Translations under genes and position numbers: made by a program | Notes under the pieces: model-generated | Database searches by the model: none | Seen by the model: the letters and a program-made list of their open reading frames with translations, nothing else | Told to the model about the DNA's origin: nothing | Source of the DNA: a virus | Virus record (IMG/VR): IMGVR_UViG_3300036863_000049 | Span: 1 to 64,000 of that record | Direction: 5' to 3' (one strand) | DNA: 64,000 nt | Part shown: one piece after another, positions 1 through 64,000 of the stretch | How the letters are laid out: each line of letters opens with the position of its first letter | How positions within the stretch are numbered: the stretch's first letter is position 1

Positions 1-51
1 TCCCGCCGTGGTGCGGTGTTTTGGGGTGAAGTGTAGTCGTAGCGTAGTCAT
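1..51 (-). CDS. Partial small ORF downstream of integrase copy 1
   Basis: An ATG at 51 opens in an ATGA overlap with the integrase stop and the frame runs off the left edge. Its first residues (MTTLRLH) match the 71-aa ORF at 15542-15757, which sits between the second integrase and a primase. By analogy a second primase gene should lie just left of the window. Confidence 0.35.
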   Translation of the reverse strand, partial: MTTLRLHFTPKHRTTAG

Positions 52-1262
52 GGCGCCGATCCTCCCGTTTTTCGGTGCTGCTGGATCGCCGCGTCTAGCC
101 CTTCCTCGATCATGTCGGCGGCCTCGTTGAGTTCGTCCTGAAAGAGGTGGGTGTACACGTCGTCGGTGATTCGGGTATCAGCGTGGCCGAGATAGACCGA
201 GATCGTCTTGAGTGGTGCCCGCTTGCGGTGGAGGAAGGTCGCCGCGCTGTGGCGCAGGCTATGCGGGGAGAACCCTGTAAGATCGATCAGCTTCGCGGCA
301 CGCTGGAAAGCGGTATAGATCCGGCCGGAGTCGAGCGCGCCGCCACTCTTGACCGCGATAAAAACATAGTCCGCATCCTCGTTCGCTGGCGTTTTCCACT
401 TCTCCCCCATCGCCCGTCTCTCGGCTTCCTGGCGCGTCTGGTGCCACGTAAACGCGGCGATGAGGGACGCCGGCAGCTTGAAGATGCGTACATCGTCTGA
501 CTTGGTTTCGCCGTGCTGAAGCCCATAGCCTCGCACATAGCCCAAGGTGCCGCGGATCGTCAGCGTGCCGGCCACCAAGTCAACGTCTTTCCAGCGCAGC
601 GCGCACACCTCACCGCGGCGCAGGCCGAACACGAACAGCAGCCTAAGCGCCAATTCCAGCCGATCGCCCTTCGCCGCCTCCAGCAGCGCGGCGACTTGGT
701 CAAGCGACATGGCCTTGCCGCTCCCCTTCTTGACCTCTGGTCCCTTCGCTCGATCGACGGGGTTGTATTCGATCAGGTCATCCTCAACGGCCTGCTCCAA
801 AATCTGGTGCAGCACAGCACGGACGACCCGGATCGAGGCGGGCGCGAGCTTCTGACGGGTCAGGGCGTTGATGAACTTGCGCACGATCGGTGTGCGGATG
901 TGGCGTGCCTCCGTGTCGCCGAGCTGCGGCGCGATATGCGCCTCGAATGCCCAGCGGTAGATCGCGATGGTGCTCGGGCGACCAGTGAGTACAAAGGCGT
1001 CGAGCCAGTCGGCGCCATACTCACGCAGGGTCTGAGGCTCTTTCGTAAGATCGACGCCCTGCTCGTGCTGCTTGCGAAGCTTGACCAGTTCGGCCTCGGC
1101 CTCGGTCTTTTCCTTAAAGCGGCGGCTGCGCACCTTCTGCCGCTTGCCGTCGTCGCTCCAACCGACCGTCAGCTCGGCGCAGTAGCCGATCGGCTTGCCC
1201 TTCCGCGTGAAGCGGATGACGGTGCCCTCGCCGTTTTTACGCCCGCGTGGTCTACGTACCAT
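48..1262 (-). CDS. int: Tyrosine recombinase/integrase, copy 1
   Basis: This 404-aa protein is a phage-type site-specific tyrosine recombinase that should integrate and excise the element. The N-terminal part (about 1-60) resembles an arm-site DNA-binding domain and the middle a core-binding domain. The catalytic domain shows the first Arg in FGLRRGEVCALRW, the H-x-x-R box in SPHSLRHSAATF, LGHADTRIT, and the nucleophile Tyr in DVYTHL. It overlaps the upstream excisionase-like gene by 11 nt. It differs from the second integrase (15754-16968) at 18 of 404 residues, whereas the DNA just to its right is identical between the two copies. Confidence 0.93.
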   Translation of the reverse strand: MVRRPRGRKNGEGTVIRFTRKGKPIGYCAELTVGWSDDGKRQKVRSRRFKEKTEAEAELVKLRKQHEQGVDLTKEPQTLREYGADWLDAFVLTGRPSTIAIYRWAFEAHIAPQLGDTEARHIRTPIVRKFINALTRQKLAPASIRVVRAVLHQILEQAVEDDLIEYNPVDRAKGPEVKKGSGKAMSLDQVAALLEAAKGDRLELALRLLFVFGLRRGEVCALRWKDVDLVAGTLTIRGTLGYVRGYGLQHGETKSDDVRIFKLPASLIAAFTWHQTRQEAERRAMGEKWKTPANEDADYVFIAVKSGGALDSGRIYTAFQRAAKLIDLTGFSPHSLRHSAATFLHRKRAPLKTISVYLGHADTRITDDVYTHLFQDELNEAADMIEEGLDAAIQQHRKTGGSAP

Positions 1263-1470
1263 GTTGCGCCTCCTGTTGCTCCACGACAGCCAGGAAGCTC
1301 GCGATGCGGATGCGGAGCGCAGAGCCGATCTTGAGCGACTCGATGCGCCGGCTGCGGACGGCCGGATAATAATGCCGGTACCATGTCACGCGGTCGATGC
1401 CCATGATCTCGGCAAGTTCGCCGGGGCTGGCGTAGGCGCGGCCGGCGTATTTTTCAGGGATGGCGATCAT
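1252..1470 (-). CDS. Excisionase-like HTH protein, copy 1
   Basis: A 72-aa basic protein with a MerR/excisionase-like helix-turn-helix (SPGELAEIMGIDRVTWYRHY). The start at 1470 is preceded by a purine-rich Shine-Dalgarno and shares a TGATG overlap with the upstream gene. Its position directly before int with an 11-nt overlap suggests a recombination directionality factor; this is inferred from position and fold only. The second copy differs near the N terminus (MIAIPEKY here, MIVLPEKY there). Confidence 0.65.
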   Translation of the reverse strand: MIAIPEKYAGRAYASPGELAEIMGIDRVTWYRHYYPAVRSRRIESLKIGSALRIRIASFLAVVEQQEAQHGT

Positions 1471-1703
1471 CAGTTCAACCCCTCCCTTGGCGGCACGAAC
1501 CCGCGCACGCGCACGTACTCGCCGATGCGCTTGACCCATACCCTGGTGCCCGGCGGCATCGGCTCGGGCGCTTCGCCCGGCAGCAGATCGCGCTCGTAGC
1601 CGGTCGCGTCTGGGTGCTGCATAAAATACTCGTAATCGACATCCTGCGACGGGTCGGAGTCTATCGGCGGCGCGATGATGACCGGAACATTTCTGCCTCT
1701 CAT
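1470..1703 (-). CDS. Small unknown protein, copy 1
   Basis: A 77-aa acidic/proline-rich protein (DSDPSQDVDYEYFMQHP, then a PGTRVWVKRIGEYVRVRG segment that could form a small beta barrel). It is translationally coupled on both sides (ATGA at 1700-1703, TGATG at 1468-1472). I do not recognise a family. It belongs to the leftward operon ending in excisionase, integrase and primase. Confidence 0.6.
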   Translation of the reverse strand: MRGRNVPVIIAPPIDSDPSQDVDYEYFMQHPDATGYERDLLPGEAPEPMPPGTRVWVKRIGEYVRVRGFVPPREGLN

Positions 1704-1837
1704 CGCATACCGCCGCTTTCCAGCACGGCCTTCCAGCGGCGCAGTACGAAGCGCACGAGCAGGGGCGGTCGATGGTCGATGAGGAAGATCACCGCGTCGA
1801 GCAGGTGACTGCGGGTGCGATCGAAGGGTGCGAACAT
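1700..1837 (-). CDS. Small unknown protein, copy 1
   Basis: A 45-aa protein (MFAPFDRTRSHLLDAVIF...) with a hydrophobic stretch LLDAVIFLIDHRPPLLVRFV. The internal ATG at 1837 is chosen because GGAGG lies 5 nt upstream; the longer frame would run through a terminator hairpin. It overlaps the next gene by ATGA. Function unknown. Confidence 0.5.
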   Translation of the reverse strand: MFAPFDRTRSHLLDAVIFLIDHRPPLLVRFVLRRWKAVLESGGMR

Positions 1838-1855
1838 AAATCCTCCGTTATGGGC

Positions 1856-1910
1856 TTGACATAGCAGCCGTCTTGCCCCATAATGGAGGGTGTCGCGCCC
1901 GTCCATTATG
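1856..1910 (+). promoter_or_regulatory. Rightward sigma70-like promoter with operator palindrome, copy 1
   Basis: TTGACA at 1856-1861, a 17-bp spacer and CATAAT at 1879-1884 give a near-consensus promoter. A 9-bp inverted repeat (CATAATGGA at 1879-1887, TCCATTATG at 1902-1910) covers the -10 box and the first transcribed bases, as expected for an operator. The neighbouring ribbon-helix-helix protein (1951-2151) is a candidate ligand; this is inference. No rightward gene follows. Confidence 0.65.
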
Positions 1911-1953
1911 AGACGTTGAGAAAGCCGCCAGCCGCCGTAGGGCGGCTTTCTCA
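1891..1953 (+). ncRNA. Candidate ~60-nt small RNA, copy 1
   Basis: The promoter at 1856-1884 would start transcription near 1891, and the transcript meets a 12-bp perfect hairpin at 1918-1952 with no ORF between. No rightward gene occurs before 4697, so the simplest product is a short RNA. The T-tract after the hairpin is weak, so termination is uncertain. Confidence 0.4.
1918..1952. terminator. Bidirectional hairpin terminator, copy 1
   Basis: Perfect 12-bp stem GAGAAAGCCGCC (1918-1929) with GGCGGCTTTCTC (1941-1952). It overlaps the stop codon of the leftward RHH gene and closes the short rightward transcript. Stem ends are A/T-rich on both strands (CTTTCTC), consistent with weak bidirectional termination. 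Confidence 0.55.
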
Positions 1954-2151
1954 TTGTGTCCCTGATATGACTGAGCGAGCATCCGCGCCGTCTTTTCCTG
2001 ACCGCGGATGCTCGCTCTCTTGCAAAACCCTACGAAGCGCGATGCGCACGGCCTCCGAGGCCGAGACGCCCTCGCGCTGTGCCAACGCTGCGATCGCCTC
2101 GCGATCGCCCGGCATCACACGCATGGTCCAAAAAACGTCTCTCCACGCCAT
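1951..2151 (-). CDS. Ribbon-helix-helix DNA-binding protein, copy 1
   Basis: A 66-aa CopG/Arc-type protein: strand segment VFWTMRVMPGD, then REAIAALAQREGVSASEAVRIALRRVL forming the two helices. The ATG at 2151 is preceded by GAAGGAGC. A 15-bp perfect inverted repeat (1973-1987 with 2003-2017) lies within the C-terminal codons. It may autoregulate or bind the palindrome at 1879-1910. Confidence 0.7.
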   Translation of the reverse strand: MAWRDVFWTMRVMPGDREAIAALAQREGVSASEAVRIALRRVLQESEHPRSGKDGADARSVISGTQ

Positions 2152-2220
2152 GGGTCTGCTCCTTCGTTCGTACGCATTGTAACATATGAATCCCTTTCGA
2201 TCAAGTAGCAATCCGATCGA

Positions 2221-2751
2221 TTATTCGATCACTTTTGTGCCTGCTCTACCTTGCAACTTTTTACTTTTGCTTCCCCATCCCCCTGCGGCGTCATAAGCGG
2301 CCTTGACGGTTCGCAGGTAGCTATAACTGAAGCCGGTTTCTTCGGCGAGTTGGCGCAGGGTGATGCGGCTACCTTGCGCCCGTGATCGATAGTAGCGCTC
2401 GATGACTTCCTCGGCGCTTGGCTCGGCCGTGCGGCGAATATCGTGGGCACGGAGTTCGAGCGGGTTTACTTCCTCTTCGAAAATCGGTCGCCAGAAGCCG
2501 GCCCATGCGGGCAACTCGAACATCGTGATACGAGTCCCGTTGCCTTGCTTGGCGAAGATAATGCTGAGTACGGCAAAGTCTTGGCTCTCCGTATAGCCAT
2601 CAATACGATAGCCGTCGTCGGTGAAATCATCGCGCCAGGTTACCCCCTGCGGGGCGCGACGACGCGCCTGGATCGCAGCCGCGGCTGCGATCCACCACCA
2701 GTCACTGATGGGGAGGGATGCCCGGTGTATGATATATGGCTCGCTCATCAC
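2221..2751 (-). CDS. HTH protein of unknown function, copy 1
   Basis: A 176-aa protein with a tryptophan-rich N-terminal region (SDWWWIAAAAAIQARRR) and a C-terminal HTH (ITLRQLAEETGFSYSYLRTV) followed by a basic Lys/Arg tail. This suggests a transcription factor or replication-associated DNA-binding protein. No named family is recognised. It is the last gene of the leftward run before a 70-nt gap and the RHH gene. Confidence 0.6.
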   Translation of the reverse strand: MMSEPYIIHRASLPISDWWWIAAAAAIQARRRAPQGVTWRDDFTDDGYRIDGYTESQDFAVLSIIFAKQGNGTRITMFELPAWAGFWRPIFEEEVNPLELRAHDIRRTAEPSAEEVIERYYRSRAQGSRITLRQLAEETGFSYSYLRTVKAAYDAAGGWGSKSKKLQGRAGTKVIE

Positions 2752-2788
2752 GCCCTCAGCAGCTCAGCGGATACTGCGCCCGATTATA

Positions 2789-2950
2789 TCACCGCTTCTG
2801 CTTCAGCTGCGCGGTATATTGCGTCCAGGCCAACAAGAAGCGCCGCGCCGTGTCCTGCTCCGTCGGCCCGCGGGCGTCGCGCAGCTGCTGGGTGAACTTC
2901 GCCACCATGCGCTGGGCGTGGTCAAGCTCGGCCTGTTCGTCGGATGTCAT
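2789..2950 (-). CDS. Small 53-aa protein, copy 1
   Basis: Short ORF starting in an ATGA overlap with the upstream 107-aa gene (stop at 2947). It encodes a charged, probably helical protein (MTSDEQAELDHAQRMVAKFT...) rich in Gln and Arg. The coupling and the absence of another frame support expression. Function unknown. Confidence 0.5.
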   Translation of the reverse strand: MTSDEQAELDHAQRMVAKFTQQLRDARGPTEQDTARRFLLAWTQYTAQLKQKR

Positions 2951-3270
2951 TGGCGCATCATCCGTCTCGCCTGGTCGACTCGCTCATCCTCGGCTCGCTG
3001 CTTTCGCCAGATCTCAAAATCACGCAGCTGCTTTTCTTCCTGGGTCAGCACTTGCGTAACGCGCGTGTTGAGCTGGGGATGCGCGGACTGGTAGGGTGGG
3101 ATCGTGTCGCTCACGTCGTCCTGCGGCGCAGCCACGTCGAGCAGGCCGGCCAGCGTCTGCATATCCTGATCGTTCGCGTCTGTCCACCTCAGGCCCGCGT
3201 GGGCAGTCAGCGCTTTCAAGTAGTGACGGACGATAGAAGCGGCGTGTTCGCCTGGTGGTAAAATAGCCAT
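2947..3270 (-). CDS. Small charged protein, copy 1
   Basis: A 107-aa protein with a C-terminal half likely helical or coiled (TQVLTQEEKQLRDFEIWRKQ...). A GAGAGG motif precedes the ATG. It is coupled to the 53-aa gene downstream. No domain recognised. Confidence 0.55.
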   Translation of the reverse strand: MAILPPGEHAASIVRHYLKALTAHAGLRWTDANDQDMQTLAGLLDVAAPQDDVSDTIPPYQSAHPQLNTRVTQVLTQEEKQLRDFEIWRKQRAEDERVDQARRMMRQ

Positions 3271-3334
3271 TGTCGTAACCTCTCACGTCAGGTTGCGGCC
3301 AGCCGGGCGGGTGCGACCACACCGCGCCCGGCAT

Positions 3335-3799
3335 TTAATTCTCGTTGACGGCCTTGAACTTCTCAAGCGGGTGCGGGCGTTCTGGGTAGACTGGCGCCGG
3401 TCGCTCTGCTCGGATCTCGCGAATGAGCGCAAGCACGGTATTGCGATCGCCGCCGACATAGGTAGCGATCTGGTTGGCGGAGCTGCGATAGGCGCCGCCC
3501 TTGCGCTGCACTGCCAGTACGGTGATCAACTCCGTGTCGGTCAACTCGCGCCCGATCCGTGGCATTATGTCATCGCCCGAAGCGATGGTATGCCCGTCCA
3601 TACCAGTATCCCATACTGGTATACATACCGCTTCCATATCAGGCGAAATTGGCGGCGCGCTCTGAGGGCGTGACATAATGACGCCGCCTATTCGGGCGCT
3701 CACCTCGGGCCACCAGGCCCTTATGATGCCCGCCGGCACAAGCACGACGGCGGCGATCGCCAGTCCGCACATCACGACATCCCCGAGTGTTTGGAGCAT
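3335..3799 (-). CDS. Membrane-anchored protein with HTH-like C terminus, copy 1
   Basis: A 154-aa protein. Residues about 8-29 (VVMCGLAIAAVVLVPAGIIRAWW) form one membrane segment. The C-terminal half (ELTDTELITVLAVQ... ANQIATYVGGDRNTVLALIREIR) looks like a winged or gamma-type HTH similar to DNA-translocase tails. GGAGG lies before the ATG. It may link element DNA to the membrane; this is a guess. Confidence 0.55.
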   Translation of the reverse strand: MLQTLGDVVMCGLAIAAVVLVPAGIIRAWWPEVSARIGGVIMSRPQSAPPISPDMEAVCIPVWDTGMDGHTIASGDDIMPRIGRELTDTELITVLAVQRKGGAYRSSANQIATYVGGDRNTVLALIREIRAERPAPVYPERPHPLEKFKAVNEN

Positions 3800-3814
3800 G
3801 GCGCACCTCCGAAT

Positions 3815-4291
3815 CTAGCCCGACTCCCATAAATACTCAGACAGGCTGGCGAGCAGTAGCCCGATCGTGAGCGCTAGCAGGAACGCCGCACTAGGGGTCA
3901 TCGCTGCCTGCACGTTCATCACCTCGGCGAGCATCCTACCGACATCCGTTTGCGCCAGCCGGCCCATATATGGGTACAGCCCGCCCGCGTTCAGGAGGCC
4001 GTCAACGAACGTGACGACCAGGCCGACAACCGCCAGCCGGCCGCCATTGCGCCGCATCAGGAATCGCCACAACGGACGCTCGGCGATCGTCAAGAGCCAT
4101 TGTACACCACCAGCCAGCAACGCGCTCACAAGCCAGCTGGCGCCCGGCATCGCCCGCGCAAAGAACAGGTAGGTAGTGAATGTGCCGAGCAGCCAGGCAA
4201 CGACCGCGGCCACGCGGTGCCATGCGACCTGCGACCGCGCACGCTCGGCTGGCTTGCCATCGCGTAGCGGCTCTGAATGAACGGTGCTCAT
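3815..4291 (-). CDS. Polytopic membrane protein, copy 1
   Basis: A 158-aa protein with about four transmembrane segments (for example VAAVVAWLLGTFTTYLFFA, LAVVGLVVTFVDGLLNAG, SAAFLLALTIGLLLASL). The ATG at 4291 has GGAGGTG upstream and overlaps the XRE gene stop (ATGA). It is co-transcribed with the regulator from the divergent promoter. It could act in exclusion, conjugation or signalling; unassigned. Confidence 0.6.
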   Translation of the reverse strand: MSTVHSEPLRDGKPAERARSQVAWHRVAAVVAWLLGTFTTYLFFARAMPGASWLVSALLAGGVQWLLTIAERPLWRFLMRRNGGRLAVVGLVVTFVDGLLNAGGLYPYMGRLAQTDVGRMLAEVMNVQAAMTPSAAFLLALTIGLLLASLSEYLWESG

Positions 4292-4521
4292 TCTGGCACC
4301 TCCTCCATCATGAGGAGGTCGCCGGTCCCGCACTCGAAGTAATTACACAGCCGCTCGATCACATCCTTCGGGTACTCGGTTAGTTCGTTGTTCGCCAGCG
4401 CGTAGATCGTATAGGTGCTGATGCCTGTGGTGCGTGCGATGCTCCGCAACGTGACCCGGCGCCCGTCGCGCTGCGACTTTTGCGCGACCAGCACTAGTAA
4501 GTTGCTTTTCAACTTTCTCAT
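4288..4521 (-). CDS. XRE-family HTH regulator, copy 1
   Basis: A 77-aa Cro/CI-type protein: LRSIARTTGISTYTIYALANNEL is the recognition HTH, and DVIERLCNYFECGTGDLLMMEE is the usual C-terminal part of the short XRE (HTH_26-like) family. It is the first leftward gene of the divergent control region, so it is the likely switch regulator acting on the palindromes at 4578-4598 and 4622-4635. Confidence 0.8.
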   Translation of the reverse strand: MRKLKSNLLVLVAQKSQRDGRRVTLRSIARTTGISTYTIYALANNELTEYPKDVIERLCNYFECGTGDLLMMEEVPE

Positions 4522-4555
4522 GCCTCCTTTCTACAACGCATCGGTCTTACCGTCA

Positions 4556-4635
4556 AGTATAGTGTATCGTTCGTAGTCTGTCAAGTAATGCTTGACAGAA
4601 GATCGTGAATATGCTATAATCTGTCTTGTAAGACA
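4556..4635. promoter_or_regulatory. Divergent promoter pair with palindromic operators, copy 1
   Basis: Rightward promoter: TTGACA 4592-4597, 17-bp spacer, TATAAT 4615-4620 (full consensus). Leftward promoter: TTGACA on the minus strand at 4584-4579, 17-bp spacer, TATACT at 4561-4556. The two -35 boxes form one inverted repeat (8-bp arms 4578-4585 and 4591-4598). A second palindrome TGTCTTGTAAGACA (4622-4635) covers the rightward start. The rightward leader then has a GC-rich hairpin at about 4643-4673. Confidence 0.85.
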
Positions 4636-4696
4636 CGACAAAGGCGCGCCCCGGATGGTACCCGAGACGCGCCAATAGCAGACAAGGAGAACGCCC

Positions 4697-5077
4697 ATGT
4701 CTACCACCCTCAGTTTACCACCGATCGAGATCATGGCCGCGGCCGCGGCCGAACTCGCCGAACAGGCCCAGATCGCCGGCGATCGTCCCCTCGTCAACGC
4801 GCTCAACAAAGCCATGCTCCAACTCCACGAAGGCACTGCCCCGGTTCCGACCATCGGCGGCTGGCTGCTGGAGAGCCGCACGCGTCCCGGTACGGTTCAT
4901 CGGATTAGCCTCAGAAATGGGTGTTCGTGCGAGGCCGGATGCAACGCGCGCACCTGCTGGCATGTGCAGCTGATGACCATTATCGAGCGCGCCGCCGAAC
5001 AGTACACAATGCCCGCGCTGCACATTCAGGCCAAAGCCGAGATTGACGCCGACTTGACCGCCAGCGCCGCTCCATAG
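4697..5077 (+). CDS. SWIM zinc-finger protein, copy 1
   Basis: A 126-aa protein, first rightward gene. NGCSCEAGCNARTCWHVQL gives the CxC...CxH signature of SWIM fingers, normally DNA- or protein-binding. The N-terminal half is Ala-rich helical. RBS AAGGAG. The 5089 gene follows 11 nt later. A role in recombination or transcription control is possible but not shown. Confidence 0.7.
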   Translation: MSTTLSLPPIEIMAAAAAELAEQAQIAGDRPLVNALNKAMLQLHEGTAPVPTIGGWLLESRTRPGTVHRISLRNGCSCEAGCNARTCWHVQLMTIIERAAEQYTMPALHIQAKAEIDADLTASAAP

Positions 5078-5088
5078 GAGACACGACA

Positions 5089-5337
5089 ATGCCACTCACT
5101 CACAACCAGCGCGCCATCCTCGCGGCCATCGAAGCCGGCCACATCACGATCCGCGATATCGCGCAGCACACCGGCATCGGCTCGACGGCGACGGTTCACA
5201 CGAATTTGAGGAAGCTCGAAAAGGGCGGCCACTTGATCCTGCACAAGAACGGCGGCCATACGCAGGTTGATGCTGGCCGAGACTTCGCCCGAGGATGGGA
5301 CACCGCCGCGCGGCTCGCTGGCAATCCCGACGCCTGA
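5089..5337 (+). CDS. Winged-helix DNA-binding protein, copy 1
   Basis: An 82-aa protein with a LexA/MarR-like HTH: TIRDIAQHTGIGSTATVHTN is the helix pair, followed by a wing (KGGHLILHKNGG). GGAGACACGACA precedes the ATG. It is a likely regulator within the rightward operon. Confidence 0.65.
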   Translation: MPLTHNQRAILAAIEAGHITIRDIAQHTGIGSTATVHTNLRKLEKGGHLILHKNGGHTQVDAGRDFARGWDTAARLAGNPDA

Positions 5338-5409
5338 ACCGAATCCAACCAGGCCGCGCCGTCGTTTTCGTCGGTGTAGCGGCCACTACAACCCAAAGGA
5401 GCAACGACC

Positions 5410-6096
5410 ATGATCACCCACAACGAAGAGACCGGATGGGGCTTCACCCTCGGCAAGCAACCCTACGTCGGCTATGCCAGCCGCGAAGAAGCCGCAACCG
5501 CTTTGTACGACCTGGAGCGCGGTATCATCTGCCGCGCAACCGACGCAGCCCTAGCAGGAAACACGACGGACGATGAGATCGCGATCCTCGACTGGATAGA
5601 CAAGCAGGCCGCGGCCCTGCCCGGCAACGTGATCGTCACCGCCGCCGCGCGCTATGACACGAACGACGACGCCGTGACACCGACTATCCGCCCCACACCC
5701 GCCGGCCTGGCCATCGGCTATGACAGCGACGAGGGCGGCCCCGCGGCCATCACGGAGGTCTGGCACGCATCATCCGCGCCGCTCACGATCGTGCTGACCG
5801 ACGATAATGAGTTGTGGGTGCTCAGCCGCGATGAGTGGGGCAGCCCGGCCCAGATCGTCACCGTCGAACGCCTCGCTGATGCGGAGTGCCCCTGCACCGA
5901 TTATCGCTGCGGCAATGTGACCCTCGAAGTCCTCGACGACCGTCACGACGATCCGGCCGGCGCCGGTCTGACCGTCTACAACTTCGGCGGCGACTGCCGC
6001 AGCCTGGCAAGCGCCGAGCAGGATGCGCGCGATCTGCTCACGCTGCTCGGTGATGAGCGCGTCAAGGCAGCGATCGACGCCCGCATGAGTGCCTAA
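5410..6096 (+). CDS. Unknown 228-aa protein, copy 1
   Basis: An acidic, soluble-looking protein. The N-terminal segment TGWGFTLGKQPYVGYASREE resembles small beta domains. A Cys cluster lies mid-C-terminal (ADAECPCTDYRCGN), possibly a metal site. RBS AAAGGAG. Third gene of the rightward operon; function unknown. Confidence 0.6.
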   Translation: MITHNEETGWGFTLGKQPYVGYASREEAATALYDLERGIICRATDAALAGNTTDDEIAILDWIDKQAAALPGNVIVTAAARYDTNDDAVTPTIRPTPAGLAIGYDSDEGGPAAITEVWHASSAPLTIVLTDDNELWVLSRDEWGSPAQIVTVERLADAECPCTDYRCGNVTLEVLDDRHDDPAGAGLTVYNFGGDCRSLASAEQDARDLLTLLGDERVKAAIDARMSA

Positions 6097-6129
6097 TCAT
6101 AACCGCTACCCTACAAGGAGACAACGACC

Positions 6130-6222
6130 ATGCTTTCGCTCACCATCCTGACCATCTCATCCGTGCTCTCGGGGTTCGCCATCGGCGTCGCGTTCGCACG
6201 CTACTACCGCCGCGCCGCCTAG
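6130..6222 (+). CDS. 30-aa membrane peptide, copy 1
   Basis: A tiny ORF with strong RBS (AAGGAG, 8 nt before ATG) and one membrane segment (LTILTISSVLSGFAIGVAFA) ending in a basic YYRRAA tail. It sits immediately before a terminator. The size and shape recall small type I toxins or membrane modulators; no assignment. Confidence 0.5.
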   Translation: MLSLTILTISSVLSGFAIGVAFARYYRRAA

Positions 6223-6238
6223 CTCGTCCGTCGTCTCG

Positions 6239-6275
6239 CGCCCCGGTTCGCATCGTTGCAGCCGGGGCGTTCTCC
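6239..6275 (+). terminator. Rho-independent-like terminator, copy 1
   Basis: 8-bp GC stem CGCCCCGG (6239-6246) with CCGGGGCG (6262-6269) followed by TTCTCCTT. It ends the first rightward operon after the 30-aa peptide. Confidence 0.6.
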
Positions 6276-6385
6276 TTGCCCGCTGCGCAACTTAGAGCGC
6301 AATTAGTACGTCTGTCTCATTGTCACGTGTGGTATCATATATGTTGGATGTATTGCGCGAGCAATCACTGAGCGAAGGGATTCCA

Positions 6386-6742
6386 ATGACTACGCCGGCG
6401 CCAGAAGAGACAAACGGCGGCGATATGCCCGAAGATCTGGGGCTCGCTCTCCCGATTGAGTGGTATATTCCAGAAGGTCTTGCAACGCGCTACACGACGA
6501 ATTACGTAGTTCAACATACGGAACACGAGTTCATCATCTCTTTCTTTGAGGTACCCACACCGATCTTGCTGGGCCGGCCCGACGAGGTGCGCGACGCCGC
6601 TAAGAAAATGGAATCAGTTCGCGCTACATGTGTCGCGCGCGTGGTTATTGCCGGCGGTCGGATGCCCGATTTCGTGCGAATTCTACAGGAGAACCTGGAA
6701 ACGTACCGCGCCAGATTTGGACAGGAGGAGCACGATGAGTGA
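6386..6742 (+). CDS. DUF3467-like protein, copy 1
   Basis: A 118-aa protein resembling DUF3467: PIEWYIPEGLATRYTTNYVV, then VARVVIAGGRMPDFVRIL and a terminal ENLETYRARFG helix. I start it at the ATG at 6386 (AAGGGA 5 nt upstream) rather than the upstream TTG at 6320. It overlaps the antitoxin-like gene by 8 nt. DUF3467 has no firm function; here it travels with a toxin-antitoxin pair. Confidence 0.65.
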   Translation: MTTPAPEETNGGDMPEDLGLALPIEWYIPEGLATRYTTNYVVQHTEHEFIISFFEVPTPILLGRPDEVRDAAKKMESVRATCVARVVIAGGRMPDFVRILQENLETYRARFGQEEHDE

Positions 6743-6971
6743 GCAGGTACTTCGGCTCCAGTTTGGCACAACCCAGAGCACTGGCTATGTGGTATCACTT
6801 CGCGCGGCCGTACGCGCAACAACAGCCTTATGGGATCTCGAGGAGGCATCAGAGCGCCGCTGGCAGGAGACTTTCGCGGCCTCCCAAGACTTTCTAGCAG
6901 AACTAGGGGACAAGGCGCTCGCCGACTTTTTGGCGGGTAATACAGAAGTCCTCGATCCCGATAACTTGTGA
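6735..6971 (+). CDS. Putative antitoxin, copy 1
   Basis: A 78-aa acidic helical protein (ATTALWDLEEASERRW...) with RBS CAGGAGGAG. Its stop overlaps the GTG start of the RelE/HigB-like gene, the typical antitoxin-first or coupled arrangement. The antitoxin role is assigned from position only. Confidence 0.5.
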   Translation: MSEQVLRLQFGTTQSTGYVVSLRAAVRATTALWDLEEASERRWQETFAASQDFLAELGDKALADFLAGNTEVLDPDNL

Positions 6972-7231
6972 TCTCGCATATCACCTCGGATTTTCGCGCC
7001 GCCTTTGCGCGGCTGCCTGAGCACGTGCGGCGGCAGGCACGTGCTGCCTACCATCTATTTTGTCAGGACCCCCATCATCCCAGCTTACAATTTAAGTCGA
7101 TAGTACCCTCTATCTACTCAGTGCGTATTGGCCCGCATTACCGCGCCCTTGGAAAACGCCGTGAAGATACCATTATTTGGTATTGGATCGGTTCGCATGC
7201 CGATTATGACCGCCTCTGGAAACGCCAATAA
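6968..7231 (+). CDS. RelE/HigB-like toxin, copy 1
   Basis: An 87-aa basic protein: SDFRAAFARLPEHVRRQARAAY matches the N-terminal helices of the RelE/ParE/HigB fold, YSVRIGPHYRALGKRR the central strands, and IIWYWIGSHADYDRLW the C-terminal HxxYD motif. GTG start at 6968 inside the previous stop. It likely acts as an mRNA interferase stabilising the element; family-based inference. Confidence 0.75.
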   Translation: MISHITSDFRAAFARLPEHVRRQARAAYHLFCQDPHHPSLQFKSIVPSIYSVRIGPHYRALGKRREDTIIWYWIGSHADYDRLWKRQ

Positions 7232-7264
7232 AATGGAGCGCACCGCCCCGCCCCCGCCCGCAAC

Positions 7265-7304
7265 AATCCCCCCGCTCGCACCACGCGGCCGGGGGATTTG
7301 CTTT
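7265..7304 (+). terminator. Terminator after the toxin gene, copy 1
   Basis: Stem AATCCCCC (7265-7272) with GGGGGATT (7291-7298) followed by TGCTTT. It lies between convergent operons: the rightward toxin operon and the leftward tail gene ending at 7408. Confidence 0.55.
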
Positions 7305-7407
7305 GTGTGTCGAAGCAACGACGCCACAGGAGCCATTCTGCCGATCTCGGCGTACCAGGACAGCGCTCCGACCGTCGCAGCGGGCAGGCTGGGGCGCTCA
7401 TAGCCGC

Positions 7408-8562
7408 TCATGCGCTCAGCCGCGCGAGTAGCGCATCAACACTGTCACTCGCCGCCGGCTCCAACGTCACACCAATGCGATCGCCACTCACTGAGCACGT
7501 CACCCGCTCGACGTACTGGCGTGTCGCCGCATCATAGGCGGTTGAAACGGGGCTGGCATCAAGAAGCCCGATCTCCTGGTACATCGTATCGGGCCGGACC
7601 TCCCACGGCGGAACCAAACTGCCATCTGGTGTGTAGACCGCATGGCTTCCGAGCGGCGAAACATAGGTAGGGATGGCAGGCGTCGCGCCAGCCCACTTAC
7701 GGAACGTGAGCAGCCGCCCCTCCAGGCACATCAGCACCCAGCGATCAACGCCGTCCCCCTGTGCGACCAGCGCTTCGATCTTATCCTGGTATGGCGTGAG
7801 TGGTGCGATATACTCCGTATCACTTACCCCCGTTGCTCCGATCTGTGCCGTTGACGTGCTGAGGAATGCGTTCGTCACGCCGATGCCGACGCCGGAGGCC
7901 GCGATGAGCGCACCGATCTGCGTATTCGTCGCCGTAAACGTCGTGCTGGTGCGGCTGGTGAGCACCCAGCCGAGCGTTGCGTACCAGCCGCGGAAGAGCA
8001 GATCCACGCGCACATCACCGCCGGCCCCCGTCGCGATCTCGGTACTCGGCGTCTGCGGCGGATTTTTGTACTTGGCGAGCACTTGCGTGGCCGCGTTCGT
8101 CGCCGCTGTTAAGGATGAGCCGCCGAGCGCGACGACGAGCTGCTTTGTCCCATAGGTCGCGATGCTCGAGGCGTCACTAACAACGCTCGCAGTCGTTCCA
8201 ATGCCCTGATCATCTGAGTAGCGCGGGCGAATGGAGTTGTACATTTTCTCCAGGCTGATGCTGCGCTTCCGTCCGCCGAGTGAGATGCTGATCTCGGAGA
8301 GGTAGCCCTCCCAAACAATCCCAACGTCTGGGCCATACACCACGGTCGAACGCATCAGCCAATTACTGAGGATGTCAACCGCTTCATCCAGGTCGCACGT
8401 GAAGCCGATTCTCATCGACTCGAAGCCGCCCCGCGCTGCGATCGTGTGCTCATAGTCATCCGCGCGCATAGCCAAGTCGATACCGAGATACGTGGCGCTC
8501 GGCACACCGGCCGCCCCCCGGTCAAAAAGCGGGATCGATAGGCCAATCTCAGTGAGTAACAT
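7408..8562 (-). CDS. Tail-hub (Tal-like) protein of the satellite-like unit
   Basis: A 384-aa tail-tip protein directly downstream (2 nt) of a Dit-like protein, the place of Tal/hub proteins in siphovirus late operons. The segment about 98-384 is identical to the phage protein at 23114-24268, because it lies in the long repeat. Residues 1-97 differ at many sites (for example SIPLFDRGAAG versus SIPLTERGAAG). No tape-measure gene accompanies it in this unit. Confidence 0.7.
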   Translation of the reverse strand: MLLTEIGLSIPLFDRGAAGVPSATYLGIDLAMRADDYEHTIAARGGFESMRIGFTCDLDEAVDILSNWLMRSTVVYGPDVGIVWEGYLSEISISLGGRKRSISLEKMYNSIRPRYSDDQGIGTTASVVSDASSIATYGTKQLVVALGGSSLTAATNAATQVLAKYKNPPQTPSTEIATGAGGDVRVDLLFRGWYATLGWVLTSRTSTTFTATNTQIGALIAASGVGIGVTNAFLSTSTAQIGATGVSDTEYIAPLTPYQDKIEALVAQGDGVDRWVLMCLEGRLLTFRKWAGATPAIPTYVSPLGSHAVYTPDGSLVPPWEVRPDTMYQEIGLLDASPVSTAYDAATRQYVERVTCSVSGDRIGVTLEPAASDSVDALLARLSA

Positions 8563-8563
8563 C

Positions 8564-9922
8564 CTAATTGTTCCCCCGTAGAGTCGTATACAGTTGCGCG
8601 AAGGTTACCGTGATCGTCGTGGTATCCGTCTTGAGGTGCGCGTTCGTGCCGCCAGTCACCCACGCGGCATAGAGCGATGCGCCGCTTATCCCCACCGGGA
8701 GCCGGCCGATGCTCGTTCCGGTAAATACCGGCTTGCTGGTTGCAGTGGTGATGGTCTGAACAAGTGGGGGATTCTGCGGTAGCCATGCGAGGGCCGTGTT
8801 GCGGTTCTGTGCCATGATCGTCTGAATGGCCTGCCCCGCGATCAGCGACCCACCGTAGGGTGTGATTTTACACCACGTATAGTACAAGAGCACCTCGATA
8901 TAATCGAGCGTGGTGCCAACCGTAGTGGTGCCATCGGCCGATTTAATATCGAACTGCAAATCCAGGTCGACCGTCGTTGGGAGCGGCGTCTGAAAGACCG
9001 TCGGCGAGATATAGCCGAGATCGACATAGCTTGTCCCTGAAGCGCCGCCCACAAGCACCCACGGCCCAAGCGTCTGCCGTCCCATCGCGGCGTAGCGCAT
9101 GAGCAACTGCGCGCCATTCGAGATCGACGCCGTGCGCGCGATGACGCGGACTTTAAGGTTGGGGTTGCCACGCACCGCCGTCACATCGAACGCGGCCGGC
9201 GTGGGTGTCAGGGTTACGGTGCCGGTCGTCGAGCCCGTGCCGGCATTCGCGAGATAGGTTCGGCTGGCGACGATTCCGAGGTAAACATCCAGGGTGGTCG
9301 TCGTCGTCGGACGTCCGAACTTCACGTTGAGTGGCTGCCCTTCATAAATCAAGTCGCCGAACAGCGTGCCGAGCGCCTGGGTGTTGTTATTCGCGCCCGT
9401 GCCGACATTCGTAAATGTTGCCGCGTTGATAAGCGTTTGCAGGCCCGTCGCGCCAAAAAAGGGCGCGCGGGTGAGGATAAGCTCGGCGTCAATATCGTTC
9501 CAGCCCTCCCACGCCTCGAACCCACTCTGTTGCTCGGTCACCTCACGCAGATAGCCACTATAGATCTCGGTATAGAAGAGGGCGCTGGCGCTCGCCTCTC
9601 TCATCGTGAGCAGGACTGGCCGTTGCGACAAGGTGCGTTTGAGCAACTGCAACTGCACCAGCGCATTTTCGTGTGACGATCCCGCGATGCTGATCGGGAT
9701 GCGCTCGACCACATTATCATAGCTGAGATAGGCCAGTTGCCGCCCCGAGACGAACGGCGGGCCGCCGCCCCAGACGTTCTGCGGCTCGGGCGCGGTCAAC
9801 GTCCAGCCGCGCCGAATGGCGAATGGCGTGGTACTAACGACCGTTGGATCGCCGCCCGGTGTTGGCGTGCCACTGCTGTTGACGAGGTGAACCGTGCCGA
9901 TCGTGACAATAGGAAGTGCCAT
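8564..9922 (-). CDS. Distal-tail (Dit-like) protein of the satellite-like unit
   Basis: A 452-aa protein clearly homologous over its full length to the phage protein at 24740-26095 (shared MALPIVTIG, PFAIRRGW, YDNVVERIPIS, FEAWEGW, LILTR, RPTTTT, TVDL.LQFDI). In the phage copy it follows the tape measure; here it follows an unrelated 81-aa gene. It is likely a tail-tip ring or baseplate component. Confidence 0.72.
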   Translation of the reverse strand: MALPIVTIGTVHLVNSSGTPTPGGDPTVVSTTPFAIRRGWTLTAPEPQNVWGGGPPFVSGRQLAYLSYDNVVERIPISIAGSSHENALVQLQLLKRTLSQRPVLLTMREASASALFYTEIYSGYLREVTEQQSGFEAWEGWNDIDAELILTRAPFFGATGLQTLINAATFTNVGTGANNNTQALGTLFGDLIYEGQPLNVKFGRPTTTTTLDVYLGIVASRTYLANAGTGSTTGTVTLTPTPAAFDVTAVRGNPNLKVRVIARTASISNGAQLLMRYAAMGRQTLGPWVLVGGASGTSYVDLGYISPTVFQTPLPTTVDLDLQFDIKSADGTTTVGTTLDYIEVLLYYTWCKITPYGGSLIAGQAIQTIMAQNRNTALAWLPQNPPLVQTITTATSKPVFTGTSIGRLPVGISGASLYAAWVTGGTNAHLKTDTTTITVTFAQLYTTLRGNN

Positions 9923-10167
9923 TACATCACCACCCCTTCGAGCTGGGTGCGGCGCCGCGCCAACTCAGCCCACATGTCGGCGTCGGGATGCTGCCAGGGC
10001 ACAGACCCCGATCGCCCAGTCTGCGGGTCGCCGGTCATCTCCCAAATGACCGCGCACCACTCGATATACAGCGGTGCCCAGGCGCTGGGGCACGTCTGAA
10101 GCAGCCGCAGCTGCGAGCCGGGCGCGACCTCGTAGCGGTCGAGCATTCTCTGAATCGGGTCAGGCAT
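9922..10167 (-). CDS. Small unknown protein before the Dit-like gene
   Basis: An 81-aa protein (MPDPIQRMLDRYEVAPGSQL... PLYIEWCAVIWEMTGDP). AAGGAG lies 7 nt before the ATG at 10167. Its stop overlaps the Dit-like start by one base. It takes the place of the tape measure found in the complete phage. Function unknown. Confidence 0.55.
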   Translation of the reverse strand: MPDPIQRMLDRYEVAPGSQLRLLQTCPSAWAPLYIEWCAVIWEMTGDPQTGRSGSVPWQHPDADMWAELARRRTQLEGVVM

Positions 10168-10215
10168 TGGTAACTCCTTATCGCAACAAAACGATCCCAA
10201 AAAAAGGGAAAAACG

Positions 10216-10434
10216 CTATGGCTTCTTGGCCAGCCCCGGAAACAACTTCACCACGCCGGCGATCTCGGCACGCGCCTCTGACCCAAGCGCATCCCTGAGC
10301 AGCGCCCGCGTCTCTTTCCGCCAGCGCTTGACCGTGGTGAGCGGAACGCCGAGCTGTGCGGCGACGTAGCCGGGCGTGTCACCCGTCATCAGCATCGCCA
10401 GCGCCTGGGCCTTCGTCTGCTCACGGTGAGCCAT
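10216..10434 (-). CDS. HTH protein, small-terminase-like candidate
   Basis: A 72-aa protein with a homeodomain-like HTH (AMLMTGDTPGYVAAQLGVPLTTVKRWRK cut short here: GYVAAQLGVPLTTVKRW is the core). Phage and satellite small terminase subunits start with this kind of HTH, but so do many regulators. It overlaps the 272-aa gene by 14 nt. The packaging role is inference from context. Confidence 0.5.
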   Translation of the reverse strand: MAHREQTKAQALAMLMTGDTPGYVAAQLGVPLTTVKRWRKETRALLRDALGSEARAEIAGVVKLFPGLAKKP

Positions 10435-11239
10435 TGACGTTCACCTGTTGCCCGCCAAGGGTAGCAACATTCACTTGCACGGACGGCAGCCTGAGGAGCC
10501 GCCGCACACGCGCCAGCGTCTCGATCGATCGGAGATAGCGGGCCTGCTTGGATGTCAAGATGCGCTCCCACTGCTCCAACATATTCGTGGTCAGTTCACC
10601 GCGCTCAACTTGCTGGCCGTAGTGCATTTCAAGCCGGAAATGGTCTAGCCAGCAGAGCACCACCTCGTCAATCAAGAGTCGCTCGATCTCGGTCGCGCCT
10701 TCCCTGCCCAGGTCGTGCGCAAGCGCCGTGCATCGGGCATCGATCGCGGTCCTGATGATCGGGTGCGCGTCGCTTGAGGGCAGCATCGCCAGTCTCGCCA
10801 TCTCGGCCTGATCGCCGAACACCCGCGCGAGTCTGGTGTGCTCATTCAGCAGCGCGCGAAAGCGGCGTACCTCATCCGGCGTGGGCCTCTTCTTGCGGTA
10901 CAACGTCTGGGCCAGCGTAAAAGCATCCGATGAGTCAGGCATCTGTTGCAACCTCCACTGGCGCTTGTGCTGATGAAACCCCAGCGCCGTCAATACCTCG
11001 CGGGTCGTGGTCCGCACAGTGGCGCGGTAGGCATCCATCTCCGCCGGGGCGCGCGTCGCATCCACAAAGCGATCATGTGCGACCTGAGCCTCGCGCTGTT
11101 CCTCGGCCCGCCGCTCCTGGTCAAGCGCATCAAGTTCGGCGATCAGCGCGGCGGTCTCGCCAGCGCCGATATACTCCGTGTGACATGTGCCGCCCCGCCA
11201 GTGCTGGCGGCGATAGTAGCGGCCTTTTGCCCAACCCAT
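10421..11239 (-). CDS. Unknown 272-aa protein paired with the HTH gene
   Basis: A mostly helical, basic protein. The N terminus (KGRYYRRQHWRGGTCHTEYIG) looks nucleic-acid binding. The C-terminal third (ERLLIDEVVLCWLDHFRLE, then KQARYLRSIETLARVRRLL, ending VQVNVATLGGQQVNV) is a pattern I associate with hypothetical proteins of bacterial mobile elements. It may function with the HTH protein downstream. Not assigned. Confidence 0.6.
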   Translation of the reverse strand: MGWAKGRYYRRQHWRGGTCHTEYIGAGETAALIAELDALDQERRAEEQREAQVAHDRFVDATRAPAEMDAYRATVRTTTREVLTALGFHQHKRQWRLQQMPDSSDAFTLAQTLYRKKRPTPDEVRRFRALLNEHTRLARVFGDQAEMARLAMLPSSDAHPIIRTAIDARCTALAHDLGREGATEIERLLIDEVVLCWLDHFRLEMHYGQQVERGELTTNMLEQWERILTSKQARYLRSIETLARVRRLLRLPSVQVNVATLGGQQVNVNGSP

Positions 11240-11365
11240 ATGCGGGGCATCCTCACAAGTCTAGGACAATAATCAATCGCCCCAGCGGCCGCCCGTTGCG
11301 CTGCCGGCGTCCGCATCTCACCGATGCGCTGTAGCCGGCCTGTGGCCACGAGCGACCGCTCCGTG

Positions 11366-11701
11366 CTAGCCTTCCGTCGATGCGACCCCGGTAACGGTGA
11401 TGGTGCCGCTCGTCCAAGACGAGATGCGCGCACGCACACTGCCGAGGCCACCGACATTGGCCCGAAACATTCCATCGGCCGTGGCAGTCGTGACGACGGT
11501 CCCGGCAATAATCAGCGACGTGACCGGTAGCGCAACCCACGTCGCGCCGTCGTTCGTCGCCTCGAAGGTGATGGTTGCCGTGGTGATACCCACGACCTGA
11601 ATGCCCAGCCAGGTAAACCCGCTGCAATCGATGGGTGTGCCGTTGCCGACGGCCACGGCGCCGGTCTGCAGGTTCTGGCGCGCGGTGTATCCTTTAGGCA
11701 T
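11366..11701 (-). CDS. Decoration-like structural protein of the satellite-like unit
   Basis: A 111-aa protein strongly similar to the phage protein at 32538-32870 (shared MPKGYTARQNLQT, GNGTP, WLGIQVVGIT, TTADG.FR, RARIS.W.SGTI). It is beta-rich. In the phage it lies between connector and capsid genes, so a head-decoration or neck role is plausible. It follows the 220-aa gene by 2 nt. Confidence 0.6.
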   Translation of the reverse strand: MPKGYTARQNLQTGAVAVGNGTPIDCSGFTWLGIQVVGITTATITFEATNDGATWVALPVTSLIIAGTVVTTATADGMFRANVGGLGSVRARISSWTSGTITVTGVASTEG

Positions 11702-11703
11702 TT

Positions 11704-12366
11704 TTATCCCCTCCCAAACCGCTTGCGCCGCGGGGGCGGCTCGACAATGACCGCTTCCGGCTCGACCACGGGCGGCGCATTATCAGGCCAATTCCACGCC
11801 TTCAGGCCGCTCTCAACCGACCCCCTGAGCAGCTCAAAATCGCGCGCCTGTCGCTCGAGATCGGCAATTTGCGTCCTGGTCTGTCGCTCCTGGTTGCGTA
11901 GCGTTCTCAGCACACCGCCCGCGGTTTCACCCGCAACATACAGATCGGTGCGCACCTCGGCGATGGCCTCCGAGAACGCTCGACCCGACTCAGCGACGCG
12001 CCCATCCAAGATGCCGAGATAGCGATCCAGGTCGTCGCGCCGATGAGCGCGCGCCGTAACTGTTTCAAGATCGGCATCGGCGGGCAGCGGGGATGACGCC
12101 GCCTGTCGTTCGTCCTGGGCAGCACGGCGCGCCCGAATGTTCGCCTGGTGCGTCGTGTACAGCGCATCGATACGCGCCAGCAAGATAGGGTCGAGGCACG
12201 CGGTCTGCGCCTTGACCAGTTCAGCCGCGCTTGCCTTCCGAGTCTCTGCAACCTCATCCACCCGCGGCGCGTCGATCGGGTGATTCGGGTCGGTGGGCGG
12301 CTTCACGCCCCAGGGCGGGTTGGGCAAGATCAAGACGCGGCCTCGTCCTTCATCTTCATCGAACAC
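11704..12366 (-). CDS. Coiled-coil protein of unknown function
   Basis: A 220-aa protein starting at GTG 12366 (AGAAAGGA upstream), overlapping the 90-aa gene by 11 nt. The N terminus holds WGVKPPTDPNHPIDAP. Residues about 60-190 are helical and heptad-like (DLERQARDFELLRGSVE). The C terminus is proline-rich and basic. Scaffold-like in composition, but no family recognised. Confidence 0.55.
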   Translation of the reverse strand: MFDEDEGRGRVLILPNPPWGVKPPTDPNHPIDAPRVDEVAETRKASAAELVKAQTACLDPILLARIDALYTTHQANIRARRAAQDERQAASSPLPADADLETVTARAHRRDDLDRYLGILDGRVAESGRAFSEAIAEVRTDLYVAGETAGGVLRTLRNQERQTRTQIADLERQARDFELLRGSVESGLKAWNWPDNAPPVVEPEAVIVEPPPRRKRFGRG

Positions 12367-12628
12367 GGCGGTTCCTTTCTTCCACGCGCTCAAAGGCGCG
12401 ACCTGCGGCGATACCCGCGTCGATGCCGGCCCGGACACCCAGATCGCGGGCCTGAATAATCGCGGCGCGCTGGATCGCGAGCGCTTCGAGTGCAGGATCG
12501 GGCGGCGGCGGGGGCGTTGCCTGTCGTTTTCGCTCGGCGACCAGCGCCTGAGCCTGAGCGAGCGTGATGGGCTGGCGGGCAAGCGCGTAGCGGACATGCG
12601 CCTCGAAGGGTTCGTCGGGAGTGCTCAT
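12356..12628 (-). CDS. Small helical protein
   Basis: A 90-aa Ala/Arg-rich protein (HVRYALARQPITLAQAQALVAERKRQ, a PPPPPDP linker, then a helical half). It starts in an ATGA overlap with the 58-aa gene. It is part of the operon following the primase. Unknown function. Confidence 0.55.
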   Translation of the reverse strand: MSTPDEPFEAHVRYALARQPITLAQAQALVAERKRQATPPPPPDPALEALAIQRAAIIQARDLGVRAGIDAGIAAGRAFERVEERNRRVR

Positions 12629-12801
12629 GGTTGTTTGTCCTTTTCTTGTTCGGGCGGTTCTACCGCCGCTTTCAAGGCTTTCGTCGCCAACCGCTGGGCC
12701 TCGCTCTCGCCGCTTCGCTCGCGCGCTTTGTCAATTGCGTCCCAGAGCTGGAAAAGCTTTCGCTCAGATTCGGATGGGCCGGAACCGTTCTTGCGGGTCA
12801 T
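12625..12801 (-). CDS. Small 58-aa protein after the primase
   Basis: Short ORF 12 nt after the primase stop with a strong AGGAGG. It encodes a charged helical protein (MTRKNGSGPSESERKLFQLW...) and ends in an ATGA overlap with the next gene. Unknown function. Confidence 0.55.
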   Translation of the reverse strand: MTRKNGSGPSESERKLFQLWDAIDKARERSGESEAQRLATKALKAAVEPPEQEKDKQP

Positions 12802-12812
12802 ACTGCCTCCTG

Positions 12813-15545
12813 TCAGGATGATGCGGCTCGGGCGGCGGCAATCGTCTCATCGACATCGACACGGCGCAGTGCGCAGTGAGTCCGGATGCCGCGCATAGCC
12901 TGCTCGTCACCAACCGCCAGCATCTGCCGCACATAGGCGAGGTCAGGCGTGTGGTAGTCCGGCAGGTCAACCTCCTCGACTGCGCCCCGCCGTGGAGTGA
13001 CAACCTCGGTGACAACCTCATCAGGCAGGTTGTCACTCGCTCGACCGCTTTGTGATGCCTCAGTGACAACGTGACAACCTGTGACAACCTTTTTAGTAAA
13101 AGAATAGTCATAGGGAGTACCCCCCACCACATCACTGCCCTGTGATACAGGCGGGAGGGGGGTGGGGGGTAGCGTATTTATCTTTTGGGTATTTTGCCCG
13201 TCACGGGCTGTCACGTTGTCATTTTGGCTTTGGGACGCACTACGCCGAGTGACAACCTCATCAGGCAGGTTGTCACTGGTTGTCACTGGGTTGTCACGCG
13301 GCGCGATGCCGCGGTAGCCGCGCCAGCGGTTGGTGCGAACCTTCTGCACACCCAGGCGCACCAGCACGCGCGACAGCTCCATCGCTTGCGCCGTCGCGCT
13401 GCCGCTGAGTTTGATATCGTGCTTGTGCAGGTGGTCAACGATGTCGGCAGAGGTCATCAGTGCCCGGTCGCCGGCGTCGCAGTCAAAATACTTGGTCAGC
13501 CAGCCGTCGAGCACGCTCTCAAGCTCATGCGCCTTATTTTGCTCCGACTGGTACGCGGCCTCGACCGGCAGCAGGCGCCAGGGCTCGCCAGCGCGGTACA
13601 GCGCGACGGCCTGTGCCCAGAGCTGATCAACGTCGAGTTTGGTGTAGCTCCAGTCGATACGCGCGATGGTCATCACGAGGAAGCGCCGGTTGCCGGTTTC
13701 GTCGACCAGGAAGCCGCTGCCGTCGTTGACCGTGCCGACCATGGACGCCAGCGCGGGCCTGTCCGTATCGTAGTGGGCATAGGATCTGCGCACCGTAACC
13801 TTGTCACAGGTGATAAAGGCTTTCAGGGCAGACGCATCTGCACGGCGGGTCGTGGCATCCAGTTCGGAGACTTCCCATATAAAGCGCGACATGAGCCGAA
13901 TGTAGGTATCTTTGTCGTCGACCTTGATCGGCGCCTCAACAAAGCGATCGGGGATGCCTCGGCAGAGCCACCGCACCAGTTCCGACTTGCCGATATTTTG
14001 CGGGCCGGAGAGCACCAGCATCATATTCTGATGCTGATCGAGCACTTTCGCGACGGCGCCGACAAGCCAGCGTTTGAGATAGATGGCGTGAAGCGGTTGC
14101 AGCTTCCCGTCAGGGTATTCGATAAGCGGATCGGGGCTATCCATATGCGCGGCGAGCAACCCAATGTGGTCGTTGCCGTCCCACTCCAGGCCGGTCAAGT
14201 AGTCTCGGATCGGGTGGTAGGCATGTCTAGCGGCCTCGGTCGTGTAGACAGTTTCGACCATCCCCAGCGGCTTGATATTTGCGTCCCAGGCGCGAGTTCT
14301 GATCTCCGCGCGGGTCGTGTCGTTCATCGGCGTGCCGTTCACCTCGATCCGGTCATCGCAGAGATTCAGCGCAAAGCGGTACCCGAGCGCTTCCAGCCCG
14401 CGCGTGATGATCTGTGAGGGGAGCGGCAGCTCGTCGGGGGGTTCGGTTGCTTGTGGCGCGGTGTAGCCTTCACCCCTCCACCAGTAGTGGAAATCTCCGA
14501 TCGGGCACCACCAGTTCCCTTTTTTGCTTCTTTTGAGCCGCGATTCGGGATGCTCAGGGCAGCAGGCGTGTCCGTCTGCATCGTAGTGCGGCTCGGCGGG
14601 CGGCGGGGGCGGAAGATCGAGTGGCTTAGCCTTGCCGTAGCTGACAGCATCGCGGATCGTTTCGAGTTCGCCGTTCTGATGTTTTTGCGGTACGCTGGCG
14701 TGATAGAGCGCGGATTCGATCTGGCTTTCGGTCGCCAGCCCATGCGGGATAAGCCCGCCGAGCAGCCGCGCCGCTTTCAGCCGAGTCTTGTGCTTTTCGC
14801 CGGCCGGCGCCTGAGCGACCATACGAATCGCTTCAGCGAATTTCTGGTCAGCCCACGCTTTCTGATAGTCGCCGCTGGCCGCACGAACGCGCGGGGGCTG
14901 CGGCGCGGTCTCGGTGGTATCACCGGGCGGTAGCAGAGCGACGAGGGCGACGAGGTCGTAGCAGGCCGTCAGGTTTGTCCAGACATAGGCGACGGTCGGA
15001 CGATCCGCGTACTTGCTGTTGCGGGTGCCGGGGACGCGCAGGATGCGTGCGAGGTCTTTCGCGCCATCGTCCGAGCCGACGAACTCAACCCACCGCCGTT
15101 GGATGTCGGCGATGTACTCGCGATCTTCGTCGTCCCTGATGATGAACGGCTCGTTGAGAAGCCAGTAGGAGTGATATCCGCCGCCAGAGTCGATCGTCAC
15201 CGAGGGCTGTGCCGGAAGCGCCTTGACGTGAGCGAGCGCCCGCTCCTTGCTGCCGTCGAAGTCCTTGGCATCGTGTTCGCTGTAGAGCGCGTTGACCGCG
15301 GCCACGCAGTCGTTTCGTGAACGCGCGTACTCCGGCTTGACCGGGTTGCCCTCGTCATCCTTTTCGGGGATGCTCGTGGCCGGGTTAACACCGAAATAGA
15401 GATCGATGGTGGTCGGCAGTTCAGGCGCGCCGGTGCCATTCCACCAGGTAGAACGCTTGCCGGCCAGCTGCCAATAGTAGCTATAGTCGCCGCCGCGGTG
15501 CAGATGTGTCAGGAGCTGGGCGGTCTGGGTGTCGAGGTGCGTCAT
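12813..15545 (-). CDS. PrimPol/VirE-type primase-helicase
   Basis: A 910-aa replication protein. The N-terminal part looks like an archaeo-eukaryotic PrimPol domain (SGGGYHSYW about 120-128; ARILRVPGTRNSKY about 166-179). A zinc-ribbon-like segment (CCPEHPES...WWCP) lies about 328-347. The helicase is VirE-like: Walker A GPQNIGKSE about 514-522, Walker B FIWEVSELD about 555-563, then GSGFLVDETGNRRF. The C-terminal 150 residues are low complexity because they encode the iteron cluster. Such proteins replicate satellites and plasmids autonomously. Confidence 0.85.
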   Translation of the reverse strand: MTHLDTQTAQLLTHLHRGGDYSYYWQLAGKRSTWWNGTGAPELPTTIDLYFGVNPATSIPEKDDEGNPVKPEYARSRNDCVAAVNALYSEHDAKDFDGSKERALAHVKALPAQPSVTIDSGGGYHSYWLLNEPFIIRDDEDREYIADIQRRWVEFVGSDDGAKDLARILRVPGTRNSKYADRPTVAYVWTNLTACYDLVALVALLPPGDTTETAPQPPRVRAASGDYQKAWADQKFAEAIRMVAQAPAGEKHKTRLKAARLLGGLIPHGLATESQIESALYHASVPQKHQNGELETIRDAVSYGKAKPLDLPPPPPAEPHYDADGHACCPEHPESRLKRSKKGNWWCPIGDFHYWWRGEGYTAPQATEPPDELPLPSQIITRGLEALGYRFALNLCDDRIEVNGTPMNDTTRAEIRTRAWDANIKPLGMVETVYTTEAARHAYHPIRDYLTGLEWDGNDHIGLLAAHMDSPDPLIEYPDGKLQPLHAIYLKRWLVGAVAKVLDQHQNMMLVLSGPQNIGKSELVRWLCRGIPDRFVEAPIKVDDKDTYIRLMSRFIWEVSELDATTRRADASALKAFITCDKVTVRRSYAHYDTDRPALASMVGTVNDGSGFLVDETGNRRFLVMTIARIDWSYTKLDVDQLWAQAVALYRAGEPWRLLPVEAAYQSEQNKAHELESVLDGWLTKYFDCDAGDRALMTSADIVDHLHKHDIKLSGSATAQAMELSRVLVRLGVQKVRTNRWRGYRGIAPRDNPVTTSDNLPDEVVTRRSASQSQNDNVTARDGQNTQKINTLPPTPLPPVSQGSDVVGGTPYDYSFTKKVVTGCHVVTEASQSGRASDNLPDEVVTEVVTPRRGAVEEVDLPDYHTPDLAYVRQMLAVGDEQAMRGIRTHCALRRVDVDETIAAARAASS
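12997..13297. other. Iteron cluster, candidate replication origin inside the primase gene
   Basis: Eleven copies of GTGACAAC or its complement: forward at 12997, 13009, 13063, 13071, 13081, 13249; reverse at 13027, 13213, 13267, 13277, 13288. Two 28-bp segments (13009-13036 and 13249-13276) look identical and are themselves inverted repeats. AT-rich stretches lie between them (about 13090-13112 and 13173-13195). P4-like satellites have comparable iterons recognised by their primase-helicase. Confidence 0.7.
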
Positions 15546-15757
15546 GGCCGCACCGCCGATCGCGTAGTCATAGCGTAGTCATAGGGTGCGATACAAGGCA
15601 ACACGTTGCAACAGCCACGCGTTCGTTTCGTGCATCCTGTTGCGAGAGGGCAACAGCCTCGTATACCCCGCAATTCCCCATCCGGTAATAGATATGTAAC
15701 AGTGTACCCCGTTGTGTTGCGGCGTTTTGAGGTAATGTGTAGTCGTAGCGTAGTCAT
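15542..15757 (-). CDS. 71-aa ORF between integrase copy 2 and primase
   Basis: The ORF is joined by ATGA overlaps to the integrase stop on one side and the primase start on the other, suggesting a coupled operon. The protein is basic and Cys-containing (LRGIRGCCPLATGCTKRTRGCC). However, both ends fall in a 20-bp direct repeat, so the segment may instead be a site for integrase. Real coding status is open. Confidence 0.35.
   Translation of the reverse strand: MTTLRLHITSKRRNTTGYTVTYLLPDGELRGIRGCCPLATGCTKRTRGCCNVLPCIAPYDYAMTTRSAVRP
15562..15757. other. Candidate attachment/arm-site region next to integrase copy 2
   Basis: Direct repeats CGTAGTCATAGCGTAGTCAT (15563-15582) and TGTAGTCGTAGCGTAGTCAT (15738-15757) bracket about 155 bp that also holds inverted GCAACA/TGTTGC motifs. 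The right repeat is also present at the end of integrase copy 1 (32-51). Location at the 3' end of int is common for attP. No tRNA sequence is present here. Confidence 0.35.
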
Positions 15758-16968
15758 GGCGCCGATCCTCCCGCTTTTCGGTGCTGCTGGATCGCCGCGT
15801 CTAGCCCTTCCTCGATCATTTCGGCGGCCTCGTTGAGTTCGTCCTGAAAGAGGTGGGTGTACACGTCGTCGGTGATTCGGGTATCAGCGTGGCCGAGATA
15901 GACCGAGATCGTCTTTACGGGCGCCCGCTTGCGGTGGAGGAAGGTCGCTGCGCTGTGGCGCAGGCTATGCGGGGAGAACCCCGCGAGGCCGATCAGCTTC
16001 GCGGCACGCTGGAAAGCGGTATAGATCCGGCCGGAGTCGAGCGCGCCGCCACTCTTGATCGCGATGAAGACATAGTCCTCATCCTCGTTCGCTGGCGTTT
16101 TCCACTTCTCCCCCATCGCCCGTCTCTCGGCTTCCTGGCGCGCCTGGTGCCACGTAAACGCGGCGACGAGGGACGCCGGCAGCTTGAAGATGCGTACATC
16201 GTCTGACTTGGTTTCGCCGTGCTGAAGCCCATAGCCTCGCACATAGCCCAAGGTGCCGCGGATCGTCAGCGTGCCGACCACCAAGTCAACGTCTTTCCAT
16301 CGCAGGGCGCAGACTTCGCCGCGGCGCAGGCCGAACACGAACAGCAGCCTAAGCGCCAATTCCAGCCGATCGCCCTTCGCCGCCTCCAGCAGCGCGGCGA
16401 CCTGGCTGAGCGTCATGGCCTTGCTGCTCCCCTTCTTGACCTCCGGGCCCTTCGCCCGATCGACGGGGTTGTACTCCAGCAGGTCATCCTCAACGGCCTG
16501 TTCCAAAATCTGGTGCAGCACCGCACGAACGACCCGGATCGAGGCGGGCGCGAGCTTCTGACGGGTCAGGGCGTTGATGAACTTGCGCACGATCGGTGTG
16601 CGGATGTGGCGGACCTCCGTGTCGCCGAGCTGCGGCGCGATATGCGCCTCGAACGCCCAGCGGTAGATCGCGATGGTGCTCGGGCGGCCAGTGAGTACGA
16701 AGGCGTCAAGCCAGTCGGTACCATACTCACGTAGGGTCTGAGGCTCTTTCGTGAGATCGATGCCCTGCTCGTGCTGCTTGCGGAGCTTGACCAACTCGGC
16801 CTCGGCCTCGGTCTTTTCCTTAAAGCGGCGGCTGCGCACCTTCTGCCGCCTGCCGTCGTCGCTCCAGCCGACTGTCAGCTCGGCGCAGTAGCCGATCGGC
16901 TTGCCCTTCCGCGTGAAGCGGATGACGGTGCCCTCGCCGTTTTTGCGCCCGCGTGGTCTACGCACCAT
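15754..16968 (-). CDS. int: Tyrosine recombinase/integrase, copy 2
   Basis: 404 aa with the same domain order and catalytic residues as copy 1, differing at 18 residues that are spread along the chain and spare the R, HxxR and Y positions. It is followed by the 71-aa ORF and the primase, so it belongs to the unit 7408-23113. Intact in both copies, so both units could be active. Confidence 0.93.
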   Translation of the reverse strand: MVRRPRGRKNGEGTVIRFTRKGKPIGYCAELTVGWSDDGRRQKVRSRRFKEKTEAEAELVKLRKQHEQGIDLTKEPQTLREYGTDWLDAFVLTGRPSTIAIYRWAFEAHIAPQLGDTEVRHIRTPIVRKFINALTRQKLAPASIRVVRAVLHQILEQAVEDDLLEYNPVDRAKGPEVKKGSSKAMTLSQVAALLEAAKGDRLELALRLLFVFGLRRGEVCALRWKDVDLVVGTLTIRGTLGYVRGYGLQHGETKSDDVRIFKLPASLVAAFTWHQARQEAERRAMGEKWKTPANEDEDYVFIAIKSGGALDSGRIYTAFQRAAKLIGLAGFSPHSLRHSAATFLHRKRAPVKTISVYLGHADTRITDDVYTHLFQDELNEAAEMIEEGLDAAIQQHRKAGGSAP

Positions 16969-17176
16969 GTTGCGCCTCCTGTTGCTCCACGACGGCCAGG
17001 AAGCTCGCGATGCGGATGCGGAGCGCCGAGCCGATCTTGAGCGACTCGATGCGCCGGCTGCGGACGGCCGGATAATAATGCCGGTACCACGTCACGCGGT
17101 CGATACCCATGATCTCGGCGAGTTCGCCGGGGCTGGCGTAGGCACGGCCGGCGTATTTTTCAGGGAGAACGATCAT
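16958..17176 (-). CDS. Excisionase-like HTH protein, copy 2
   Basis: 72 aa; same as the protein at 1252-1470 except near residues 3-4 and at its last residue. The boundary between diverged and identical DNA falls inside this gene, at 17169/17170. Confidence 0.65.
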   Translation of the reverse strand: MIVLPEKYAGRAYASPGELAEIMGIDRVTWYRHYYPAVRSRRIESLKIGSALRIRIASFLAVVEQQEAQHGA

Positions 17177-17409
17177 CAGTTCAACCCCTCCCTTGGCGGC
17201 ACGAACCCGCGCACGCGCACGTACTCGCCGATGCGCTTGACCCATACCCTGGTGCCCGGCGGCATCGGCTCGGGCGCTTCGCCCGGCAGCAGATCGCGCT
17301 CGTAGCCGGTCGCGTCTGGGTGCTGCATAAAATACTCGTAATCGACATCCTGCGACGGGTCGGAGTCTATCGGCGGCGCGATGATGACCGGAACATTTCT
17401 GCCTCTCAT
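17176..17409 (-). CDS. Small unknown protein, copy 2
   Basis: 77 aa, identical to the gene at 1470-1703, with the same coupled start and stop. Confidence 0.6.
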   Translation of the reverse strand: MRGRNVPVIIAPPIDSDPSQDVDYEYFMQHPDATGYERDLLPGEAPEPMPPGTRVWVKRIGEYVRVRGFVPPREGLN

Positions 17410-17543
17410 CGCATACCGCCGCTTTCCAGCACGGCCTTCCAGCGGCGCAGTACGAAGCGCACGAGCAGGGGCGGTCGATGGTCGATGAGGAAGATCACCG
17501 CGTCGAGCAGGTGACTGCGGGTGCGATCGAAGGGTGCGAACAT
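17406..17543 (-). CDS. Small unknown protein, copy 2
   Basis: 45 aa, identical to 1700-1837; GGAGG 5 nt before the ATG at 17543. Confidence 0.5.
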   Translation of the reverse strand: MFAPFDRTRSHLLDAVIFLIDHRPPLLVRFVLRRWKAVLESGGMR

Positions 17544-17561
17544 AAATCCTCCGTTATGGGC

Positions 17562-17616
17562 TTGACATAGCAGCCGTCTTGCCCCATAATGGAGGGTGTC
17601 GCGCCCGTCCATTATG
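17562..17616 (+). promoter_or_regulatory. Rightward promoter with operator palindrome, copy 2
   Basis: TTGACA 17562-17567, 17-bp spacer, CATAAT 17585-17590; inverted repeat 17585-17593 with 17608-17616 over the -10 and start. Confidence 0.65.
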
Positions 17617-17659
17617 AGACGTTGAGAAAGCCGCCAGCCGCCGTAGGGCGGCTTTCTCA
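17597..17659 (+). ncRNA. Candidate small RNA, copy 2
   Basis: Same promoter-to-hairpin interval as 1891-1953, with no ORF between start and terminator. Confidence 0.4.
17624..17658. terminator. Bidirectional hairpin terminator, copy 2
   Basis: 12-bp perfect stem 17624-17635 with 17647-17658, overlapping the stop of the RHH gene. Confidence 0.55.
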
Positions 17660-17857
17660 TTGTGTCCCTGATATGACTGAGCGAGCATCCGCGCCGTCTT
17701 TTCCTGACCGCGGATGCTCGCTCTCTTGCAAAACCCTACGAAGCGCGATGCGCACGGCCTCCGAGGCCGAGACGCCCTCGCGCTGTGCCAACGCTGCGAT
17801 CGCCTCGCGATCGCCCGGCATCACACGCATGGTCCAAAAAACGTCTCTCCACGCCAT
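17657..17857 (-). CDS. Ribbon-helix-helix protein, copy 2
   Basis: 66 aa, identical to 1951-2151, including the 15-bp inverted repeat within its 3' codons (17679-17693 with 17709-17723). Confidence 0.7.
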   Translation of the reverse strand: MAWRDVFWTMRVMPGDREAIAALAQREGVSASEAVRIALRRVLQESEHPRSGKDGADARSVISGTQ

Positions 17858-17926
17858 GGGTCTGCTCCTTCGTTCGTACGCATTGTAACATATGAATCCC
17901 TTTCGATCAAGTAGCAATCCGATCGA

Positions 17927-18457
17927 TTATTCGATCACTTTTGTGCCTGCTCTACCTTGCAACTTTTTACTTTTGCTTCCCCATCCCCCTGCGGCGTCAT
18001 AAGCGGCCTTGACGGTTCGCAGGTAGCTATAACTGAAGCCGGTTTCTTCGGCGAGTTGGCGCAGGGTGATGCGGCTACCTTGCGCCCGTGATCGATAGTA
18101 GCGCTCGATGACTTCCTCGGCGCTTGGCTCGGCCGTGCGGCGAATATCGTGGGCACGGAGTTCGAGCGGGTTTACTTCCTCTTCGAAAATCGGTCGCCAG
18201 AAGCCGGCCCATGCGGGCAACTCGAACATCGTGATACGAGTCCCGTTGCCTTGCTTGGCGAAGATAATGCTGAGTACGGCAAAGTCTTGGCTCTCCGTAT
18301 AGCCATCAATACGATAGCCGTCGTCGGTGAAATCATCGCGCCAGGTTACCCCCTGCGGGGCGCGACGACGCGCCTGGATCGCAGCCGCGGCTGCGATCCA
18401 CCACCAGTCACTGATGGGGAGGGATGCCCGGTGTATGATATATGGCTCGCTCATCAC
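17927..18457 (-). CDS. HTH protein of unknown function, copy 2
   Basis: 176 aa, identical to 2221-2751 (Trp-rich N terminus, C-terminal HTH, basic tail). Confidence 0.6.
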   Translation of the reverse strand: MMSEPYIIHRASLPISDWWWIAAAAAIQARRRAPQGVTWRDDFTDDGYRIDGYTESQDFAVLSIIFAKQGNGTRITMFELPAWAGFWRPIFEEEVNPLELRAHDIRRTAEPSAEEVIERYYRSRAQGSRITLRQLAEETGFSYSYLRTVKAAYDAAGGWGSKSKKLQGRAGTKVIE

Positions 18458-18494
18458 GCCCTCAGCAGCTCAGCGGATACTGCGCCCGATTATA

Positions 18495-18656
18495 TCACCG
18501 CTTCTGCTTCAGCTGCGCGGTATATTGCGTCCAGGCCAACAAGAAGCGCCGCGCCGTGTCCTGCTCCGTCGGCCCGCGGGCGTCGCGCAGCTGCTGGGTG
18601 AACTTCGCCACCATGCGCTGGGCGTGGTCAAGCTCGGCCTGTTCGTCGGATGTCAT
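18495..18656 (-). CDS. Small 53-aa protein, copy 2
   Basis: Identical to 2789-2950; ATGA-coupled to the 107-aa gene. Confidence 0.5.
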   Translation of the reverse strand: MTSDEQAELDHAQRMVAKFTQQLRDARGPTEQDTARRFLLAWTQYTAQLKQKR

Positions 18657-18976
18657 TGGCGCATCATCCGTCTCGCCTGGTCGACTCGCTCATCCTCGGC
18701 TCGCTGCTTTCGCCAGATCTCAAAATCACGCAGCTGCTTTTCTTCCTGGGTCAGCACTTGCGTAACGCGCGTGTTGAGCTGGGGATGCGCGGACTGGTAG
18801 GGTGGGATCGTGTCGCTCACGTCGTCCTGCGGCGCAGCCACGTCGAGCAGGCCGGCCAGCGTCTGCATATCCTGATCGTTCGCGTCTGTCCACCTCAGGC
18901 CCGCGTGGGCAGTCAGCGCTTTCAAGTAGTGACGGACGATAGAAGCGGCGTGTTCGCCTGGTGGTAAAATAGCCAT
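18653..18976 (-). CDS. Small charged protein, copy 2
   Basis: 107 aa, identical to 2947-3270. Confidence 0.55.
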   Translation of the reverse strand: MAILPPGEHAASIVRHYLKALTAHAGLRWTDANDQDMQTLAGLLDVAAPQDDVSDTIPPYQSAHPQLNTRVTQVLTQEEKQLRDFEIWRKQRAEDERVDQARRMMRQ

Positions 18977-19040
18977 TGTCGTAACCTCTCACGTCAGGTT
19001 GCGGCCAGCCGGGCGGGTGCGACCACACCGCGCCCGGCAT

Positions 19041-19505
19041 TTAATTCTCGTTGACGGCCTTGAACTTCTCAAGCGGGTGCGGGCGTTCTGGGTAGACTGG
19101 CGCCGGTCGCTCTGCTCGGATCTCGCGAATGAGCGCAAGCACGGTATTGCGATCGCCGCCGACATAGGTAGCGATCTGGTTGGCGGAGCTGCGATAGGCG
19201 CCGCCCTTGCGCTGCACTGCCAGTACGGTGATCAACTCCGTGTCGGTCAACTCGCGCCCGATCCGTGGCATTATGTCATCGCCCGAAGCGATGGTATGCC
19301 CGTCCATACCAGTATCCCATACTGGTATACATACCGCTTCCATATCAGGCGAAATTGGCGGCGCGCTCTGAGGGCGTGACATAATGACGCCGCCTATTCG
19401 GGCGCTCACCTCGGGCCACCAGGCCCTTATGATGCCCGCCGGCACAAGCACGACGGCGGCGATCGCCAGTCCGCACATCACGACATCCCCGAGTGTTTGG
19501 AGCAT
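19041..19505 (-). CDS. Membrane-anchored protein with HTH-like C terminus, copy 2
   Basis: 154 aa, identical to 3335-3799; one N-terminal membrane segment and a C-terminal winged-HTH-like region. Confidence 0.55.
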   Translation of the reverse strand: MLQTLGDVVMCGLAIAAVVLVPAGIIRAWWPEVSARIGGVIMSRPQSAPPISPDMEAVCIPVWDTGMDGHTIASGDDIMPRIGRELTDTELITVLAVQRKGGAYRSSANQIATYVGGDRNTVLALIREIRAERPAPVYPERPHPLEKFKAVNEN

Positions 19506-19520
19506 GGCGCACCTCCGAAT

Positions 19521-19997
19521 CTAGCCCGACTCCCATAAATACTCAGACAGGCTGGCGAGCAGTAGCCCGATCGTGAGCGCTAGCAGGAACGCCGCACTAG
19601 GGGTCATCGCTGCCTGCACGTTCATCACCTCGGCGAGCATCCTACCGACATCCGTTTGCGCCAGCCGGCCCATATATGGGTACAGCCCGCCCGCGTTCAG
19701 GAGGCCGTCAACGAACGTGACGACCAGGCCGACAACCGCCAGCCGGCCGCCATTGCGCCGCATCAGGAATCGCCACAACGGACGCTCGGCGATCGTCAAG
19801 AGCCATTGTACACCACCAGCCAGCAACGCGCTCACAAGCCAGCTGGCGCCCGGCATCGCCCGCGCAAAGAACAGGTAGGTAGTGAATGTGCCGAGCAGCC
19901 AGGCAACGACCGCGGCCACGCGGTGCCATGCGACCTGCGACCGCGCACGCTCGGCTGGCTTGCCATCGCGTAGCGGCTCTGAATGAACGGTGCTCAT
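19521..19997 (-). CDS. Polytopic membrane protein, copy 2
   Basis: 158 aa, identical to 3815-4291; about four membrane segments. Confidence 0.6.
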   Translation of the reverse strand: MSTVHSEPLRDGKPAERARSQVAWHRVAAVVAWLLGTFTTYLFFARAMPGASWLVSALLAGGVQWLLTIAERPLWRFLMRRNGGRLAVVGLVVTFVDGLLNAGGLYPYMGRLAQTDVGRMLAEVMNVQAAMTPSAAFLLALTIGLLLASLSEYLWESG

Positions 19998-20227
19998 TCT
20001 GGCACCTCCTCCATCATGAGGAGGTCGCCGGTCCCGCACTCGAAGTAATTACACAGCCGCTCGATCACATCCTTCGGGTACTCGGTTAGTTCGTTGTTCG
20101 CCAGCGCGTAGATCGTATAGGTGCTGATGCCTGTGGTGCGTGCGATGCTCCGCAACGTGACCCGGCGCCCGTCGCGCTGCGACTTTTGCGCGACCAGCAC
20201 TAGTAAGTTGCTTTTCAACTTTCTCAT
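19994..20227 (-). CDS. XRE-family HTH regulator, copy 2
   Basis: 77 aa, identical to 4288-4521. With two identical regulators and operators, the two tandem units should be controlled together. Confidence 0.8.
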   Translation of the reverse strand: MRKLKSNLLVLVAQKSQRDGRRVTLRSIARTTGISTYTIYALANNELTEYPKDVIERLCNYFECGTGDLLMMEEVPE

Positions 20228-20261
20228 GCCTCCTTTCTACAACGCATCGGTCTTACCGTCA

Positions 20262-20341
20262 AGTATAGTGTATCGTTCGTAGTCTGTCAAGTAATGCTTG
20301 ACAGAAGATCGTGAATATGCTATAATCTGTCTTGTAAGACA
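20262..20341. promoter_or_regulatory. Divergent promoter pair with palindromic operators, copy 2
   Basis: Rightward TTGACA 20298-20303 / TATAAT 20321-20326; leftward TTGACA 20290-20285 / TATACT 20267-20262; both spacers 17 bp. Palindromes at 20284-20304 and 20328-20341. Confidence 0.85.
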
Positions 20342-20402
20342 CGACAAAGGCGCGCCCCGGATGGTACCCGAGACGCGCCAATAGCAGACAAGGAGAACGC
20401 CC

Positions 20403-20783
20403 ATGTCTACCACCCTCAGTTTACCACCGATCGAGATCATGGCCGCGGCCGCGGCCGAACTCGCCGAACAGGCCCAGATCGCCGGCGATCGTCCCCTCGT
20501 CAACGCGCTCAACAAAGCCATGCTCCAACTCCACGAAGGCACTGCCCCGGTTCCGACCATCGGCGGCTGGCTGCTGGAGAGCCGCACGCGTCCCGGTACG
20601 GTTCATCGGATTAGCCTCAGAAATGGGTGTTCGTGCGAGGCCGGATGCAACGCGCGCACCTGCTGGCATGTGCAGCTGATGACCATTATCGAGCGCGCCG
20701 CCGAACAGTACACAATGCCCGCGCTGCACATTCAGGCCAAAGCCGAGATTGACGCCGACTTGACCGCCAGCGCCGCTCCATAG
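20403..20783 (+). CDS. SWIM zinc-finger protein, copy 2
   Basis: 126 aa, identical to 4697-5077 (CxC...CxH signature). Confidence 0.7.
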   Translation: MSTTLSLPPIEIMAAAAAELAEQAQIAGDRPLVNALNKAMLQLHEGTAPVPTIGGWLLESRTRPGTVHRISLRNGCSCEAGCNARTCWHVQLMTIIERAAEQYTMPALHIQAKAEIDADLTASAAP

Positions 20784-20794
20784 GAGACACGACA

Positions 20795-21043
20795 ATGCCA
20801 CTCACTCACAACCAGCGCGCCATCCTCGCGGCCATCGAAGCCGGCCACATCACGATCCGCGATATCGCGCAGCACACCGGCATCGGCTCGACGGCGACGG
20901 TTCACACGAATTTGAGGAAGCTCGAAAAGGGCGGCCACTTGATCCTGCACAAGAACGGCGGCCATACGCAGGTTGATGCTGGCCGAGACTTCGCCCGAGG
21001 ATGGGACACCGCCGCGCGGCTCGCTGGCAATCCCGACGCCTGA
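20795..21043 (+). CDS. Winged-helix DNA-binding protein, copy 2
   Basis: 82 aa, identical to 5089-5337. Confidence 0.65.
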   Translation: MPLTHNQRAILAAIEAGHITIRDIAQHTGIGSTATVHTNLRKLEKGGHLILHKNGGHTQVDAGRDFARGWDTAARLAGNPDA

Positions 21044-21115
21044 ACCGAATCCAACCAGGCCGCGCCGTCGTTTTCGTCGGTGTAGCGGCCACTACAACCC
21101 AAAGGAGCAACGACC

Positions 21116-21802
21116 ATGATCACCCACAACGAAGAGACCGGATGGGGCTTCACCCTCGGCAAGCAACCCTACGTCGGCTATGCCAGCCGCGAAGAAGCCG
21201 CAACCGCTTTGTACGACCTGGAGCGCGGTATCATCTGCCGCGCAACCGACGCAGCCCTAGCAGGAAACACGACGGACGATGAGATCGCGATCCTCGACTG
21301 GATAGACAAGCAGGCCGCGGCCCTGCCCGGCAACGTGATCGTCACCGCCGCCGCGCGCTATGACACGAACGACGACGCCGTGACACCGACTATCCGCCCC
21401 ACACCCGCCGGCCTGGCCATCGGCTATGACAGCGACGAGGGCGGCCCCGCGGCCATCACGGAGGTCTGGCACGCATCATCCGCGCCGCTCACGATCGTGC
21501 TGACCGACGATAATGAGTTGTGGGTGCTCAGCCGCGATGAGTGGGGCAGCCCGGCCCAGATCGTCACCGTCGAACGCCTCGCTGATGCGGAGTGCCCCTG
21601 CACCGATTATCGCTGCGGCAATGTGACCCTCGAAGTCCTCGACGACCGTCACGACGATCCGGCCGGCGCCGGTCTGACCGTCTACAACTTCGGCGGCGAC
21701 TGCCGCAGCCTGGCAAGCGCCGAGCAGGATGCGCGCGATCTGCTCACGCTGCTCGGTGATGAGCGCGTCAAGGCAGCGATCGACGCCCGCATGAGTGCCT
21801 AA
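21116..21802 (+). CDS. Unknown 228-aa protein, copy 2
   Basis: Identical to 5410-6096. Confidence 0.6.
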   Translation: MITHNEETGWGFTLGKQPYVGYASREEAATALYDLERGIICRATDAALAGNTTDDEIAILDWIDKQAAALPGNVIVTAAARYDTNDDAVTPTIRPTPAGLAIGYDSDEGGPAAITEVWHASSAPLTIVLTDDNELWVLSRDEWGSPAQIVTVERLADAECPCTDYRCGNVTLEVLDDRHDDPAGAGLTVYNFGGDCRSLASAEQDARDLLTLLGDERVKAAIDARMSA

Positions 21803-21835
21803 TCATAACCGCTACCCTACAAGGAGACAACGACC

Positions 21836-21928
21836 ATGCTTTCGCTCACCATCCTGACCATCTCATCCGTGCTCTCGGGGTTCGCCATCGGCGTCGCGTT
21901 CGCACGCTACTACCGCCGCGCCGCCTAG
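21836..21928 (+). CDS. 30-aa membrane peptide, copy 2
   Basis: Identical to 6130-6222; strong RBS and a single membrane segment. Confidence 0.5.
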   Translation: MLSLTILTISSVLSGFAIGVAFARYYRRAA

Positions 21929-21944
21929 CTCGTCCGTCGTCTCG

Positions 21945-21981
21945 CGCCCCGGTTCGCATCGTTGCAGCCGGGGCGTTCTCC
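21945..21981 (+). terminator. Rho-independent-like terminator, copy 2
   Basis: Stem 21945-21952 with 21968-21975, then TTCTCCTT. Confidence 0.6.
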
Positions 21982-22091
21982 TTGCCCGCTGCGCAACTTA
22001 GAGCGCAATTAGTACGTCTGTCTCATTGTCACGTGTGGTATCATATATGTTGGATGTATTGCGCGAGCAATCACTGAGCGAAGGGATTCCA

Positions 22092-22448
22092 ATGACTACG
22101 CCGGCGCCAGAAGAGACAAACGGCGGCGATATGCCCGAAGATCTGGGGCTCGCTCTCCCGATTGAGTGGTATATTCCAGAAGGTCTTGCAACGCGCTACA
22201 CGACGAATTACGTAGTTCAACATACGGAACACGAGTTCATCATCTCTTTCTTTGAGGTACCCACACCGATCTTGCTGGGCCGGCCCGACGAGGTGCGCGA
22301 CGCCGCTAAGAAAATGGAATCAGTTCGCGCTACATGTGTCGCGCGCGTGGTTATTGCCGGCGGTCGGATGCCCGATTTCGTGCGAATTCTACAGGAGAAC
22401 CTGGAAACGTACCGCGCCAGATTTGGACAGGAGGAGCACGATGAGTGA
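22092..22448 (+). CDS. DUF3467-like protein, copy 2
   Basis: 118 aa, identical to 6386-6742. Confidence 0.65.
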   Translation: MTTPAPEETNGGDMPEDLGLALPIEWYIPEGLATRYTTNYVVQHTEHEFIISFFEVPTPILLGRPDEVRDAAKKMESVRATCVARVVIAGGRMPDFVRILQENLETYRARFGQEEHDE

Positions 22449-22677
22449 GCAGGTACTTCGGCTCCAGTTTGGCACAACCCAGAGCACTGGCTATGTGGTA
22501 TCACTTCGCGCGGCCGTACGCGCAACAACAGCCTTATGGGATCTCGAGGAGGCATCAGAGCGCCGCTGGCAGGAGACTTTCGCGGCCTCCCAAGACTTTC
22601 TAGCAGAACTAGGGGACAAGGCGCTCGCCGACTTTTTGGCGGGTAATACAGAAGTCCTCGATCCCGATAACTTGTGA
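22441..22677 (+). CDS. Putative antitoxin, copy 2
   Basis: 78 aa, identical to 6735-6971; coupled to the toxin gene. Confidence 0.5.
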   Translation: MSEQVLRLQFGTTQSTGYVVSLRAAVRATTALWDLEEASERRWQETFAASQDFLAELGDKALADFLAGNTEVLDPDNL

Positions 22678-22937
22678 TCTCGCATATCACCTCGGATTTT
22701 CGCGCCGCCTTTGCGCGGCTGCCTGAGCACGTGCGGCGGCAGGCACGTGCTGCCTACCATCTATTTTGTCAGGACCCCCATCATCCCAGCTTACAATTTA
22801 AGTCGATAGTACCCTCTATCTACTCAGTGCGTATTGGCCCGCATTACCGCGCCCTTGGAAAACGCCGTGAAGATACCATTATTTGGTATTGGATCGGTTC
22901 GCATGCCGATTATGACCGCCTCTGGAAACGCCAATAA
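22674..22937 (+). CDS. RelE/HigB-like toxin, copy 2
   Basis: 87 aa, identical to 6968-7231; GTG start within the antitoxin stop. Confidence 0.75.
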   Translation: MISHITSDFRAAFARLPEHVRRQARAAYHLFCQDPHHPSLQFKSIVPSIYSVRIGPHYRALGKRREDTIIWYWIGSHADYDRLWKRQ

Positions 22938-22970
22938 AATGGAGCGCACCGCCCCGCCCCCGCCCGCAAC

Positions 22971-23010
22971 AATCCCCCCGCTCGCACCACGCGGCCGGGG
23001 GATTTGCTTT
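22971..23010 (+). terminator. Terminator after the toxin gene, copy 2
   Basis: Stem 22971-22978 with 22997-23004, then TGCTTT; it separates the unit from the convergent phage tail operon. Confidence 0.55.
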
Positions 23011-23113
23011 GTGTGTCGAAGCAACGACGCCACAGGAGCCATTCTGCCGATCTCGGCGTACCAGGACAGCGCTCCGACCGTCGCAGCGGGCAGGCTGGGG
23101 CGCTCATAGCCGC

Positions 23114-24268
23114 TCATGCGCTCAGCCGCGCGAGTAGCGCATCAACACTGTCACTCGCCGCCGGCTCCAACGTCACACCAATGCGATCGCCACTCACTGA
23201 GCACGTCACCCGCTCGACGTACTGGCGTGTCGCCGCATCATAGGCGGTTGAAACGGGGCTGGCATCAAGAAGCCCGATCTCCTGGTACATCGTATCGGGC
23301 CGGACCTCCCACGGCGGAACCAAACTGCCATCTGGTGTGTAGACCGCATGGCTTCCGAGCGGCGAAACATAGGTAGGGATGGCAGGCGTCGCGCCAGCCC
23401 ACTTACGGAACGTGAGCAGCCGCCCCTCCAGGCACATCAGCACCCAGCGATCAACGCCGTCCCCCTGTGCGACCAGCGCTTCGATCTTATCCTGGTATGG
23501 CGTGAGTGGTGCGATATACTCCGTATCACTTACCCCCGTTGCTCCGATCTGTGCCGTTGACGTGCTGAGGAATGCGTTCGTCACGCCGATGCCGACGCCG
23601 GAGGCCGCGATGAGCGCACCGATCTGCGTATTCGTCGCCGTAAACGTCGTGCTGGTGCGGCTGGTGAGCACCCAGCCGAGCGTTGCGTACCAGCCGCGGA
23701 AGAGCAGATCCACGCGCACATCACCGCCGGCCCCCGTCGCGATCTCGGTACTCGGCGTCTGCGGCGGATTTTTGTACTTGGCGAGCACTTGCGTGGCCGC
23801 GTTCGTCGCCGCTGTTAAGGATGAGCCGCCGAGCGCGACGACGAGCTGCTTTGTCCCATAGGTCGCGATGCTCGAGGCGTCACTAACAACGCTCGCAGTC
23901 GTTCCAATGCCCTGATCATCTGAGTAGCGCGGGCGAATGGAGTTGTACATTTTCTCCAGGCTGATGCTGCGCTTCCGCCCGCCGAGTGAGATGCTGATCT
24001 CGGACAAATACCCTTCCCAGATCGTCTCCGTATCCGGCCCGGTCACGACCGTCGAGCGCATCAGCCAGTTGTTGAAGATGTCGATCGCCTCGTCTAAGTC
24101 GGCGGCGAACGATGTGCGCATTGACTCGAAGCCGCCGCGAGAGGCGATCGTGTGCTCGTAGCTCTCCGCGCGGCTGGCCAGGTTGATGCCGGTAGGCGTG
24201 GTGCCCGGTACGCCCGCCGCGCCTCTTTCCGTTAATGGGATAGAGACGCCGATCTCAGTCAGTAGCAC
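23114..24268 (-). CDS. Tail-hub (Tal-like) protein of the phage
   Basis: 384 aa, last gene of the phage late operon, following the Dit-like gene but separated from it by a cargo gene on the other strand. The N-terminal quarter (about 1-97) differs from the copy at 7408-8562, while the rest is identical. Family role: trimeric hub closing the tail tube, contacting fibers or host. Assigned by position after tape measure and Dit rather than by a hallmark motif. Confidence 0.72.
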   Translation of the reverse strand: MLLTEIGVSIPLTERGAAGVPGTTPTGINLASRAESYEHTIASRGGFESMRTSFAADLDEAIDIFNNWLMRSTVVTGPDTETIWEGYLSEISISLGGRKRSISLEKMYNSIRPRYSDDQGIGTTASVVSDASSIATYGTKQLVVALGGSSLTAATNAATQVLAKYKNPPQTPSTEIATGAGGDVRVDLLFRGWYATLGWVLTSRTSTTFTATNTQIGALIAASGVGIGVTNAFLSTSTAQIGATGVSDTEYIAPLTPYQDKIEALVAQGDGVDRWVLMCLEGRLLTFRKWAGATPAIPTYVSPLGSHAVYTPDGSLVPPWEVRPDTMYQEIGLLDASPVSTAYDAATRQYVERVTCSVSGDRIGVTLEPAASDSVDALLARLSA

Positions 24269-24319
24269 TGTTGCAACCTTTGTGTGCTATGATGCGTATA
24301 CAGCAACAAGGAGGTCTTT

Positions 24320-24739
24320 ATGCGTCACACCATGCTTCTCCTCATCGCCGCTGTCGCACTCTTGTCCACCGCTCCGCCCGCGCGGGCGGATGGCGATGCG
24401 GTTACGGCGGCGCAGACCGTGCAAGGCGGCAACTACCACGTGACCGCGCACACCGGCAGCGGCTTTGCGCAGTTCGCCTTCGCCGTCGATGACCGCACGA
24501 CGATCGCATCCTATACGGTCGATCCGGGCGCGGACTGCACCCAGGTTGACGCGCATCGGCTTTCGTGTGCGGTGTCCGGCGACGAGATACAAGCCGATGT
24601 CGCGATCCAGCTCGGCGGGTGCGTGGTCCGTGATGTCAGGTCTACCCTGCTGGCGACTGACGCCGAGGCCCAGGCCGCCGTGGTGTTTCTCACCGCACGC
24701 CTCGGTAGCCCGTGCTATGTCCCGATCGTTTTCCAGTAA
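24320..24739 (+). CDS. Secreted protein, cargo (moron) gene
   Basis: A 139-aa protein with a clear signal peptide (MRHTMLLLIAAVALLSTAPP, cleavage likely after ARA at residue 23) and four Cys in the mature part (ADCTQ, LSCAV, GGCVV, SPCYV) that could pair. RBS AAGGAGG; a TATGAT box at about 24288. It sits against transcription between the Dit-like and Tal-like genes and is absent from the equivalent 1-bp gap at 8563. It is likely expressed in the lysogen and acts outside the cell; target unknown. Confidence 0.7.
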   Translation: MRHTMLLLIAAVALLSTAPPARADGDAVTAAQTVQGGNYHVTAHTGSGFAQFAFAVDDRTTIASYTVDPGADCTQVDAHRLSCAVSGDEIQADVAIQLGGCVVRDVRSTLLATDAEAQAAVVFLTARLGSPCYVPIVFQ

Positions 24740-26095
24740 TTATCCCGACCCACGCAGCGTCTTATAGAGTGGCGCGTGTGTGACGGTGACCACCGTGGTA
24801 TCGGTTTTCAGATGCGCCCACGATGTTGCGGTCATCCATGCGACATATAAACTCGCGCCGGTAATGCCGACCGGCAGTCGACCGGCGTAGTAATCCACCG
24901 CCTGCGGCTTGTTATCCGCTGTGGTGATGTTCTGAACCAGTGGGGGATTCTGCGGCAGCCATACCGATCCGTTGCGGTTCTGCGCTGTGATCGTTTGGAG
25001 CGCTTGCCCGGAAGGTATCGTGGTCTGGTAGGGTGTCAGCTTGGACCATGTGTAATACAGGCACACCTCGATATAGTCGAGGGTCACCCCTACTGAGGTC
25101 GTGCCATCGGCCGATATAATATCAAATTGCAATTTCAGATCGACCGTCGTCGGAAGCGGCGTCTGAAAGACGAGGGGCGATAGGTAGCCAAGGTCCACGA
25201 GATTCGCCGCCGAGATATTCTGCACGAGCACCCACGGCCCGAACACCTGGCGGCTCATTGTGGCGTAGCGCATGAGACACGCCTGGCCGTTCGTGACGGC
25301 CGACGTATGCGCGAGGATGCGGATATTCAGTCGCGGATCGGTCCGTATCGTCGTGATGTCAATCGCGCTCGGTTCAGGACTTAGCGTCTGTAGGCTAATT
25401 CCCGATCCCGTGCCGGTGTTGGCCTGGTACGTTCGCTGGGCGACGACCCCGAGGTAGACATCGATGAGCGTGGTTGTCGTCGGCCTGCCAAACTTCACAT
25501 TGAGCGGCGATCCCTCATCGCGCAAGTCGCCCGTGAGACTGCCCAAGCTCTGGGTATTATTGTTCGCGCCGGTGCCGGTGTTCGTGAAGGTTGCTGCGTT
25601 AATCAGCGTCGTCAGGCTTGCCGCCCCAAAGAACGGGTAGCGTGTGAGGATGAGTTCGGCGTCAATATCTGTCCAACCCTCCCACGCCTCAAAGCCGCTT
25701 TCTGTTTCCGTCACCTCGCGCACAAACCCGCTATAGATCTCGGTGTACATGATTGTGCTGCTGCCGGTCGGCTGCACCGCCATCACTGCCGGTTGCGGCG
25801 TCAGCGCGAGCTTCAGTTCTTGCAGACGTGTAACTGCGTTCTCATGGTCCGAGCCGCGCACACTGATCGGGATACGTTCAACCACATTATCATAGCTGGA
25901 GTACGCGAGCCGCCGACCTGGGGTAAACGGCGGGCCGCCGCCCCAGACCGGCTGTGGCTCGGGCGCGTTCAGCGACCAGCCTCGCCGGATAGCGAACGGC
26001 GTGGTACTCGCTGCCGTCGCTGCGCCGCCTGCTGTGGGCGTGCCGCTGCTATTGACCAGGTGGATGCCGCCGATCGTGACGATAGGGAGCGCCAT
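24740..26095 (-). CDS. Distal-tail (Dit-like) protein of the phage
   Basis: A 451-aa protein immediately after the tape measure (start overlaps its stop by one base), the canonical Dit position. Beta-rich with conserved blocks PFAIRRGW, YDNVVERIPIS and FEAWEGW shared with the unit's copy at 8564-9922. Predicted to form the ring at the tail tip on which the hub assembles. Confidence 0.75.
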   Translation of the reverse strand: MALPIVTIGGIHLVNSSGTPTAGGAATAASTTPFAIRRGWSLNAPEPQPVWGGGPPFTPGRRLAYSSYDNVVERIPISVRGSDHENAVTRLQELKLALTPQPAVMAVQPTGSSTIMYTEIYSGFVREVTETESGFEAWEGWTDIDAELILTRYPFFGAASLTTLINAATFTNTGTGANNNTQSLGSLTGDLRDEGSPLNVKFGRPTTTTLIDVYLGVVAQRTYQANTGTGSGISLQTLSPEPSAIDITTIRTDPRLNIRILAHTSAVTNGQACLMRYATMSRQVFGPWVLVQNISAANLVDLGYLSPLVFQTPLPTTVDLKLQFDIISADGTTSVGVTLDYIEVCLYYTWSKLTPYQTTIPSGQALQTITAQNRNGSVWLPQNPPLVQNITTADNKPQAVDYYAGRLPVGITGASLYVAWMTATSWAHLKTDTTVVTVTHAPLYKTLRGSG

Positions 26096-28935
26096 TAGAG
26101 GCGCCCTCCCGTGCGGCGCCGGATCTCATCCATGACCATCTGCGCGATCTGCTGTGGGTTCGTGCCCATCGGTGGATTGATGACGATCGCCCCGGCTCCG
26201 AACGTCGCGCCGCCCTTACCCGCAAGCGCCAGCCCGCCCGCGTTCGGCGACGGCTCACCCGCGCGGAAGCCGTTTCCACCGCTCCCAGCACCAGACCAGC
26301 CGCCCGCGCCGGTTGCGGCGTTCAATTGCGCCAGAAGCTGATAGAGCATATTGAATGCGGCCTGCGCCGCCGGCGAGGTCTCGTCAGTGATCGTGATGGC
26401 ATCCAGGAGTGCTTGAATCTGCCCCACCAGCCCGCTTGTGCCGGAGGTCGCGGTGGATGCGCGCTGAGCGGCGCCTTGCTGCTCAGCGGCCTGTGCCTCG
26501 TTGATATAATTGATCTGCTGCGCGAGCGAAGCGGCTTTCGCGTCATCCCCCGCGGCTTGCGCGGCGTTGAAGTCTTGCTGTAGCTTCGCCAGTTCGAGGA
26601 TCTGACTAGAGCGCATCTTGAAGTATTTCGCCGCCTCTACCGGGTCTTGGATCTTGTCGGTCTCCTCCTTTGCCAATGCGAGCGCATTCTGCACACCGCT
26701 CTGCATATCTGCCGCTAGTTTACTGACAGCATCGATGTTGCGCGCTGCCTGGCGATCGATCGATGCCGTTGCGTCAAAGGCGCCGGCTAAGGCATCCGAG
26801 ACCTTTGCGGCCATGTCCTGCGCCTGTTGCACGAGGTCGGTGCCCATCCCCGCGAGCGCGGCTACAAGATCTGGCCAGAGTGACTGAAGCCCCTCGAGGA
26901 TACCGAGCACCAGCGGAGTGCCTACGGCATCGGCCCACACCTGACTCGGCGAGCTGATACCCCACGCATCCTCGATCGTGTGGGTTAGCTGCTTGGCCAT
27001 GTCCTCGGCCTGACTGAGCAAGTCACCGAACGCCGATTCCATCCCTTCCTGTAGTCCACCGATCAGCAGCTCGCCGAGACCTGATGCCGGGTCAACCGCG
27101 CCCTCTTGAAAGGCGCCACTGAGATCGAGACCGGTCTGATCCATCGCCCTCGTAAGGAGGTCACTCGCCATGCTTATCCCGGCGACAATACCCTCGATGA
27201 TTGGACGCCCAACCTCGATCGCCATCCGCCGCGAGGGAGACGAGATGCCGAGCGACTCCTTTGCCGCGTTCAGCGCGTCCGTGGCGATGTCCGAGAGCGC
27301 ACTATAGAGTTGCCCGGCGGCGTTATTGACCCCCTGAATAATGCCGTTGATGATGTCAGCGCCTATCTGGACCATCTGCCCCGGCAACGCCTCCAGCACG
27401 CCGACGATCTGCCCGGCGACGGTCTCGGTAATACTGACCAGGTTGTTAAAATTACTTACCCAGGTTGATGCGATTTCAGAGAGTGTCGTCCCGAACAGGC
27501 CCGCGATCATACTCAGGAAGCCGCCGATCGCGCTCCCGATCTGTGAGACGAACGACGCCGACATGCCTTGAATGGTTGACCAGGCACCGGACCAATCGCC
27601 CTGGATGGCTTGCAACGCCGCAGTCAGCAGCCCCTTGATGAGCGTCAGCGCCGCGCCGATGACGTTGCTGATGACCGTCCACGCGCCAGAGAGGATATTC
27701 TGAATATCGGCGCCGTGAGCCTGGATAAATCCGGCGATGGCTTGCAGCGCGGGCACGATCGTCGCCTGGATGAGCTGCATCGCGAGGCTAATGATCTCGC
27801 TGATTTGCGACCATGCCGACTGTGCAAAGGCCGTAATTTCGGCGCCGTGAGCCTGCCAGAACTGCGCAACAACTTGCAACTCGGCGGCGACAACCTGGGC
27901 ATAGGCCTGTGCGAGTGCGATAACGGTCTGTATTACCGTCTCGATCGTTGCCCCCATCCCCGATGCACTGTCCCCCGCCTGGGTAAACAGCCCCGAGACG
28001 GTCTCGATCGCCGGTTGCAACGCGGCCCACGCTGCGAGCAAGGCCGGGATCGCGGTGTTGGCAATGAAGTCGAACGCCACGCCGATGCCGGTGGTTATCG
28101 CATCGCCGATCGCCTGTAGCCCTGCCTGCGTTGCGGGGTCGGCAAGCCAGGCGGCGAACGCGGCAGCGGCGGCCTCAACTGCTGGCGCGACGGTATCGTT
28201 CAGAAAGCCCGCGAGCTGGCCCAGAAGCGGCAGAAGCGCTGTACCAAGCGCTTCTTTGGCCTCACCCAAGCGGTCGGTGAATTGTGCCCAGCCGCCATCC
28301 GCTTTCGCGGCGGCTTCTGCTGAGCCGCCGAACTCTTTATTCAGCTCGGCAAGGATGACGCCCTGAGCGCCGGCCACGTCGCCAGCCTCTTGCATCGTCT
28401 GGATCTGCGCCTTTTGCTCATCGGTGAACGTCACACCGATACGGGTCAATGCTGATATGCCCTTGATTGGGTCATTTAATGCCTTACCGAGCTGAATGGC
28501 GGCGTCCTTCGGCTCACCGCCCATCGCCTGGGCCAGATCCACGCTCATCGCCGTCGCTGCCTCAAGCGATTTGCCTTTAATATTCGTAAAGGTTAAAAGA
28601 AGGTTTTCAGACTGCTCAATTTGATCGTCGCCAAAGAGCGACTTACCAGAAGCCGCCGACAGGCTACTCGCGTAGTCAGCGACTTGCTGCGCGCTGACAC
28701 CCGCCGCGCCGCCCGTCGACTTGATGACCGCCTCGGTCTGCGCAAAGATTTGCCGCGCCTGTCGCGCGTCGCCTACGGCGCTGATGAGCGTGGCACCGAC
28801 TGCCGCGATGCCGCCCGCGGCCACACCCAACGCAACCCCGCCCAGGCTCTTGAGCGTGCCGCCTAAAGAAGAGAGACCCTTTTCCGCGTCTCCCTTCATC
28901 TCCACGAGTAATTCAAGCGTCGCCTGGGATGCCAT
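26095..28935 (-). CDS. Tail tape measure protein
   Basis: 946 aa, the longest phage gene, helical and Ala/Gln-rich with a hydrophobic region near residues 30-55 (LGGVALGVAAGGIAAVGATL) and repeats of amphipathic helices such as WSQISEIISLAMQLIQ. LGISSPSRRM and WGISSPSQVW are typical tape-measure tail motifs. The length suggests a long flexible siphovirus tail. It follows the chaperone frameshift ORF by 4 nt. Confidence 0.9.
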   Translation of the reverse strand: MASQATLELLVEMKGDAEKGLSSLGGTLKSLGGVALGVAAGGIAAVGATLISAVGDARQARQIFAQTEAVIKSTGGAAGVSAQQVADYASSLSAASGKSLFGDDQIEQSENLLLTFTNIKGKSLEAATAMSVDLAQAMGGEPKDAAIQLGKALNDPIKGISALTRIGVTFTDEQKAQIQTMQEAGDVAGAQGVILAELNKEFGGSAEAAAKADGGWAQFTDRLGEAKEALGTALLPLLGQLAGFLNDTVAPAVEAAAAAFAAWLADPATQAGLQAIGDAITTGIGVAFDFIANTAIPALLAAWAALQPAIETVSGLFTQAGDSASGMGATIETVIQTVIALAQAYAQVVAAELQVVAQFWQAHGAEITAFAQSAWSQISEIISLAMQLIQATIVPALQAIAGFIQAHGADIQNILSGAWTVISNVIGAALTLIKGLLTAALQAIQGDWSGAWSTIQGMSASFVSQIGSAIGGFLSMIAGLFGTTLSEIASTWVSNFNNLVSITETVAGQIVGVLEALPGQMVQIGADIINGIIQGVNNAAGQLYSALSDIATDALNAAKESLGISSPSRRMAIEVGRPIIEGIVAGISMASDLLTRAMDQTGLDLSGAFQEGAVDPASGLGELLIGGLQEGMESAFGDLLSQAEDMAKQLTHTIEDAWGISSPSQVWADAVGTPLVLGILEGLQSLWPDLVAALAGMGTDLVQQAQDMAAKVSDALAGAFDATASIDRQAARNIDAVSKLAADMQSGVQNALALAKEETDKIQDPVEAAKYFKMRSSQILELAKLQQDFNAAQAAGDDAKAASLAQQINYINEAQAAEQQGAAQRASTATSGTSGLVGQIQALLDAITITDETSPAAQAAFNMLYQLLAQLNAATGAGGWSGAGSGGNGFRAGEPSPNAGGLALAGKGGATFGAGAIVINPPMGTNPQQIAQMVMDEIRRRTGGRL

Positions 28936-28939
28936 CCGG

Positions 28940-29278
28940 CTACTCTTCCACCTGCTGATGGTCTTGTTCGGCCTTGAGGCTAACCAGCAGTTCTTCTACG
29001 AAGTCGGGATCTAATCGTCCGACTTGTTCCGGCGTCCAGCCATAGCGCTTTGCAAGGGAGACTTCCAATTCCCAGTCGCCAATTGGAGGCTCTGGCTTTC
29101 GCCGTCGGGTGCTGGGCTTCCGTCCGAGACGACTGCGCCAGCGTTCGTAGAGCCACTGTTCGTAGCTGACCCCTCTTTTGGGCTTGCTCGTTTCGCGTTG
29201 CGCTCGCCGATCTCGTCCAGGATGCGCTCGATAAACGGGTCGTTCGTATCGAGCTTCTTGATGTTCTCCGGCGAACAC
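28940..29278 (-). CDS. Tail assembly chaperone, frameshift extension (gpT-like)
   Basis: Reading frame in -1 relative to the upstream chaperone; the part after 29182 (PKRGVSYEQWLYERWRSRLG... to the stop at 28940) has coding character, while the portion before lacks a ribosome-binding start. It is therefore expected only as a fusion with the first ORF, as in lambda gpG-T. The fused protein would be about 203 aa. Confidence 0.7.
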   Translation of the reverse strand: MFAGEHQEARYERPVYRAHPGRDRRAQRETSKPKRGVSYEQWLYERWRSRLGRKPSTRRRKPEPPIGDWELEVSLAKRYGWTPEQVGRLDPDFVEELLVSLKAEQDHQQVEE

Positions 29279-29550
29279 GGGATCGCCCTGCCCATCTCGT
29301 CCACGAAGTCTGGGCCTTCCCAGCGAATGATGTTGTGCAGCAGCAGCGCGAGGTTATTGTTGCCGAGGTGCCCCTCCACACCCTGCCCGTTCTCGCCGAG
29401 TTTGAGCAGTTCGCCCGACACCTTGCCGCGCGTGGCTACGTCCATGCGCGCCTTGATCCACACGACGTTCGGCGGCTTGTCGCTGACGACCTCGGTTTCA
29501 TCAAACTCGCGGATGGCGACGGGCGGATCGGTGACAAAGAACCTTGACAT
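29011..29550 (-). CDS. Tail assembly chaperone (gpG-like)
   Basis: A 179-aa protein between the major tail protein and the tape measure, the fixed place of tail chaperones. Residues about 14-110 (EFDETEVVSDKPPNVVWIKARM...) are the folded part; the tail after residue 125 is low complexity. The site C CCA AAA at codons 124-125 permits a -1 shift. Confidence 0.75.
   Translation of the reverse strand: MSRFFVTDPPVAIREFDETEVVSDKPPNVVWIKARMDVATRGKVSGELLKLGENGQGVEGHLGNNNLALLLHNIIRWEGPDFVDEMGRAIPCSPENIKKLDTNDPFIERILDEIGERNAKRASPKEGSATNSGSTNAGAVVSDGSPAPDGESQSLQLATGNWKSPLQSAMAGRRNKSDD
29176..29182 (-). promoter_or_regulatory. Programmed -1 frameshift site
   Basis: On the minus strand the heptamer CCCAAAA reads C CCA AAA in the zero frame of the ORF starting at 29550 (CCA is codon 124), i.e. 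a canonical X XXY YYZ slippery site. Slipping back one base joins the ORF ending at 28940 with no intervening stop. Confidence 0.8.
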
Positions 29551-29552
29551 AG

Positions 29553-29717
29553 CTATTCCTCTTCCTTGATATGCAACTCACCACCGCCGATCCGAACCGC
29601 TAGCCTGATCAGCGCCTTAATAAGCCATAGCCGCACGCGATACCCGCCAGTAAAATGCACCGTCACAACGGCGTGCGCGAGCGGGTGCGTAAGTTTGACT
29701 TTGCCGATTTGTGCCAT
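29553..29717 (-). CDS. Small tail-region protein
   Basis: 54 aa (MAQIGKVKLTHPLAHAVVTV...), start overlapping the major tail protein stop by one base, stop 2 nt before the chaperone. Hydrophobic centre LWLIKALIRLAV. Unknown function. Confidence 0.6.
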   Translation of the reverse strand: MAQIGKVKLTHPLAHAVVTVHFTGGYRVRLWLIKALIRLAVRIGGGELHIKEEE

Positions 29718-30739
29718 TACAGCGTGGTCCTCGTGTTCTGCGCACTCAGGCTGAAGTCCGCTCCTAATGTCGCGTCGTACTGGCTCTCCACGGTGAACTG
29801 CATCGTTCGATTGGAGCCTTCCACATCGCCCCAATCGAAGGCATCCAGCGGGCCATAGATGTCGAGCTGGACGTAGCTGTAATAGTCCGGCGTGACGCTC
29901 TCGATCAGACTGCCATTCAGCCGGATGCGCATCTTGACCGTGGTATCGGCCTCCCACGTCAGATACTCCTTGCCCGCGCCGATCGACGCGGTATTCAACT
30001 CCACCACGATCGTCGCCATCGCGCTGCGCGTGGTACGCCCGGTCGTGGTGAGCGAGAGACTACCGGTTGGCCCATTGGCGTAATACTTGTAGGTGACGCC
30101 CGCCGGGATCGTCCAGTCGGTCTTGATGAAGCGCCCGGTCACCTCAGTCGTGCCGATCGCCGACGCCGTATCGATCCAGAGCTGCATCGCGCCCGGCATC
30201 AGCAGATCGCCAATGGACTGCGCGGGCAGACTGGGCGCGGCCACGCGCGTCGGGAACTTGCCGGTCGCGGTGAAACTCCACGTTGCCGCATCGGTACCAC
30301 TCGCATCGGCGGCGATCTTCAGTTCCGTCCCCATCGTGTAGGCCGACTGGAAAATCTGGACGTTCGGATCGCCAAAGTAGCAGGTGGCCGACTTCAGGTC
30401 GTCCGAGGTCATCGTCGGCGTGTACGTCCAAAGCCGCGTCAATATCCCGTTCGTCGGCGTGGTCGGCGTGCTGTTGGCCTTGACCATCAGGTTTGCAATC
30501 AGCGGCAGATAGTTCGGGTCTAGCCCGCCCTCGCCGCTCAGTTCCGCCGACGTACGCACGGTCTTCGAGCGGTAATTGCGCGCGAGCGTGCCTCGGCTCT
30601 CCTCTGGCCGATATTTCTGACGCACCGGCTTGATCATGCCTTTGACGGGCAGGTAGTGCGTGGGCGGCGTGACGGCGGTGCCGCGCGTGGTCTCTAACGC
30701 CAAAGCGAGATATTCGAACGTGAGTTCAGCAGATGCCAT
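29717..30739 (-). CDS. Major tail (tube) protein
   Basis: A 340-aa beta-rich protein: start ASAELTFEYLALALETTRG is typical of tail-tube proteins, with Thr/Ser-rich strands throughout. Located between head-tail completion genes and the tail chaperones. Expected to form the hexameric tube rings. Confidence 0.78.
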   Translation of the reverse strand: MASAELTFEYLALALETTRGTAVTPPTHYLPVKGMIKPVRQKYRPEESRGTLARNYRSKTVRTSAELSGEGGLDPNYLPLIANLMVKANSTPTTPTNGILTRLWTYTPTMTSDDLKSATCYFGDPNVQIFQSAYTMGTELKIAADASGTDAATWSFTATGKFPTRVAAPSLPAQSIGDLLMPGAMQLWIDTASAIGTTEVTGRFIKTDWTIPAGVTYKYYANGPTGSLSLTTTGRTTRSAMATIVVELNTASIGAGKEYLTWEADTTVKMRIRLNGSLIESVTPDYYSYVQLDIYGPLDAFDWGDVEGSNRTMQFTVESQYDATLGADFSLSAQNTRTTL

Positions 30740-30744
30740 AGCGG

Positions 30745-30945
30745 TTACTCCTTGTCAGGCTTGGATGTGGGCCTAGCTTGTTCGGCCGGCTTACTCTTGC
30801 GGTAAAAGCCACAGGCATCGATGCTCAGTTGCAGCCACACCGGATAAGCGTCGAATGCTTCCTGCTCGATGTCCCTGAGCGGCACGCCAGGCAGGTACAC
30901 GCCCTCGGGGTTCTTCGTCTCGTCGTAGTGTCGTGCAATGGTCAT
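30745..30945 (-). CDS. Small protein before the major tail gene
   Basis: 66 aa (MTIARHYDETKNPEGVYLPG...), ATGA-coupled to the upstream tail-completion gene. Lys/Pro-rich C terminus. Unknown. Confidence 0.6.
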   Translation of the reverse strand: MTIARHYDETKNPEGVYLPGVPLRDIEQEAFDAYPVWLQLSIDACGFYRKSKPAEQARPTSKPDKE

Positions 30946-31379
30946 AGTCCGTCACTCCTTGCGCCTTTCTCAACGACGCTGTAGGTAAACTCAATCGCGC
31001 GGTACGTCACCCCGCCGATGGTCACGAAGAGCGTGACTCCTTCCGGCGTCGTCGCCCCGCCCGATGCGATGCGCCCGCCGAGATGTGGGTCGCTCGTGAT
31101 GGCAAAGGGAACCGCATTCACATAGGCCAGCACTTGCAGCTCCGCATCCGGGTTGTCCTGCCACCTTATCAGCACCCGACTGCGAAAGCGGTAGCGCATA
31201 ATGGTCAAGGCGCTGCTCGATGGCGGGCTGGCTTCGGCGTCCCGCTCGAACCGCTCGAACACGGTATAGATCATCGGCGTCGCCAGCACGTTCGGCGGCT
31301 CGCCGAGTATCACGTCCTGTAACCCGGCGACGGTCAAGAAGCGCTCGCGTAGCCCTTCCCATGCGGTTGCCGCGCTCAT
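30942..31379 (-). CDS. Tail terminator/completion-like protein
   Basis: 145 aa; WEGLRERFLTVAGLQDVILG followed by a beta sheet region (YRFRSRVLIRWQDNPDAELQ) resembles tail-terminator proteins capping the tube. It occupies the expected place between the gp10-like protein and the tail tube. Family call by position and shape. Confidence 0.6.
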   Translation of the reverse strand: MSAATAWEGLRERFLTVAGLQDVILGEPPNVLATPMIYTVFERFERDAEASPPSSSALTIMRYRFRSRVLIRWQDNPDAELQVLAYVNAVPFAITSDPHLGGRIASGGATTPEGVTLFVTIGGVTYRAIEFTYSVVEKGARSDGL

Positions 31380-31582
31380 CGCTTGTAGCCCATCCGCTTG
31401 CCGTTCGGCTTTTGTTGCGCTTTCTTCACGTAGTACTCGCGCCAGCCGTGCCGCTGCTCAATATCCGGTATCCACAGAACCGCTGCGGGGCGCTCGGCAT
31501 CCTCGTCATACTCAGCCCTTCCGACCTCGTGTGCGACGGTGTCGGCGGGAGTCCAGACCGGATCGCCAGGTGGTGTGCTCAT
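31376..31582 (-). CDS. Small basic protein in the connector cluster
   Basis: 68 aa (VWTPADTVAHEVGRAEYDED...; Lys/Arg C terminus). ATGA overlaps on both sides. Unknown function. Confidence 0.6.
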   Translation of the reverse strand: MSTPPGDPVWTPADTVAHEVGRAEYDEDAERPAAVLWIPDIEQRHGWREYYVKKAQQKPNGKRMGYKR

Positions 31583-31917
31583 CCGCCCGCTACCTCACTG
31601 AAGAACGCATCACCCGCGCGCTGCGCCAGCCGCTCGACTTCGCCCCGGCTGTCCTGAATGCCTTCCACGAAGAACGGCCGCGCCGCCATAAACTTTGTGC
31701 CCTCGTGCACGAACGGCGCGTACTTCACGTTCGTGCCGACGAAGCCCCGGTTGCCTTCCGTGCGGGTCGTCTCACTGCGCCTCAGCGTGCCGGTGCGAAC
31801 AGGCGTGCGCTGCTGAGACTTGCCCAGCACCGTGAGCAGCACTTTGGCAAGTAGGTTGTCGCGCATCTTCTTGAATGCGTCGCCAGAGAGCCGACGCGCG
31901 AGTTCTTCGGGCTTCAT
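31579..31917 (-). CDS. HK97 gp10-like neck protein
   Basis: 112 aa with the family signature TPVRTGTLRRS... VGTNVKYAPFVHEGT... ARPFF. gp10-like proteins act in head-tail joining. ATGA overlap with the connector gene upstream. Confidence 0.82.
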   Translation of the reverse strand: MKPEELARRLSGDAFKKMRDNLLAKVLLTVLGKSQQRTPVRTGTLRRSETTRTEGNRGFVGTNVKYAPFVHEGTKFMAARPFFVEGIQDSRGEVERLAQRAGDAFFSEVAGG

Positions 31918-32534
31918 GTCGACGGCCCTCGCATAAACGGCGCCCGCCCGATGATGGCACCCACATCGGGATCGAGTGGCTTCACGTAGAGATGCTGGCC
32001 CAGCTCGGGCACGATCGTGCTGTCGTGGTAGCCCTGTTGCGCCCGCTTGAACCAGCGCACCGCCTGAATGACCGCCGCTTGCTCGATCAGCGGGTGCACC
32101 GTTATCCCAAAGCCGAACTTGCCGACGATGCGTACCGCCTTCTGAAATGGATACCAGACCGCCTTACTGCTGGATACCGGGTTGATGTCGAGCCGGACGT
32201 AGGGTACGCCCTCGTCAACCGCGTTGTAGGGCCACAGGTTGTAGTCGGTTGATGCCCAGGTCGTGTATGACCCATTCCCACTCTCATCCACGGCGACGGA
32301 CGTGGGCGTCGTGGCGAGACTATCGATATACTGCTCACTACGCCCGCTACCAGTGTAGTAGCGCGTGCTGTCGGCGGTCACGACGAAGTAGCCCGACTGC
32401 CGGTTTGCGAACAGGTCAATGGCGCGGCTCGCCGCCGTTGCCAGCCGCGCCAGCTCACCGTCATACGCGCTGCCCCACGCGCCATCCGGGAGCGCGTCCT
32501 TGATCGCATCGGCGGTGCAGTAGTCGTTCGGCAC
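31914..32534 (-). CDS. Head-tail connector (gp6-like)
   Basis: 206 aa; N-terminal helical part CTADAIKDALPD... LARLATAASRAIDLFANRQ and C-terminal helix PLIEQAAVIQAVRWFKRAQQG match DNA-packaging connector proteins. It should form a ring under the portal. Confidence 0.75.
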   Translation of the reverse strand: MPNDYCTADAIKDALPDGAWGSAYDGELARLATAASRAIDLFANRQSGYFVVTADSTRYYTGSGRSEQYIDSLATTPTSVAVDESGNGSYTTWASTDYNLWPYNAVDEGVPYVRLDINPVSSSKAVWYPFQKAVRIVGKFGFGITVHPLIEQAAVIQAVRWFKRAQQGYHDSTIVPELGQHLYVKPLDPDVGAIIGRAPFMRGPST

Positions 32535-32537
32535 GGG

Positions 32538-32870
32538 CTAGGTCTCCGTTGATGCCAGAGCGATGACGTTGATCGTCCCTGATACCCAGGTTGAGATACG
32601 CGCACGGAACGCCGCAAGCCCAGCCACGTCCACCCGGAACACGCCATCTGCGGTCGTCGTGAGCGCGCCCGTGCCGGTCGATGGCGGGCTGGCCAGGATG
32701 CCGAACCAGTTGGTCCCGTCGATCGTCGCTTCCCAGGTGATCGTTGCGCTCGTGATGCCAACCACTTGAATGCCGAGCCACCGGAACCCGCTCACGTCCA
32801 TCGGCGTGCCGTTGCCGGTAGCGACGGCGGCGGTTTGCAGGTTCTGGCGCGCGGTGTAGCCTTTAGGCAC
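32538..32870 (-). CDS. Decoration-like structural protein of the phage
   Basis: 110-aa beta-rich homolog of 11366-11701. Positioned between capsid-region genes and the connector. Its first residues (PKGYTARQNLQT) are nearly invariant between the two copies, so that end may be the contact surface. Function inferred from position. Confidence 0.6.
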   Translation of the reverse strand: MPKGYTARQNLQTAAVATGNGTPMDVSGFRWLGIQVVGITSATITWEATIDGTNWFGILASPPSTGTGALTTTADGVFRVDVAGLAAFRARISTWVSGTINVIALASTET

Positions 32871-33072
32871 GTCGCCTCCCTTGCCGTTTTAACGGCTCTG
32901 CTTGCTTTGGCTTCGCCTGCCCCTCCCGCGCGACGAGCGGCACCGCGACCGCCACGCCCTCGGCGATGCACTGCTCTGCGAGGTCGGTACTCAGGTCAAC
33001 CTTCATCCCTTCCTCGTAGAACTGTTCGTTCGTCGCGCGGCCCTGAAAGTCACGCAGAAAACGGATCAGCAC
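32863..33072 (-). CDS. Small head-region protein
   Basis: 69 aa (LIRFLRDFQGRATNEQFYEEG) resembling the start of the next gene upstream (VKFTRDYAGQKGELPYAKDY), so the two are likely paralogs with a small beta-barrel fold. Unknown role. Confidence 0.55.
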   Translation of the reverse strand: MLIRFLRDFQGRATNEQFYEEGMKVDLSTDLAEQCIAEGVAVAVPLVAREGQAKPKQAEPLKRQGRRRA

Positions 33073-33074
33073 GG

Positions 33075-33470
33075 CTACAGCTTTCGTGTTACGCCCGTCT
33101 CAGCTTGCGGCTTCTCTGCTTCCTTCACTTTCTCGTCAGCGACTTTGGCCGCAACCTTAGCGTCTTCCTTGCGAACGACGTGCGGATCGTCCTCGCCGCG
33201 CTGGTCCTCGGTTGCCTGCCGGGTATCACCTTGCAGCACCACGACTTGCGGGATGCGATCGGCGATCTGCGCCGGCGTTCGGTTCTCATCGCCCGCGTAA
33301 TACTTCGCCGCCTGCTCTGCAACTTCGGCGTCCGAGCGCGCGAACTCTTTCGCGTAGCCGTCGGCGATCACTTGCGCCGCTAGCCCCGCGTCCAGGTCGA
33401 CCACGTAATCCTTCGCGTAGGGCAGTTCGCCCTTTTGCCCCGCATAGTCACGGGTGAATTTAACGCGCAT
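33075..33470 (-). CDS. Head-region protein with charged tail
   Basis: 131 aa; N-terminal half similar in pattern to 32863-33072, C-terminal half rich in Glu/Lys/Ala and probably disordered or helical. Located downstream of the capsid decoration gene. Unknown. Confidence 0.55.
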   Translation of the reverse strand: MRVKFTRDYAGQKGELPYAKDYVVDLDAGLAAQVIADGYAKEFARSDAEVAEQAAKYYAGDENRTPAQIADRIPQVVVLQGDTRQATEDQRGEDDPHVVRKEDAKVAAKVADEKVKEAEKPQAETGVTRKL

Positions 33471-33482
33471 GAGTGTGCTCCT

Positions 33483-33884
33483 TTACGCGAGTACGGTGTA
33501 CTCGATTTCAACCACCGCCTGCCCTACGGCGGTAGCGGCAACGCCGGTATGTCGGACGATGACGGGCGTACCAGCGGCGACGAACGAACCCGCCGCCTTC
33601 ACGACCATCGCGGTTGATGTTCCGACGGCCTTCGCATTCTCGTAGTTCGTCGCTGCAACCAGCTCGACACCGGCGACGGTTGTGCCAATGCCCGCCGTGC
33701 CCGCGGCTACCGTGCCCGCCGTTACGTCAACATAGACAATGCGCGCGGCCTTGATGTTCACGGCCTGCGTGTGGCGCAGTATCACGTCATCGATCGTCGT
33801 GCCCGCGCCGTTGTCGAGGTTAAACCACTGCGAGCGGGCGATCTGGCGCCGCCCCTCGCCGCGCTGAATATAGGTATCGCTCAT
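33483..33884 (-). CDS. Capsid decoration-like protein (DUF2190-like)
   Basis: 133 aa, start at ATG 33884 with AGGAG upstream. Val/Ala/Gly-rich beta protein (AARIVYVDVTAGTVAAGTAG..., PVIVRHTGVAATAVG) resembling DUF2190 decoration proteins. Directly downstream of the major capsid gene. Confidence 0.62.
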   Translation of the reverse strand: MSDTYIQRGEGRRQIARSQWFNLDNGAGTTIDDVILRHTQAVNIKAARIVYVDVTAGTVAAGTAGIGTTVAGVELVAATNYENAKAVGTSTAMVVKAAGSFVAAGTPVIVRHTGVAATAVGQAVVEIEYTVLA

Positions 33885-33947
33885 CTCAATATGCTCCTGC
33901 ACGGGAGGGGAGTTACCCCCTCCCGATGAACTATCAGAACGTTATGT

Positions 33948-35462
33948 CTACACGCCGACGTTGTAGGTGATGGCGCTCGCCTCGGTGTCGCGCTGCGCCA
34001 ATCCGACGCGAGCGATGGCGACGATCTGCTGCGCATCCGAGTCGGGAATGTCTTGCAGCTTGATCGTCATCCGCCGCTTGTAGCCGAGCAGCCACTGATC
34101 CCAGCGGACGGCCAGGATTGAGCCGGTGGTGTTGTTCGATGGCGTGGTGCGATCGACCTTGCCGGCGGTGTTGGCCTTGCGTGCCGCGCTCTGGAAGTGC
34201 ATGAAGTAGCTCACGTCTACCTTGTAGCCCCAGATGCCTTTCAGCATCCCGTTCTCCAGCGTCGCGCCGGTGAAGACATCCTTGGTCTTCACGGATGCCA
34301 GGCTGAAAATCTTCCAGTTCGTGTTGATGTCTACGATGAAGGAAGTCTTGGTCACGTCGGTGCCGTTCAGCCCACCGACGCCCATCAGCTTGACCGTCTC
34401 AATGAAGTCGGTATCCACGAGCGACCCACCGGCCGAGCGGCTGTTGGCGGTCGTGGTCACGAGCGGCGACTTGCGCAGCCCGTCAAACAGCAGGAACAGG
34501 TCAGTCGCCGCGGGCGTGCCGCCGATGTCGTTGATGTTGGTCGTCGCGCCAGCGGCGGTGTCGCCGTCGATGATCGTCGCTTCCAGGTTCTCAGCGCCAC
34601 TCTTCTCCATCTGACTGCGCAGTTGCGCGACCCAGGGGATCAGGCTGTCCTCTTCCAGCTCGTTCGCCCAGATGGTGCGCGCGCCCATCTTGCCAACCGT
34701 CAAGGTCTTGTTCGCCGTCGCCAGCTTCGAGGTCGGCACGGTCGCATCGGGGCGCAGCGTGGTCGCGTTCGTGGCGGTCGTCTGCGCGACTTTGTACCAG
34801 GTTTGATCGGCGGCTTCCAGCGGGATGATGATCGACTCCGCGCCTTGCGGCACCTCGATCGACGGGATGCGATCGGCGACGAACGTGCCCGATCGAATGG
34901 CTTCCCACAAGCGCCGGCTGTACTCAACGCCCACCCACTCATCGCCGAACCCGCTCTGGGTGCTGTAGTCGAGCTCGTTCGCCTTCACGCTGTTGGTCAC
35001 GTCAGCGGGATCGAGGCCAGCGGCCTTGAGGTCACTGCGCGCCGCCTCGCCCATCTCGCTCTTGTCTTCGGCGATCTTGATCGCCAGCGCCTTGAGCGCG
35101 CTCTTCGAGACGCCGCGCTCCCCACCGCGCTGCTGCTTCGATGCGTCCAGGATGCCACACAGGAACGCCTGGTCAGCAACCGTCAGATTGTCGTACTTTC
35201 GCGTGTCGCTGAATGCGGTCACATACGGCGCTAGGTTCGCGTTGTGCTGCGCGGCGTCCGACAGGCGCCGCCCCGGGGCGAACTGCTTTGCGAACTCTTT
35301 GGCCTGTGCATCGAGCGCGGCCTTCACCGCCGCCTCGGTTCGCTCCGCCTCGGCTTTGGCGGTAGCCTCGGCGCTCTCGCGCTCCAGCCGATCGGCTTCC
35401 ATCGCGGCCTTGATACTCTCGTCGGCCATCTGCCGCACATGTTCGAGTTCTTCAGGTGTCAT
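33948..35462 (-). CDS. Major capsid protein, HK97 fold, with scaffold-like N terminus
   Basis: 504 aa. Residues about 1-65 are a charged coiled coil (ADESIKAAMEADRLERESAE...), the delta/scaffold domain usually removed by the protease. The rest carries HK97-fold hallmarks: TQSGFGDEWVG, the E-loop region, LEATIIDGDT, and the C-terminal SAITYNVGV strand. The adjacent protease gene overlaps its start by ATGA. Confidence 0.88.
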   Translation of the reverse strand: MTPEELEHVRQMADESIKAAMEADRLERESAEATAKAEAERTEAAVKAALDAQAKEFAKQFAPGRRLSDAAQHNANLAPYVTAFSDTRKYDNLTVADQAFLCGILDASKQQRGGERGVSKSALKALAIKIAEDKSEMGEAARSDLKAAGLDPADVTNSVKANELDYSTQSGFGDEWVGVEYSRRLWEAIRSGTFVADRIPSIEVPQGAESIIIPLEAADQTWYKVAQTTATNATTLRPDATVPTSKLATANKTLTVGKMGARTIWANELEEDSLIPWVAQLRSQMEKSGAENLEATIIDGDTAAGATTNINDIGGTPAATDLFLLFDGLRKSPLVTTTANSRSAGGSLVDTDFIETVKLMGVGGLNGTDVTKTSFIVDINTNWKIFSLASVKTKDVFTGATLENGMLKGIWGYKVDVSYFMHFQSAARKANTAGKVDRTTPSNNTTGSILAVRWDQWLLGYKRRMTIKLQDIPDSDAQQIVAIARVGLAQRDTEASAITYNVGV

Positions 35463-36340
35463 AGCTTGTTCCTCAGTTTGTATTCGGCTAATACGTCGGC
35501 TATGACCCGCAATACCTCTTCGCTTTGCGCTTTCGCGCCTTCCGAATCGGTCTGTAGCTGGTCAATATCGGTAGGGAAGGTTAAGCCCTCCTCGATGTAT
35601 AAGGCTTTAAGAACGGGTATCGCAATCGAGTGCGGATGCGCTTGCTTGCGGTGTTCGGCATAGTCCCACGCGCTGATCTCCACAATCGGCCAGTAGGTGA
35701 GTTCGCCGTCACGCTCCTTGCGCCGCAGGTGACCCGCCGTGCCGGGACTGACGACCGCCTGCCCTTTCAGCGCCGCGTCCCACGTTTTATCCGCGTGGGC
35801 GTTGCTCCTCAGCTTGGCCGTCAGGTAGTGCCCATCGCCTCGGTTCTCGCGCTTGGTTGTGCGACCGATGACGACCGGCTTGCCCATCGGCTTGCCGCGC
35901 TCGTCATAGCCGTGGTAGTAGAGTACGGGCGGGGTGGGGAAGTTCTCAATATCGAAGTCGGTGCGCTCACTGAAGCGCTCGCCGTGCGCGTCGAAACCGT
36001 AGGCCACCTTGAGTTCGAGCGTTCGATCGCCCAGCGCCTTCACGGTTGCGAACACCGGCTCGCCGTCGTCATAGACCAGGCTGCCTGCTTTGGCGCTCGC
36101 GCCGTCGCCCATATCGCATTGCGCGCCGAGGCTAACGGCGTGATCGTGCATCGTCTGGATCATCGTCTGGTCCTGGCGGCTGTGGCGCGCGCCCGCCTTC
36201 GTCGCGTCAGGCACGTTGGCGTAGAGTGCGGCGAGGTGCGCCTGGGCCGCGGCCTTCGTCGGGTGGCACTTCTCGATGCTGTTATCCGTCTCGTTGATGA
36301 CGCAGTACTCGTCATCGCGTTCGGCTATGTGATAGGGCAT
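35459..36340 (-). CDS. Prohead protease-like protein
   Basis: 293 aa, directly before the capsid gene. VLYYHGYDERGKPMG supplies a candidate catalytic His, and VVSPGTAGHLR a candidate Ser in the S78 peptidase arrangement, followed by IVEISAWD. The N-terminal 60 residues are an extra domain (YCVINETDNSIEKCHPT), like DUF-type extensions on Chloroflexota phage proteins. Expected to cleave the capsid N terminus. Confidence 0.72.
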   Translation of the reverse strand: MPYHIAERDDEYCVINETDNSIEKCHPTKAAAQAHLAALYANVPDATKAGARHSRQDQTMIQTMHDHAVSLGAQCDMGDGASAKAGSLVYDDGEPVFATVKALGDRTLELKVAYGFDAHGERFSERTDFDIENFPTPPVLYYHGYDERGKPMGKPVVIGRTTKRENRGDGHYLTAKLRSNAHADKTWDAALKGQAVVSPGTAGHLRRKERDGELTYWPIVEISAWDYAEHRKQAHPHSIAIPVLKALYIEEGLTFPTDIDQLQTDSEGAKAQSEEVLRVIADVLAEYKLRNKL

Positions 36341-36369
36341 CTGCTACCTCGCTTTGGGCTGTTACTCCA

Positions 36370-36391
36370 ACCGGCAAATGAATTTGCCGGT
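36370..36391. terminator. Palindrome between minor head genes and protease
   Basis: Perfect 10-bp inverted repeat ACCGGCAAAT / ATTTGCCGGT with a 2-nt loop, followed by another GCCGGT copy. No T-tract, so it may be a weak terminator, an mRNA-processing site or an operator. Confidence 0.35.
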
Positions 36392-36416
36392 TATTTGCCG
36401 GTCGTTTGCAACTCAT

Positions 36417-36614
36417 CTAGGCATCCGTATCCGCGCTCTCTATCGCCCCAAGCAGCTCCGACTTGGCCGCGCGCGTTCGGTCTTTTGCGGTCGCAATGAG
36501 CGCTTCCAGCCGCGTTACCTCTTGCACATGCTGCTCTCTGTCAGCCAAGAGCATCTCCAAGTCACGCACCGCCCGCTGATACGCGACAATCAAGGTGTCT
36601 AGTGATGCGATCAT
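36417..36614 (-). CDS. Small coiled-coil protein
   Basis: 65 aa, helical (IVAYQRAVRDLEMLLADREQ...), ATGA-coupled to the upstream 79-aa gene. Unknown. Confidence 0.55.
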   Translation of the reverse strand: MIASLDTLIVAYQRAVRDLEMLLADREQHVQEVTRLEALIATAKDRTRAAKSELLGAIESADTDA

Positions 36615-36850
36615 GTCTCGTCTCTCCTGTCCTGATAGCGGTCAAGTACGCCGCGCTCATAAGGCGTTCGCTCTGGCATGCGCTCTGGGAGGAATTGAGA
36701 GCCATAGGCGGCCGCAATGAGATCGGGTATGGCCATCCGCATAAGCGCGTCGTACCAGTCATCACCCAACCCCGCCCGACGCATCTTGTCTGCGATCGAG
36801 TGGCATATTCCCGCGCGCTCCTCTTCGGTTAGCCCACTGCGTTCATCCAT
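36611..36850 (-). CDS. Small protein in the head operon
   Basis: 79 aa from ATG 36850 (GGAGAG upstream): MDERSGLTEEERAGICHSIA... with a helical core and a charged C terminus. Unknown. Confidence 0.5.
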   Translation of the reverse strand: MDERSGLTEEERAGICHSIADKMRRAGLGDDWYDALMRMAIPDLIAAAYGSQFLPERMPERTPYERGVLDRYQDRRDET

Positions 36851-36851
36851 C

Positions 36852-37562
36852 TCAACTCTCCACGACGGGACTGAACGCGCGCTGGCAGTTGGGATGTTGC
36901 AGCGGGTTCGCCTCGGCCTCTTCCAGCGTCCAGCGGCTCCCGTTCGCCGCCGCGCATTCGGCATCGTCTTCGCCGTCCAGCACATCGACGTGCGTGATAC
37001 CTGCGACCCGGTAGGCGGTGATGGCCCCGTAGTTGTAGCCGCGCCCGGTCTCGGTCCTGGCGATCATCGTCGCGCGGCTCGCGCTGTTGATCTCGCCCAT
37101 CTCACGCAGGCGCTGGGCTAGTTCTTCCACGCTCCAGCCGTTCTCGGCTTGCTGGCCAACGAGCCGCCGAATATCCTCGCGCGTCGTATCGGCCACGTTG
37201 CGCACGTCTTTCGCCAGCCGATCGAGTACCTGCTGCACTTCTTTCATCTCCAGGTCAAACCGGATCGGCAGTCCCGCGCTTGCCGCATCGCCGAACGCAT
37301 CCTCGACGAGTGCCGGATAGAATTGGCGCATCAACTGTTCGATCTCACCGCCCGTATCCTTGCCGCCGTTCGCATACTGGGCCGACAGATACGGCTTCAC
37401 TGCCTTCTCAATTCGGGCGGCGTGCGAATCAGCCTTCGGCTTGCGCGCCGCCTTGAAAGCTAGCCGCGACGAACGCGGCCCGCACCCCCTGAGCGGTCGT
37501 TGCGCCCCCCAGCGCCGCCTTGATCGCCAGCGCCGTCGGCTCGCCAATATGCTCGCTGTCAA
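36852..37562 (-). CDS. Minor head (head morphogenesis) protein
   Basis: The recognisable domain runs from about residue 38 (AARKPKADSHAARIEKAVKP) to the C terminus and has SPP1 gp7/Mu gpF-like features: RATMIARTETGRGYNYGAI and HVDVLDGEDDAECAAANGS, WTLEEAEANPLQHPNCQRAF. The first about 35 residues overlap the portal gene in another frame and look non-native, so the true start is unclear (non-ATG start or frameshift from the portal). The called start is only the first ATG. Confidence 0.65.
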   Translation of the reverse strand: MTASILASRRRWRSRRRWGAQRPLRGCGPRSSRLAFKAARKPKADSHAARIEKAVKPYLSAQYANGGKDTGGEIEQLMRQFYPALVEDAFGDAASAGLPIRFDLEMKEVQQVLDRLAKDVRNVADTTREDIRRLVGQQAENGWSVEELAQRLREMGEINSASRATMIARTETGRGYNYGAITAYRVAGITHVDVLDGEDDAECAAANGSRWTLEEAEANPLQHPNCQRAFSPVVES

Positions 37563-38964
37563 AGTCGCACGCGGGCCGCTTACCGTCCTTCAGCCTTGAC
37601 AGTGCCTTGCGCTCCCACTTGGCGAGGTCAGCGGCTTCCGGTGCTACCACCTGCCCCTCAACCACATCCCCGGTTGGGCCGGGCAGTTGCGGCGGTGGCT
37701 TCGCCCCGCCGAACTGCGGCGGCGGCGGTGGAGGCGGCTTATCCTCTGGTGCTCTGGCGTCGGTCAGTCCTCTACCCACCTCAGCAGGCAGTAGGATGCC
37801 GCGTTGGTCACCAATCGGGTCGTCCGAGTAATACTTCTTGCGCACCTCATCGATTGAGTGTGAGCGCTCATAGGCGGCTTGCTCTTGCAGCTCGACGGCG
37901 GTATCCACCTGCCGCACATCCTCGAACTCGCCCACAAGATCATCGCCGTAGGCAGGGAGCACATCGTTGCCAATCTTCTCAGCCACCGCCACATGCGCGG
38001 GCCAGATCGCCATCGAGAGCAGCGTGTTCATGCCCGCCGTGCTGTTTGCTTCCGTCGCGTTCACCGCGAGCACGCTCGCCAGCCCCGGCGCAAACAAGGC
38101 GAATATCTCTTCTTTCGTAAAGGTGCGCGCGTTCAAGAACTCCATATCTTTCTGCGACATCGCCATCGTCAGCCAGGAGACGCCGCCACTGCCCGCGCCG
38201 CGGATCATCATCAGATTGCGCTCGGTCCCGCCGTGATCGCGTCGGATGTCCGCCTTCATCTGCTCCCAGCGGCCATCATCGATCCAGTCGCTGTAGGCCA
38301 GCGCGCCCGGCACTTTGGCGTTGTTCTTGCCGAAGAACTTGGTATTCCATTCCTGCATCTTGATGTCACCGACGGCGACGGTTGCGAGCGCCTCGATCGG
38401 ACTCAGGCCGACGAACTTATTCAGCGGATGGAAGCGCTTGAAGTGGCAGACCTCCCACACCTCGAGCGGCCACTTCTTGGTGCCATCGTCATACACATAG
38501 CCTTTGAGATACAGCTTGCCGTCTGGCACGGGCTGAATCTTGTTCGGCGGGATGATCCACAGCTCCTCGGGCGGCGCGTCCTCACTCGAGCGGTTGAGCC
38601 ACCAATAGCAGTTACCGCACAGCGCCCGATACGCGAATGTCGCCTCCAAGAACTCGAACCGGCTCATCAGCGGGTTGGGCTTTGACAAGAGCAACTCAAA
38701 GTCGTGGTTCGGCACGTCGACCAGGTCTTCACCCTTGCGCTGCTTCACGTCGAACGATGCGCCGGCCGCCGTCTGCGCAATTGTGGATACCGCTATTTGC
38801 ACCCACGTCAACTTCTGAAACAGCTTGGCCTGTTGCTCAACGTCTTCGCCCGCCGGGATGTTGTAGCGCTCCTGGTAGGCGCTGGCGAGTGCCCAGCCGG
38901 GCGCCTGGACCGGCTGCGTCTTGGCGTAGCCCAGCCGCGCGGCGAGTGTGTCAATGAGGCCCAT
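37429..38964 (-). CDS. Portal protein (HK97 family)
   Basis: 511 aa. Core blocks: WVQIAVSTIAQTAAG, YRALCGNCYWWLNRS, FHPLNKFVGLSPIEAL, FTKEEIFALFAPG. A proline-rich linker (PPPPPPPQFGGAKPPP about 410-430) leads to a C-terminal helical domain (DLAKWERKALSRLKDGKR) usually seen at the junction with minor head proteins. Forms the dodecameric DNA gate. Confidence 0.88.
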   Translation of the reverse strand: MGLIDTLAARLGYAKTQPVQAPGWALASAYQERYNIPAGEDVEQQAKLFQKLTWVQIAVSTIAQTAAGASFDVKQRKGEDLVDVPNHDFELLLSKPNPLMSRFEFLEATFAYRALCGNCYWWLNRSSEDAPPEELWIIPPNKIQPVPDGKLYLKGYVYDDGTKKWPLEVWEVCHFKRFHPLNKFVGLSPIEALATVAVGDIKMQEWNTKFFGKNNAKVPGALAYSDWIDDGRWEQMKADIRRDHGGTERNLMMIRGAGSGGVSWLTMAMSQKDMEFLNARTFTKEEIFALFAPGLASVLAVNATEANSTAGMNTLLSMAIWPAHVAVAEKIGNDVLPAYGDDLVGEFEDVRQVDTAVELQEQAAYERSHSIDEVRKKYYSDDPIGDQRGILLPAEVGRGLTDARAPEDKPPPPPPPQFGGAKPPPQLPGPTGDVVEGQVVAPEAADLAKWERKALSRLKDGKRPACDFDSEHIGEPTALAIKAALGGATTAQGVRAAFVAASFQGGAQAEG

Positions 38965-39186
38965 CTAAACGAATCCATTCGCCAGGCGATTAGCCTCAAT
39001 AGCCTGGCGCGCGTCGTCCCTCGCTGTACAGCGAAGGAGGTACGGGCCAAAGGTAAACACATCCCCTGGCTGTGGGTTGCGATTGCTCACGATACCCTCG
39101 GCCACATCCTCAAGAAGCTCATAGGTGATCCAGATCATGTCACCGCCCTGCCATTCCCACGTGCCATTTTTGTATTTCATGCCCAT
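38965..39186 (-). CDS. Small protein between terminase and portal
   Basis: 73 aa from ATG 39186 (overlaps terminase stop by one base): KYKNGTWEWQGGDMIWITYE... a small beta domain with YLLRCTARDDARQAIEANRL. Unknown. Confidence 0.6.
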   Translation of the reverse strand: MGMKYKNGTWEWQGGDMIWITYELLEDVAEGIVSNRNPQPGDVFTFGPYLLRCTARDDARQAIEANRLANGFV

Positions 39187-40403
39187 TACACGTAATCCAC
39201 AAGGCGATCGACGCTCGGCCGATCCGCGCCGTACCACGCGAGTGCTAAGGCCATCACGCAGTCGTCGTGCTTGTCCTCTGGCGCGCTGTAGCGGGTCAGT
39301 CCTGACGGCAAGCGCTCTGCCTGGTACGCCTGCAATTCTTCAATAAGCGTCGGGTCGTCCAGTATCTCTAGGGTCTGGCGCTCGAATGCCAGCGCGAGAC
39401 TATCGATGATGGCGGCCTTCGTCGCGTTCGTCGTGGTGAAGGCACGCACAGGCAAGCCGTCACGCTGAAGCTGCTCGGTCACCGGCCCGCCCATGCTGTT
39501 CTCTTCGCTGATGATGGCGGCTGGCTTCCACTGCTCGGCGAGTGCTTGTAGACGCTGACGCTGGTGGGTATACTCGACGTTCGTGAAGCGATCCATATCG
39601 ACCATGCGCCGGGCGGTGGCGTCAAGGACGATGAACACGCTGTAGTCACCGCTGCGTGCCCAGTCCGCGCCGATAATGTACTGATGACCATCTTCTCTCT
39701 CCAGCATCGGCTCCATCGGGATCGTCGCCGCTGCCTGCACGTTGCGGAACACGCCGCCGCCATCGTCCAGGAAGGTCGCGAGTATTTCTTGCGCGTACTG
39801 GCGCTCGGTCATATCGCGGCCCATCGCCTGTATCTCTTCGGGCTTGATGTGTGGGTTCGCCATCGTCGGCATCTGCCACGACATCCAGTCGGGATGCGCG
39901 TCGCTCTGCCCATAGCCGTAGACTTTGCGAAAGAAGTTAAAGCCGCGCGGGGTAGACAGGAACCATGTACCGCCCTCCAGATCTGCCAGCGTCGGCCGTA
40001 TCACCTGCTGCCAGGCTTCCCCGAGGTGTGCGACCATCGCCGCCTCATCGACGATCGCAAGCCGGTACTTGCGACCGCGCGGTCCGTCGGGACTGTCGAG
40101 CGACCACATATCCACGACGCCGCCGGTGATGAGTTCGAGGCGGTGCTCTTGCACGTTCACCCGGCGGGTGACGGGCTTGAGTGTCTGCTGAGCAGCGCGC
40201 CAGAACTCAGAGAGCATCTTGTACGTCGGCGCGAAGTAGGCGACGGGCTGACCGTCGAGCGCAGGCGGGATGAGCCGATCCAGGCCGAGCGTGGTTTTGC
40301 CAAAGCGCCGGCCGCAGGCCAGCACGTTAAAGCGGCGCGCCTCGTAGATCACCTGTCGCTGCGCCTTATGGGGTTTCGGGAGTGTCAGGGTTAGGGTTGT
40401 CAT
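39186..40403 (-). CDS. terL: Terminase large subunit
   Basis: 405 aa from ATG 40403. ATPase: Walker A-like CGRRFGKTT (about 30), Walker B LAIVDEAAM (about 117), STPRG coupling motif. Nuclease: IGADWARSGDYSV, EENSMGG and KHDDCVMALALA supply the acidic residues of the RNase H-like domain. Overlaps the putative small subunit by 38 nt. It packages the phage genome. Confidence 0.93.
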   Translation of the reverse strand: MTTLTLTLPKPHKAQRQVIYEARRFNVLACGRRFGKTTLGLDRLIPPALDGQPVAYFAPTYKMLSEFWRAAQQTLKPVTRRVNVQEHRLELITGGVVDMWSLDSPDGPRGRKYRLAIVDEAAMVAHLGEAWQQVIRPTLADLEGGTWFLSTPRGFNFFRKVYGYGQSDAHPDWMSWQMPTMANPHIKPEEIQAMGRDMTERQYAQEILATFLDDGGGVFRNVQAAATIPMEPMLEREDGHQYIIGADWARSGDYSVFIVLDATARRMVDMDRFTNVEYTHQRQRLQALAEQWKPAAIISEENSMGGPVTEQLQRDGLPVRAFTTTNATKAAIIDSLALAFERQTLEILDDPTLIEELQAYQAERLPSGLTRYSAPEDKHDDCVMALALAWYGADRPSVDRLVDYV

Positions 40404-40644
40404 AGACGATCCGAATAGTGAGTTCGCCGCTTTGCTCTTGCACGTCCTTGACCTTGCCGTACTTCCGATCCCAGAGCCAGGTTGCCGCCGTCGTGTCGCC
40501 CTTCCTGGCCTGGGTGAGTTGCGCTTTGATGACGGCTTCCTCGGCCTTCTCGTCAAACAGCCGAAGCAAGACGCTTTGCTTGGCGTCTTCGACGGGTTTC
40601 GGCGGGCGGCCCGGGCCGCCCGGATGTCCTTTTTGGAATGGCAT
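40366..40644 (-). CDS. Putative terminase small subunit
   Basis: 92 aa beginning FQKGHPGGPGRPPKP, a DNA-binding-like N terminus common in proteins upstream of large terminases. The rest is helical (LLRLFDEKAEEAVIKAQLTQ). Assigned from position. No good Shine-Dalgarno is visible and a terminator lies 37 nt upstream. Confidence 0.6.
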   Translation of the reverse strand: MPFQKGHPGGPGRPPKPVEDAKQSVLLRLFDEKAEEAVIKAQLTQARKGDTTAATWLWDRKYGKVKDVQEQSGELTIRIVYDNPNPDTPETP

Positions 40645-40675
40645 ATCTAAATGTGGGAAATATCATTTGGGTAAC

Positions 40676-40709
40676 AAAAAGGCCCAGCCGCCTCAAGAGG
40701 CGCTGGGCC
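40676..40709 (-). terminator. Strong rho-independent terminator before the terminase genes
   Basis: Minus-strand hairpin GGCCCAGC-GCCTC / GAGGC-GGCTGGGCC with one bulge (40681-40709), followed by a run of five T (plus-strand A at 40676-40680). It lies between the fiber/adaptor genes and the packaging genes, all transcribed leftward. Confidence 0.8.
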
Positions 40710-40760
40710 TAACGAGGGACTGGGCCTAATCAAAGACCGTTAGATTGTCAGGGCGTTACA

Positions 40761-40871
40761 TTACGTGAGTAGGCGATTTAGGAACGCGCAAAGTTTATCG
40801 ATGCGGAGTTCTCTTGCAACGGTAAGAACGAACTCGCGCCAGGCGTTGGCCAGTGTCTCCCACTCAGACAT
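40761..40871 (-). CDS. Small 36-aa protein
   Basis: MSEWETLANAWREFVLTVAR... overlaps the 44-aa gene by 8 nt; followed by the terminator at 40676-40709. Helical. Unknown. Confidence 0.45.
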   Translation of the reverse strand: MSEWETLANAWREFVLTVARELRIDKLCAFLNRLLT

Positions 40872-40998
40872 GATACCGATGCTCCAGGTAGCGAACGATC
40901 ATCAGCAGCGCGGCTTTCATCACGCGCGCGAACGCCCGCCACTCATCCGTAGTAGCTACGGGTAGTATAACACGTTCGTCTAGTGGTTGCGTGGTCAT
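40864..40998 (-). CDS. Small 44-aa protein
   Basis: Starts in an ATGA overlap with the adaptor gene; MTTQPLDERVILPVATTDEW... with a helical C terminus. Unknown; too short for domain assignment. Confidence 0.45.
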   Translation of the reverse strand: MTTQPLDERVILPVATTDEWRAFARVMKAALLMIVRYLEHRYHV

Positions 40999-41267
40999 CG
41001 CGTCTCCACGAGGATGCGTGCCGTCTCATCCAGTTGCCGCCCGGTGCTGGTGGTGATTCGGTAGCGCACATCGTACCGGGTAGCCTCCGTGCCGCCGGTC
41101 AATCGCACGGTGGTCAGGCTGCCGCTGAAGACCGACGAAGAGACGGTGATACCCGTCGCCGTTGCCACAAAGGTGCTGATCGTCTCACCCGACGCCAGAT
41201 TGTTTACCCAATCGAGCGTAAAATCATCGGTGTCGTCCGGGTCTTTTGCGTTGCTAAAGATGACCAT
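40995..41267 (-). CDS. Fiber-tail adaptor-like protein
   Basis: 90 aa: FSNAKDPDDTDDFTLDWVNN, then SGSLTTVRLTGGTEATRYDV and RYRITTSTGRQLDETARI. This is the pattern of the small Ig-like phage fiber-tail adaptor family. It follows the repeat protein at 41268-42602 with no gap. Confidence 0.65.
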   Translation of the reverse strand: MVIFSNAKDPDDTDDFTLDWVNNLASGETISTFVATATGITVSSSVFSGSLTTVRLTGGTEATRYDVRYRITTSTGRQLDETARILVETR

Positions 41268-42602
41268 CTATTCCTGCACCTCCTCTGCGCGATCTCTTTG
41301 GGCTAAGACAATCACGCGCAGTCTTGCCGGTAGCACCACGGTGCGTAATCGCGTGACATCCGCGCTGCGCCCTCTTTCCTCGAGTACCGCCGATCGTACC
41401 CGCACCGCCAGCACGATCGTATTATCCGTGCTGTAGATGATCGCCGAGCCTTCACCCACGGCCGGCCCGAGAATGAGCGCGAGCGATCCGGGTATCGGCG
41501 GCTGATTGACGACGACAGAGAGCGGCCGGATCGGGTCAGTCGGTGTTGCCGTCGTTCGCCCGATCCTCTGGGCTATCGCGCCCGGTATCGGGACTGGCGG
41601 CGTAACGACCCACGCGCCGCTGACGAGCCGATCGCCGTCGTGAACAATCCCGGTGATGAGCGCCCGCGCGCCTATCTGCGGCGGCTGACTGACAATGACT
41701 TGTGTCAGTGCCAGGCGATCGGGTTGAACGATCGCCGCGTCTCTCGGCGCGCACAGGCTGACGACGATGGCGCCCGGTATCGGGACTGGCGGCCCGCTCA
41801 CCGCTGTCAGCGCCAGCCTGAGCAGCGGCGTCTCGGTAATCCGCCCGGTTGGGAGCGTCAACGCCCCCGGCATCGGCGGCGAACTGACGATCAGTTGTGT
41901 AGGTGCTAACCTATCCGGCGGTGGTACACCCACATCGCGCGGTGCATACAGCGCCTCGACATTTGCCCCAGGAACCGGGACACCAACTCCGATAACGACT
42001 GCCGGGCGCGCAGGCCTACTTGTATCCTCGTCACGCGATAGTCGGCTCGTGGATGTCGTATTCGGCTGCGCGAGCGTCGCGTCCGGCGCGTCCGTAATCA
42101 GGATCGGCGGGCGCAGCGGGTCGGTGTTTGGCAACCGCGCCGCGCTGGGCATCCATGCCTGTGCGCCCGGTATCGGCGGCTGGTTGACGACAAGTTGTGT
42201 AGGTGCAATCCGATCCGGCTGCGCAGCGACCTGCTCACGTACCGGATACGGCATCCACGTGGATGCGCCGGAAACAGGGACGGGCGGCACCTGGAGTTCT
42301 ACTATCGGGCGCGCGGGCCACTGGACATCTTCCACCCGTTGCGGCCGTCCGACGAACAGAACATTGGCACCGGGAACGGGAACCGATCCTTGCTGATCTA
42401 CCGCTGGACGCGCCGGCCACTGAATATCCTCAGGCGGTGCCGGGCGTCCAATGAACTCGGTATTTCCACCCAGCAGCAGCGCCGGCACGATCGCGCCAAT
42501 GACGATCGTTTGCCGAAGTGCGTCGGCAGCCGGGGCAACACCGACATCAAGCGGCCCCGGTTGCCACGGCGATCGGATGCCGGCTTTACGCAAGAGGGGC
42601 AT
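41268..42602 (-). CDS. Proline-rich repeat protein, tail-fiber-like
   Basis: 444 aa built of about ten or eleven degenerate units of some 30-35 residues, each with a PVPGA/PIPGA-like turn, a short strand, and a D-R-LAPTQLVV-x-x-PP segment. The last about 65 residues differ (IIYSTDNTIVLAVRVRSAVLEER...). Located beside adaptor and lectin-like genes, so a fibrous tail appendage is likely. No known repeat family recognised. Confidence 0.6.
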   Translation of the reverse strand: MPLLRKAGIRSPWQPGPLDVGVAPAADALRQTIVIGAIVPALLLGGNTEFIGRPAPPEDIQWPARPAVDQQGSVPVPGANVLFVGRPQRVEDVQWPARPIVELQVPPVPVSGASTWMPYPVREQVAAQPDRIAPTQLVVNQPPIPGAQAWMPSAARLPNTDPLRPPILITDAPDATLAQPNTTSTSRLSRDEDTSRPARPAVVIGVGVPVPGANVEALYAPRDVGVPPPDRLAPTQLIVSSPPMPGALTLPTGRITETPLLRLALTAVSGPPVPIPGAIVVSLCAPRDAAIVQPDRLALTQVIVSQPPQIGARALITGIVHDGDRLVSGAWVVTPPVPIPGAIAQRIGRTTATPTDPIRPLSVVVNQPPIPGSLALILGPAVGEGSAIIYSTDNTIVLAVRVRSAVLEERGRSADVTRLRTVVLPARLRVIVLAQRDRAEEVQE

Positions 42603-42616
42603 ACAAACTCTCTAGG

Positions 42617-43069
42617 TCATTCCTCGAAATCGATCTTCGCCCTCACGTTGACGTTGGCCGGCGCGTTACAATCGAGTGCGACGCGGCCACCGCCAACGAT
42701 GATCTTCTCTTGCCCAAAGGCGTAGGTGAGATCAAGCCCCATCTGCGGGTGAATAAGCCACTGGTCAAGTAAGGTCGTCTTGGTCGGCTCGGCGCTCGCG
42801 TTCTCACCCGCCGTGGTCTGAATCGTCTCTGTGTCGCTCGACACGATCTTGTTCAGCGTGAGCGCGGTGTTGGTGCCGGCGGTGGTGGCGATGATGAGGC
42901 GACACACCACCGGAACAGCGGTCGTGCTCGCACCATCGAAGAACAGTCCGACGCGCTGGATCTTGATGCGCTGGTTGGCGGCACAGTTGATCTGGATAAC
43001 CGTCTTGACCGCCGCGCCAACCAGCGCGACGGCGGCGCTGTTCTCTGCGGTGACTCGAAGTCCTGCCAT
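42617..43069 (-). CDS. Tail appendage beta protein
   Basis: 150 aa, beta-rich (IQINCAANQRIKIQRVGLFF..., ending VRAKIDFEE). Overall layout resembles 45722-46165, which also ends in an acidic -EE; these may be paralogous appendage domains. Function unknown. Confidence 0.55.
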   Translation of the reverse strand: MAGLRVTAENSAAVALVGAAVKTVIQINCAANQRIKIQRVGLFFDGASTTAVPVVCRLIIATTAGTNTALTLNKIVSSDTETIQTTAGENASAEPTKTTLLDQWLIHPQMGLDLTYAFGQEKIIVGGGRVALDCNAPANVNVRAKIDFEE

Positions 43070-43072
43070 GAT

Positions 43073-43870
43073 CTATACCTCCATTGCGTAGTGAATACTC
43101 GGCACAATGACAACAAGCGTGTGCCATGCGCTGTCCGATGATGCGATGCTCGGCCCCGGCATCGCCGCGGTATCAATGCGGATGTCGTCAAAGAAGACAT
43201 CGCAGACCGTCCCACTGGCATTCTGGCCCAGGTCGATCCGGTTGGCCGGCGTGGTGCTGGCATCGACCGACGTGCTGGCGAATGCGGCGCCAAAGTTGTT
43301 ATCCCCCGTCGCCGAGAACGCCTCAATAATGCCGTTCGCGCCGGTGCCTGCGGTATACCTGAGACCGAGCCGGTAAATACTCCCCGCCGTCATCACCAGC
43401 GTATCATCGCTGCCGATCTGCACGTTTGCTGCGTCAACCAGGCGCGCCTTGCCGGTACTGACGACACGGAGGCCGCAGAGCTGCGTGGTTGACCCCTGAA
43501 ACAGGCGCAGCGTGCGTGTCTGTGTGCTGGCCGGTAACGTCGTAAACTTGAGACAGAACGACACATAGAGCGTGTTACTGGCGGTGAAGTCCTCGCGCCC
43601 GAAGTCACCGACCGCCGTACACCGCATGCAGTTGACGCCTTTGATCTGGCTACTCGTGTCCAGCGTCGGCGTGCCGAGCGTGGAATCCCATCCATCCGTC
43701 GCGTCTGTTAAAGAACCATTCTCAAAGATAATATCTTTGAGACGAGAAGGCCCGGGGGCAACAACCCCGTCCCCCCAGATCATGCGGCTGGTGGCGTGCG
43801 ACGGACGCGCCGTCTGCGTGACCCCGATCTGCCGATCGGTCGCGTTTCTACGCCACAGGCTGCGCGTCAC
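43073..43870 (-). CDS. Lectin/LamG-like tail appendage protein
   Basis: 265 aa. From about residue 50 a concanavalin A-like jelly roll is suggested (ENGSLTDATDGWDST..., LYVSFCLKFTTLP, VFFDDIRIDT). Such domains bind host polysaccharides on phage tails. Confidence 0.6.
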   Translation of the reverse strand: MTRSLWRRNATDRQIGVTQTARPSHATSRMIWGDGVVAPGPSRLKDIIFENGSLTDATDGWDSTLGTPTLDTSSQIKGVNCMRCTAVGDFGREDFTASNTLYVSFCLKFTTLPASTQTRTLRLFQGSTTQLCGLRVVSTGKARLVDAANVQIGSDDTLVMTAGSIYRLGLRYTAGTGANGIIEAFSATGDNNFGAAFASTSVDASTTPANRIDLGQNASGTVCDVFFDDIRIDTAAMPGPSIASSDSAWHTLVVIVPSIHYAMEV

Positions 43871-43888
43871 GCCGCGACTCCTTCCCGC

Positions 43889-45715
43889 TCACCTGCGGTA
43901 CAATGTCGTCAGCACATGCGCGGTCAGCACGATCGATCCGCTCCCCGGCAGCGCCGCATACAACAGCGCCGCGAGCCGATCGTGCCCGGCCTGATTCGGG
44001 TGAATACCGTCCAGGCTATACGTCGCGAAGACGCCATCGCCGTCCAGCGCCTCGAACAGCGTCGGATCGCCCGCAGCCAGGTTCAGGTCGATCAGCCGGA
44101 CCGTCGTGTTGCTCGGATTCGCGGCCTTGAATGCGGTATACGCCGCCGTTATCGGCGTGGCCTTGAAGCCGCCGAACGGCAGCACGAGATACACGGCGAT
44201 CGCGGGATTGGCCGTCGTAAACACGGTCAGAAAGTCTTGCGTGCGCGTCTGCACGTCACTGTCCGACGAGGGCACGCCACCGAGCGTGTCATTCGCGCCG
44301 ACGTTGACGACGATCGTATCGATACCGGTGAACGAGCGCGCCTGCCCGGCCCAGTGCTTATCCCATGTTTGGTTCCCCGCCGCGTCGTGGAATACCGGGA
44401 TATTGCCGTCGCCAAGCTGCGCCCATCCCTGACTCACGAACCCGATTATCCCAACTTCCGCAATCTCGGACGCCGCCAGTTGCACCCCCCATGCGCGCGT
44501 CGCGTTCTGCACGGAAGCGGCGTAGCTTGTGCCGGTGACGTTGATCCCCTCGGTGATACTGTCACCGAAAAAGAGCCAACGGCTACTTGCAAGCGTGGGA
44601 GAGGCCAGCACCCCGAACGTTGCAGATAGGCTCGTGACCCGCAACACCGCTGACGGCGTGTTCCAGCGGTCGGTCGTGCTGCCGGTGCCCTTGAAGGCGA
44701 TACAAGCGGTATGCCCGCCGTCAGGGAGCCCGCTTACCATACTGAGCGATGTCTGCCCGTTGGTCAGTTGCGCAGACGCCCACGCACCGCCGTCGATCTG
44801 CCAGCCGACGATCGGGTATTGCGCCGCGGCTGCGCCGATGCTTGAGAGCGGTGTCACATCGACGCCGAGCGACAGGCCCGTGCCGGTGAAGTTGGCCCGC
44901 ATGTACGCGCCGGGCGTGTTCGTTTGGGCGTAGGTCGTGCCGTTCTTGATCCAGTTGCCGGGACTGAAGAACCAATTCGCCGCTGTGACATCGTAGGGGA
45001 GCGCGTTCGCCGCGCCCGTGAGATTGTCGAATATCGCGGTGCCGGGGGTCGCAACGCTCTGGTATGTGCCGCTATCCAGCACAACGCGCGTGTTCGTGAT
45101 GAGCCAGGGCCGCGGGGTGCTGGCACGCTGCGTCCAGACCACGTTATCGGGCGAGGTGTCGAGGCGGATCGTATCGTCCGACGTCTCGTGCCGGAAGCGC
45201 CACCAGCGATGCGCCACGCTGTCGTAGGTGATCGCCGAGACAATGTTGGTGTACGCGCCGCCGGCGATCTTCTTCTGGAACAAGAGAGACGTGCTCTCTT
45301 TGACGATGACGATGTTGTTATTTGCGTCAACGCCGATGAACGCCTCCGTATCTGCCGTGTTATTCCCGGTTGTCTGTACGGCCTCAACGACGACGTTACC
45401 GTTCGTGAAATCGTAGGTGAGCAGGCTGGTGTAGCCGCTGTAATTCACGCCGCCGGTCGAGGATGGCGGCGTGATCTGAAGTTGAGCGCTGGTCTCGGCG
45501 ACGGTAACGAGGCCGCTTGCACCGGAGAAACTGCCGATCGTCCAGAGCGCCACGTCACGGACGTTATCGTTGAAGTTATCCGCGAGCGTGCTGATCGGCG
45601 GGCCAGCCTGCACATTGGACGGCAGCAGAAAGCGGCTGACGAACTGGCGCGCGGGCGGCGCGCGCAGCACGGCCCGTTGTACCCCAAGCGCATTTTGTCG
45701 TATGCTACTGCCCAA
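43889..45715 (-). CDS. SGNH/GDSL hydrolase tail spike
   Basis: 608 aa. The N-terminal half has jelly-roll-like regions (LADNFNDNVRDVALWTIGS; WLFFGDSITEG begins the enzyme at about 373). Catalytic blocks: block I GDSITEG (Ser), block III VGANDT, block V DGIHPNQAGH (Asp, His). Likely an esterase removing acetyl groups from surface polysaccharide during adsorption. Neighbours are lectin-like genes. Confidence 0.82.
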   Translation of the reverse strand: MGSSIRQNALGVQRAVLRAPPARQFVSRFLLPSNVQAGPPISTLADNFNDNVRDVALWTIGSFSGASGLVTVAETSAQLQITPPSSTGGVNYSGYTSLLTYDFTNGNVVVEAVQTTGNNTADTEAFIGVDANNNIVIVKESTSLLFQKKIAGGAYTNIVSAITYDSVAHRWWRFRHETSDDTIRLDTSPDNVVWTQRASTPRPWLITNTRVVLDSGTYQSVATPGTAIFDNLTGAANALPYDVTAANWFFSPGNWIKNGTTYAQTNTPGAYMRANFTGTGLSLGVDVTPLSSIGAAAAQYPIVGWQIDGGAWASAQLTNGQTSLSMVSGLPDGGHTACIAFKGTGSTTDRWNTPSAVLRVTSLSATFGVLASPTLASSRWLFFGDSITEGINVTGTSYAASVQNATRAWGVQLAASEIAEVGIIGFVSQGWAQLGDGNIPVFHDAAGNQTWDKHWAGQARSFTGIDTIVVNVGANDTLGGVPSSDSDVQTRTQDFLTVFTTANPAIAVYLVLPFGGFKATPITAAYTAFKAANPSNTTVRLIDLNLAAGDPTLFEALDGDGVFATYSLDGIHPNQAGHDRLAALLYAALPGSGSIVLTAHVLTTLYRR

Positions 45716-45721
45716 AGCGTG

Positions 45722-46165
45722 CTACTCTTCCCAGCTCACGTAGATGTCGAATGTTGCGCAGACGCCCGCGCCGCGATTGACAAACATGACCTCGCCCGTC
45801 GCGGCGGGGGATGGCACCACCAGCGGGTCGGCATCGCCCCAGGTCCAGATAATCCCCGATCCCACCGTCGCCGGAAGTTGCACGCGCCGAATGCTGATCG
45901 CGTTCGCCGTGCCGATCGTCGCCCAGGCGACGGCCATACCGCCGATCGCCGCGATGTCGGCGGGGTTCAGCGCCTGACCGAGCACGATCGTCGGCGTCGT
46001 CGTCGCGGTTGCGGAACGCGCGATGGCGATGTCCGAGGCCACCGCAGTGACCATGAAGATACCGATCTCGCGGATCTTCATGCGGGCACTCGCACCAGCC
46101 TTGAGCGTCGCAAAGGGCACGGATGCGGCGGTAAGGGTCGTCAGGCTCGCAACCTCATACTGCAT
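45722..46165 (-). CDS. Tail appendage beta protein
   Basis: 147 aa, 6 nt upstream of the SGNH gene; Ala/Thr-rich beta protein ending FDIYVSWEE. Probably structural. See 42617-43069 for a similar layout. Confidence 0.55.
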   Translation of the reverse strand: MQYEVASLTTLTAASVPFATLKAGASARMKIREIGIFMVTAVASDIAIARSATATTTPTIVLGQALNPADIAAIGGMAVAWATIGTANAISIRRVQLPATVGSGIIWTWGDADPLVVPSPAATGEVMFVNRGAGVCATFDIYVSWEE

Positions 46166-46180
46166 AGGGGAAACTCCTTA

Positions 46181-46783
46181 TCATCGGTGGAGGGCGCGAA
46201 TGATTCCCATACTGTCACTAGGAATCGTGCCGCCTCCGAAATTGTCAACGACCGCGCTCGTGTTCTCAACGAAGAGATTGGTGTAGCCCGCCGCCGTATA
46301 GGTAGCGTCAATGACCAGCTTGAATAATTCCCAATCCGCGAGTGCGGGCTTGCGGTACACCGTGATCGTCGCGCCAATCATTGAGACCCCCAGGCTGTCA
46401 CCGTCGGCCCACTCCTGGCTTGTGTCCGTAAACTGGATCTGTGTCAGTACGCCCGCGTCTTGCCGGTACACGTTGATCGTATTCGGCGCCGCGAATACCA
46501 CCTGATAGCCACTCGGCGAGCCAGCCCCATCATCGCGAAAATGCAGCTCGATCTGGTCACCGGCTGCCGGGAGCGTGACGAGCGTGACATACGCTTCCAT
46601 GTCCGGCCCGAACATCTCGACGTTCCACCGGCTGCCCTGACGCCCCGCAGCCGCCGCAACACACGCATTCGAGACGACTTTTAGTCCCGTCGTGCCGTTG
46701 GCAGCGCTCCAGCTCGCCGAGGGCTGCGGGCCGACATCGGCGCGGTTGAAGTCGTCAAGGATAGGTGTCACCGGAAATGGCAT
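46181..46783 (-). CDS. Jelly-roll tail appendage protein
   Basis: 200 aa from ATG 46783 (TGATG overlap with the 38-aa gene). ILDDFNRADVGPQPSASWSA opening is typical of LamG/DUF1080-like jelly rolls; EAYVTLVTLPAAGDQIELHF and FVENTSAVVDNFGGG fit the fold. Polysaccharide binding is likely. Confidence 0.62.
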   Translation of the reverse strand: MPFPVTPILDDFNRADVGPQPSASWSAANGTTGLKVVSNACVAAAAGRQGSRWNVEMFGPDMEAYVTLVTLPAAGDQIELHFRDDGAGSPSGYQVVFAAPNTINVYRQDAGVLTQIQFTDTSQEWADGDSLGVSMIGATITVYRKPALADWELFKLVIDATYTAAGYTNLFVENTSAVVDNFGGGTIPSDSMGIIRALHR

Positions 46784-46899
46784 CAAAGTACCTTGAAAAG
46801 AAAGAGCAGCCCAACGACGATCAGCACGACAACAACCGCGCCGATGATGAGCATCAGCCCACAGCCGCCCGCCGGGTCGTTTCTCCAGCGCTCGCTCAT
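46783..46899 (-). CDS. 38-aa single-span membrane peptide
   Basis: MSERWRNDPAGGCG followed by a long hydrophobic run (LMLIIGAVVVVLIVVGLLFL) and a basic end. Stop overlaps the next start. Holin-like or membrane-anchoring peptide; unassigned. Confidence 0.5.
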   Translation of the reverse strand: MSERWRNDPAGGCGLMLIIGAVVVVLIVVGLLFLFKVL

Positions 46900-47127
46900 C
46901 TACGGCTTCCCTCGCATCGCCTGCTGCCACATCTGGAATACGGGCAATGCTACCGGCCGGCACTCGCTCTGCGCCTGTGTCTCAGCCTTAGCCCGCTCGC
47001 GATCGGTGAAGTGCGCGCACGACTGCCACGCCTCGGGCTTGGCGATGATGCCCAGGTCGCACGGCGCGGCCCAGGTTGTCTCCGGCGTCGGCGTTGCCCA
47101 GTAGAGGCAGTCGGCGCAGCTAGGCAT
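46900..47127 (-). CDS. Small Cys-containing protein
   Basis: 75 aa with CADC at residues 4-7, then C23 and C37, a possible zinc site. Start overlaps the stop of the 57-aa membrane gene. Unknown. Confidence 0.5.
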   Translation of the reverse strand: MPSCADCLYWATPTPETTWAAPCDLGIIAKPEAWQSCAHFTDRERAKAETQAQSECRPVALPVFQMWQQAMRGKP

Positions 47128-47300
47128 TACCCAACCTTAATCAAGCCGCCGGTCAGCAGCACGAAGATAACGACGGTGCCAGCGAGCGCAATCGCAAAGA
47201 ACTGGCGCCAGTTCCACCCGGCGTTGATGATGAACGTGTACAGAGCGCTCGCGCACGCAGCAGCGATCAGCGCGATAAGGATTTGCGATCCAAAGGTCAT
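47127..47300 (-). CDS. Holin candidate, 57 aa
   Basis: Two hydrophobic segments (ILIALIAAACASALYTFII and FFAIALAGTVVIFVLLTGGL) joined by a short polar turn, with RBS GAGGAG. The size and topology fit a class II holin; the amidase lies 2.7 kb upstream in the same operon. Confidence 0.55.
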   Translation of the reverse strand: MTFGSQILIALIAAACASALYTFIINAGWNWRQFFAIALAGTVVIFVLLTGGLIKVG

Positions 47301-47312
47301 GATTGTTCTCCT

Positions 47313-47408
47313 CTAAAACCACCGCCTGATCCGCCGTACTTCATCCCTGTCCAGTTGCGGATCGCGACGGTGTTTCGCGTACGCATACAGCCACTCGGCG
47401 AAGTCCAT
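47313..47408 (-). CDS. Possible 31-aa basic peptide
   Basis: MDFAEWLYAYAKHRRDPQLD... in the gap between the holin candidate and the DPBB-like gene. Weak RBS. Reported only because the spacing suggests a gene. Confidence 0.25.
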   Translation of the reverse strand: MDFAEWLYAYAKHRRDPQLDRDEVRRIRRWF

Positions 47409-47431
47409 CACGCTATTCCAAGCGCGCAGCC

Positions 47432-47785
47432 TTAGCGAGACACGAGAATCCGGCACATTCGGTTTGGTAAATCGGTTCGGCCACATAGCTTTTTTGCGCT
47501 CATGAAGTCTACTTCGTAGAGTCCTTGTCGCATGTGTCGCCTTCGATCGACGGGCTGGCTAACGTCGGCAACAAGGCAGGTGAGCGATCGGCGGGTATTG
47601 ACACCGTAAATGAGTACATAATCCCCGATGGCGTGCCAGTCCGAACTAACGTAACAGGTAGCCGGCGGTAGCCCCCTTCGGGCAGCGACACGTTCAAAAA
47701 GATTTGGGCTATAGTGCGCTGCGATCCCCTCATAACTCCCCACTCCCGTACTCAACACGAGCGCGGCTTGTGCAATCAGTCCCAT
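47432..47785 (-). CDS. Secreted double-psi beta-barrel-like protein
   Basis: 117 aa. N-terminal hydrophobic signal-like segment (MGLIAQAALVLSTGVGSYEG). ATCYVSSDWHAIGDYVLIYG and CLVADVSQPVDRRRHMRQG, ending LYEVDFMSA, follow the pattern of RlpA-like barrels. These can bind or cut peptidoglycan, so a lysis or entry function is plausible. Confidence 0.5.
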   Translation of the reverse strand: MGLIAQAALVLSTGVGSYEGIAAHYSPNLFERVAARRGLPPATCYVSSDWHAIGDYVLIYGVNTRRSLTCLVADVSQPVDRRRHMRQGLYEVDFMSAKKLCGRTDLPNRMCRILVSR

Positions 47786-47809
47786 CAGCGGCGCAAGTCG
47801 AGCGCCGGG

Positions 47810-48046
47810 CTACCTCTTAGCCCCAGCCGTGTTATCGTCCCACGTCCAAGTTATCCCACCCGACGCCGCACTTGTGGTCTCGCGAAACCGAAAGGGATCT
47901 AATCGTAGCGCATTACCACCCGCTGCGTCCTGAAGACGACAGCTACAGCCATACGACGGCGGCGGCGGCGTAATGCTAAACCAAGCCGCCGGATACCAGA
48001 TAGCGGCCCCGCAATGCGGGCACGTGCCCCCCTGAATGTAACTCAT
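47810..48046 (-). CDS. Zinc-ribbon-like small protein
   Basis: 78 aa from ATG 48046: GGTCPHCGAAIWYP, later YGCSCRLQD, giving a possible C4 zinc site. Stop-start overlap with the 25-aa gene. Unknown. Confidence 0.5.
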   Translation of the reverse strand: MSYIQGGTCPHCGAAIWYPAAWFSITPPPPSYGCSCRLQDAAGGNALRLDPFRFRETTSAASGGITWTWDDNTAGAKR

Positions 48047-48123
48047 CACCAATACTCCCACACGAGCCAGATCGCCAGCATCGCGCAGATGAAGACGATC
48101 GCGGCAGCGCCAATCCAGTACAT
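48046..48123 (-). CDS. 25-aa membrane peptide
   Basis: MYWIGAAAIVFICAMLAIWL... a single membrane span, TGATG-coupled on its 3' side and overlapping the 138-aa gene stop. It could assist the holins; no assignment. Confidence 0.4.
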   Translation of the reverse strand: MYWIGAAAIVFICAMLAIWLVWEYW

Positions 48124-48539
48124 CACGGCTTCGCCTCGTCAGGATGCGCGCCCATCTGCTCACGTCCCACGGCGATGCCCTCTTTCAGCGCAAGCGCCGC
48201 CTTCAGTTCGCCTTGCACGCGGCCTTGCTCCTCCACGCGCGCGATCAGTTCGTCCATCCGGCTGTTCACAGCGAGATGCGTTTCGTGTGCAACCTGTTCG
48301 ACGTTCTGGGTAATCGCGGTGTTGGTGTCGATCTTCTGACCGACCGACTCCAGTTTGGCCGCGTTCTCGGTAGACGCCTTGAGGCTCAGCAGTTGTGGGA
48401 TGATCAGCCCGGCGACGGTGACGAGACCGGCGATGGCGATGCCCTTGTCGCCCGTGTAGAGCACGATGATGGCGACGAACGCGGCGATCAGGGACAGGCC
48501 CAGGATCGAGAGTGCGATGATGAGTGAATCGTTGTTCAT
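48123..48539 (-). CDS. Holin-like membrane protein with coiled coil
   Basis: 138 aa: two spans (LIIALSILGLSLIAAFVAII and KGIAIAGLVTVAGLIIPQLL) followed by a long helical segment (ENAAKLESVGQKIDTNTAIT...). The layout fits phage holins or membrane anchors beside the amidase. Confidence 0.55.
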   Translation of the reverse strand: MNNDSLIIALSILGLSLIAAFVAIIVLYTGDKGIAIAGLVTVAGLIIPQLLSLKASTENAAKLESVGQKIDTNTAITQNVEQVAHETHLAVNSRMDELIARVEEQGRVQGELKAALALKEGIAVGREQMGAHPDEAKP

Positions 48540-48550
48540 TCGGCTTCCTG

Positions 48551-48579
48551 TTGCGGTAAATCACTACTTGTGATATAAT
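48551..48579 (+). promoter_or_regulatory. Promoter for the endonuclease cargo gene
   Basis: TTGCGG (48551-48556), 17-bp spacer, TATAAT (48574-48579). A hairpin (GCCACG/CGTGGC, about 48595-48625) follows in the leader before the ATG at 48649. Confidence 0.6.
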
Positions 48580-48648
48580 TCAAGCATACAAAAAGCCACG
48601 CGCTGCTATCAACAGCCGTGGCGCGGCCAAGCGCATAAGGAGCTTGAC

Positions 48649-49272
48649 ATGGATGATTTTACCACGAAACCGTGTTCCCTCTGCCACGAAACCAAACCAC
48701 TTACCGACTTTAACCGAGACGCGGGATGCAAAGATGGGCTGCGCCGTCGGTGTCGATATTGCGAAGAGCAAGAGCGGCAACGACGCAAGCGGGTGCGAGA
48801 ACAGACACGAACCGATATTCCACCGGGCCAGACGAAACGGTGTAGCATCTGCCACGAAGAGAAGCCCCTTAGCGAGTTCTACACGCAACGTGACTGCCTT
48901 TACGGTGTCAAGGGCCAGTGTAAGACATGCTACGTAGCAAAGAACAATAAGCAGCGCGAGCGCCCTGGCTACACCCATTACACCTACCCTGGATACCTTC
49001 ATGCCTGGATTATCAAAAGAAAATACGGGATGACCGTTGCTGAGTACGATGCAATGTACGCGGCTCAGAACGGCGTCTGTGCTATTTGCGGGCAACCGGA
49101 GATAGGCCTGGGGCGCGGCGGCAAGGTTCGCCGGATGTCCACCGACCATGACCATACCACGGGTGCCATTCGCGGGTTGCTTTGCCATAACTGTAACTTT
49201 ATCCTCGGTAGCGCTCATGACGATCCTGATGTGCTGCGCAAGGCGGCTGACTATCTCGAAAAGCACAAGTAG
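48649..49272 (+). CDS. Recombination endonuclease VII-like protein
   Basis: 207 aa on the strand opposite to the late operon. Two N-terminal zinc modules of the same pattern (CSLCHETKPLTDF...CRYC and CSICHEEKPLSEF...CKTC). C-terminal endonuclease VII/HNH domain: CAICGQPE, STDHDHTTGAIRGLLCHNCN. It is likely a free-standing homing-type nuclease inserted between late genes, or a packaging/resolution nuclease. Confidence 0.85.
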   Translation: MDDFTTKPCSLCHETKPLTDFNRDAGCKDGLRRRCRYCEEQERQRRKRVREQTRTDIPPGQTKRCSICHEEKPLSEFYTQRDCLYGVKGQCKTCYVAKNNKQRERPGYTHYTYPGYLHAWIIKRKYGMTVAEYDAMYAAQNGVCAICGQPEIGLGRGGKVRRMSTDHDHTTGAIRGLLCHNCNFILGSAHDDPDVLRKAADYLEKHK

Positions 49273-49274
49273 CC

Positions 49275-49571
49275 CTATTTGCCCGCCTCTCGCGCCAGTC
49301 GCAGCGCCTCTATCTCTTGCCGGAGTTCGCCCATCTGAACCGTGAGCCTGCCCATTTGCGCCTTCATGCTTTCGAGCTGGCCAGCCATCCGCAGTTGCTC
49401 CTCGGTCAAATGGTTCAGCGCGACGGTGAAGGCCGCCTGGTCATCGCGCACATGCAATTCGTGATCGCCGACGATGGCGACGACCCGATCCACGATCGCT
49501 TCAGCCACGGCTTGCGCGATCGGGTCTTTGAGCACGTCGATCGCCCGCGAGATCAGCATATCGTCGGACAT
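49275..49571 (-). CDS. Coiled-coil protein
   Basis: 98 aa; C-terminal helix EEQLRMAGQLESMKAQMGRL with heptads. Ends 2 nt from the convergent endonuclease gene. Unknown. Confidence 0.55.
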   Translation of the reverse strand: MSDDMLISRAIDVLKDPIAQAVAEAIVDRVVAIVGDHELHVRDDQAAFTVALNHLTEEQLRMAGQLESMKAQMGRLTVQMGELRQEIEALRLAREAGK

Positions 49572-49576
49572 GGCTG

Positions 49577-49987
49577 CTACCCCGAATGGTCCTTTGCGAT
49601 ATGCGCGGTCACCATGTTGCGCGCGGTCTGGTCAACCGTGCCGGACGGCATGACGAACGGCGCGAACACGTTCGGGATGCGGTACACCTCCGGCTCGGCC
49701 GTCGAGCCGCTACCGCCCGGCGTCGCCTCACTGATAGTGACGAGCAGTTCGCCAGTCGCCAGAATTTCAACTTCTACGCTGTCATCCTTGCCAGCGTCGT
49801 TGGCGAACACGATCTCGCCCGCGTTGCTTAAGTCGCTGAGGTTGACCTTCCAGAGCCTGACAACGCCGTTGGTCGAGCCGGGCGCAAACCAGACCCCGCC
49901 GATAATGTACTGCGGGAGGTCGAGGCGATAGGCCGTCGCGACCCTGACGAATTGCGCGGGTATCCAGGTGAGACGAGTGCCGCTCAT
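49577..49987 (-). CDS. Unknown beta-rich protein next to the endolysin
   Basis: 136 aa from ATG 49987, ATGA-coupled to the amidase gene. RLDLPQYIIGGVWFAPGSTN and VEVEILATGELLVTISEATP suggest a beta sandwich. Unknown function. Confidence 0.55.
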   Translation of the reverse strand: MSGTRLTWIPAQFVRVATAYRLDLPQYIIGGVWFAPGSTNGVVRLWKVNLSDLSNAGEIVFANDAGKDDSVEVEILATGELLVTISEATPGGSGSTAEPEVYRIPNVFAPFVMPSGTVDQTARNMVTAHIAKDHSG

Positions 49988-50505
49988 TGGCGTGCGATGC
50001 TCCTCAACTTTGCCCACAGGCGCACATAAAAATCCGGCCAGTCGAAGCCGGCCGGGTCGGTCTTGTTCGCTTGTATCCAGGCGTGGGCCGCGATCGGGAT
50101 GAAGCCATAGGCGCCGATCCATTCCGCTACCTGGTTCACGCAGGCCGTGATCTGGGCAGGTGGGTAGGGGTCGGTGCCATTGTTGAGGTTTTCGAGTTCA
50201 ATTGAGAGCGACCAATTATTCGCGTTCTGCATCTGTGAGGGCAACGGGCCGATCTCGGCTGGGCCTTGCGTGTACGCGGTCTTCTCGTCACTTACAATTT
50301 TGTAGATCTTGCCGGTCTTGGAAATGAGCCGGTGACAGGATACGGGGTTATTGTCTGGAGAGGTTGTTGAGAGCCAGTTGAGAGAATCCACACCGCCCGT
50401 TGCGTGTAAAACTATCCACCGGTAGCCCAGCCGCGTCTGCCCGCAACAATGCACGCTGTCTGCGGGATGGTCGGTAATAACCAAAGGCGCCGTCGTAAAG
50501 AGCAT
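49984..50505 (-). CDS. N-acetylmuramoyl-L-alanine amidase (endolysin)
   Basis: 173 aa, Amidase_2 fold: WIVLHATGG supplies the first zinc His, ISKTGKIYKIVSDEKTAY the substrate strand, WSLSIELEN the Glu, and IAAHAWIQANKTDPAGFDW the second His, the catalytic Lys and the metal Asp. Cleaves the peptidoglycan amide bond. First gene of the late transcript. The frame is open further upstream, but no ATG is present there. Confidence 0.88.
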   Translation of the reverse strand: MLFTTAPLVITDHPADSVHCCGQTRLGYRWIVLHATGGVDSLNWLSTTSPDNNPVSCHRLISKTGKIYKIVSDEKTAYTQGPAEIGPLPSQMQNANNWSLSIELENLNNGTDPYPPAQITACVNQVAEWIGAYGFIPIAAHAWIQANKTDPAGFDWPDFYVRLWAKLRSIARQ

Positions 50506-50631
50506 GGCCGTCTCGATTGTGCTGCCGAGCGCCGTCCCAGTTGCAAGGTGCGGCGCCCGGCCCAGCGAAGAAAGGAGGTTGCCTCGCCCCAGCGCCGACG
50601 GAGCACGGCGCAGGACGCGGGTGTGGACATA

Positions 50632-50678
50632 ATCATAGCCGATCGGGGGAAGGATGTCAACTAAGGGACATTTATGTC
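50632..50678 (-). promoter_or_regulatory. Late leftward promoter with upstream operator-like repeat
   Basis: On the minus strand TTGACA (50660-50655), 17-bp spacer, TATGAT (50637-50632). Just upstream, GACA-N4-TGTC (50667-50678) has the same form as the site at 51492-51503 beside cro. The expected start is near 50625, about 120 nt before the amidase ATG. The remainder of the 50506-50809 interval shows no gene. Confidence 0.75.
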
Positions 50679-50809
50679 AGGTCAAAAGAGGTACTTACGC
50701 CGCATAACAGTAGATTACAACTTACTAATGATCTGAGGGGTATCCAAGAGGAGGGAAGATGTATTATACTTACATTACCCGTGCCGCAGAGTCTTATAGG
50801 GAGGAGTGT

Positions 50810-51061
50810 ATGTTGTTACTTCGTCTGTACATCTTAGCCGGGGGGCTAGCGATCGCCGGGGGGAACCTTGCGGTAACGACGATCGAAAACGAAACCGCGC
50901 GTATGGCGGCGCGCGGTGCCTTCGAGGTTGTGCTGATCGTCGCCGCAGTGACGATCGGTGCGAACGCAATCTACCATTTGGTAGAACGGTGCGTTATCGC
51001 CAACCTACGTGAGACGTGGCACGCTATCCATGCGGATGACGCTGCCGATACGTCCGAATAA
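50810..51061 (+). CDS. Membrane protein overlapping the repressor 3' end
   Basis: 83 aa from ATG 50810 (AGGGAGGAG upstream). Two membrane spans (LYILAGGLAIAGGNLAV and AFEVVLIVAAVTIGANAIY). Convergent with the repressor and overlapping it by 38 nt. Position in the lysogeny region suggests superinfection exclusion or another prophage-expressed function; not proven. Confidence 0.55.
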   Translation: MLLLRLYILAGGLAIAGGNLAVTTIENETARMAARGAFEVVLIVAAVTIGANAIYHLVERCVIANLRETWHAIHADDAADTSE

Positions 51062-51386
51062 CCTTCTCCAGGTCGTCCTCGTTTTTGATGGCCTCTAGCA
51101 GCAACGCTGTCTCCCGATCGGCTGCCGCCCTGCTCACTGCATCAGCCCGCGTTGCTTTCCCGTCATCCCATAGCTCCAAGAAACTATCGAGCGACCCGCG
51201 CAAAATCTTCATGAGTTTGCGTGCTTTTTGCATTGACGGCCGATTCTCCCCATTCTCCCACCGGCTCATAGTCCGATCGGTTACCGGCACCGCCGCTGCC
51301 ACATCCTCTTGACGCATATCCGCAAGTCGCCGCAGTGTTACCAGATATTCGCCGCCAGCCTCACCGCTCATAAATGTACCATCCAT
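51024..51386 (-). CDS. Phage repressor, XRE family
   Basis: 120 aa from ATG 51386 (AAAGGAG upstream). HTH: LRRLADMRQEDVAAAVPVTDRTMSRWENGE is cut here to QEDVAAAVPVTDRTMSRW. The C-terminal helical part lacks a protease domain, so induction probably does not use CI-type self-cleavage. Divergent from the Cro-like gene. GTGACA-N17-TAAAAT precedes it. Confidence 0.78.
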   Translation of the reverse strand: MDGTFMSGEAGGEYLVTLRRLADMRQEDVAAAVPVTDRTMSRWENGENRPSMQKARKLMKILRGSLDSFLELWDDGKATRADAVSRAAADRETALLLEAIKNEDDLEKVIRTYRQRHPHG

Positions 51387-51404
51387 GCTAGTCCGCTCCT
51401 TTTC

Positions 51405-51503
51405 GTATTTTACCAAATTGCGCCAAAAATGTCACCAGACACTATTGACAGGTAGGGGACATCTGTGGTATATTAATCATGTCCGAAACAAGACACTTCT
51501 GTC
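51405..51503. promoter_or_regulatory. Repressor/Cro divergent control region
   Basis: Rightward: TTGACA 51445-51450, 18-bp spacer, TATATT 51469-51474. Leftward: GTGACA-N17-TAAAAT ending near 51405. Operator-like elements: TGTC-ACCA-GACA (51430-51441), GACATCTGTG (51458-51467) and GACA-CTTC-TGTC (51492-51503). These share the GACA/TGTC half-site also found at the late promoter. Confidence 0.72.
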
Positions 51504-51517
51504 AGGAGACAAACCCC

Positions 51518-51754
51518 ATGTCACGACCGAAACCATCCTACCCACATATCTGGGCCGCAGTCGAAGCAGCCGGTAAAAATGACCCCGAGCGCGCGAAAGC
51601 GATCGGGGTTGGTGTTCGCACGATCATGCGCTGGCGCAAAGGCGAATGGCCGGATTGTTTCGAGTACTTCACCAATCACCCCCCGCTTCATGAGGCAATG
51701 GGGCTAGAAATCGCCGCTCGTGGGCCAGCAACTACAGACACGTTTGGTACGTGA
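51518..51754 (+). CDS. Cro-like HTH protein
   Basis: 78 aa from ATG 51518 (CAGGAG upstream). HIWAAVEAAGKNDPERAKAI and GVGVRTIMRWRKGEWP form the DNA-binding part. First gene of the early rightward operon. Likely competes with the repressor for the GACA/TGTC operators. Confidence 0.68.
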   Translation: MSRPKPSYPHIWAAVEAAGKNDPERAKAIGVGVRTIMRWRKGEWPDCFEYFTNHPPLHEAMGLEIAARGPATTDTFGT

Positions 51755-51815
51755 CAATTTTAGCATCTCTCTACCCATCGTGTCAATTACAGTTTTGAGA
51801 TAAGGAGCGCCCGTC

Positions 51816-52229
51816 ATGCTAAACCTCACCGACCTGAAACGGATCACCTACGTTCATCCCGACTTCGAAGCGGCGTTCGGCGAGAACGTTATCGGCTACT
51901 TCAAGTCGAATTTAGATGCTGAGAACGCGCTGAATGCGCACACCCTCGACCTGATTATGAGCGGCGCTATTCCGCCCGAGGATGACCCGCCGCTGCCTAA
52001 TCCTTTACCTGACGACGCCGACCCCCCGTGTGCAGGCGCGGCGATCGGCCGAATGTGGCACAAGCAACCGCGTGATTTCATCGCCGTCCTTCGCCAGCTC
52101 GACATGACCGCGCGGGTAAAGCTGGCCGAGTCCTATGCCGAGTGGCGCGGCACCGACGCGACGGCAGTGTTTGACCTCTGGACGCTCGCGGTGCAGGGCG
52201 CCAATGTGCCGGCGAACGCTCGATCCTAG
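51816..52229 (+). CDS. Unknown early protein
   Basis: 137 aa with RBS TAAGGAG. Acidic middle (IPPEDDPPLPNPLPDDADPP) between two helical ends. No family recognised. Confidence 0.6.
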   Translation: MLNLTDLKRITYVHPDFEAAFGENVIGYFKSNLDAENALNAHTLDLIMSGAIPPEDDPPLPNPLPDDADPPCAGAAIGRMWHKQPRDFIAVLRQLDMTARVKLAESYAEWRGTDATAVFDLWTLAVQGANVPANARS

Positions 52230-52251
52230 TATACCGAGAAAGGCCGATCCT

Positions 52252-52608
52252 GTGATCGTTTACCTACCCGCCTTCATCGCCGGCTGGCTCTTTACCTTGA
52301 CACTGCTGATCATCTTCCACCTGCTATGGAATGACGCGATCGAGGAAATACGCTACGGACTAGGTGCCGGGGCTATCTGCGCCGGGTGTGCGCTCGCTGG
52401 CCTCATCATCGACAACGAGTTGTTGACGTTCGGCCCAGCTATCATCACCAGTTCAGGCTTAATTATCGTGCTCATCCAGTGGCTTGAACGCCGCGCCGAT
52501 GAGCGCAAGGCCAAAGCCCAGAAGCGCGGGGAGGTCATAGGGGCCGCGCACGGGCTAACACAGGAGATCATCGATGGCAGTGGGGAGCGGTCGCACCGGC
52601 AGAACTGA
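52252..52608 (+). CDS. Early membrane protein
   Basis: 118 aa from GTG 52252 (GAAAGG upstream). About three spans (YLPAFIAGWLFTLTLLIIFHL; GAGAICAGCALAGLII; IITSSGLIIVLIQWL) then a basic tail. Could be an exclusion or host-takeover protein. Confidence 0.55.
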   Translation: MIVYLPAFIAGWLFTLTLLIIFHLLWNDAIEEIRYGLGAGAICAGCALAGLIIDNELLTFGPAIITSSGLIIVLIQWLERRADERKAKAQKRGEVIGAAHGLTQEIIDGSGERSHRQN

Positions 52609-52783
52609 GCGCATGGAGAATATCTTAGCGCTCTGCATCGACATCTATCACGCGGTTGGCGTCCTGGCTGAACGCGAGCCGGATGACGACGACCTGAACG
52701 AATTACTGTATATCCTCAAGGCGACGGCGGCGATCAAGGCGCTGGCGCTGGCGGAGCGAAATGGAAAGGAAGTGCTGCAATGA
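52574..52783 (+). CDS. Small early protein
   Basis: 69 aa, AGGAG before ATG 52574 within the previous gene. ENILALCIDIYHAVGVLAER... helical and acidic. Coupled to the next gene. Confidence 0.55.
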   Translation: MAVGSGRTGRTERMENILALCIDIYHAVGVLAEREPDDDDLNELLYILKATAAIKALALAERNGKEVLQ

Positions 52784-53028
52784 CTCTTATCAAGCTAGGT
52801 GACAGGTACATCAACCTGGATAACGTGACCAGCATTATGCCACTCAACAAAGAGTACGCGGGCAAGCCGGGCATCCTGCAAATTGAATATATCGGCCGCG
52901 CGAGCGAGGACTGGGGCGCTGAGTGGGTCGAGGGTGCCGATGCTATCGCGCTCCGCTTCTGGCTTGACCAGCGCTCCGCCGACATCACGCGCCACTACGA
53001 GATGGAAACGAAGATGGGGCCACGATGA
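52780..53028 (+). CDS. Small early protein
   Basis: 82 aa, ATGA overlap upstream and downstream. KLGDRYINLDNVTSIMPLNK starts a small beta domain. Unknown. Confidence 0.55.
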   Translation: MTLIKLGDRYINLDNVTSIMPLNKEYAGKPGILQIEYIGRASEDWGAEWVEGADAIALRFWLDQRSADITRHYEMETKMGPR

Positions 53029-53279
53029 TGCCAAAGCAAGCTGAGCGCCAATGGCAAATCCCGCGCGGCGATTACGAGTGGTCCGACTACCAATGCCCGA
53101 CGACCGGCGTATGGTTCCATCCGCTGTCCCATCGGCTCATGGAGATCGGGGATCAGGCATTCGTATGGGTATACTGCCCCATTTGTGACCATCACTGCCG
53201 CGTGCGCGGACAGGACGGCTATGACCCGATGAACCCTCAACCCCATTGCTACACCCTCGTGAATGGAAAAGAGCTATGA
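53025..53279 (+). CDS. Small early protein with zinc knuckle
   Basis: 84 aa; C24 and the CPICDHHC cluster (about 51-58) with nearby His suggest zinc binding. ATGA-coupled on both sides. Unknown. Confidence 0.55.
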   Translation: MMPKQAERQWQIPRGDYEWSDYQCPTTGVWFHPLSHRLMEIGDQAFVWVYCPICDHHCRVRGQDGYDPMNPQPHCYTLVNGKEL

Positions 53280-53488
53280 CCCACCTTGCCGACATCTCAA
53301 CCGGCGCTAATTTGACGGCGGAGTTCAACCTACGTTTCGCTATCCGCGTCGAGCGCGAGCGCTACCAGGCGATGCCGCCCCGCTTGCAAGCCGAGACGCT
53401 CTCTCGCGTGATGGCGAACGTCGAGCGGCATCCGAACTCGTGGCTGGCGAAGCACTGGAAACAGATTTATGGAGGGACGATACGATGA
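53276..53488 (+). CDS. Small early protein
   Basis: 70 aa from ATG 53276; helical and basic (RVERERYQAMPPRLQAETLS...). ATGA-coupled. Unknown. Confidence 0.5.
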   Translation: MTHLADISTGANLTAEFNLRFAIRVERERYQAMPPRLQAETLSRVMANVERHPNSWLAKHWKQIYGGTIR

Positions 53489-53721
53489 CAATGCGAGTTC
53501 CACCTATGTCCCGGCCTGAGACGCTGCACCGCGTTCTGGCGGCTGTCCAGGCGTTCACACGCGAGCACGGACGCGCGCCAAGTCTGAACGAGTTGACGAA
53601 CATGACCGGGCTGGCGCGCAGCACGGTCTGGTACGCGCTCAACACGCTGAGACGTGACTACGGCTATGTGCGGTGGGAGAAGCGGCGCGAGGGTACGCTA
53701 CGGGTCACCGAGAGGTATTGA
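53485..53721 (+). CDS. LexA-like winged-helix protein
   Basis: 78 aa; ETLHRVLAAVQAFTREHGRA, then PSLNELTNMTGLARSTVWYA, matches the N-terminal domain of LexA-type regulators without a protease part. It may regulate early transcription. Confidence 0.65.
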   Translation: MTMRVPPMSRPETLHRVLAAVQAFTREHGRAPSLNELTNMTGLARSTVWYALNTLRRDYGYVRWEKRREGTLRVTERY

Positions 53722-53722
53722 T

Positions 53723-53950
53723 ATGACAATAAGCAGCTTTAACCACTTCCTCGAATACCTGGCATCGAACGGGCACAAGTACGCGTTGCACCCGCAGCAG
53801 ATCCGCGGCTTCGACGGGACCGAGAAGGAGACGCGGGTGTTAGCGACGATCGGCGGCGTCCCGCTGACGTTCAGAGTCAAGAAGGGCTACACCGAAGTAG
53901 TAGCCGAGTGGCGGCAAGCAATGGAACGAGGAAGCGAGGAAGCGGCATGA
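53723..53950 (+). CDS. Small early protein
   Basis: 75 aa (FNHFLEYLASNGHKYALHPQ...), acidic C terminus, ATGA overlap with the Rad52-like gene. A partner of the recombinase is possible; no evidence beyond position. Confidence 0.5.
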   Translation: MTISSFNHFLEYLASNGHKYALHPQQIRGFDGTEKETRVLATIGGVPLTFRVKKGYTEVVAEWRQAMERGSEEAA

Positions 53951-54621
53951 CAAATCTTGGCAATATCTACGGCCTACTAACCGAGCCGTTCTCTACGTCG
54001 GTCGTCGAGGTCAAGCCCGGCGCGACGAACCAGGAAGGCACGAAGGCGCTGGCGCTGGCCTACGTTGATGCGCGCCACTACCAGGCGCGGCTTGACGACA
54101 CGGTTGGCGCTGACAACTGGCAAGTCGAGTACCGGCCGGTATCCGACCGCGCAACCGTCTGCCGCCTGACAATCTTCGGCGTCGTGCGTGAAGACGTGGG
54201 AGAGGCCGACGCTACGGACGCGAACCAGGCCACCAGCGCGGCGATGCAAGCCTTCAAGCGCGCGTGTGCGGCATTCGGCCTGGGCCGCTACCTGTACACC
54301 GACTTGCCGCAACTCTGGGTAGATGCGGAGAAGTTCGGCAAGACCGTAAAGATTAAAGACCCGGCCGGCGCGGTGTGGAGAATGTACCAGCAAGCGGGTA
54401 TCCTGGGAGTTCAGAAGCCGCAAACGAACGGCACCGACCGGCGACAGAAGATGATCACGAAGATCCAAACGCTGATGGTCGATGCCCGCGAGCGCGGTAT
54501 CGAAGTGAAGCACAAGCCACTTGACCAGGCGACGGATGACGAGCTAGTATCTATCGGCAAGGCGTACACCGCGGCGCTGGAGAAGCGCGGCAAAGTGGAA
54601 GAAGCCGAGATCCCGCTTTAA
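53947..54621 (+). CDS. Rad52/Sak-like single-strand annealing protein
   Basis: 224 aa. YVDARHYQARLDDTVGADNW, then CRLTIFGVVREDVGEADATD and SAAMQAFKRACAAFGLGRYL are the typical Rad52/22 core (about 40-135). The C-terminal part is charged. Drives annealing recombination and phage mosaicism; no phage exonuclease gene is seen nearby. Confidence 0.8.
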   Translation: MTNLGNIYGLLTEPFSTSVVEVKPGATNQEGTKALALAYVDARHYQARLDDTVGADNWQVEYRPVSDRATVCRLTIFGVVREDVGEADATDANQATSAAMQAFKRACAAFGLGRYLYTDLPQLWVDAEKFGKTVKIKDPAGAVWRMYQQAGILGVQKPQTNGTDRRQKMITKIQTLMVDARERGIEVKHKPLDQATDDELVSIGKAYTAALEKRGKVEEAEIPL

Positions 54622-54686
54622 TACACCCGCCCGCGCTGGTCAATCCATCAGGCCGGCGCGGGTGTTTCTGTTGACTGAGGAGCACG

Positions 54687-55412
54687 ATGGCAGACCCAGC
54701 CAGCATACCGCCACCGAACTACACGCAGATACCGAACGCGATCTTTGAGTTGATGGCCGATAAGGAAGCGCATTTCACCGAGGCGGAGTTGCGGGTCGTC
54801 CTGGCAATCGCTCGCAAAACGTTCGGCTGGCACAAGAAGCGCGACAAACTCAGCCTCACGCAACTCGAAAAGCTCACGGCGATGAGCAGACCGAGCGTGA
54901 AGGCGGGGATTGATGCCGCGATAGCGCGCGGCTTAGTTCGGCGTACGCCCGACAAAGACGATGGGCGCGGGGGATTTTATTACGAGCTTCTTGTAGATGA
55001 GCCGAATGAGCCGAATAGTAAAAAATCTTTACTAGTAAAGAATGTTAACCAGTTAAAAGAGTTAACCGATACTAGTAAAGAATCTTTACCAGAACTAGTA
55101 AAAAATCTTTACCCACAAAAGAAAGATAAAGAAAAGAAAGAAACATCATCGTCGCACGTCGCGTTTTTGATCGACCAGGGGATGGGGGCGGCGATGGAGT
55201 TTCAAGATTTAGAACCGGATGCCGCAATAGCCGACTTTAAGCGACGGGTGAAGGACGGGCAGTCAGTCGCGCAGATCGTTCGAGCATGGAGACTTAACGC
55301 TCCTGTTCGCAAACCAGAGCCGAATGGCACCGGCCCGCCAGGATACCGCCCGCCCGCCGATGCCCTAACGCCAGAAGAACGAGACAAGAAGCTGAAGGAA
55401 CTGCGCCGATGA
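54687..55412 (+). CDS. Phage replication initiator (O/DnaD-like)
   Basis: 241 aa. N-terminal winged helix as in lambda O: YTQIPNAIFELMADKEAHFT, VLAIARKTFGWHKKRDKLSL, LEKLTAMSRPSVKAGIDAAI. The middle (about 105-155) is Lys/Ser/Asn-rich because it encodes the iterons. The C-terminal part probably contacts DnaB, whose gene overlaps its stop by ATGA. Confidence 0.82.
   Translation: MADPASIPPPNYTQIPNAIFELMADKEAHFTEAELRVVLAIARKTFGWHKKRDKLSLTQLEKLTAMSRPSVKAGIDAAIARGLVRRTPDKDDGRGGFYYELLVDEPNEPNSKKSLLVKNVNQLKELTDTSKESLPELVKNLYPQKKDKEKKETSSSHVAFLIDQGMGAAMEFQDLEPDAAIADFKRRVKDGQSVAQIVRAWRLNAPVRKPEPNGTGPPGYRPPADALTPEERDKKLKELRR
55016..55150. other. Phage replication origin inside the initiator gene
   Basis: Five related iterons TAGTAAARAATCTTTAC(C): 55016-55032, 55033-55050, 55051-55067 (degenerate), 55073-55090 and 55096-55113, each partly palindromic. 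They are followed by an A/G-rich strand (55113-55142) with strong AT bias that could melt. A location inside the O-like gene mirrors lambda ori. Confidence 0.78.
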
Positions 55413-56755
55413 CCACCAACAAAGCCATACCCGCCGACATAGAGGCTGAGAAAAGCGTACTCGGATCGCTACTGATGAACCGCGATGCCATTATCGCCGT
55501 CGCGCCGTGGCTATCATCCGCGATGTTCTACCTGGAGGCGCACGGCTGGATTTACGAGGCGTGCCTGTCCTGCTACAACCGGCGGGTTCCGCCCGATACG
55601 CGGATGGTTGCCGACGAACTGAAGAGGAACGGCCGGCTGGAAGACGCTGGCGGCTATTCGTACCTGTCGAAACTGGTAGATGCCGTGCCGACAAGCTACC
55701 ACGTCGAGCACTACGCGCGGATTGTCGAGCATAGTGCCGCCCTTCGTTCGCTCATCATCGCGGGCGGCAAGATAGCGGCGCTTGGATACGACGAACGAAC
55801 GGATGTACAAGAGACGATCGCCAACGCCCACGCGCTCCTAACGACGGCGACGGCGCGCCCATCGGACGATGAGACGCTCATTGAGATGGCGAAGATTGTT
55901 GATATGCGGTTTGCACAGGTGAGCGCTGGCGGCTCGCAGGCGCAACTCGGAATCCCGACTGGGCTAAAGGATTTCGATCAGCAGACCGGCGGGCTACACA
56001 AGTCCGACCTCATCATCATCGCCGCCCGGCCCGGCGTGGGCAAGTCAAGTCTGGCGCTGACTATCGCCTACAATCTCGCCGTTGCTGGGCACCGGCTCGA
56101 CATCTTTAGTCTTGAGATGTCGAAAGACCAGAACCTAGATCGGCTGATTGCGATGCACACCGGCATCAACCTACTCGACGCGCGGTTGCTGGCGATGAAC
56201 GACGATGGATGGGCGCGCTATATGGACGCGCTCGGCTTCATTCACGCCTTGCCGATCGCCGTAGATGACCAGCCAGCACTTACCCTGCACGACTTACGGA
56301 CACGGTTACTGAGGCGCCAGGCAACGATGGGCGCGCCCACGCTGGTCATTGTTGACTATCTCGGCCTGATGCGTGTTCCGAAGTCGCGCAGTCGCTATGA
56401 CGAGGTTTCGGAGATTGCGCGCGGGCTGAAGAACCTCGCAAAAGAGATGAATGTACCCGTACTGGCGCTCTGTCAGATGTCTCGCGCCGTGGAAGAACGC
56501 CCTGGTCACTTGCCGATGCTCTCCGATTTGCGCGAGAGTGGCGAGTTAGAGCAAGCCGCCGATCTTGTAGCCTTCATCTATCGTGAAGAGATGCACGACT
56601 CGGATACGGACAAACGCGGCGTCGCCAGACTCATCATCGCCAAGCACCGACATGGCGCGCTGGGCACCGTTCCGTTGCACTTCGACAAGTCTACTACGCG
56701 GTTCACTGATCTAAGCTATCGACAGGAGGCTAGCTATGCCCATCAAGCCGATTGA
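55409..56755 (+). CDS. dnaB: Replicative DNA helicase, DnaB family
   Basis: 448 aa. N-terminal domain DIEAEKSVLGSLLMNRDAII; Walker A IIAARPGVGKSSLAL (about 203-217); FSLEMSKDQ H1a; VIVDYLGLMR Walker B; ALCQMSRAVEERPGHLPMLS, DLRESGELEQAADLVAFIYR. Full length for the family. Loaded by the initiator encoded just upstream. Confidence 0.95.
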   Translation: MTTNKAIPADIEAEKSVLGSLLMNRDAIIAVAPWLSSAMFYLEAHGWIYEACLSCYNRRVPPDTRMVADELKRNGRLEDAGGYSYLSKLVDAVPTSYHVEHYARIVEHSAALRSLIIAGGKIAALGYDERTDVQETIANAHALLTTATARPSDDETLIEMAKIVDMRFAQVSAGGSQAQLGIPTGLKDFDQQTGGLHKSDLIIIAARPGVGKSSLALTIAYNLAVAGHRLDIFSLEMSKDQNLDRLIAMHTGINLLDARLLAMNDDGWARYMDALGFIHALPIAVDDQPALTLHDLRTRLLRRQATMGAPTLVIVDYLGLMRVPKSRSRYDEVSEIARGLKNLAKEMNVPVLALCQMSRAVEERPGHLPMLSDLRESGELEQAADLVAFIYREEMHDSDTDKRGVARLIIAKHRHGALGTVPLHFDKSTTRFTDLSYRQEASYAHQAD

Positions 56756-57302
56756 GACGGTCTATAAGGGCTACCGTTTTCGCAGCCGAATCGAGGCGCG
56801 GTGGGCCGTAGTCTTCAAGACGCTTGCCCAGCCGTGGGAATACGAGAAAGAGGGATATGACCTCGGTGATGCTGGGTGGTATCTTCCTGACTTCTGGCTG
56901 CCTAATACCTATGACCGGATCGGACATCGGGGTATCTGGGTTGAGATTAAAGGGCAGCAGCCGAGCGACATTGAAAGCCAGCGATGTGAGGCGCTCGCGC
57001 TCGGCACGAAACACTCCGTCATGATGTTTGTCGGCCCGCCGCGCACATACTATGAGGGGACCGATAGTGATGGGCACTACCAATGGACATATGATGCCGA
57101 GTCGGGCGATATCTGGTGGGACAACTATATGCGGCTACACTATTGCAGCGACTGCTTTGTGGCGAAAGTTGAGTTTGATAACGATTATTTTACCTGCCCG
57201 CAATGCAAGAAAGAAACCTGCATCCCACATCACCCGCTAATCGACGCATCAGTCAAAATCGCCCGCTCTACCCGCTTTGAGCACGGCGATCGTGAAAGGT
57301 GA
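56736..57302 (+). CDS. PD-(D/E)XK nuclease-like protein
   Basis: 188 aa overlapping dnaB by 20 nt. YKGYRFRSRIEARWAVVFKT (Glu), WYLPDFWLP (Asp) and GIWVEIKGQQ (E-x-K) match the restriction-endonuclease core found in many phage proteins. C-terminal zinc ribbon CSDC...CPQC plus C and HH. It may process phage or host DNA. Confidence 0.65.
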   Translation: MPIKPIETVYKGYRFRSRIEARWAVVFKTLAQPWEYEKEGYDLGDAGWYLPDFWLPNTYDRIGHRGIWVEIKGQQPSDIESQRCEALALGTKHSVMMFVGPPRTYYEGTDSDGHYQWTYDAESGDIWWDNYMRLHYCSDCFVAKVEFDNDYFTCPQCKKETCIPHHPLIDASVKIARSTRFEHGDRER

Positions 57303-57307
57303 AAGCC

Positions 57308-57502
57308 ATGACCACTAGCACCTACGCCGTTATCATCGCGCCCGTCTGGGCCGTCTGTGAGGTCTGTGGCTGCCCGTGTGCGGGTGAGCCTGTCGAGGTG
57401 TGCTACATCGCGGAGCAGCCGCGCTACAGCCACGTTGATTTAGTCGCGTGCCTGAAGCGGTGGGAAGAGGCGCCCGCCGAGAGTGAGGCGGCGAATGGAT
57501 AA
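57308..57502 (+). CDS. Small Cys-rich early protein
   Basis: 64 aa; VCEVCGCPCAGEPVEVCYIA suggests zinc binding. Unknown. Confidence 0.5.
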   Translation: MTTSTYAVIIAPVWAVCEVCGCPCAGEPVEVCYIAEQPRYSHVDLVACLKRWEEAPAESEAANG

Positions 57503-57638
57503 TGAACCCTACCGCCTCGGCGCGCTGATCCGGTGGTGCTTCCTGCACGAGGCCCGCCGTCCGGGGCTGCGCGTGGTGCGTCGTTGTGCGCAGCGGCTGG
57601 TGAGAGCGGCGTATGCGCGGGAGGTGGGGCGATGCTAG
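57495..57638 (+). CDS. Small basic early protein
   Basis: 47 aa (MDNEPYRLGALIRWCFLHEA...), strongly Arg-rich, overlapping its neighbours by 8 and 7 nt. Possible DNA binder. Confidence 0.45.
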   Translation: MDNEPYRLGALIRWCFLHEARRPGLRVVRRCAQRLVRAAYAREVGRC

Positions 57639-57835
57639 TTATATGCCCACTCTGCGAAGAGGTCAAGCCGGTAGAGGCCCGCGGGCTGTGCAAGCGCTGC
57701 TATTACGGCGCGCAGCGGCTCGGGATACTCGATAGGTTCCCGTGCCGCCGCTGGGGACGGCGAACGATCGTGTTCGACGCCGCGTACCACCGCGAGTGGC
57801 GACGGCGGCGAAAGGAGCAAGGCCATGCAAGCTGA
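57632..57835 (+). CDS. Small zinc-finger early protein
   Basis: 67 aa: ICPLCEEVKPVEARGLCKRC gives a C4 zinc site; basic C terminus (REWRRRRKEQG). Nucleic-acid binding is likely. Confidence 0.55.
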   Translation: MLVICPLCEEVKPVEARGLCKRCYYGAQRLGILDRFPCRRWGRRTIVFDAAYHREWRRRRKEQGHAS

Positions 57836-58022
57836 GACGATACGGCAAGCGCTTGAAAAGCTCGATGAGCTAGAAGCGCTGATCGGCAACGACCCTGGTG
57901 CGTTTCAGGATCTACACTATGACTTTTTTCAGCCGGTCAAGCGGATACGCGAGGCGCTGTTAAAAGAACTTAACTTTGCCGAAATAGACTTGCTCGGCGG
58001 GCTTATCAAGGTGATGCGATGA
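57825..58022 (+). CDS. Small acidic helical protein
   Basis: 65 aa (IRQALEKLDELEALIGNDPG...). Overlaps both neighbours. Unknown. Confidence 0.5.
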   Translation: MQAETIRQALEKLDELEALIGNDPGAFQDLHYDFFQPVKRIREALLKELNFAEIDLLGGLIKVMR

Positions 58023-58309
58023 GAGAGACAACCGAGATTAGCCTGGAAGACTACCGCCGCCTCTCTCGCGCGCAGCCGCGCCAGCGAGCGAAGCGCGCGC
58101 CCAGGGCCGACATCCCACGCGCCCCGCGTCAGGAAGCGACCGGGCTGCACGTGCTCATCGCGAAGGGCTGGAGTATCCAAAGCCCAGACAGCGTTCAGTA
58201 CCGGCTCTACAAGATCGGGGAGCCGGGGATGGACACCGGGCTGTGCGACAGTGAGAAGGCCGCGTGTGACCGGGCAAAGGCGCTTGCGGTGGTGGGGGTG
58301 AAGGGGTGA
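58019..58309 (+). CDS. Small basic early protein
   Basis: 96 aa; Arg/Pro-rich N terminus (SRAQPRQRAKRAPRADIPRA) and a small alpha/beta C terminus (LYKIGEPGMDTGLCDSEKAA). Unknown. Confidence 0.5.
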   Translation: MRETTEISLEDYRRLSRAQPRQRAKRAPRADIPRAPRQEATGLHVLIAKGWSIQSPDSVQYRLYKIGEPGMDTGLCDSEKAACDRAKALAVVGVKG

Positions 58310-59181
58310 CTATGTGGCGGAACATTCCAGAATCATACCGTAACCAGATCGTCGTGAGCGATGCGCTTGACTATCTGCGCAGCCTGCCTGATGCCAGCGT
58401 GCCGCTGTTCCTGTTCAGCCCGCCGTACAATCTCGGCAACAGCAGCGGGGGCGGAATGCCGGGCGCAAAACGACAAGGGCACTATGCACCGGATTTGCCC
58501 CTCTCCCGGCGCGGCGGCCCATACCATGCCGCAATGGACGGGGGCCGCCGCGCCGGGAAGTGGGACAGTGGATCGCTGGCAGATGGTTACGGCGACTATA
58601 GCGACGGGCTACCGTGGGATGAGTATGTTCCCTGGCAACACGCAATCCTGCGTGAGTGCTGGCGCTGCCTAACCGCCGGCGGCGCGATCTTCTACAACCA
58701 CAAATCACGAGTTCTTGACGGCGTGTTGCTCGATACGATCACGTTCGTGCCGGAAGACTTGCCCATTCGCCAGCGCATTATTTGGGCACGCGCCGGCGGG
58801 GTGAACTTTTCACCGTCGTTTTATTGTCCGACGCATGAAGAGATCCTCGTGATCGCGCGGCCTGACTTTCGGCTCAAAAGCAAAGGCGCGTCGGGTGTCG
58901 GAACAGTTTGGAGCGTCACGCAAGAAACGAATACTTGGCATCCCGCGCCGTTCCCACTTGCGCTAGCGGAGCGGGTTATCGAGACGGTCATGCCGCCGTT
59001 CGTTTGTGACCCGTTCATCGGCTCTGGTACGAGCGCCGTCGCCGCCGTCCGGTGTGGTGTGGGCTTCATCGGGTGCGACCGCAGCGCCGCCTACGTCGAG
59101 CGAGCGCGAAAGCGCGTAGCGAGCACACAGCCGATTAGCCGCGCCCTTGTTGAGGCACTAGGGCAGGACGTGCTGCTATGA
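58306..59181 (+). CDS. Orphan DNA methyltransferase (N4/N6, beta type)
   Basis: 291 aa from GTG 58306 (or ATG 58312). Motif IV FSPPYNLG near residue 38, then the target-recognition region, and motif I CDPFIGSGTSAVAAV near 238 with FIGCDRSAAYVERAR. The order IV...I is that of beta-class enzymes. No restriction gene is adjacent, so self-protection or regulation is likely. Confidence 0.88.
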   Translation: MTMWRNIPESYRNQIVVSDALDYLRSLPDASVPLFLFSPPYNLGNSSGGGMPGAKRQGHYAPDLPLSRRGGPYHAAMDGGRRAGKWDSGSLADGYGDYSDGLPWDEYVPWQHAILRECWRCLTAGGAIFYNHKSRVLDGVLLDTITFVPEDLPIRQRIIWARAGGVNFSPSFYCPTHEEILVIARPDFRLKSKGASGVGTVWSVTQETNTWHPAPFPLALAERVIETVMPPFVCDPFIGSGTSAVAAVRCGVGFIGCDRSAAYVERARKRVASTQPISRALVEALGQDVLL

Positions 59182-59363
59182 CCCTCACCCCACACCCCAC
59201 CGCGCCCCTGCTGCGTCGCCGCGAGGGTGGCGGGTGGGAGCGCCTTATCGCAGGCAGTCTGCTGCGTGGAGCGCCGCGCTACGAGCCGGTGGAGTGGGAC
59301 GAGGCGGCATACGCAGAGAAGCAGCGCAAGGCGGCGAAGATGAGGGAGCAAGCCAATGTCTGA
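59178..59363 (+). CDS. Small early protein
   Basis: 61 aa with basic N and C ends (LLRRREGGGWERLIAGSLLR; AEKQRKAAKMREQA). ATGA-coupled to the methyltransferase. Unknown. Confidence 0.5.
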   Translation: MTLTPHPTAPLLRRREGGGWERLIAGSLLRGAPRYEPVEWDEAAYAEKQRKAAKMREQANV

Positions 59364-59577
59364 CCGCGCCCACATCCTCATCCGCGCGCTGCGCCTTGAG
59401 GACGAAAATTACTATCTGCGCCAGGCGCTGCGCCAGAGCCGGCGAACGGCGCCCGAAGAGACCGCCCGGATTGTCGAGCTGCGCGGGCGCGGGCTGACCT
59501 GGACGGCGATCGGCGCGCGGGTGGGGTTGAGTGCGGAAGCGGCACGGCTGCGCTACCGACGGGCGAAGGAGCAATAA
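59356..59577 (+). CDS. Small HTH protein
   Basis: 73 aa; C-terminal HTH ARIVELRGRGLTWTAIGARV followed by GLSAEAARLRYRR, preceded by a short coiled helix. A sigma-like or resolvase-like DNA binder. Confidence 0.6.
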   Translation: MSDRAHILIRALRLEDENYYLRQALRQSRRTAPEETARIVELRGRGLTWTAIGARVGLSAEAARLRYRRAKEQ

Positions 59578-59579
59578 GG

Positions 59580-59792
59580 ATGGAAAAAGATAACATTTGT
59601 ATCAGCGGGATATGGCTGCGCTCATGGCACGAGGGGCGTATGCAGGTGCTTGTCGAGATGGCTGGTCAGTGGTACGTCGTGATTGACGATTACGCGCCGC
59701 TCTACGAGATGGAAGTTAGTCATATTGTCGAGCCAGTAGGCATCAAGCAGCGGGTAAACGCCGCACGGCGGAAAGGGGTAGACGATGCTTGA
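59580..59792 (+). CDS. Small early protein
   Basis: 70 aa (ICISGIWLRSWHEGRMQVLV...), a compact beta domain. Unknown. Confidence 0.5.
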   Translation: MEKDNICISGIWLRSWHEGRMQVLVEMAGQWYVVIDDYAPLYEMEVSHIVEPVGIKQRVNAARRKGVDDA

Positions 59793-60159
59793 TCTAGAGG
59801 CTGTCCAAAAACGTCTTGACGCCGCTCGCGATGAACTAAGCGCGCTCTGTAAGGGTAAGCGATTTCTGATGACTATCCCGCCGGATCGCAACCGTGATAG
59901 CGATCTTATCCTTGCCGCCACCCTAAGTGACATACCTGCCCTTCAGGCCGAACTCGCCACAGCGCACGCCGCGCTCGAAGACAAACACCGCGCCTGGCTC
60001 GCGGCGGAGCGGGAGCTGGATGCGGCGCGGGCGGCGCTCGGTGGACTGCTTACGGCTTGTGAGGCCGCTGATGCACAGGAAGACCTCTCTGAGTTAGTTG
60101 ACGGCTCACTGATGGACGCGGCACGCGAAGCGCTCGACGCCGCACGGCGCGCCGAGTAG
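59785..60159 (+). CDS. Coiled-coil early protein
   Basis: 124 aa, long helices (VQKRLDAARDELSALCKGKR; AELATAHAALEDKHRAWLAA). Unknown. Confidence 0.55.
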   Translation: MLDLEAVQKRLDAARDELSALCKGKRFLMTIPPDRNRDSDLILAATLSDIPALQAELATAHAALEDKHRAWLAAERELDAARAALGGLLTACEAADAQEDLSELVDGSLMDAAREALDAARRAE

Positions 60160-60178
60160 CGCGAGAGAGTAGCGTATA

Positions 60179-60517
60179 ATGGAGCCACGCGGCGTCACAC
60201 TCAAGAAGGCAGGCGAACTGATCGGCGGCGACAAGCCGCTGTCGGTGCGTACCGTGAGTGCGATGATCGCGCGTGGCGAACTGGAAGCCTACGGCGCGCG
60301 AAAGGGGCGACGTGTGACGACGCGCTCGATCCGCGCCTATCAGGACGGAAAGCAATGGCAAAGCGAAAGCGCGAGCGGCGCAAGCCTGGCAGTGGCTACA
60401 CCACCGCCGCGCCGAACCAAACGTGGAGCGCGTTCTTTCCGAAGCGACCAAGCGGATACCACGTCCGTAAAGGTTTCCGCACCCGCGCGCTTGCCGAAGC
60501 ATGGCTTGATTCGCTAG
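60179..60517 (+). CDS. Excisionase-like HTH protein
   Basis: 112 aa. VTLKKAGELIGGDKPLSVRT, then VSAMIARGELEAYGARKGRR is a HTH_17/excisionase pattern. The last about 55 residues overlap the integrase gene in another frame and look less native, so the functional part may be residues 1-60. Likely the directionality partner of the adjacent integrase. Confidence 0.6.
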   Translation: MEPRGVTLKKAGELIGGDKPLSVRTVSAMIARGELEAYGARKGRRVTTRSIRAYQDGKQWQSESASGASLAVATPPPRRTKRGARSFRSDQADTTSVKVSAPARLPKHGLIR

Positions 60518-61518
60518 GCCAGCAGCGCGCCGATAAACAGGATGTATCCAGCGGACAGCAGCGCGTCGGCGTCTGGGTCGACCGCTGGATCGAACGCAGC
60601 GGCCGTGAGCGCGGGTGGAAAGCGAAGATGCTCGCGGATGTGCTCTATAAACTCGGCTATGTGAAGCCGTATCTCGGCGCCGTTGCGCTCTCCGATGTCC
60701 TACCCGATGATGTTGACGCGATGATGGATGACCTCGCGCACGACCTTGCCGAGAACACGATCCGCCAGATCCGCAATTACCTCTTTCAGGTTTTCGAGAG
60801 CGCGGTCAAGCGCCGCTATATCGCCTTCAACCCGGTCATCAAGCCCGAGCGCCGTAAACGTGCTGAGCAGAAGCCCACCCAGCGCTTGACCGTAGCAGAG
60901 ACGAGGCGCGTACTGCGTGAAGCTGAACCGTCGTTCTACAGCTTGGCCTGGTGGCTGGTCTTCACGCTCGGGCTGCGCGCTGGCGAGGTATGCGGCCTCA
61001 GATGGGGAGATATCGACCTGGATAAGGCGACGGTCAGCGTCCTCCAGGAGTGGACGGACTTGCGCGGCACGCCATACCGAGACACGCCCAAAGGCAGCAA
61101 GACGCGGCTGCTGCCGTTACCACGCGCTCTGGCCGCGCCTCTCGCGGCACACAAACAGGACTGCGCCCGCCGCGCCGCGCAAGGCCAACAGAAGGGCTAC
61201 TGGCAAGAGAACGGGCTGGTCTTTCCCGGCCGGGGCGGTCGACCAATGCACACGACCAGCCTGCGCCACCAGCTCAAACGCATGACCGACGCCTGCCACT
61301 TGCCGCCGATTACCGCGCACGAGGGGCGCCACACCGCGGCGAAGTTTTACACCGATGCGGGCGCGACACAAGAGCTTACCGGCGCCATTCTCGGCCACGG
61401 CCCGCGCACGATCACCGGGCACTACGCGCCGCACGACGCTGAGGTGCTACGGCCGTGGGTGGAAAAGGTGTATCGGGCGCTGGCGGGGGAGGTGGAGCGG
61501 ATTGAAAAAGAGGCTTGA
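60355..61518 (+). CDS. int: Tyrosine recombinase/integrase of the phage
   Basis: 387 aa, not closely similar to the two integrases on the left. Arm-binding N terminus (YHVRKGFRTRALAEAWLDSL); catalytic residues: Arg in LGLRAGEVCGLRWGD, H-x-x-R in THEGRHTAAKF read here as HEGRHT, GHGPRTITGHYAP with the nucleophile Tyr. It probably uses the tRNA-Thr-like site 1.1 kb downstream. Confidence 0.9.
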   Translation: MAKRKRERRKPGSGYTTAAPNQTWSAFFPKRPSGYHVRKGFRTRALAEAWLDSLGQQRADKQDVSSGQQRVGVWVDRWIERSGRERGWKAKMLADVLYKLGYVKPYLGAVALSDVLPDDVDAMMDDLAHDLAENTIRQIRNYLFQVFESAVKRRYIAFNPVIKPERRKRAEQKPTQRLTVAETRRVLREAEPSFYSLAWWLVFTLGLRAGEVCGLRWGDIDLDKATVSVLQEWTDLRGTPYRDTPKGSKTRLLPLPRALAAPLAAHKQDCARRAAQGQQKGYWQENGLVFPGRGGRPMHTTSLRHQLKRMTDACHLPPITAHEGRHTAAKFYTDAGATQELTGAILGHGPRTITGHYAPHDAEVLRPWVEKVYRALAGEVERIEKEA

Positions 61519-61550
61519 CAGATGTGTACCGTAGGTGTATAATAGGTGTA
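61515..61550 (+). promoter_or_regulatory. Consensus promoter with phased repeats for the RHH gene
   Basis: TTGACA 61515-61520, 17-bp spacer, TATAAT 61538-61543. GTGTA occurs at 61524, 61535 and 61546, exactly 11 bp apart, spanning spacer, -10 and start codon. The expected start of transcription coincides with the ATG at 61550, so the mRNA would be leaderless. Confidence 0.75.
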
Positions 61551-61762
61551 TGAAACGAACGAACATCAACCTATCCGACGATGGCCAGCGGGCTATACTG
61601 GTCATCCGCGAGCGTTATGGCTTAACGAGTGACACGGCGGCGATCCATTTTGCGCTGCGGGAAGTCTCGCGGCAAATCGAGATAGAATATCTCAAGCGAA
61701 ACATCGCCGCCCAGCGCGGCGGCACGAAAGGATACGAGGATGAACATTCGACAAGCACTTGA
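61550..61762 (+). CDS. Ribbon-helix-helix regulator
   Basis: 70 aa; KRTNINLSDDGQRAILVIRE, then RYGLTSDTAAIHFALREVSR is an RHH fold. Probably binds the three GTGTA repeats of its own promoter, whose one-turn spacing suits cooperative RHH dimers. The basic C terminus overlaps the next gene. Confidence 0.7.
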   Translation: MKRTNINLSDDGQRAILVIRERYGLTSDTAAIHFALREVSRQIEIEYLKRNIAAQRGGTKGYEDEHSTST

Positions 61763-61979
61763 GGGGCTAGACGGCTCGAACGTTGCGGCGCTGTCCTACT
61801 CACCAGGCTACACCGCCTATGCGAGCGAAGATGCCGAGCCGGGTGTGTACTTCGTCACGTTCTGTCGTGGCGAGATGCCGCCGCACAAGACCGAGCGCTT
61901 TGCCGATAGCGCTGCGATGACTGCATACCTGGAGGCGGAAGGACTAGTCGATGGATGGGAACTCCAAGAAGCCGAGTAG
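61740..61979 (+). CDS. Small acidic protein
   Basis: 79 aa (IRQALEGLDGSNVAALSYSP..., VYFVTFCRGEMPPHKTERF). Overlaps the RHH gene by 23 nt. Possibly the partner of the RHH protein, but no toxin hallmark is visible. Confidence 0.5.
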   Translation: MNIRQALEGLDGSNVAALSYSPGYTAYASEDAEPGVYFVTFCRGEMPPHKTERFADSAAMTAYLEAEGLVDGWELQEAE

Positions 61980-61990
61980 CGGTCTGTCCA

Positions 61991-62563
61991 ATGGCATCGC
62001 AACAAAAAGCACACAAGACAAGGCATGAACGTAAGCTCATCATGTTTGAGCCGGGCGTTGTCTATCTTGCCTACGGTGAAAACTGCTACGTGCGCCCAGA
62101 GCTTTATCATGTCCACCATGCCTACAAGATCGGGGCAACGCGCAAGCTGCCGGGGGTGCGTATCCGTTCTGCATGGTCCAGTGGATGGGAGTTTCGGCGC
62201 AATATCCGGCTCCTTCACACCATCCAGGTAGACAATATGCGAGTTGTGGAGATGATGTTTCACATGCGTTTTGCCGATCGATCGGCTGTGCCAATGCAGC
62301 CCTGGCGTGAGTGGTTTGTGATCGATGATAATGTGCCGCTGATTTGTTCATATCAGTCGATCAATGTAGCCGCTGCACTCACCGATCTGTCTGGCGATGG
62401 TGCTTCGTGCGACTGGTGGCGGAGCATGACCATCAAAGACCGCCGTAAAGTAACCCTGTCACTTTGGCAGCATCCCGCGTTGCATGTGGTCTGTTCGGCG
62501 GTCGGTAACAAAGTGCCCGGTAACATCAAAATACGCACAAAAAATACAATACAGGAGGACTGA
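61991..62563 (+). CDS. GIY-YIG/T5orf172-like protein
   Basis: About 190 aa (start uncertain; ATG 62042 is an alternative). MFEPGVVYLAYGEN, AYKIGATRKLPGVRIRSAWS, VDNMRVVEMMFHMRFADRSA and WREWFVID follow the T5orf172/MUG113 pattern of the GIY-YIG superfamily. A nuclease role is possible. Confidence 0.6.
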   Translation: MASQQKAHKTRHERKLIMFEPGVVYLAYGENCYVRPELYHVHHAYKIGATRKLPGVRIRSAWSSGWEFRRNIRLLHTIQVDNMRVVEMMFHMRFADRSAVPMQPWREWFVIDDNVPLICSYQSINVAAALTDLSGDGASCDWWRSMTIKDRRKVTLSLWQHPALHVVCSAVGNKVPGNIKIRTKNTIQED

Positions 62564-62684
62564 TACCGCGTCTGAATGGGATAGGACGGGCAGCAGCGGT
62601 CATTCGTCTGCTGTTTCGTAAACAGCAGGTCAAGAGTTCAAGTCTCTTCACCGGCTCCACGTAATTCCCCATTCAGACGCGGTA
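62564..62684 (+). other. Attachment-site-like element: tRNA-Thr(CGT) 3' half in a 17-bp inverted repeat
   Basis: 62610-62659 folds as the 3' half of a tRNA: anticodon arm GCTGT-TTCGTAA-ACAGC, variable AGGTC, T arm AAGAG-TTCAAGT-CTCTT, acceptor strand CACCGGC, T, then CCA. No matching 5' acceptor (GCCGGTG) lies upstream, so it is not a full tRNA. A perfect 17-bp inverted repeat (62564-62580 with 62668-62684) encloses it. Most likely attP or a prophage end for the integrase at 60355. Confidence 0.72.
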
Positions 62685-62711
62685 CAGAGTAATCTCTGTA
62701 CTGCGTCTTTT
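62675..62711 (+). terminator. Rho-independent terminator overlapping the inverted-repeat arm
   Basis: 15-bp stem (62675-62689 with 62694-62708, one G-U pair), TAAT loop, then TTTT. Its 5' strand shares bases with the downstream arm of the 17-bp inverted repeat, so the two foldings exclude each other. Confidence 0.75.
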
Positions 62712-62757
62712 CGTGCCTGGTCTGTTCAATGGTCTGTTCGCGACCGAAAAGGAGACA

Positions 62758-62958
62758 ATGATGTACCTCGTTGTTGTAGCTACAAGCATCATGTTCGGAG
62801 AGATGTCGGTACTTGGCAGGCACAAAGAGCGGAGTGCTGCAATAGAGCAGATGCGCGACTTTGTAGACGAACACCCCGAACAGCGCACGAGCGTGGCCGT
62901 TGTAGAGGTCGTGGCAACGTGGAGCGGTACACGCTGGTCTTGGGAACTGGAAGCCTAG
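62758..62958 (+). CDS. Small phage protein
   Basis: 66 aa with AAAGGAGA upstream of ATG 62758. MMYLVVVATSIMFGEMSVLG hydrophobic N terminus, then a charged segment. Unknown. Confidence 0.5.
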   Translation: MMYLVVVATSIMFGEMSVLGRHKERSAAIEQMRDFVDEHPEQRTSVAVVEVVATWSGTRWSWELEA

Positions 62959-63005
62959 CCCACCACCACCCGCCCGCGCCAGCTGCGCGAGAATGAGGAG
63001 AATGG
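62959..63005 (+). repeat. Leader repeat, copy 1
   Basis: CCACCACCACCCGCCCGCGC-CAGCTGCGCGAG followed by a GAGGAGA ribosome site. The same arrangement recurs at 63311-63358 before the next gene. Confidence 0.55.
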
Positions 63006-63007
63006 GG

Positions 63008-63310
63008 ATGACAAATGAGCAATTCCCGCAGAATAACGAAGAGCGTGTCGAATGGCTGCGCTCGCGTGGGTCAAGCCTCATGCTGAGTTGGGGCGAAGAT
63101 ACCGGGTTGTGGGAAGTATCTTGGATCACAGGCGGCAAACGGTACAGTCATACGTCAAACGATCTCGGGCGAGCACTTTTCCAGGTGTACCGATACGCCG
63201 GAACGGATACGTCACTAGAGACCGAGCGCGCTATGCTGTATGCTGTTGAAGAACCCACTCGCGCGCAGTGGGAACGCCTGCACGAATTGGACATAATGCT
63301 AGGGTACTAA
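63008..63310 (+). CDS. Small phage protein
   Basis: 100 aa from ATG 63008. NEERVEWLRSRGSSLMLSWG... WITGGKRYSHTSNDL; alpha/beta. Unknown. Confidence 0.5.
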   Translation: MTNEQFPQNNEERVEWLRSRGSSLMLSWGEDTGLWEVSWITGGKRYSHTSNDLGRALFQVYRYAGTDTSLETERAMLYAVEEPTRAQWERLHELDIMLGY

Positions 63311-63358
63311 CACCACCACCGCCCGCGCCGACTGCGCGCGAGATGAGGAGAGAGAACG
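63311..63358 (+). repeat. Leader repeat, copy 2
   Basis: CACCACCACC-GCCCGCGCCGACTGCGCGCGAG then ATGAGGAGAGAG before ATG 63359; closely similar to 62959-63005. Confidence 0.55.
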
Positions 63359-63625
63359 ATGGAAGAAGTCCAGATGGCAATCGAAACGGAGTGCGCGAAC
63401 TGCGGCGTCGTAGGGCAATGCTACAACGACGGCGAAGCATACATCTGCTTCAATCGTGAGATGTGCAAGAAGAATCAGCGCATAGGTGAGCTAGAGGCAC
63501 GCGAGCGGCGGCTGCGCGAGGCGTGTAAGACGGCTATCGAGATGGACTGGCATGGTATCGGCGCACCACATGTCTATGAGCAGCTACGCGCCGCGCTCGC
63601 GCCCGAAGAGGAGCCGCCCGCATAA
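63359..63625 (+). CDS. Small Cys-containing phage protein
   Basis: 88 aa; CANCGVVGQC, then C30 and C36 may bind zinc, followed by a coiled segment (QRIGELEARERRLREACKTA). Unknown. Confidence 0.5.
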   Translation: MEEVQMAIETECANCGVVGQCYNDGEAYICFNREMCKKNQRIGELEARERRLREACKTAIEMDWHGIGAPHVYEQLRAALAPEEEPPA

Positions 63626-63632
63626 TCGATAG

Positions 63633-63664
63633 CGTCACGCCGGTGTGCAACCACCGGCGTGACG
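63633..63664 (+). terminator. Perfect 13-bp hairpin
   Basis: CGTCACGCCGGTG (63633-63645), 6-nt loop, CACCGGCGTGACG (63652-63664). No T-tract follows, so it may be a pause/processing site or operator rather than a terminator. Confidence 0.45.
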
Positions 63665-63727
63665 GGTGCCCCCGCAGACTAGTGCGGCGACGTGGGCATG
63701 CTACCACGCCCCGCAGGGAGCAACAAC

Positions 63728-63970
63728 ATGTCTCTCAGAGACCAGATCGCAGATCGCGTGAAGGACGGATGGACGAACCGCGAGATCGCCCGCGAGTTGG
63801 GCATCGCCCGGCAGACGGTTGACAACCACATCAGCGAGTTGTATGGGGAGGCCGGTATCAGCGGCAACCGGCGCGGCGGGCGCGTCCTCAAGTCCGGCGA
63901 TCTCGCCGGCCCGCGCCGCAGTCTGATACACTGGCTACTCGGTGACTTCGATGACGATACGTTAGGGTGA
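63728..63970 (+). CDS. LuxR-type HTH protein
   Basis: 80 aa from ATG 63728 (CAGGGAG upstream). IADRVKDGWTNREIARELGI, then ARQTVDNHISELYGEAGISG is a GerE/LuxR-like HTH without a sensory domain. Phage regulator. Confidence 0.65.
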   Translation: MSLRDQIADRVKDGWTNREIARELGIARQTVDNHISELYGEAGISGNRRGGRVLKSGDLAGPRRSLIHWLLGDFDDDTLG

Positions 63971-63980
63971 AGGAGGAGCG

Positions 63981-64000
63981 ATGCAAATCAACGAAACACA
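63981..64000 (+). CDS. Partial gene at the right edge
   Basis: AAGGAGGAG then ATG 63981, continuing past the window (MQINET...). Too short to identify. Confidence 0.4.

What the first reader, a model, noticed from the sequence alone, without database searches (positions are those of the whole stretch)
12997..13297. Origin-like iteron cluster written into the coding sequence of the primase
Eleven GTGACAAC elements in both orientations, including two matching 28-bp inverted repeats, sit in the C-terminal codons. The protein there is low complexity and repeats SDNLPDEVVT. The DNA constraint appears to dictate the protein sequence. This would make the replicon's origin inseparable from its initiator.
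Basis: partly seen in the sequence, partly recalled or inferred. Interest (0 to 1): 0.65.

Follow-up and report, generated by a model that had tools for sequence, protein, structure and literature searches.

The report
Replication origin inside its initiator gene
A virus-like element carries what looks like its DNA-replication start site inside the gene for the enzyme that starts replication, so the repeated DNA signals also spell out a floppy stretch of that enzyme; related elements keep such signals at the same spot, often just after the gene, but spell them with different letters.

Summary
Ten (not eleven) GTGACAAC sites, all those in the 68.6-kb record, sit within 301 bp of the 3' part of a VapE-type primase-helicase gene, in two blocks around a lower-GC core with a strong hairpin. 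Keeping the protein and resampling codons gives 0.74 sites on average (maximum 5), so the DNA word is what is conserved. Best explanation: a PICI/SaPI-type origin bound by the protein's own winged-helix domain, read through as a disordered linker ending in a small helical tail. Support: VapE genes of many viral contigs carry repeat arrays at their 3' ends (23 of 54 loci against 12 of 613 control windows); relatives of this gene have the same two-block array with other words, either just after the stop codon or in frame (L351, L360, L420). In one relative a different helicase has replaced the old one together with its array, leaving a relic GTGACAAC pair and the old tail. Origin function is untested. 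Origins inside initiator genes are known (lambda O, repC), and iterons directly 3' of rep are the PICI rule; the in-frame array in a VapE primase is a new variant. 'Inseparable' goes too far: close relatives keep the array outside the reading frame.

The parts
12813..15545 (-). VapE/D5-type primase-helicase gene, 910 aa (P0001)
   Evidence: PF05272 E 3.3e-43; PDB 7pds E 6.6e-15
13524..14195 (-). VapE-like helicase domain, residues 451-674
   Evidence: fold match to PriRep1 7pds
13332..13511 (-). predicted C-terminal winged-helix domain (about residues 679-738), proposed iteron reader
   Evidence: confident helices and strands at model residues 259-318; position as in SaPI/SCC Rep proteins; the name winged helix and the binding are inferred
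13249..13297 (.). iteron block 1 (towards the helicase codons): 13290-13297, 13279-13286, 13269-13276, 13249-13256; includes a 28-bp inverted pair 13249-13276
13089..13248 (.). core between the blocks with lower-GC segments; hairpin arms TACCCCCCACC 13118-13128 and its complement 13161-13171; one-mismatch iteron at 13216-13223
   Evidence: 50-bp GC 0.42 at 13050, 0.50 at 13100; z -3.18, 0 of 200 shuffles
12997..13088 (.). iteron block 2: 13081-13088, 13071-13078, 13063-13070, 13029-13036, 13009-13016, 12997-13004; includes a 28-bp inverted pair 13009-13036
12957..13313 (-). codons of the predicted disordered linker that carries the array (P0001 residues 745-863)
   Evidence: pLDDT mostly 33-42 in model residues 326-444
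12816..12995 (-). C-terminal tail after the array (residues 851-910), predicted helices at 869-909
   Evidence: pLDDT about 88; 45% identity, E 6e-8, to the C-terminal part of the L369 primase

Best explanation
The array is the replication origin of the element that encodes this primase-helicase. The VapE-type SF3 helicase, through the winged helix at the end of its helicase part, binds the GTGACAAC words in two blocks, loads on both sides of the lower-GC core, and opens it; the primase part then primes. This is the logic described for SaPI/PICI Pri-Rep and ori, where the origin lies directly 3' of rep. Here the reading frame runs through the origin: the iterons are translated as a roughly 100-residue disordered linker that joins the winged helix to a small helical tail. 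Shown by computation: site clustering, DNA-level conservation, two-block layout, recurrence of such arrays at VapE gene ends, predicted disorder, tail homology. Inferred: that the protein binds these sites, that replication starts here, and that the read-through product is made.
For: Clustering and DNA-level selection. Motif-blind survey of VapE genes: an 8-mer of 4 or more copies near the stop in 23 of 54 loci against 12 of 613 control windows of the same loci. Of 110 viral stretches with three GTGACAAC, 11 have the cluster within 400 nt of a VapE stop and 40 have sites in both orientations; with the reversed word the figures are 0 and 2 of 92. Layout in other phages: opposed blocks starting at the stop; in L071 and L020 the stop codon is part of the first iteron. 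Relatives: L357 (42% identical) GGGCAACC x13 from +4; L353 x6; L372 x9; L351, L360, L420 in frame with other words. L352: AAA_25 helicase with 18 ACTGAACT words plus a relic GTGACAAC pair and the tail, 97% DNA identity to L115 from that pair onward. Fold: 7pds PriRep1 with dsDNA, E 5.8e-15. Literature: PICI origins 3' of rep with two iteron sets around an AT-rich region (PMC6092414, passages); the C-terminal domain of Cch2 binds iterons 3' of its gene (PMC7581432, passages).
Against: No binding or replication data. GC skew shows no lasting switch here. 31 of 54 surveyed VapE loci have no 8-mer of 4 or more copies in the stretch searched, and L370 and L371 (42% identical) show none, so the arrangement is not universal. 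The record also holds an O/DnaB-type replication module (54687-56755) with its own repeats, so the array cannot be taken as the only origin of the contig. The core is only moderately AT-rich.
Confidence: 0.83

Rival explanations
1. The array is an operator or control site: the primase or a repressor binds it to regulate the gene or to set copy number (iteron handcuffing), not to start replication.
For: Iterons also control copy number in plasmids (general knowledge); inverted 28-bp pairs look like dimer sites.
Against: It lies at the 3' end of the gene, and arrays are tied to the gene end in distantly related phages; an array travels with the helicase type.
Confidence: 0.08
2. A protein-level repeat: the linker repeats because the peptide is useful, and the DNA words are a by-product.
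For: SDNLPDEVVT occurs twice and the two copies are in the same frame.
Against: Two phases and both orientations; 10 sites against at most 5 in 20,000 protein-preserving resamplings; relatives change the peptide, and several have the array outside the frame; predicted disorder.
Confidence: 0.03
3. A partition or recombination site (parS-like, or a crossover hotspot) that happens to lie at the end of the primase gene.
For: L352 and L115 show an exchange with its edge at the array.
Against: The word differs between helicase lineages, and no partition gene was seen among the neighbours that were scanned; that scan was not exhaustive.
Confidence: 0.05

Closest known systems
SaPI/PICI Pri-Rep and ori
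   Same: Origin at the 3' end of the helicase gene; two iteron sets around an AT-rich region (PMC6092414); PriRep1 is the best solved fold match and SaPI5 primase-helicase is also found.
   Different: Here the array is inside the reading frame with a protein tail after it; other words; the element has not been shown to be a PICI.
Lambda O gene / ori-lambda (lambdoid and Stx phages)
   Same: Iterons in the middle of the initiator gene; extra iterons add residues to the protein (PMC7466680, passages).
   Different: O is not a helicase or primase (general knowledge); here the protein is a VapE-type primase-helicase and the words sit in both orientations around a core.
repABC plasmids (oriV inside repC)
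   Same: Origin inside the initiator coding sequence (PMC3155836, passages).
   Different: A large A+T region in repC; not a two-block GTGACAAC array.
SCCmec Cch2 and its downstream repeats
   Same: C-terminal domain of a D5-type helicase binds direct repeats directly 3' of its gene (PMC7581432, passages).
   Different: Three short AAGTG iterons outside the gene.

Membership tests
VapE/D5-type SF3 primase-helicase | VapE-like helicase domain | tested here: met
   PF05272 E 3.3e-43; phrog_1313 E 1.2e-56
VapE/D5-type SF3 primase-helicase | Primase domain at the N-terminus | tested here: inconclusive
   RepB_primase only at E 0.03; phrog_2478 polymerase/primase E 1.3e-10 over residues 43-191
PICI/SaPI-type replicon | Iterons directly at the 3' end of rep, in two sets around an AT-rich region | tested here: met
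   in frame rather than after the stop, core only moderately AT-rich
PICI/SaPI-type replicon | Rep binds its iterons and drives autonomous replication | not testable with these tools
   needs gel shift and a plasmid assay
PICI (the whole element) | Phage-inducible satellite with its own int, master repressor and helper-dependent packaging | tested here: inconclusive
   an integrase gene lies at 48-1262, in the same 15.7-kb segment as the primase; no repressor, xis or packaging gene identified in that segment
Lambda O type origin | Initiator is an O-like protein | tested here: not met
   P0001 matches helicases and primases, no O family

The most novel reading that the evidence does not exclude
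A recurrent class of fused origin-initiator genes: in several lineages of VapE-type (and one AAA_25-type) replication proteins, the whole iteron origin is held in frame as an encoded disordered linker between the DNA-binding domain and a tail. The word can be rewritten throughout the array, and exchange inside the array swaps a helicase together with its cognate origin while keeping the tail.
Probability: 0.5. Interest if true: 0.72.

Novelty: new variant of a known kind. Interest (0 to 1): 0.6.

Why it matters
It shows a stretch of protein whose sequence is set by a DNA signal, with a test built in: relatives rewrite the word and the peptide changes with it. [quoted passage not shown] Natural word switching between related winged helices would let the recognition code of these initiators be read from sequence.

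Tried and rejected
GC skew as an origin marker: a local positive stretch over 12-16 kb only, no lasting switch. Finding close relatives by single-sequence scan: none in viral or genome contigs; relatives came through alignments and through the genome search. Raw counts of GTGACAAC triplets as evidence: rejected, since the reversed word gives 92 stretches against 110; only the both-orientation layout and the VapE neighbourhood differ. The idea that all VapE phages share GTGACAAC: rejected, 0 of the 76 surveyed loci have it near the stop. L092 as a further embedded GTGACAAC case: left open; three of its sites are 9 nt apart in a glycine/asparagine/aspartate-rich repeat. Literature for iterons with VapE: no paper in the held library has VapE, iterons and origin of replication together; the search for GTGACAAC with primase gave two unrelated papers. 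Dropped rows: L238, L244, L249 and L298 (no ORF by my filter); one search used 54 of 76 loci after removing near-duplicates, and L239/L240, whose arrays are identical, both stayed in. Many loci match only the N-terminal part of the query; 18 regions were scanned and 5 of 18 showed a helicase ORF of this kind.

Full report
OBSERVATION. The gene 12813-15545(-) encodes a 910-residue protein with a VapE-like helicase domain (PF05272, E 3.3e-43, residues 451-674). All ten GTGACAAC sites of the 68,639-bp virus record lie at 12997-13297, codons 750-850. The two 28-bp inverted repeats are real and identical. Among 700-bp windows of the 64 kb, those over this place hold one 8-mer ten times and no other exceeds four.

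DNA OR PROTEIN? The sites occur in two of three codon phases and in both orientations and encode five different peptides. Most spacings (8, 10, 11, 20, 34 nt) are not multiples of three; 12 and 168 are. Resampling codons from the gene's own usage with the protein fixed gives 0.74 sites on average and at most 5 in 20,000 runs. Third-position GC falls from 0.77 before the array to 0.50 in it and returns to 0.70 in the tail. Only one of the six frames is open through the array; with the sites fixed and the other bases shuffled, 5.4% of versions keep that frame open, a weak sign that the frame is maintained.

ANATOMY. Read in the coding direction: three GTGACAAC and one GTTGTCAC; a 160-bp core with lower-GC segments and a strong hairpin (arms 13118-13128 and 13161-13171; z -3.18); then three GTTGTCAC, an inverted pair and a last GTTGTCAC. 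The AlphaFold model of residues 420-910 (46 sequences, mean pLDDT 76) is confident for helicase and winged helix, has pLDDT mostly 33-42 for residues 745-863, and is confident again for a small helical tail at 869-909. Foldseek's best solved match is PriRep1 with dsDNA (7pds, E 5.8e-15), and the SaPI5 primase-helicase 7ola is also found. The tail is 45% identical (E 6e-8) to the C-terminal part of the L369 primase, whose N-terminal part is 51% identical to P0001 but whose helicase is D5_N and whose linker shows no array: the tail looks like a real shared domain.

VapE GENES CARRY ARRAYS AT THEIR 3' ENDS. A scan for three GTGACAAC in viral contigs gave 110 stretches. In 12 of 110 a VapE gene is present, and in 11 the cluster lies within 400 nt of its stop (10 after it, 1 inside the gene); 40 of 110 have sites in both orientations. 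The reversed word gives 92 stretches, of which 0 and 2 do so. The 110 contain near-duplicates. The layout is mostly opposed blocks around a core, beginning at the stop codon; in L071 and in the D5/DUF5906-type L020 the TGA stop is the second to fourth base of the first iteron. A motif-blind set (80 loci; 76 with a usable ORF, 54 after removing near-duplicates) shows an 8-mer of four or more copies within -200..+500 of the stop in 23 of 54, against 12 of 613 control windows in the same loci. None of the 76 uses GTGACAAC near the stop; other words recur instead (GTGGGACA, GCTACACC, GTGGAAAC, TGTCAACA and others), and in these 23 the sites lie at or after the stop.

CLOSEST RELATIVES. Searches in genomes grouped with a Chloroflexales MAG (phylum sample: 7 of 400 genomes match at E 1e-5; class of G249: 13 of 158 at E 1e-10) and a viral scan with their alignment gave a series. 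Array just after the stop: L357 (GGGCAACC x13 from +4), L353 (GGTCTGCA x6), L359 (weak, 3 copies), L372 (AGGTTGTG x9, 8 of them after the stop, its TAG stop overlapping the first of these), L373/L374 (AGTGCAGA x5 and x7). Array in frame: L351 (CTACAACC x10), L360 (GATCCAGC x7), L420 (GGGCCAAC x9), each beyond every one of 5,000 protein-preserving resamplings, with 60, 60 and 54 residues after the array; the window also has 60. No array found: L370, L371.

A NATURAL SWAP. L115, a Chloroflexales contig that begins inside the gene, has GTTGTCAC x3 and a GTGACAAC-12-GTTGTCAC pair in an open frame, then a tail. L352, another contig of the same MAG, has an AAA_25 helicase, 18 ACTGAACT words in frame, then the same pair with one base of an arm changed and the same tail; DNA identity is 97% from exactly that pair onward. 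The simplest reading is that a different helicase came in with its own origin, by exchange inside the old array. This is inference from two contigs of a MAG.

MECHANISM. Inferred: the winged helix reads the words, helicase rings load on the two blocks, the core opens, and the primase starts synthesis, by analogy with SaPI-type Rep and Cch2 (PMC6092414 and PMC7581432, passages read). The linker is the price of having no stop codon before the array; why a tail is kept beyond it is not known.

NOVELTY. Origins inside initiator genes are established for lambda O (PMC7466680) and repC (PMC3155836). [quoted passage not shown] New here, as far as the searches show (listings, with passages of four papers read; 5.39 million open papers), are the in-frame version in a VapE primase, its recurrence with rewritten words, and the wide occurrence of 3'-end arrays in VapE-carrying viral contigs. 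The paper behind 7pds was not available.

LIMITS. All evidence is computational. The host of the record is unknown. The record seems to join two elements (see noticed items), so the array may serve only the first. MAG contigs and virus records may contain assembly errors.

Noticed in passing
window 2-8514 and 15708-24220: Direct repeat of 8.5 kb at 98.4% identity, each copy with a tyrosine-integrase gene near its start (48-1262, phrog_1 E 2.9e-72; 15754-16968 is its copy). The VapE primase lies between the copies, so the record may be two elements in tandem (the first about 15.7 kb, satellite-like) or an assembly join.
   Followed up: partly
window 54687-55412 (+), repeats at 55013-55115: A lambda O-like initiator gene (PF04492, E 8.4e-14) followed by a DnaB-like helicase gene; the O-like gene holds five related 23-bp repeats and then an A-rich stretch, a second candidate origin inside an initiator gene in the same window.
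   Followed up: partly
window 60355-61518 (+): A further tyrosine-integrase gene (phrog_1, E 6e-51), besides the two in the repeat.
   Followed up: no
L065:5456-7834 and 18 related loci: A 793-aa primase with a BT4734-like N-terminal domain; in most of these loci a GTGACAAC array (mostly 10-11 sites) lies at the START of the gene rather than at the end.
   Followed up: no
L128, L135, L155, L176: A Chloroflexi MAG (CoA_1_bin.38) carries short GTGACAAC triplets on several scaffolds, with no P0001 match in that genome.
   Followed up: no
L008, L044, L059, L076, L318 downstream of the array: The gene after the array starts like a VRR-NUC nuclease (recalled from the look of the sequence, not searched).
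   Followed up: no

What the first reader, a model, noticed from the sequence alone, without database searches (positions are those of the whole stretch)
62564..62711. tRNA-Thr half inside a long hairpin that competes with a terminator
The 3' half of a tRNA-Thr(CGT) including CCA lies inside a 17-bp perfect inverted repeat, and the downstream arm also forms a 15-bp terminator stem. As DNA this is probably the attachment core; as RNA it can switch between two exclusive folds. If it is attP, the phage DNA here is not integrated at this site, since phage-like genes continue to the right.
Basis: partly seen in the sequence, partly recalled or inferred. Interest (0 to 1): 0.7.

Follow-up and report, generated by a model that had tools for sequence, protein, structure and literature searches.

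The report
Phage attachment site with masked terminator
This is the spot where a little-known temperate phage most likely joins its host's chromosome inside a threonine tRNA gene; it carries a spare tRNA end with its own transcription stop signal, and a long hairpin that exists only while the phage is not integrated and could switch that stop signal off.

Summary
The sequence observation is correct. 62608-62659 is the 3' half of a tRNA-Thr(CGT), from anticodon stem to CCA, with no 5' half. It lies inside a 17-bp perfect inverted repeat (62564-62580 / 62668-62684). The right arm overlaps by 10 nt a 15-bp terminator stem (62675-62708), the strongest terminator candidate in the 68.6-kb viral contig. 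The site is almost certainly attP: a tyrosine integrase lies about 1 kb upstream; the core is a 9-bp palindrome around the anticodon; a 10-bp motif found only three times in the contig flanks it at 62487, 62718 and 62730, as arm-type sites should. Phage genes lie on both sides. The host tRNA (attB) was not found, so integration itself is untested.

The folds compete for 10 nt only, and a hybrid holding the terminator plus the inner stem is 1.9 kcal/mol weaker than the full hairpin. Predicted occupancy of the terminator base is about 1-2% with the left arm and over 99% without it. Integration would separate the arms, so the hairpin can exist only in free phage. A DNA role for the repeat (protein-binding sites) remains a serious rival. 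attP with a terminator is known; a repeat that could mask it was not found elsewhere.

The parts
60179..60517 (+). probable excisionase-like protein (HTH_17), start of the integration cassette
   Evidence: Pfam PF12728 E=1.9e-4, below Pfam's own cut-off; tblastx match to the same place upstream of int in relative L028
60355..61518 (+). tyrosine integrase, 387 aa
   Evidence: phrog_1 integrase 6e-51; PF00589 2.9e-16, PF22022 3e-9; R208, K246, H322, R325, H348, Y358 in the conserved catalytic columns
61515..61543 (+). sigma-70 promoter TTGACA-17-TATAAT reading towards attP
   Evidence: 12/12 consensus; same promoter at the same place in the relative: TTGACG-17-TATAAT in L032
61550..61762 (+). 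small ribbon-helix-helix-like protein
   Evidence: weak VapB-like match E=0.023; tblastx match to the relative L028
61955..62563 (+). GIY-YIG-like protein (T5orf172/MUG113) between int and attP
   Evidence: PF13455 4e-5, PF10544 5e-4; a GIY-YIG-like ORF lies at the same place in L032 (read from sequence)
62487..62509 (+). putative arm-type pair P1 (TGGTCTGTTC, 62487) and degenerate P2 (62499)
   Evidence: motif occurs exactly 3 times in 68.6 kb, all within 255 bp around this site; 20-nt 80% direct repeat with 62718
62564..62580 (+). left arm of the 17-bp inverted repeat (candidate antiterminator arm, or DNA-binding site)
62608..62628 (+). putative crossover core: CTGCTGTTT-CGT-AAACAGCAG, palindrome around the anticodon
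   Evidence: 9-bp perfect inverted repeat
62608..62659 (+). 3' half of tRNA-Thr(CGT), anticodon arm to CCA
   Evidence: sequence; match to annotated tRNA-Thr; Rfam tRNA 21.5 bits, below cut-off
62668..62684 (+). right arm of the 17-bp inverted repeat
62675..62712 (+). intrinsic terminator (15-bp stem, one G-U, TAAT loop, T run), 5' arm shared with the right arm
62718..62740 (+). putative arm-type pair P3/P4 (TGGTCTGTTC at 62718 and 62730)

Best explanation
The site is the attP of a temperate tailed phage whose tyrosine integrase targets the anticodon region of a host tRNA-Thr(CGT) gene. Recombination in the anticodon arm would join the host's 5' half to the phage's 3' half, so the lysogen keeps a working tRNA-Thr, ended by the phage's own terminator at 62675-62712 (inferred). 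[quoted passage not shown] The long hairpin can therefore form only in unintegrated phage, where transcripts of the rightward early operon cross attP. There the left arm, made first, takes up the 5' arm of the terminator and should let the operon continue into the genes right of attP. In the lysogen the tRNA transcript has no left arm, so the terminator works. In short, an integration-dependent terminator. Shown: the anatomy, the computed energies, and phage genes on both sides. Inferred: the crossover point, arm-site binding, the restored tRNA, and the switch. My confidence is about 0.95 for attP, 0.7 for a terminator serving the restored tRNA, and 0.4 for the antitermination role; the figure below is for the account as a whole, with attP weighing most.
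For: Integrase with complete catalytic residues about 1 kb upstream, oriented towards the site. Core is a tRNA 3' half with perfect anticodon and T stems and CCA, plus an extended palindrome that does not fit the tRNA's own D side. Arm-type candidates occur only around this site, in direct pairs about 12 bp apart, as in Giles and L5 (PMC3203893). Phage genes to the right: collinear homologues of 64.6-66.8 kb in L029, tail-gene copy at 67808-68639. The terminator is the longest in the contig and sits inside a rightward gene block (about 50.4-67.0 kb) whose only other candidate is near its end, 66689. Energies: full hairpin -66.7, hybrid -64.8, terminator with left arm free -54.6 kcal/mol; base of terminator stem 0.6-2.4% paired with the left arm present, against 99.9% without. 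As the transcript grows, the long stem is 98% formed before the terminator's 3' arm exists.
Against: No attB was found, so the target tRNA is inferred. The hybrid fold is only 1.9 kcal/mol worse, so branch migration could still allow termination. No close relative with the same site exists in the data searched; the relative phage L032 has a different att sequence without an obvious masked terminator, so nothing shows selection on the hairpin. L032's own core-flanking inverted repeat contains its arm motif, which favours a DNA role. The host tRNA may have its own terminator.
Confidence: 0.55

Rival explanations
1. The inverted repeat works as DNA. Its arms are binding sites for integrase or excisionase, in opposite orientation on the two sides of the core, and the overlap with the terminator is a by-product.
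For: In relative L032 the repeats around the putative core (1758-1769 / 1910-1921, 12 bp) contain that phage's arm motif. Cluster K phages have inverted arm-type sites flanking the core, and CrimD also has a terminator between core and P3 (PMC3203893). The arms share GTCTG with the putative arm motif TGGTCTGTTC.
Against: The window already has a separate, better arm motif in direct pairs. Seventeen perfect bp is longer than the 11-bp arm-type sites reported for CrimD (PMC3203893). A DNA role does not by itself explain the 10-nt overlap with the terminator stem.
Confidence: 0.35
2. Retroregulation like lambda sib. The long hairpin in transcripts that cross attP is cut by RNase III, and the upstream integrase mRNA decays in free phage but not in the lysogen, where the arms are apart.
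For: Same order as lambda (from my own knowledge): int, then att, then an RNA element that integration removes. The stem is 17 bp perfect and its fold is far below shuffles. sib control of lambda int is cited in PMC6379469.
Against: Two or three genes and a consensus promoter (61515-61543) lie between int and the hairpin. The hairpin closes a multiloop and is not a simple RNase III helix; in lambda sib lies wholly beyond attP.
Confidence: 0.15
3. The terminator simply ends the int / RHH / GIY-YIG operon and the left arm is an accident or a relic of a local inverted duplication.
For: A conserved promoter drives the RHH and GIY-YIG genes towards the terminator. The contig has another 17-bp inverted repeat (58504-58558).
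Against: About 0.003 such repeats expected per contig (extrapolated), and this one lies on both sides of the att core and on the terminator arm. None of the other terminator candidates in the loci held (25 in all) has such a competitor.
Confidence: 0.1

Closest known systems
attP sites of mycobacteriophages L5, Giles and CrimD (tyrosine integrase; PMC3203893)
   Same: core shared with a host RNA gene (tmRNA for the K1 phages such as CrimD), paired arm-type repeats on both sides, tyrosine integrase nearby; CrimD also has a stem-loop terminator between core and P3
   Different: no inverted repeat overlapping the terminator is described there; here attP lies 3' of int, not 5' as in the K1 phages
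Lambda int-attP-sib retroregulation (Schindler and Echols 1981, cited in PMC6379469)
   Same: an RNA element near att acts on transcripts only while the phage is not integrated
   Different: sib lies beyond attP and is an RNase III site (own knowledge); here the two arms bracket the core and overlap a terminator
KplE1 intS / argW (PMC2951348)
   Same: integrase-tRNA arrangement links integration and transcription
   Different: control there is by an intS promoter overlapping attL, not by termination
Terminator/antiterminator attenuators (general knowledge)
   Same: two RNA folds compete for one arm of a terminator
   Different: the proposed input is DNA recombination separating the arms, not a ligand, tRNA or translation

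Membership tests
tRNA-targeting attP of a tyrosine integrase | core identical to the 3' part of a tRNA gene | tested here: met
   62608-62659 is a tRNA-Thr 3' half with CCA; identity to the actual host tRNA could not be tested
tRNA-targeting attP of a tyrosine integrase | tyrosine integrase gene close by | tested here: met
   60355-61518
tRNA-targeting attP of a tyrosine integrase | arm-type repeats on both sides of the core | tested here: met
   TGGTCTGTTC at 62487, 62718, 62730 only; binding not shown
tRNA-targeting attP of a tyrosine integrase | phage DNA on both sides in the unintegrated form | tested here: met
tRNA-targeting attP of a tyrosine integrase | matching attB in a host genome | tested here: inconclusive
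   no match in genome contigs or viral contigs; host unknown
complete tRNA gene | full cloverleaf over the family cut-off | tested here: not met
terminator/antiterminator switch | two folds competing for one arm of the terminator | tested here: met
   10 nt shared; difference 1.9 kcal/mol; computed, not measured
terminator/antiterminator switch | covariation or conservation in relatives | tested here: inconclusive
   no close relative of the site found
terminator/antiterminator switch | measured change of read-through | not testable with these tools
   needs transcription assays

The most novel reading that the evidence does not exclude
An integration-dependent terminator: one arm of an antiterminator lies on each side of the recombination core, so that inserting the phage into the tRNA gene physically separates them, turning a terminator that is masked in the free phage into the active terminator of the restored host tRNA.
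Probability: 0.35. Interest if true: 0.7.

Novelty: new variant of a known kind. Interest (0 to 1): 0.42.

Why it matters
A phage that carries a tRNA end with a terminator puts a stop signal into its own operon. If the inverted repeat masks that signal only before integration, site-specific recombination itself acts as the switch, without any added regulator. This could be tested with a few DNA constructs and could be looked for in other tRNA-targeting phages and islands.

Tried and rejected
Close relatives by integrase, GIY-YIG and promoter pattern: none with this site; an alignment of distant integrases was too diverse for a scan. Complete or permuted tRNA gene: rejected, no 5' half. Junction with host DNA: rejected, phage genes follow. 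The same hairpin design in integrase loci of other phages and plasmids and other loci held: not seen in 25 terminator candidates. Three of my own queries failed on reading frame or phrase length.

Full report
What is there. The window is the first 64,000 bases of a 68,639-bp viral record. At 62608-62659 on the + strand lies the 3' half of a tRNA-Thr(CGT): anticodon arm, variable loop, T arm, acceptor strand and CCA. BLAST places it on annotated tRNA-Thr genes of Synechococcus phages at 89-91% identity. The 5' half is missing; ARAGORN finds no tRNA and Rfam tRNA scores 21.5 bits, under its cut-off of 29. Only one copy exists in the record. The half tRNA lies inside a 17-bp perfect inverted repeat, 62564-62580 and 62668-62684. 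The right arm runs into a 15-bp terminator stem, 62675-62708, followed by a short T run. A Markov model gives about 0.7 repeats of 13 bp per contig, so about 0.003 of 17 bp by extrapolation, although one other 17-bp repeat exists at 58504-58558.

Why it is attP. A tyrosine integrase with all catalytic residues lies at 60355-61518 and points to the site, behind an HTH_17 protein that could be the excisionase. The putative core, CTGCTGTTT-CGT-AAACAGCAG, is a palindrome centred on the anticodon, extended by two pairs beyond the tRNA stem, which would suit a crossover in the anticodon arm. The motif TGGTCTGTTC occurs exactly three times in 68.6 kb, at 62487, 62718 and 62730, with a degenerate fourth at 62499. 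This gives a direct pair on each side, as reported for L5 and Giles (PMC3203893). Phage genes lie on both sides: 64.6-66.8 kb has collinear homologues in L029, a viral contig with a 63% identical DnaB helicase, and 67808-68639 is an 86% copy of the phage's own tail gene.

A related phage. Record G010 and its near-identical counterpart L032 carry the same cassette: int (24% identity), a promoter TTGACR-17-TATAAT at the same place, a small RHH-like protein and a GIY-YIG-like protein; G010 also has a portal protein 49% identical to this phage's. There the att region has other arm repeats (AGAACACA at 1730, 1755, 1949, 1961 of L032) around a possible core at 1820-1836, GGGGTTT-AGG-AAATCCC, which resembles the anticodon arm of tRNA-Arg(CCT). 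The phage also carries a complete tRNA-Arg(CCT) next to it, 1614-1688. That core is my tentative reading. The 12-bp inverted repeat around it contains the arm motif, which is the best support for a DNA role of such repeats.

Does it switch? Folding 62564-62708 gives -66.7 kcal/mol for the full hairpin, -64.8 for a hybrid with the complete terminator plus the inner stem, and -54.6 for the terminator with the left arm free. At equilibrium the base of the terminator stem (62675-62677) is paired with its terminator partner in 0.6-2.4% of the ensemble with the left arm present, and the terminator forms at 99.9% without it. In growing transcripts the long stem is 98% formed when position 62685 is reached, before the terminator's 3' arm exists. 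The terminator is the longest in the contig and sits inside a rightward gene block of about 50.4-67.0 kb whose only other candidate is near its end, 66689. These are equilibrium energies at 37 C with default parameters; real cotranscriptional folding was not modelled.

Reading. I take the site to be an attP (0.95). The tRNA half and its terminator would restore and end the host tRNA-Thr in the lysogen (0.7). Because the arms lie on opposite sides of the core, integration separates them, and the hairpin can exist only before integration. The most likely use is to mask the terminator in the free phage so that the early operon is not cut in two (0.4). The main rival is that the arms are protein-binding sites in DNA (0.35). 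A sib-like role in decay of the integrase message is a third (0.15). CrimD already shows a terminator between core and arm sites (PMC3203893); KplE1 shows integrase control through a promoter overlapping attL beside a tRNA (PMC2951348); lambda sib is the closest idea (PMC6379469). I found no report of a repeat that could mask an attP terminator, but the library holds open-licence papers only and my searches were few.

Limits. The host and attB were not found. There is no close relative of the site, so no conservation test. Binding, crossover, termination and the restored tRNA are inferred.

Noticed in passing
2-8514, 15708-24220 and 67808-68639: An 8.5-kb tail-gene block is present twice at 98.4% identity, 15.7 kb apart, with a third partial copy at 86% at the record's right end (67808-68639 lies beyond the window, in L002); the neighbouring genes 8742-9924 and 24918-26097 are 72% alike. 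Either a real multiplied tail module or an assembly of several variants.
   Followed up: partly
L032 1614-1688 and 1820-1836: The related phage carries a complete tRNA-Arg(CCT) next to a putative att core resembling the anticodon arm of the same tRNA; it may replace the tRNA that integration would break.
   Followed up: partly
61515-61560: Perfect consensus promoter with GGTGTA direct repeats in front of an RHH-like gene, kept in L032; looks like an autoregulated operon.
   Followed up: partly
62966-62992 and 63496-63525: Short stretches match L029 at 93-96%; GC-rich intergenic pieces of this kind recur before start codons of small genes to the right of attP.
   Followed up: no
58504-58558: A second 17-bp perfect inverted repeat, inside a DNA methylase ORF.
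   Followed up: no
L029 10033-11172: An IS605 OrfB / TnpB-like gene lies in the early region of a related phage, which has no detectable relative of this integrase.
   Followed up: no
L017 about 1400-1650: A stretch with several tRNA-like pieces in relative G010, only 15.4 bits with the Rfam tRNA model.
   Followed up: no
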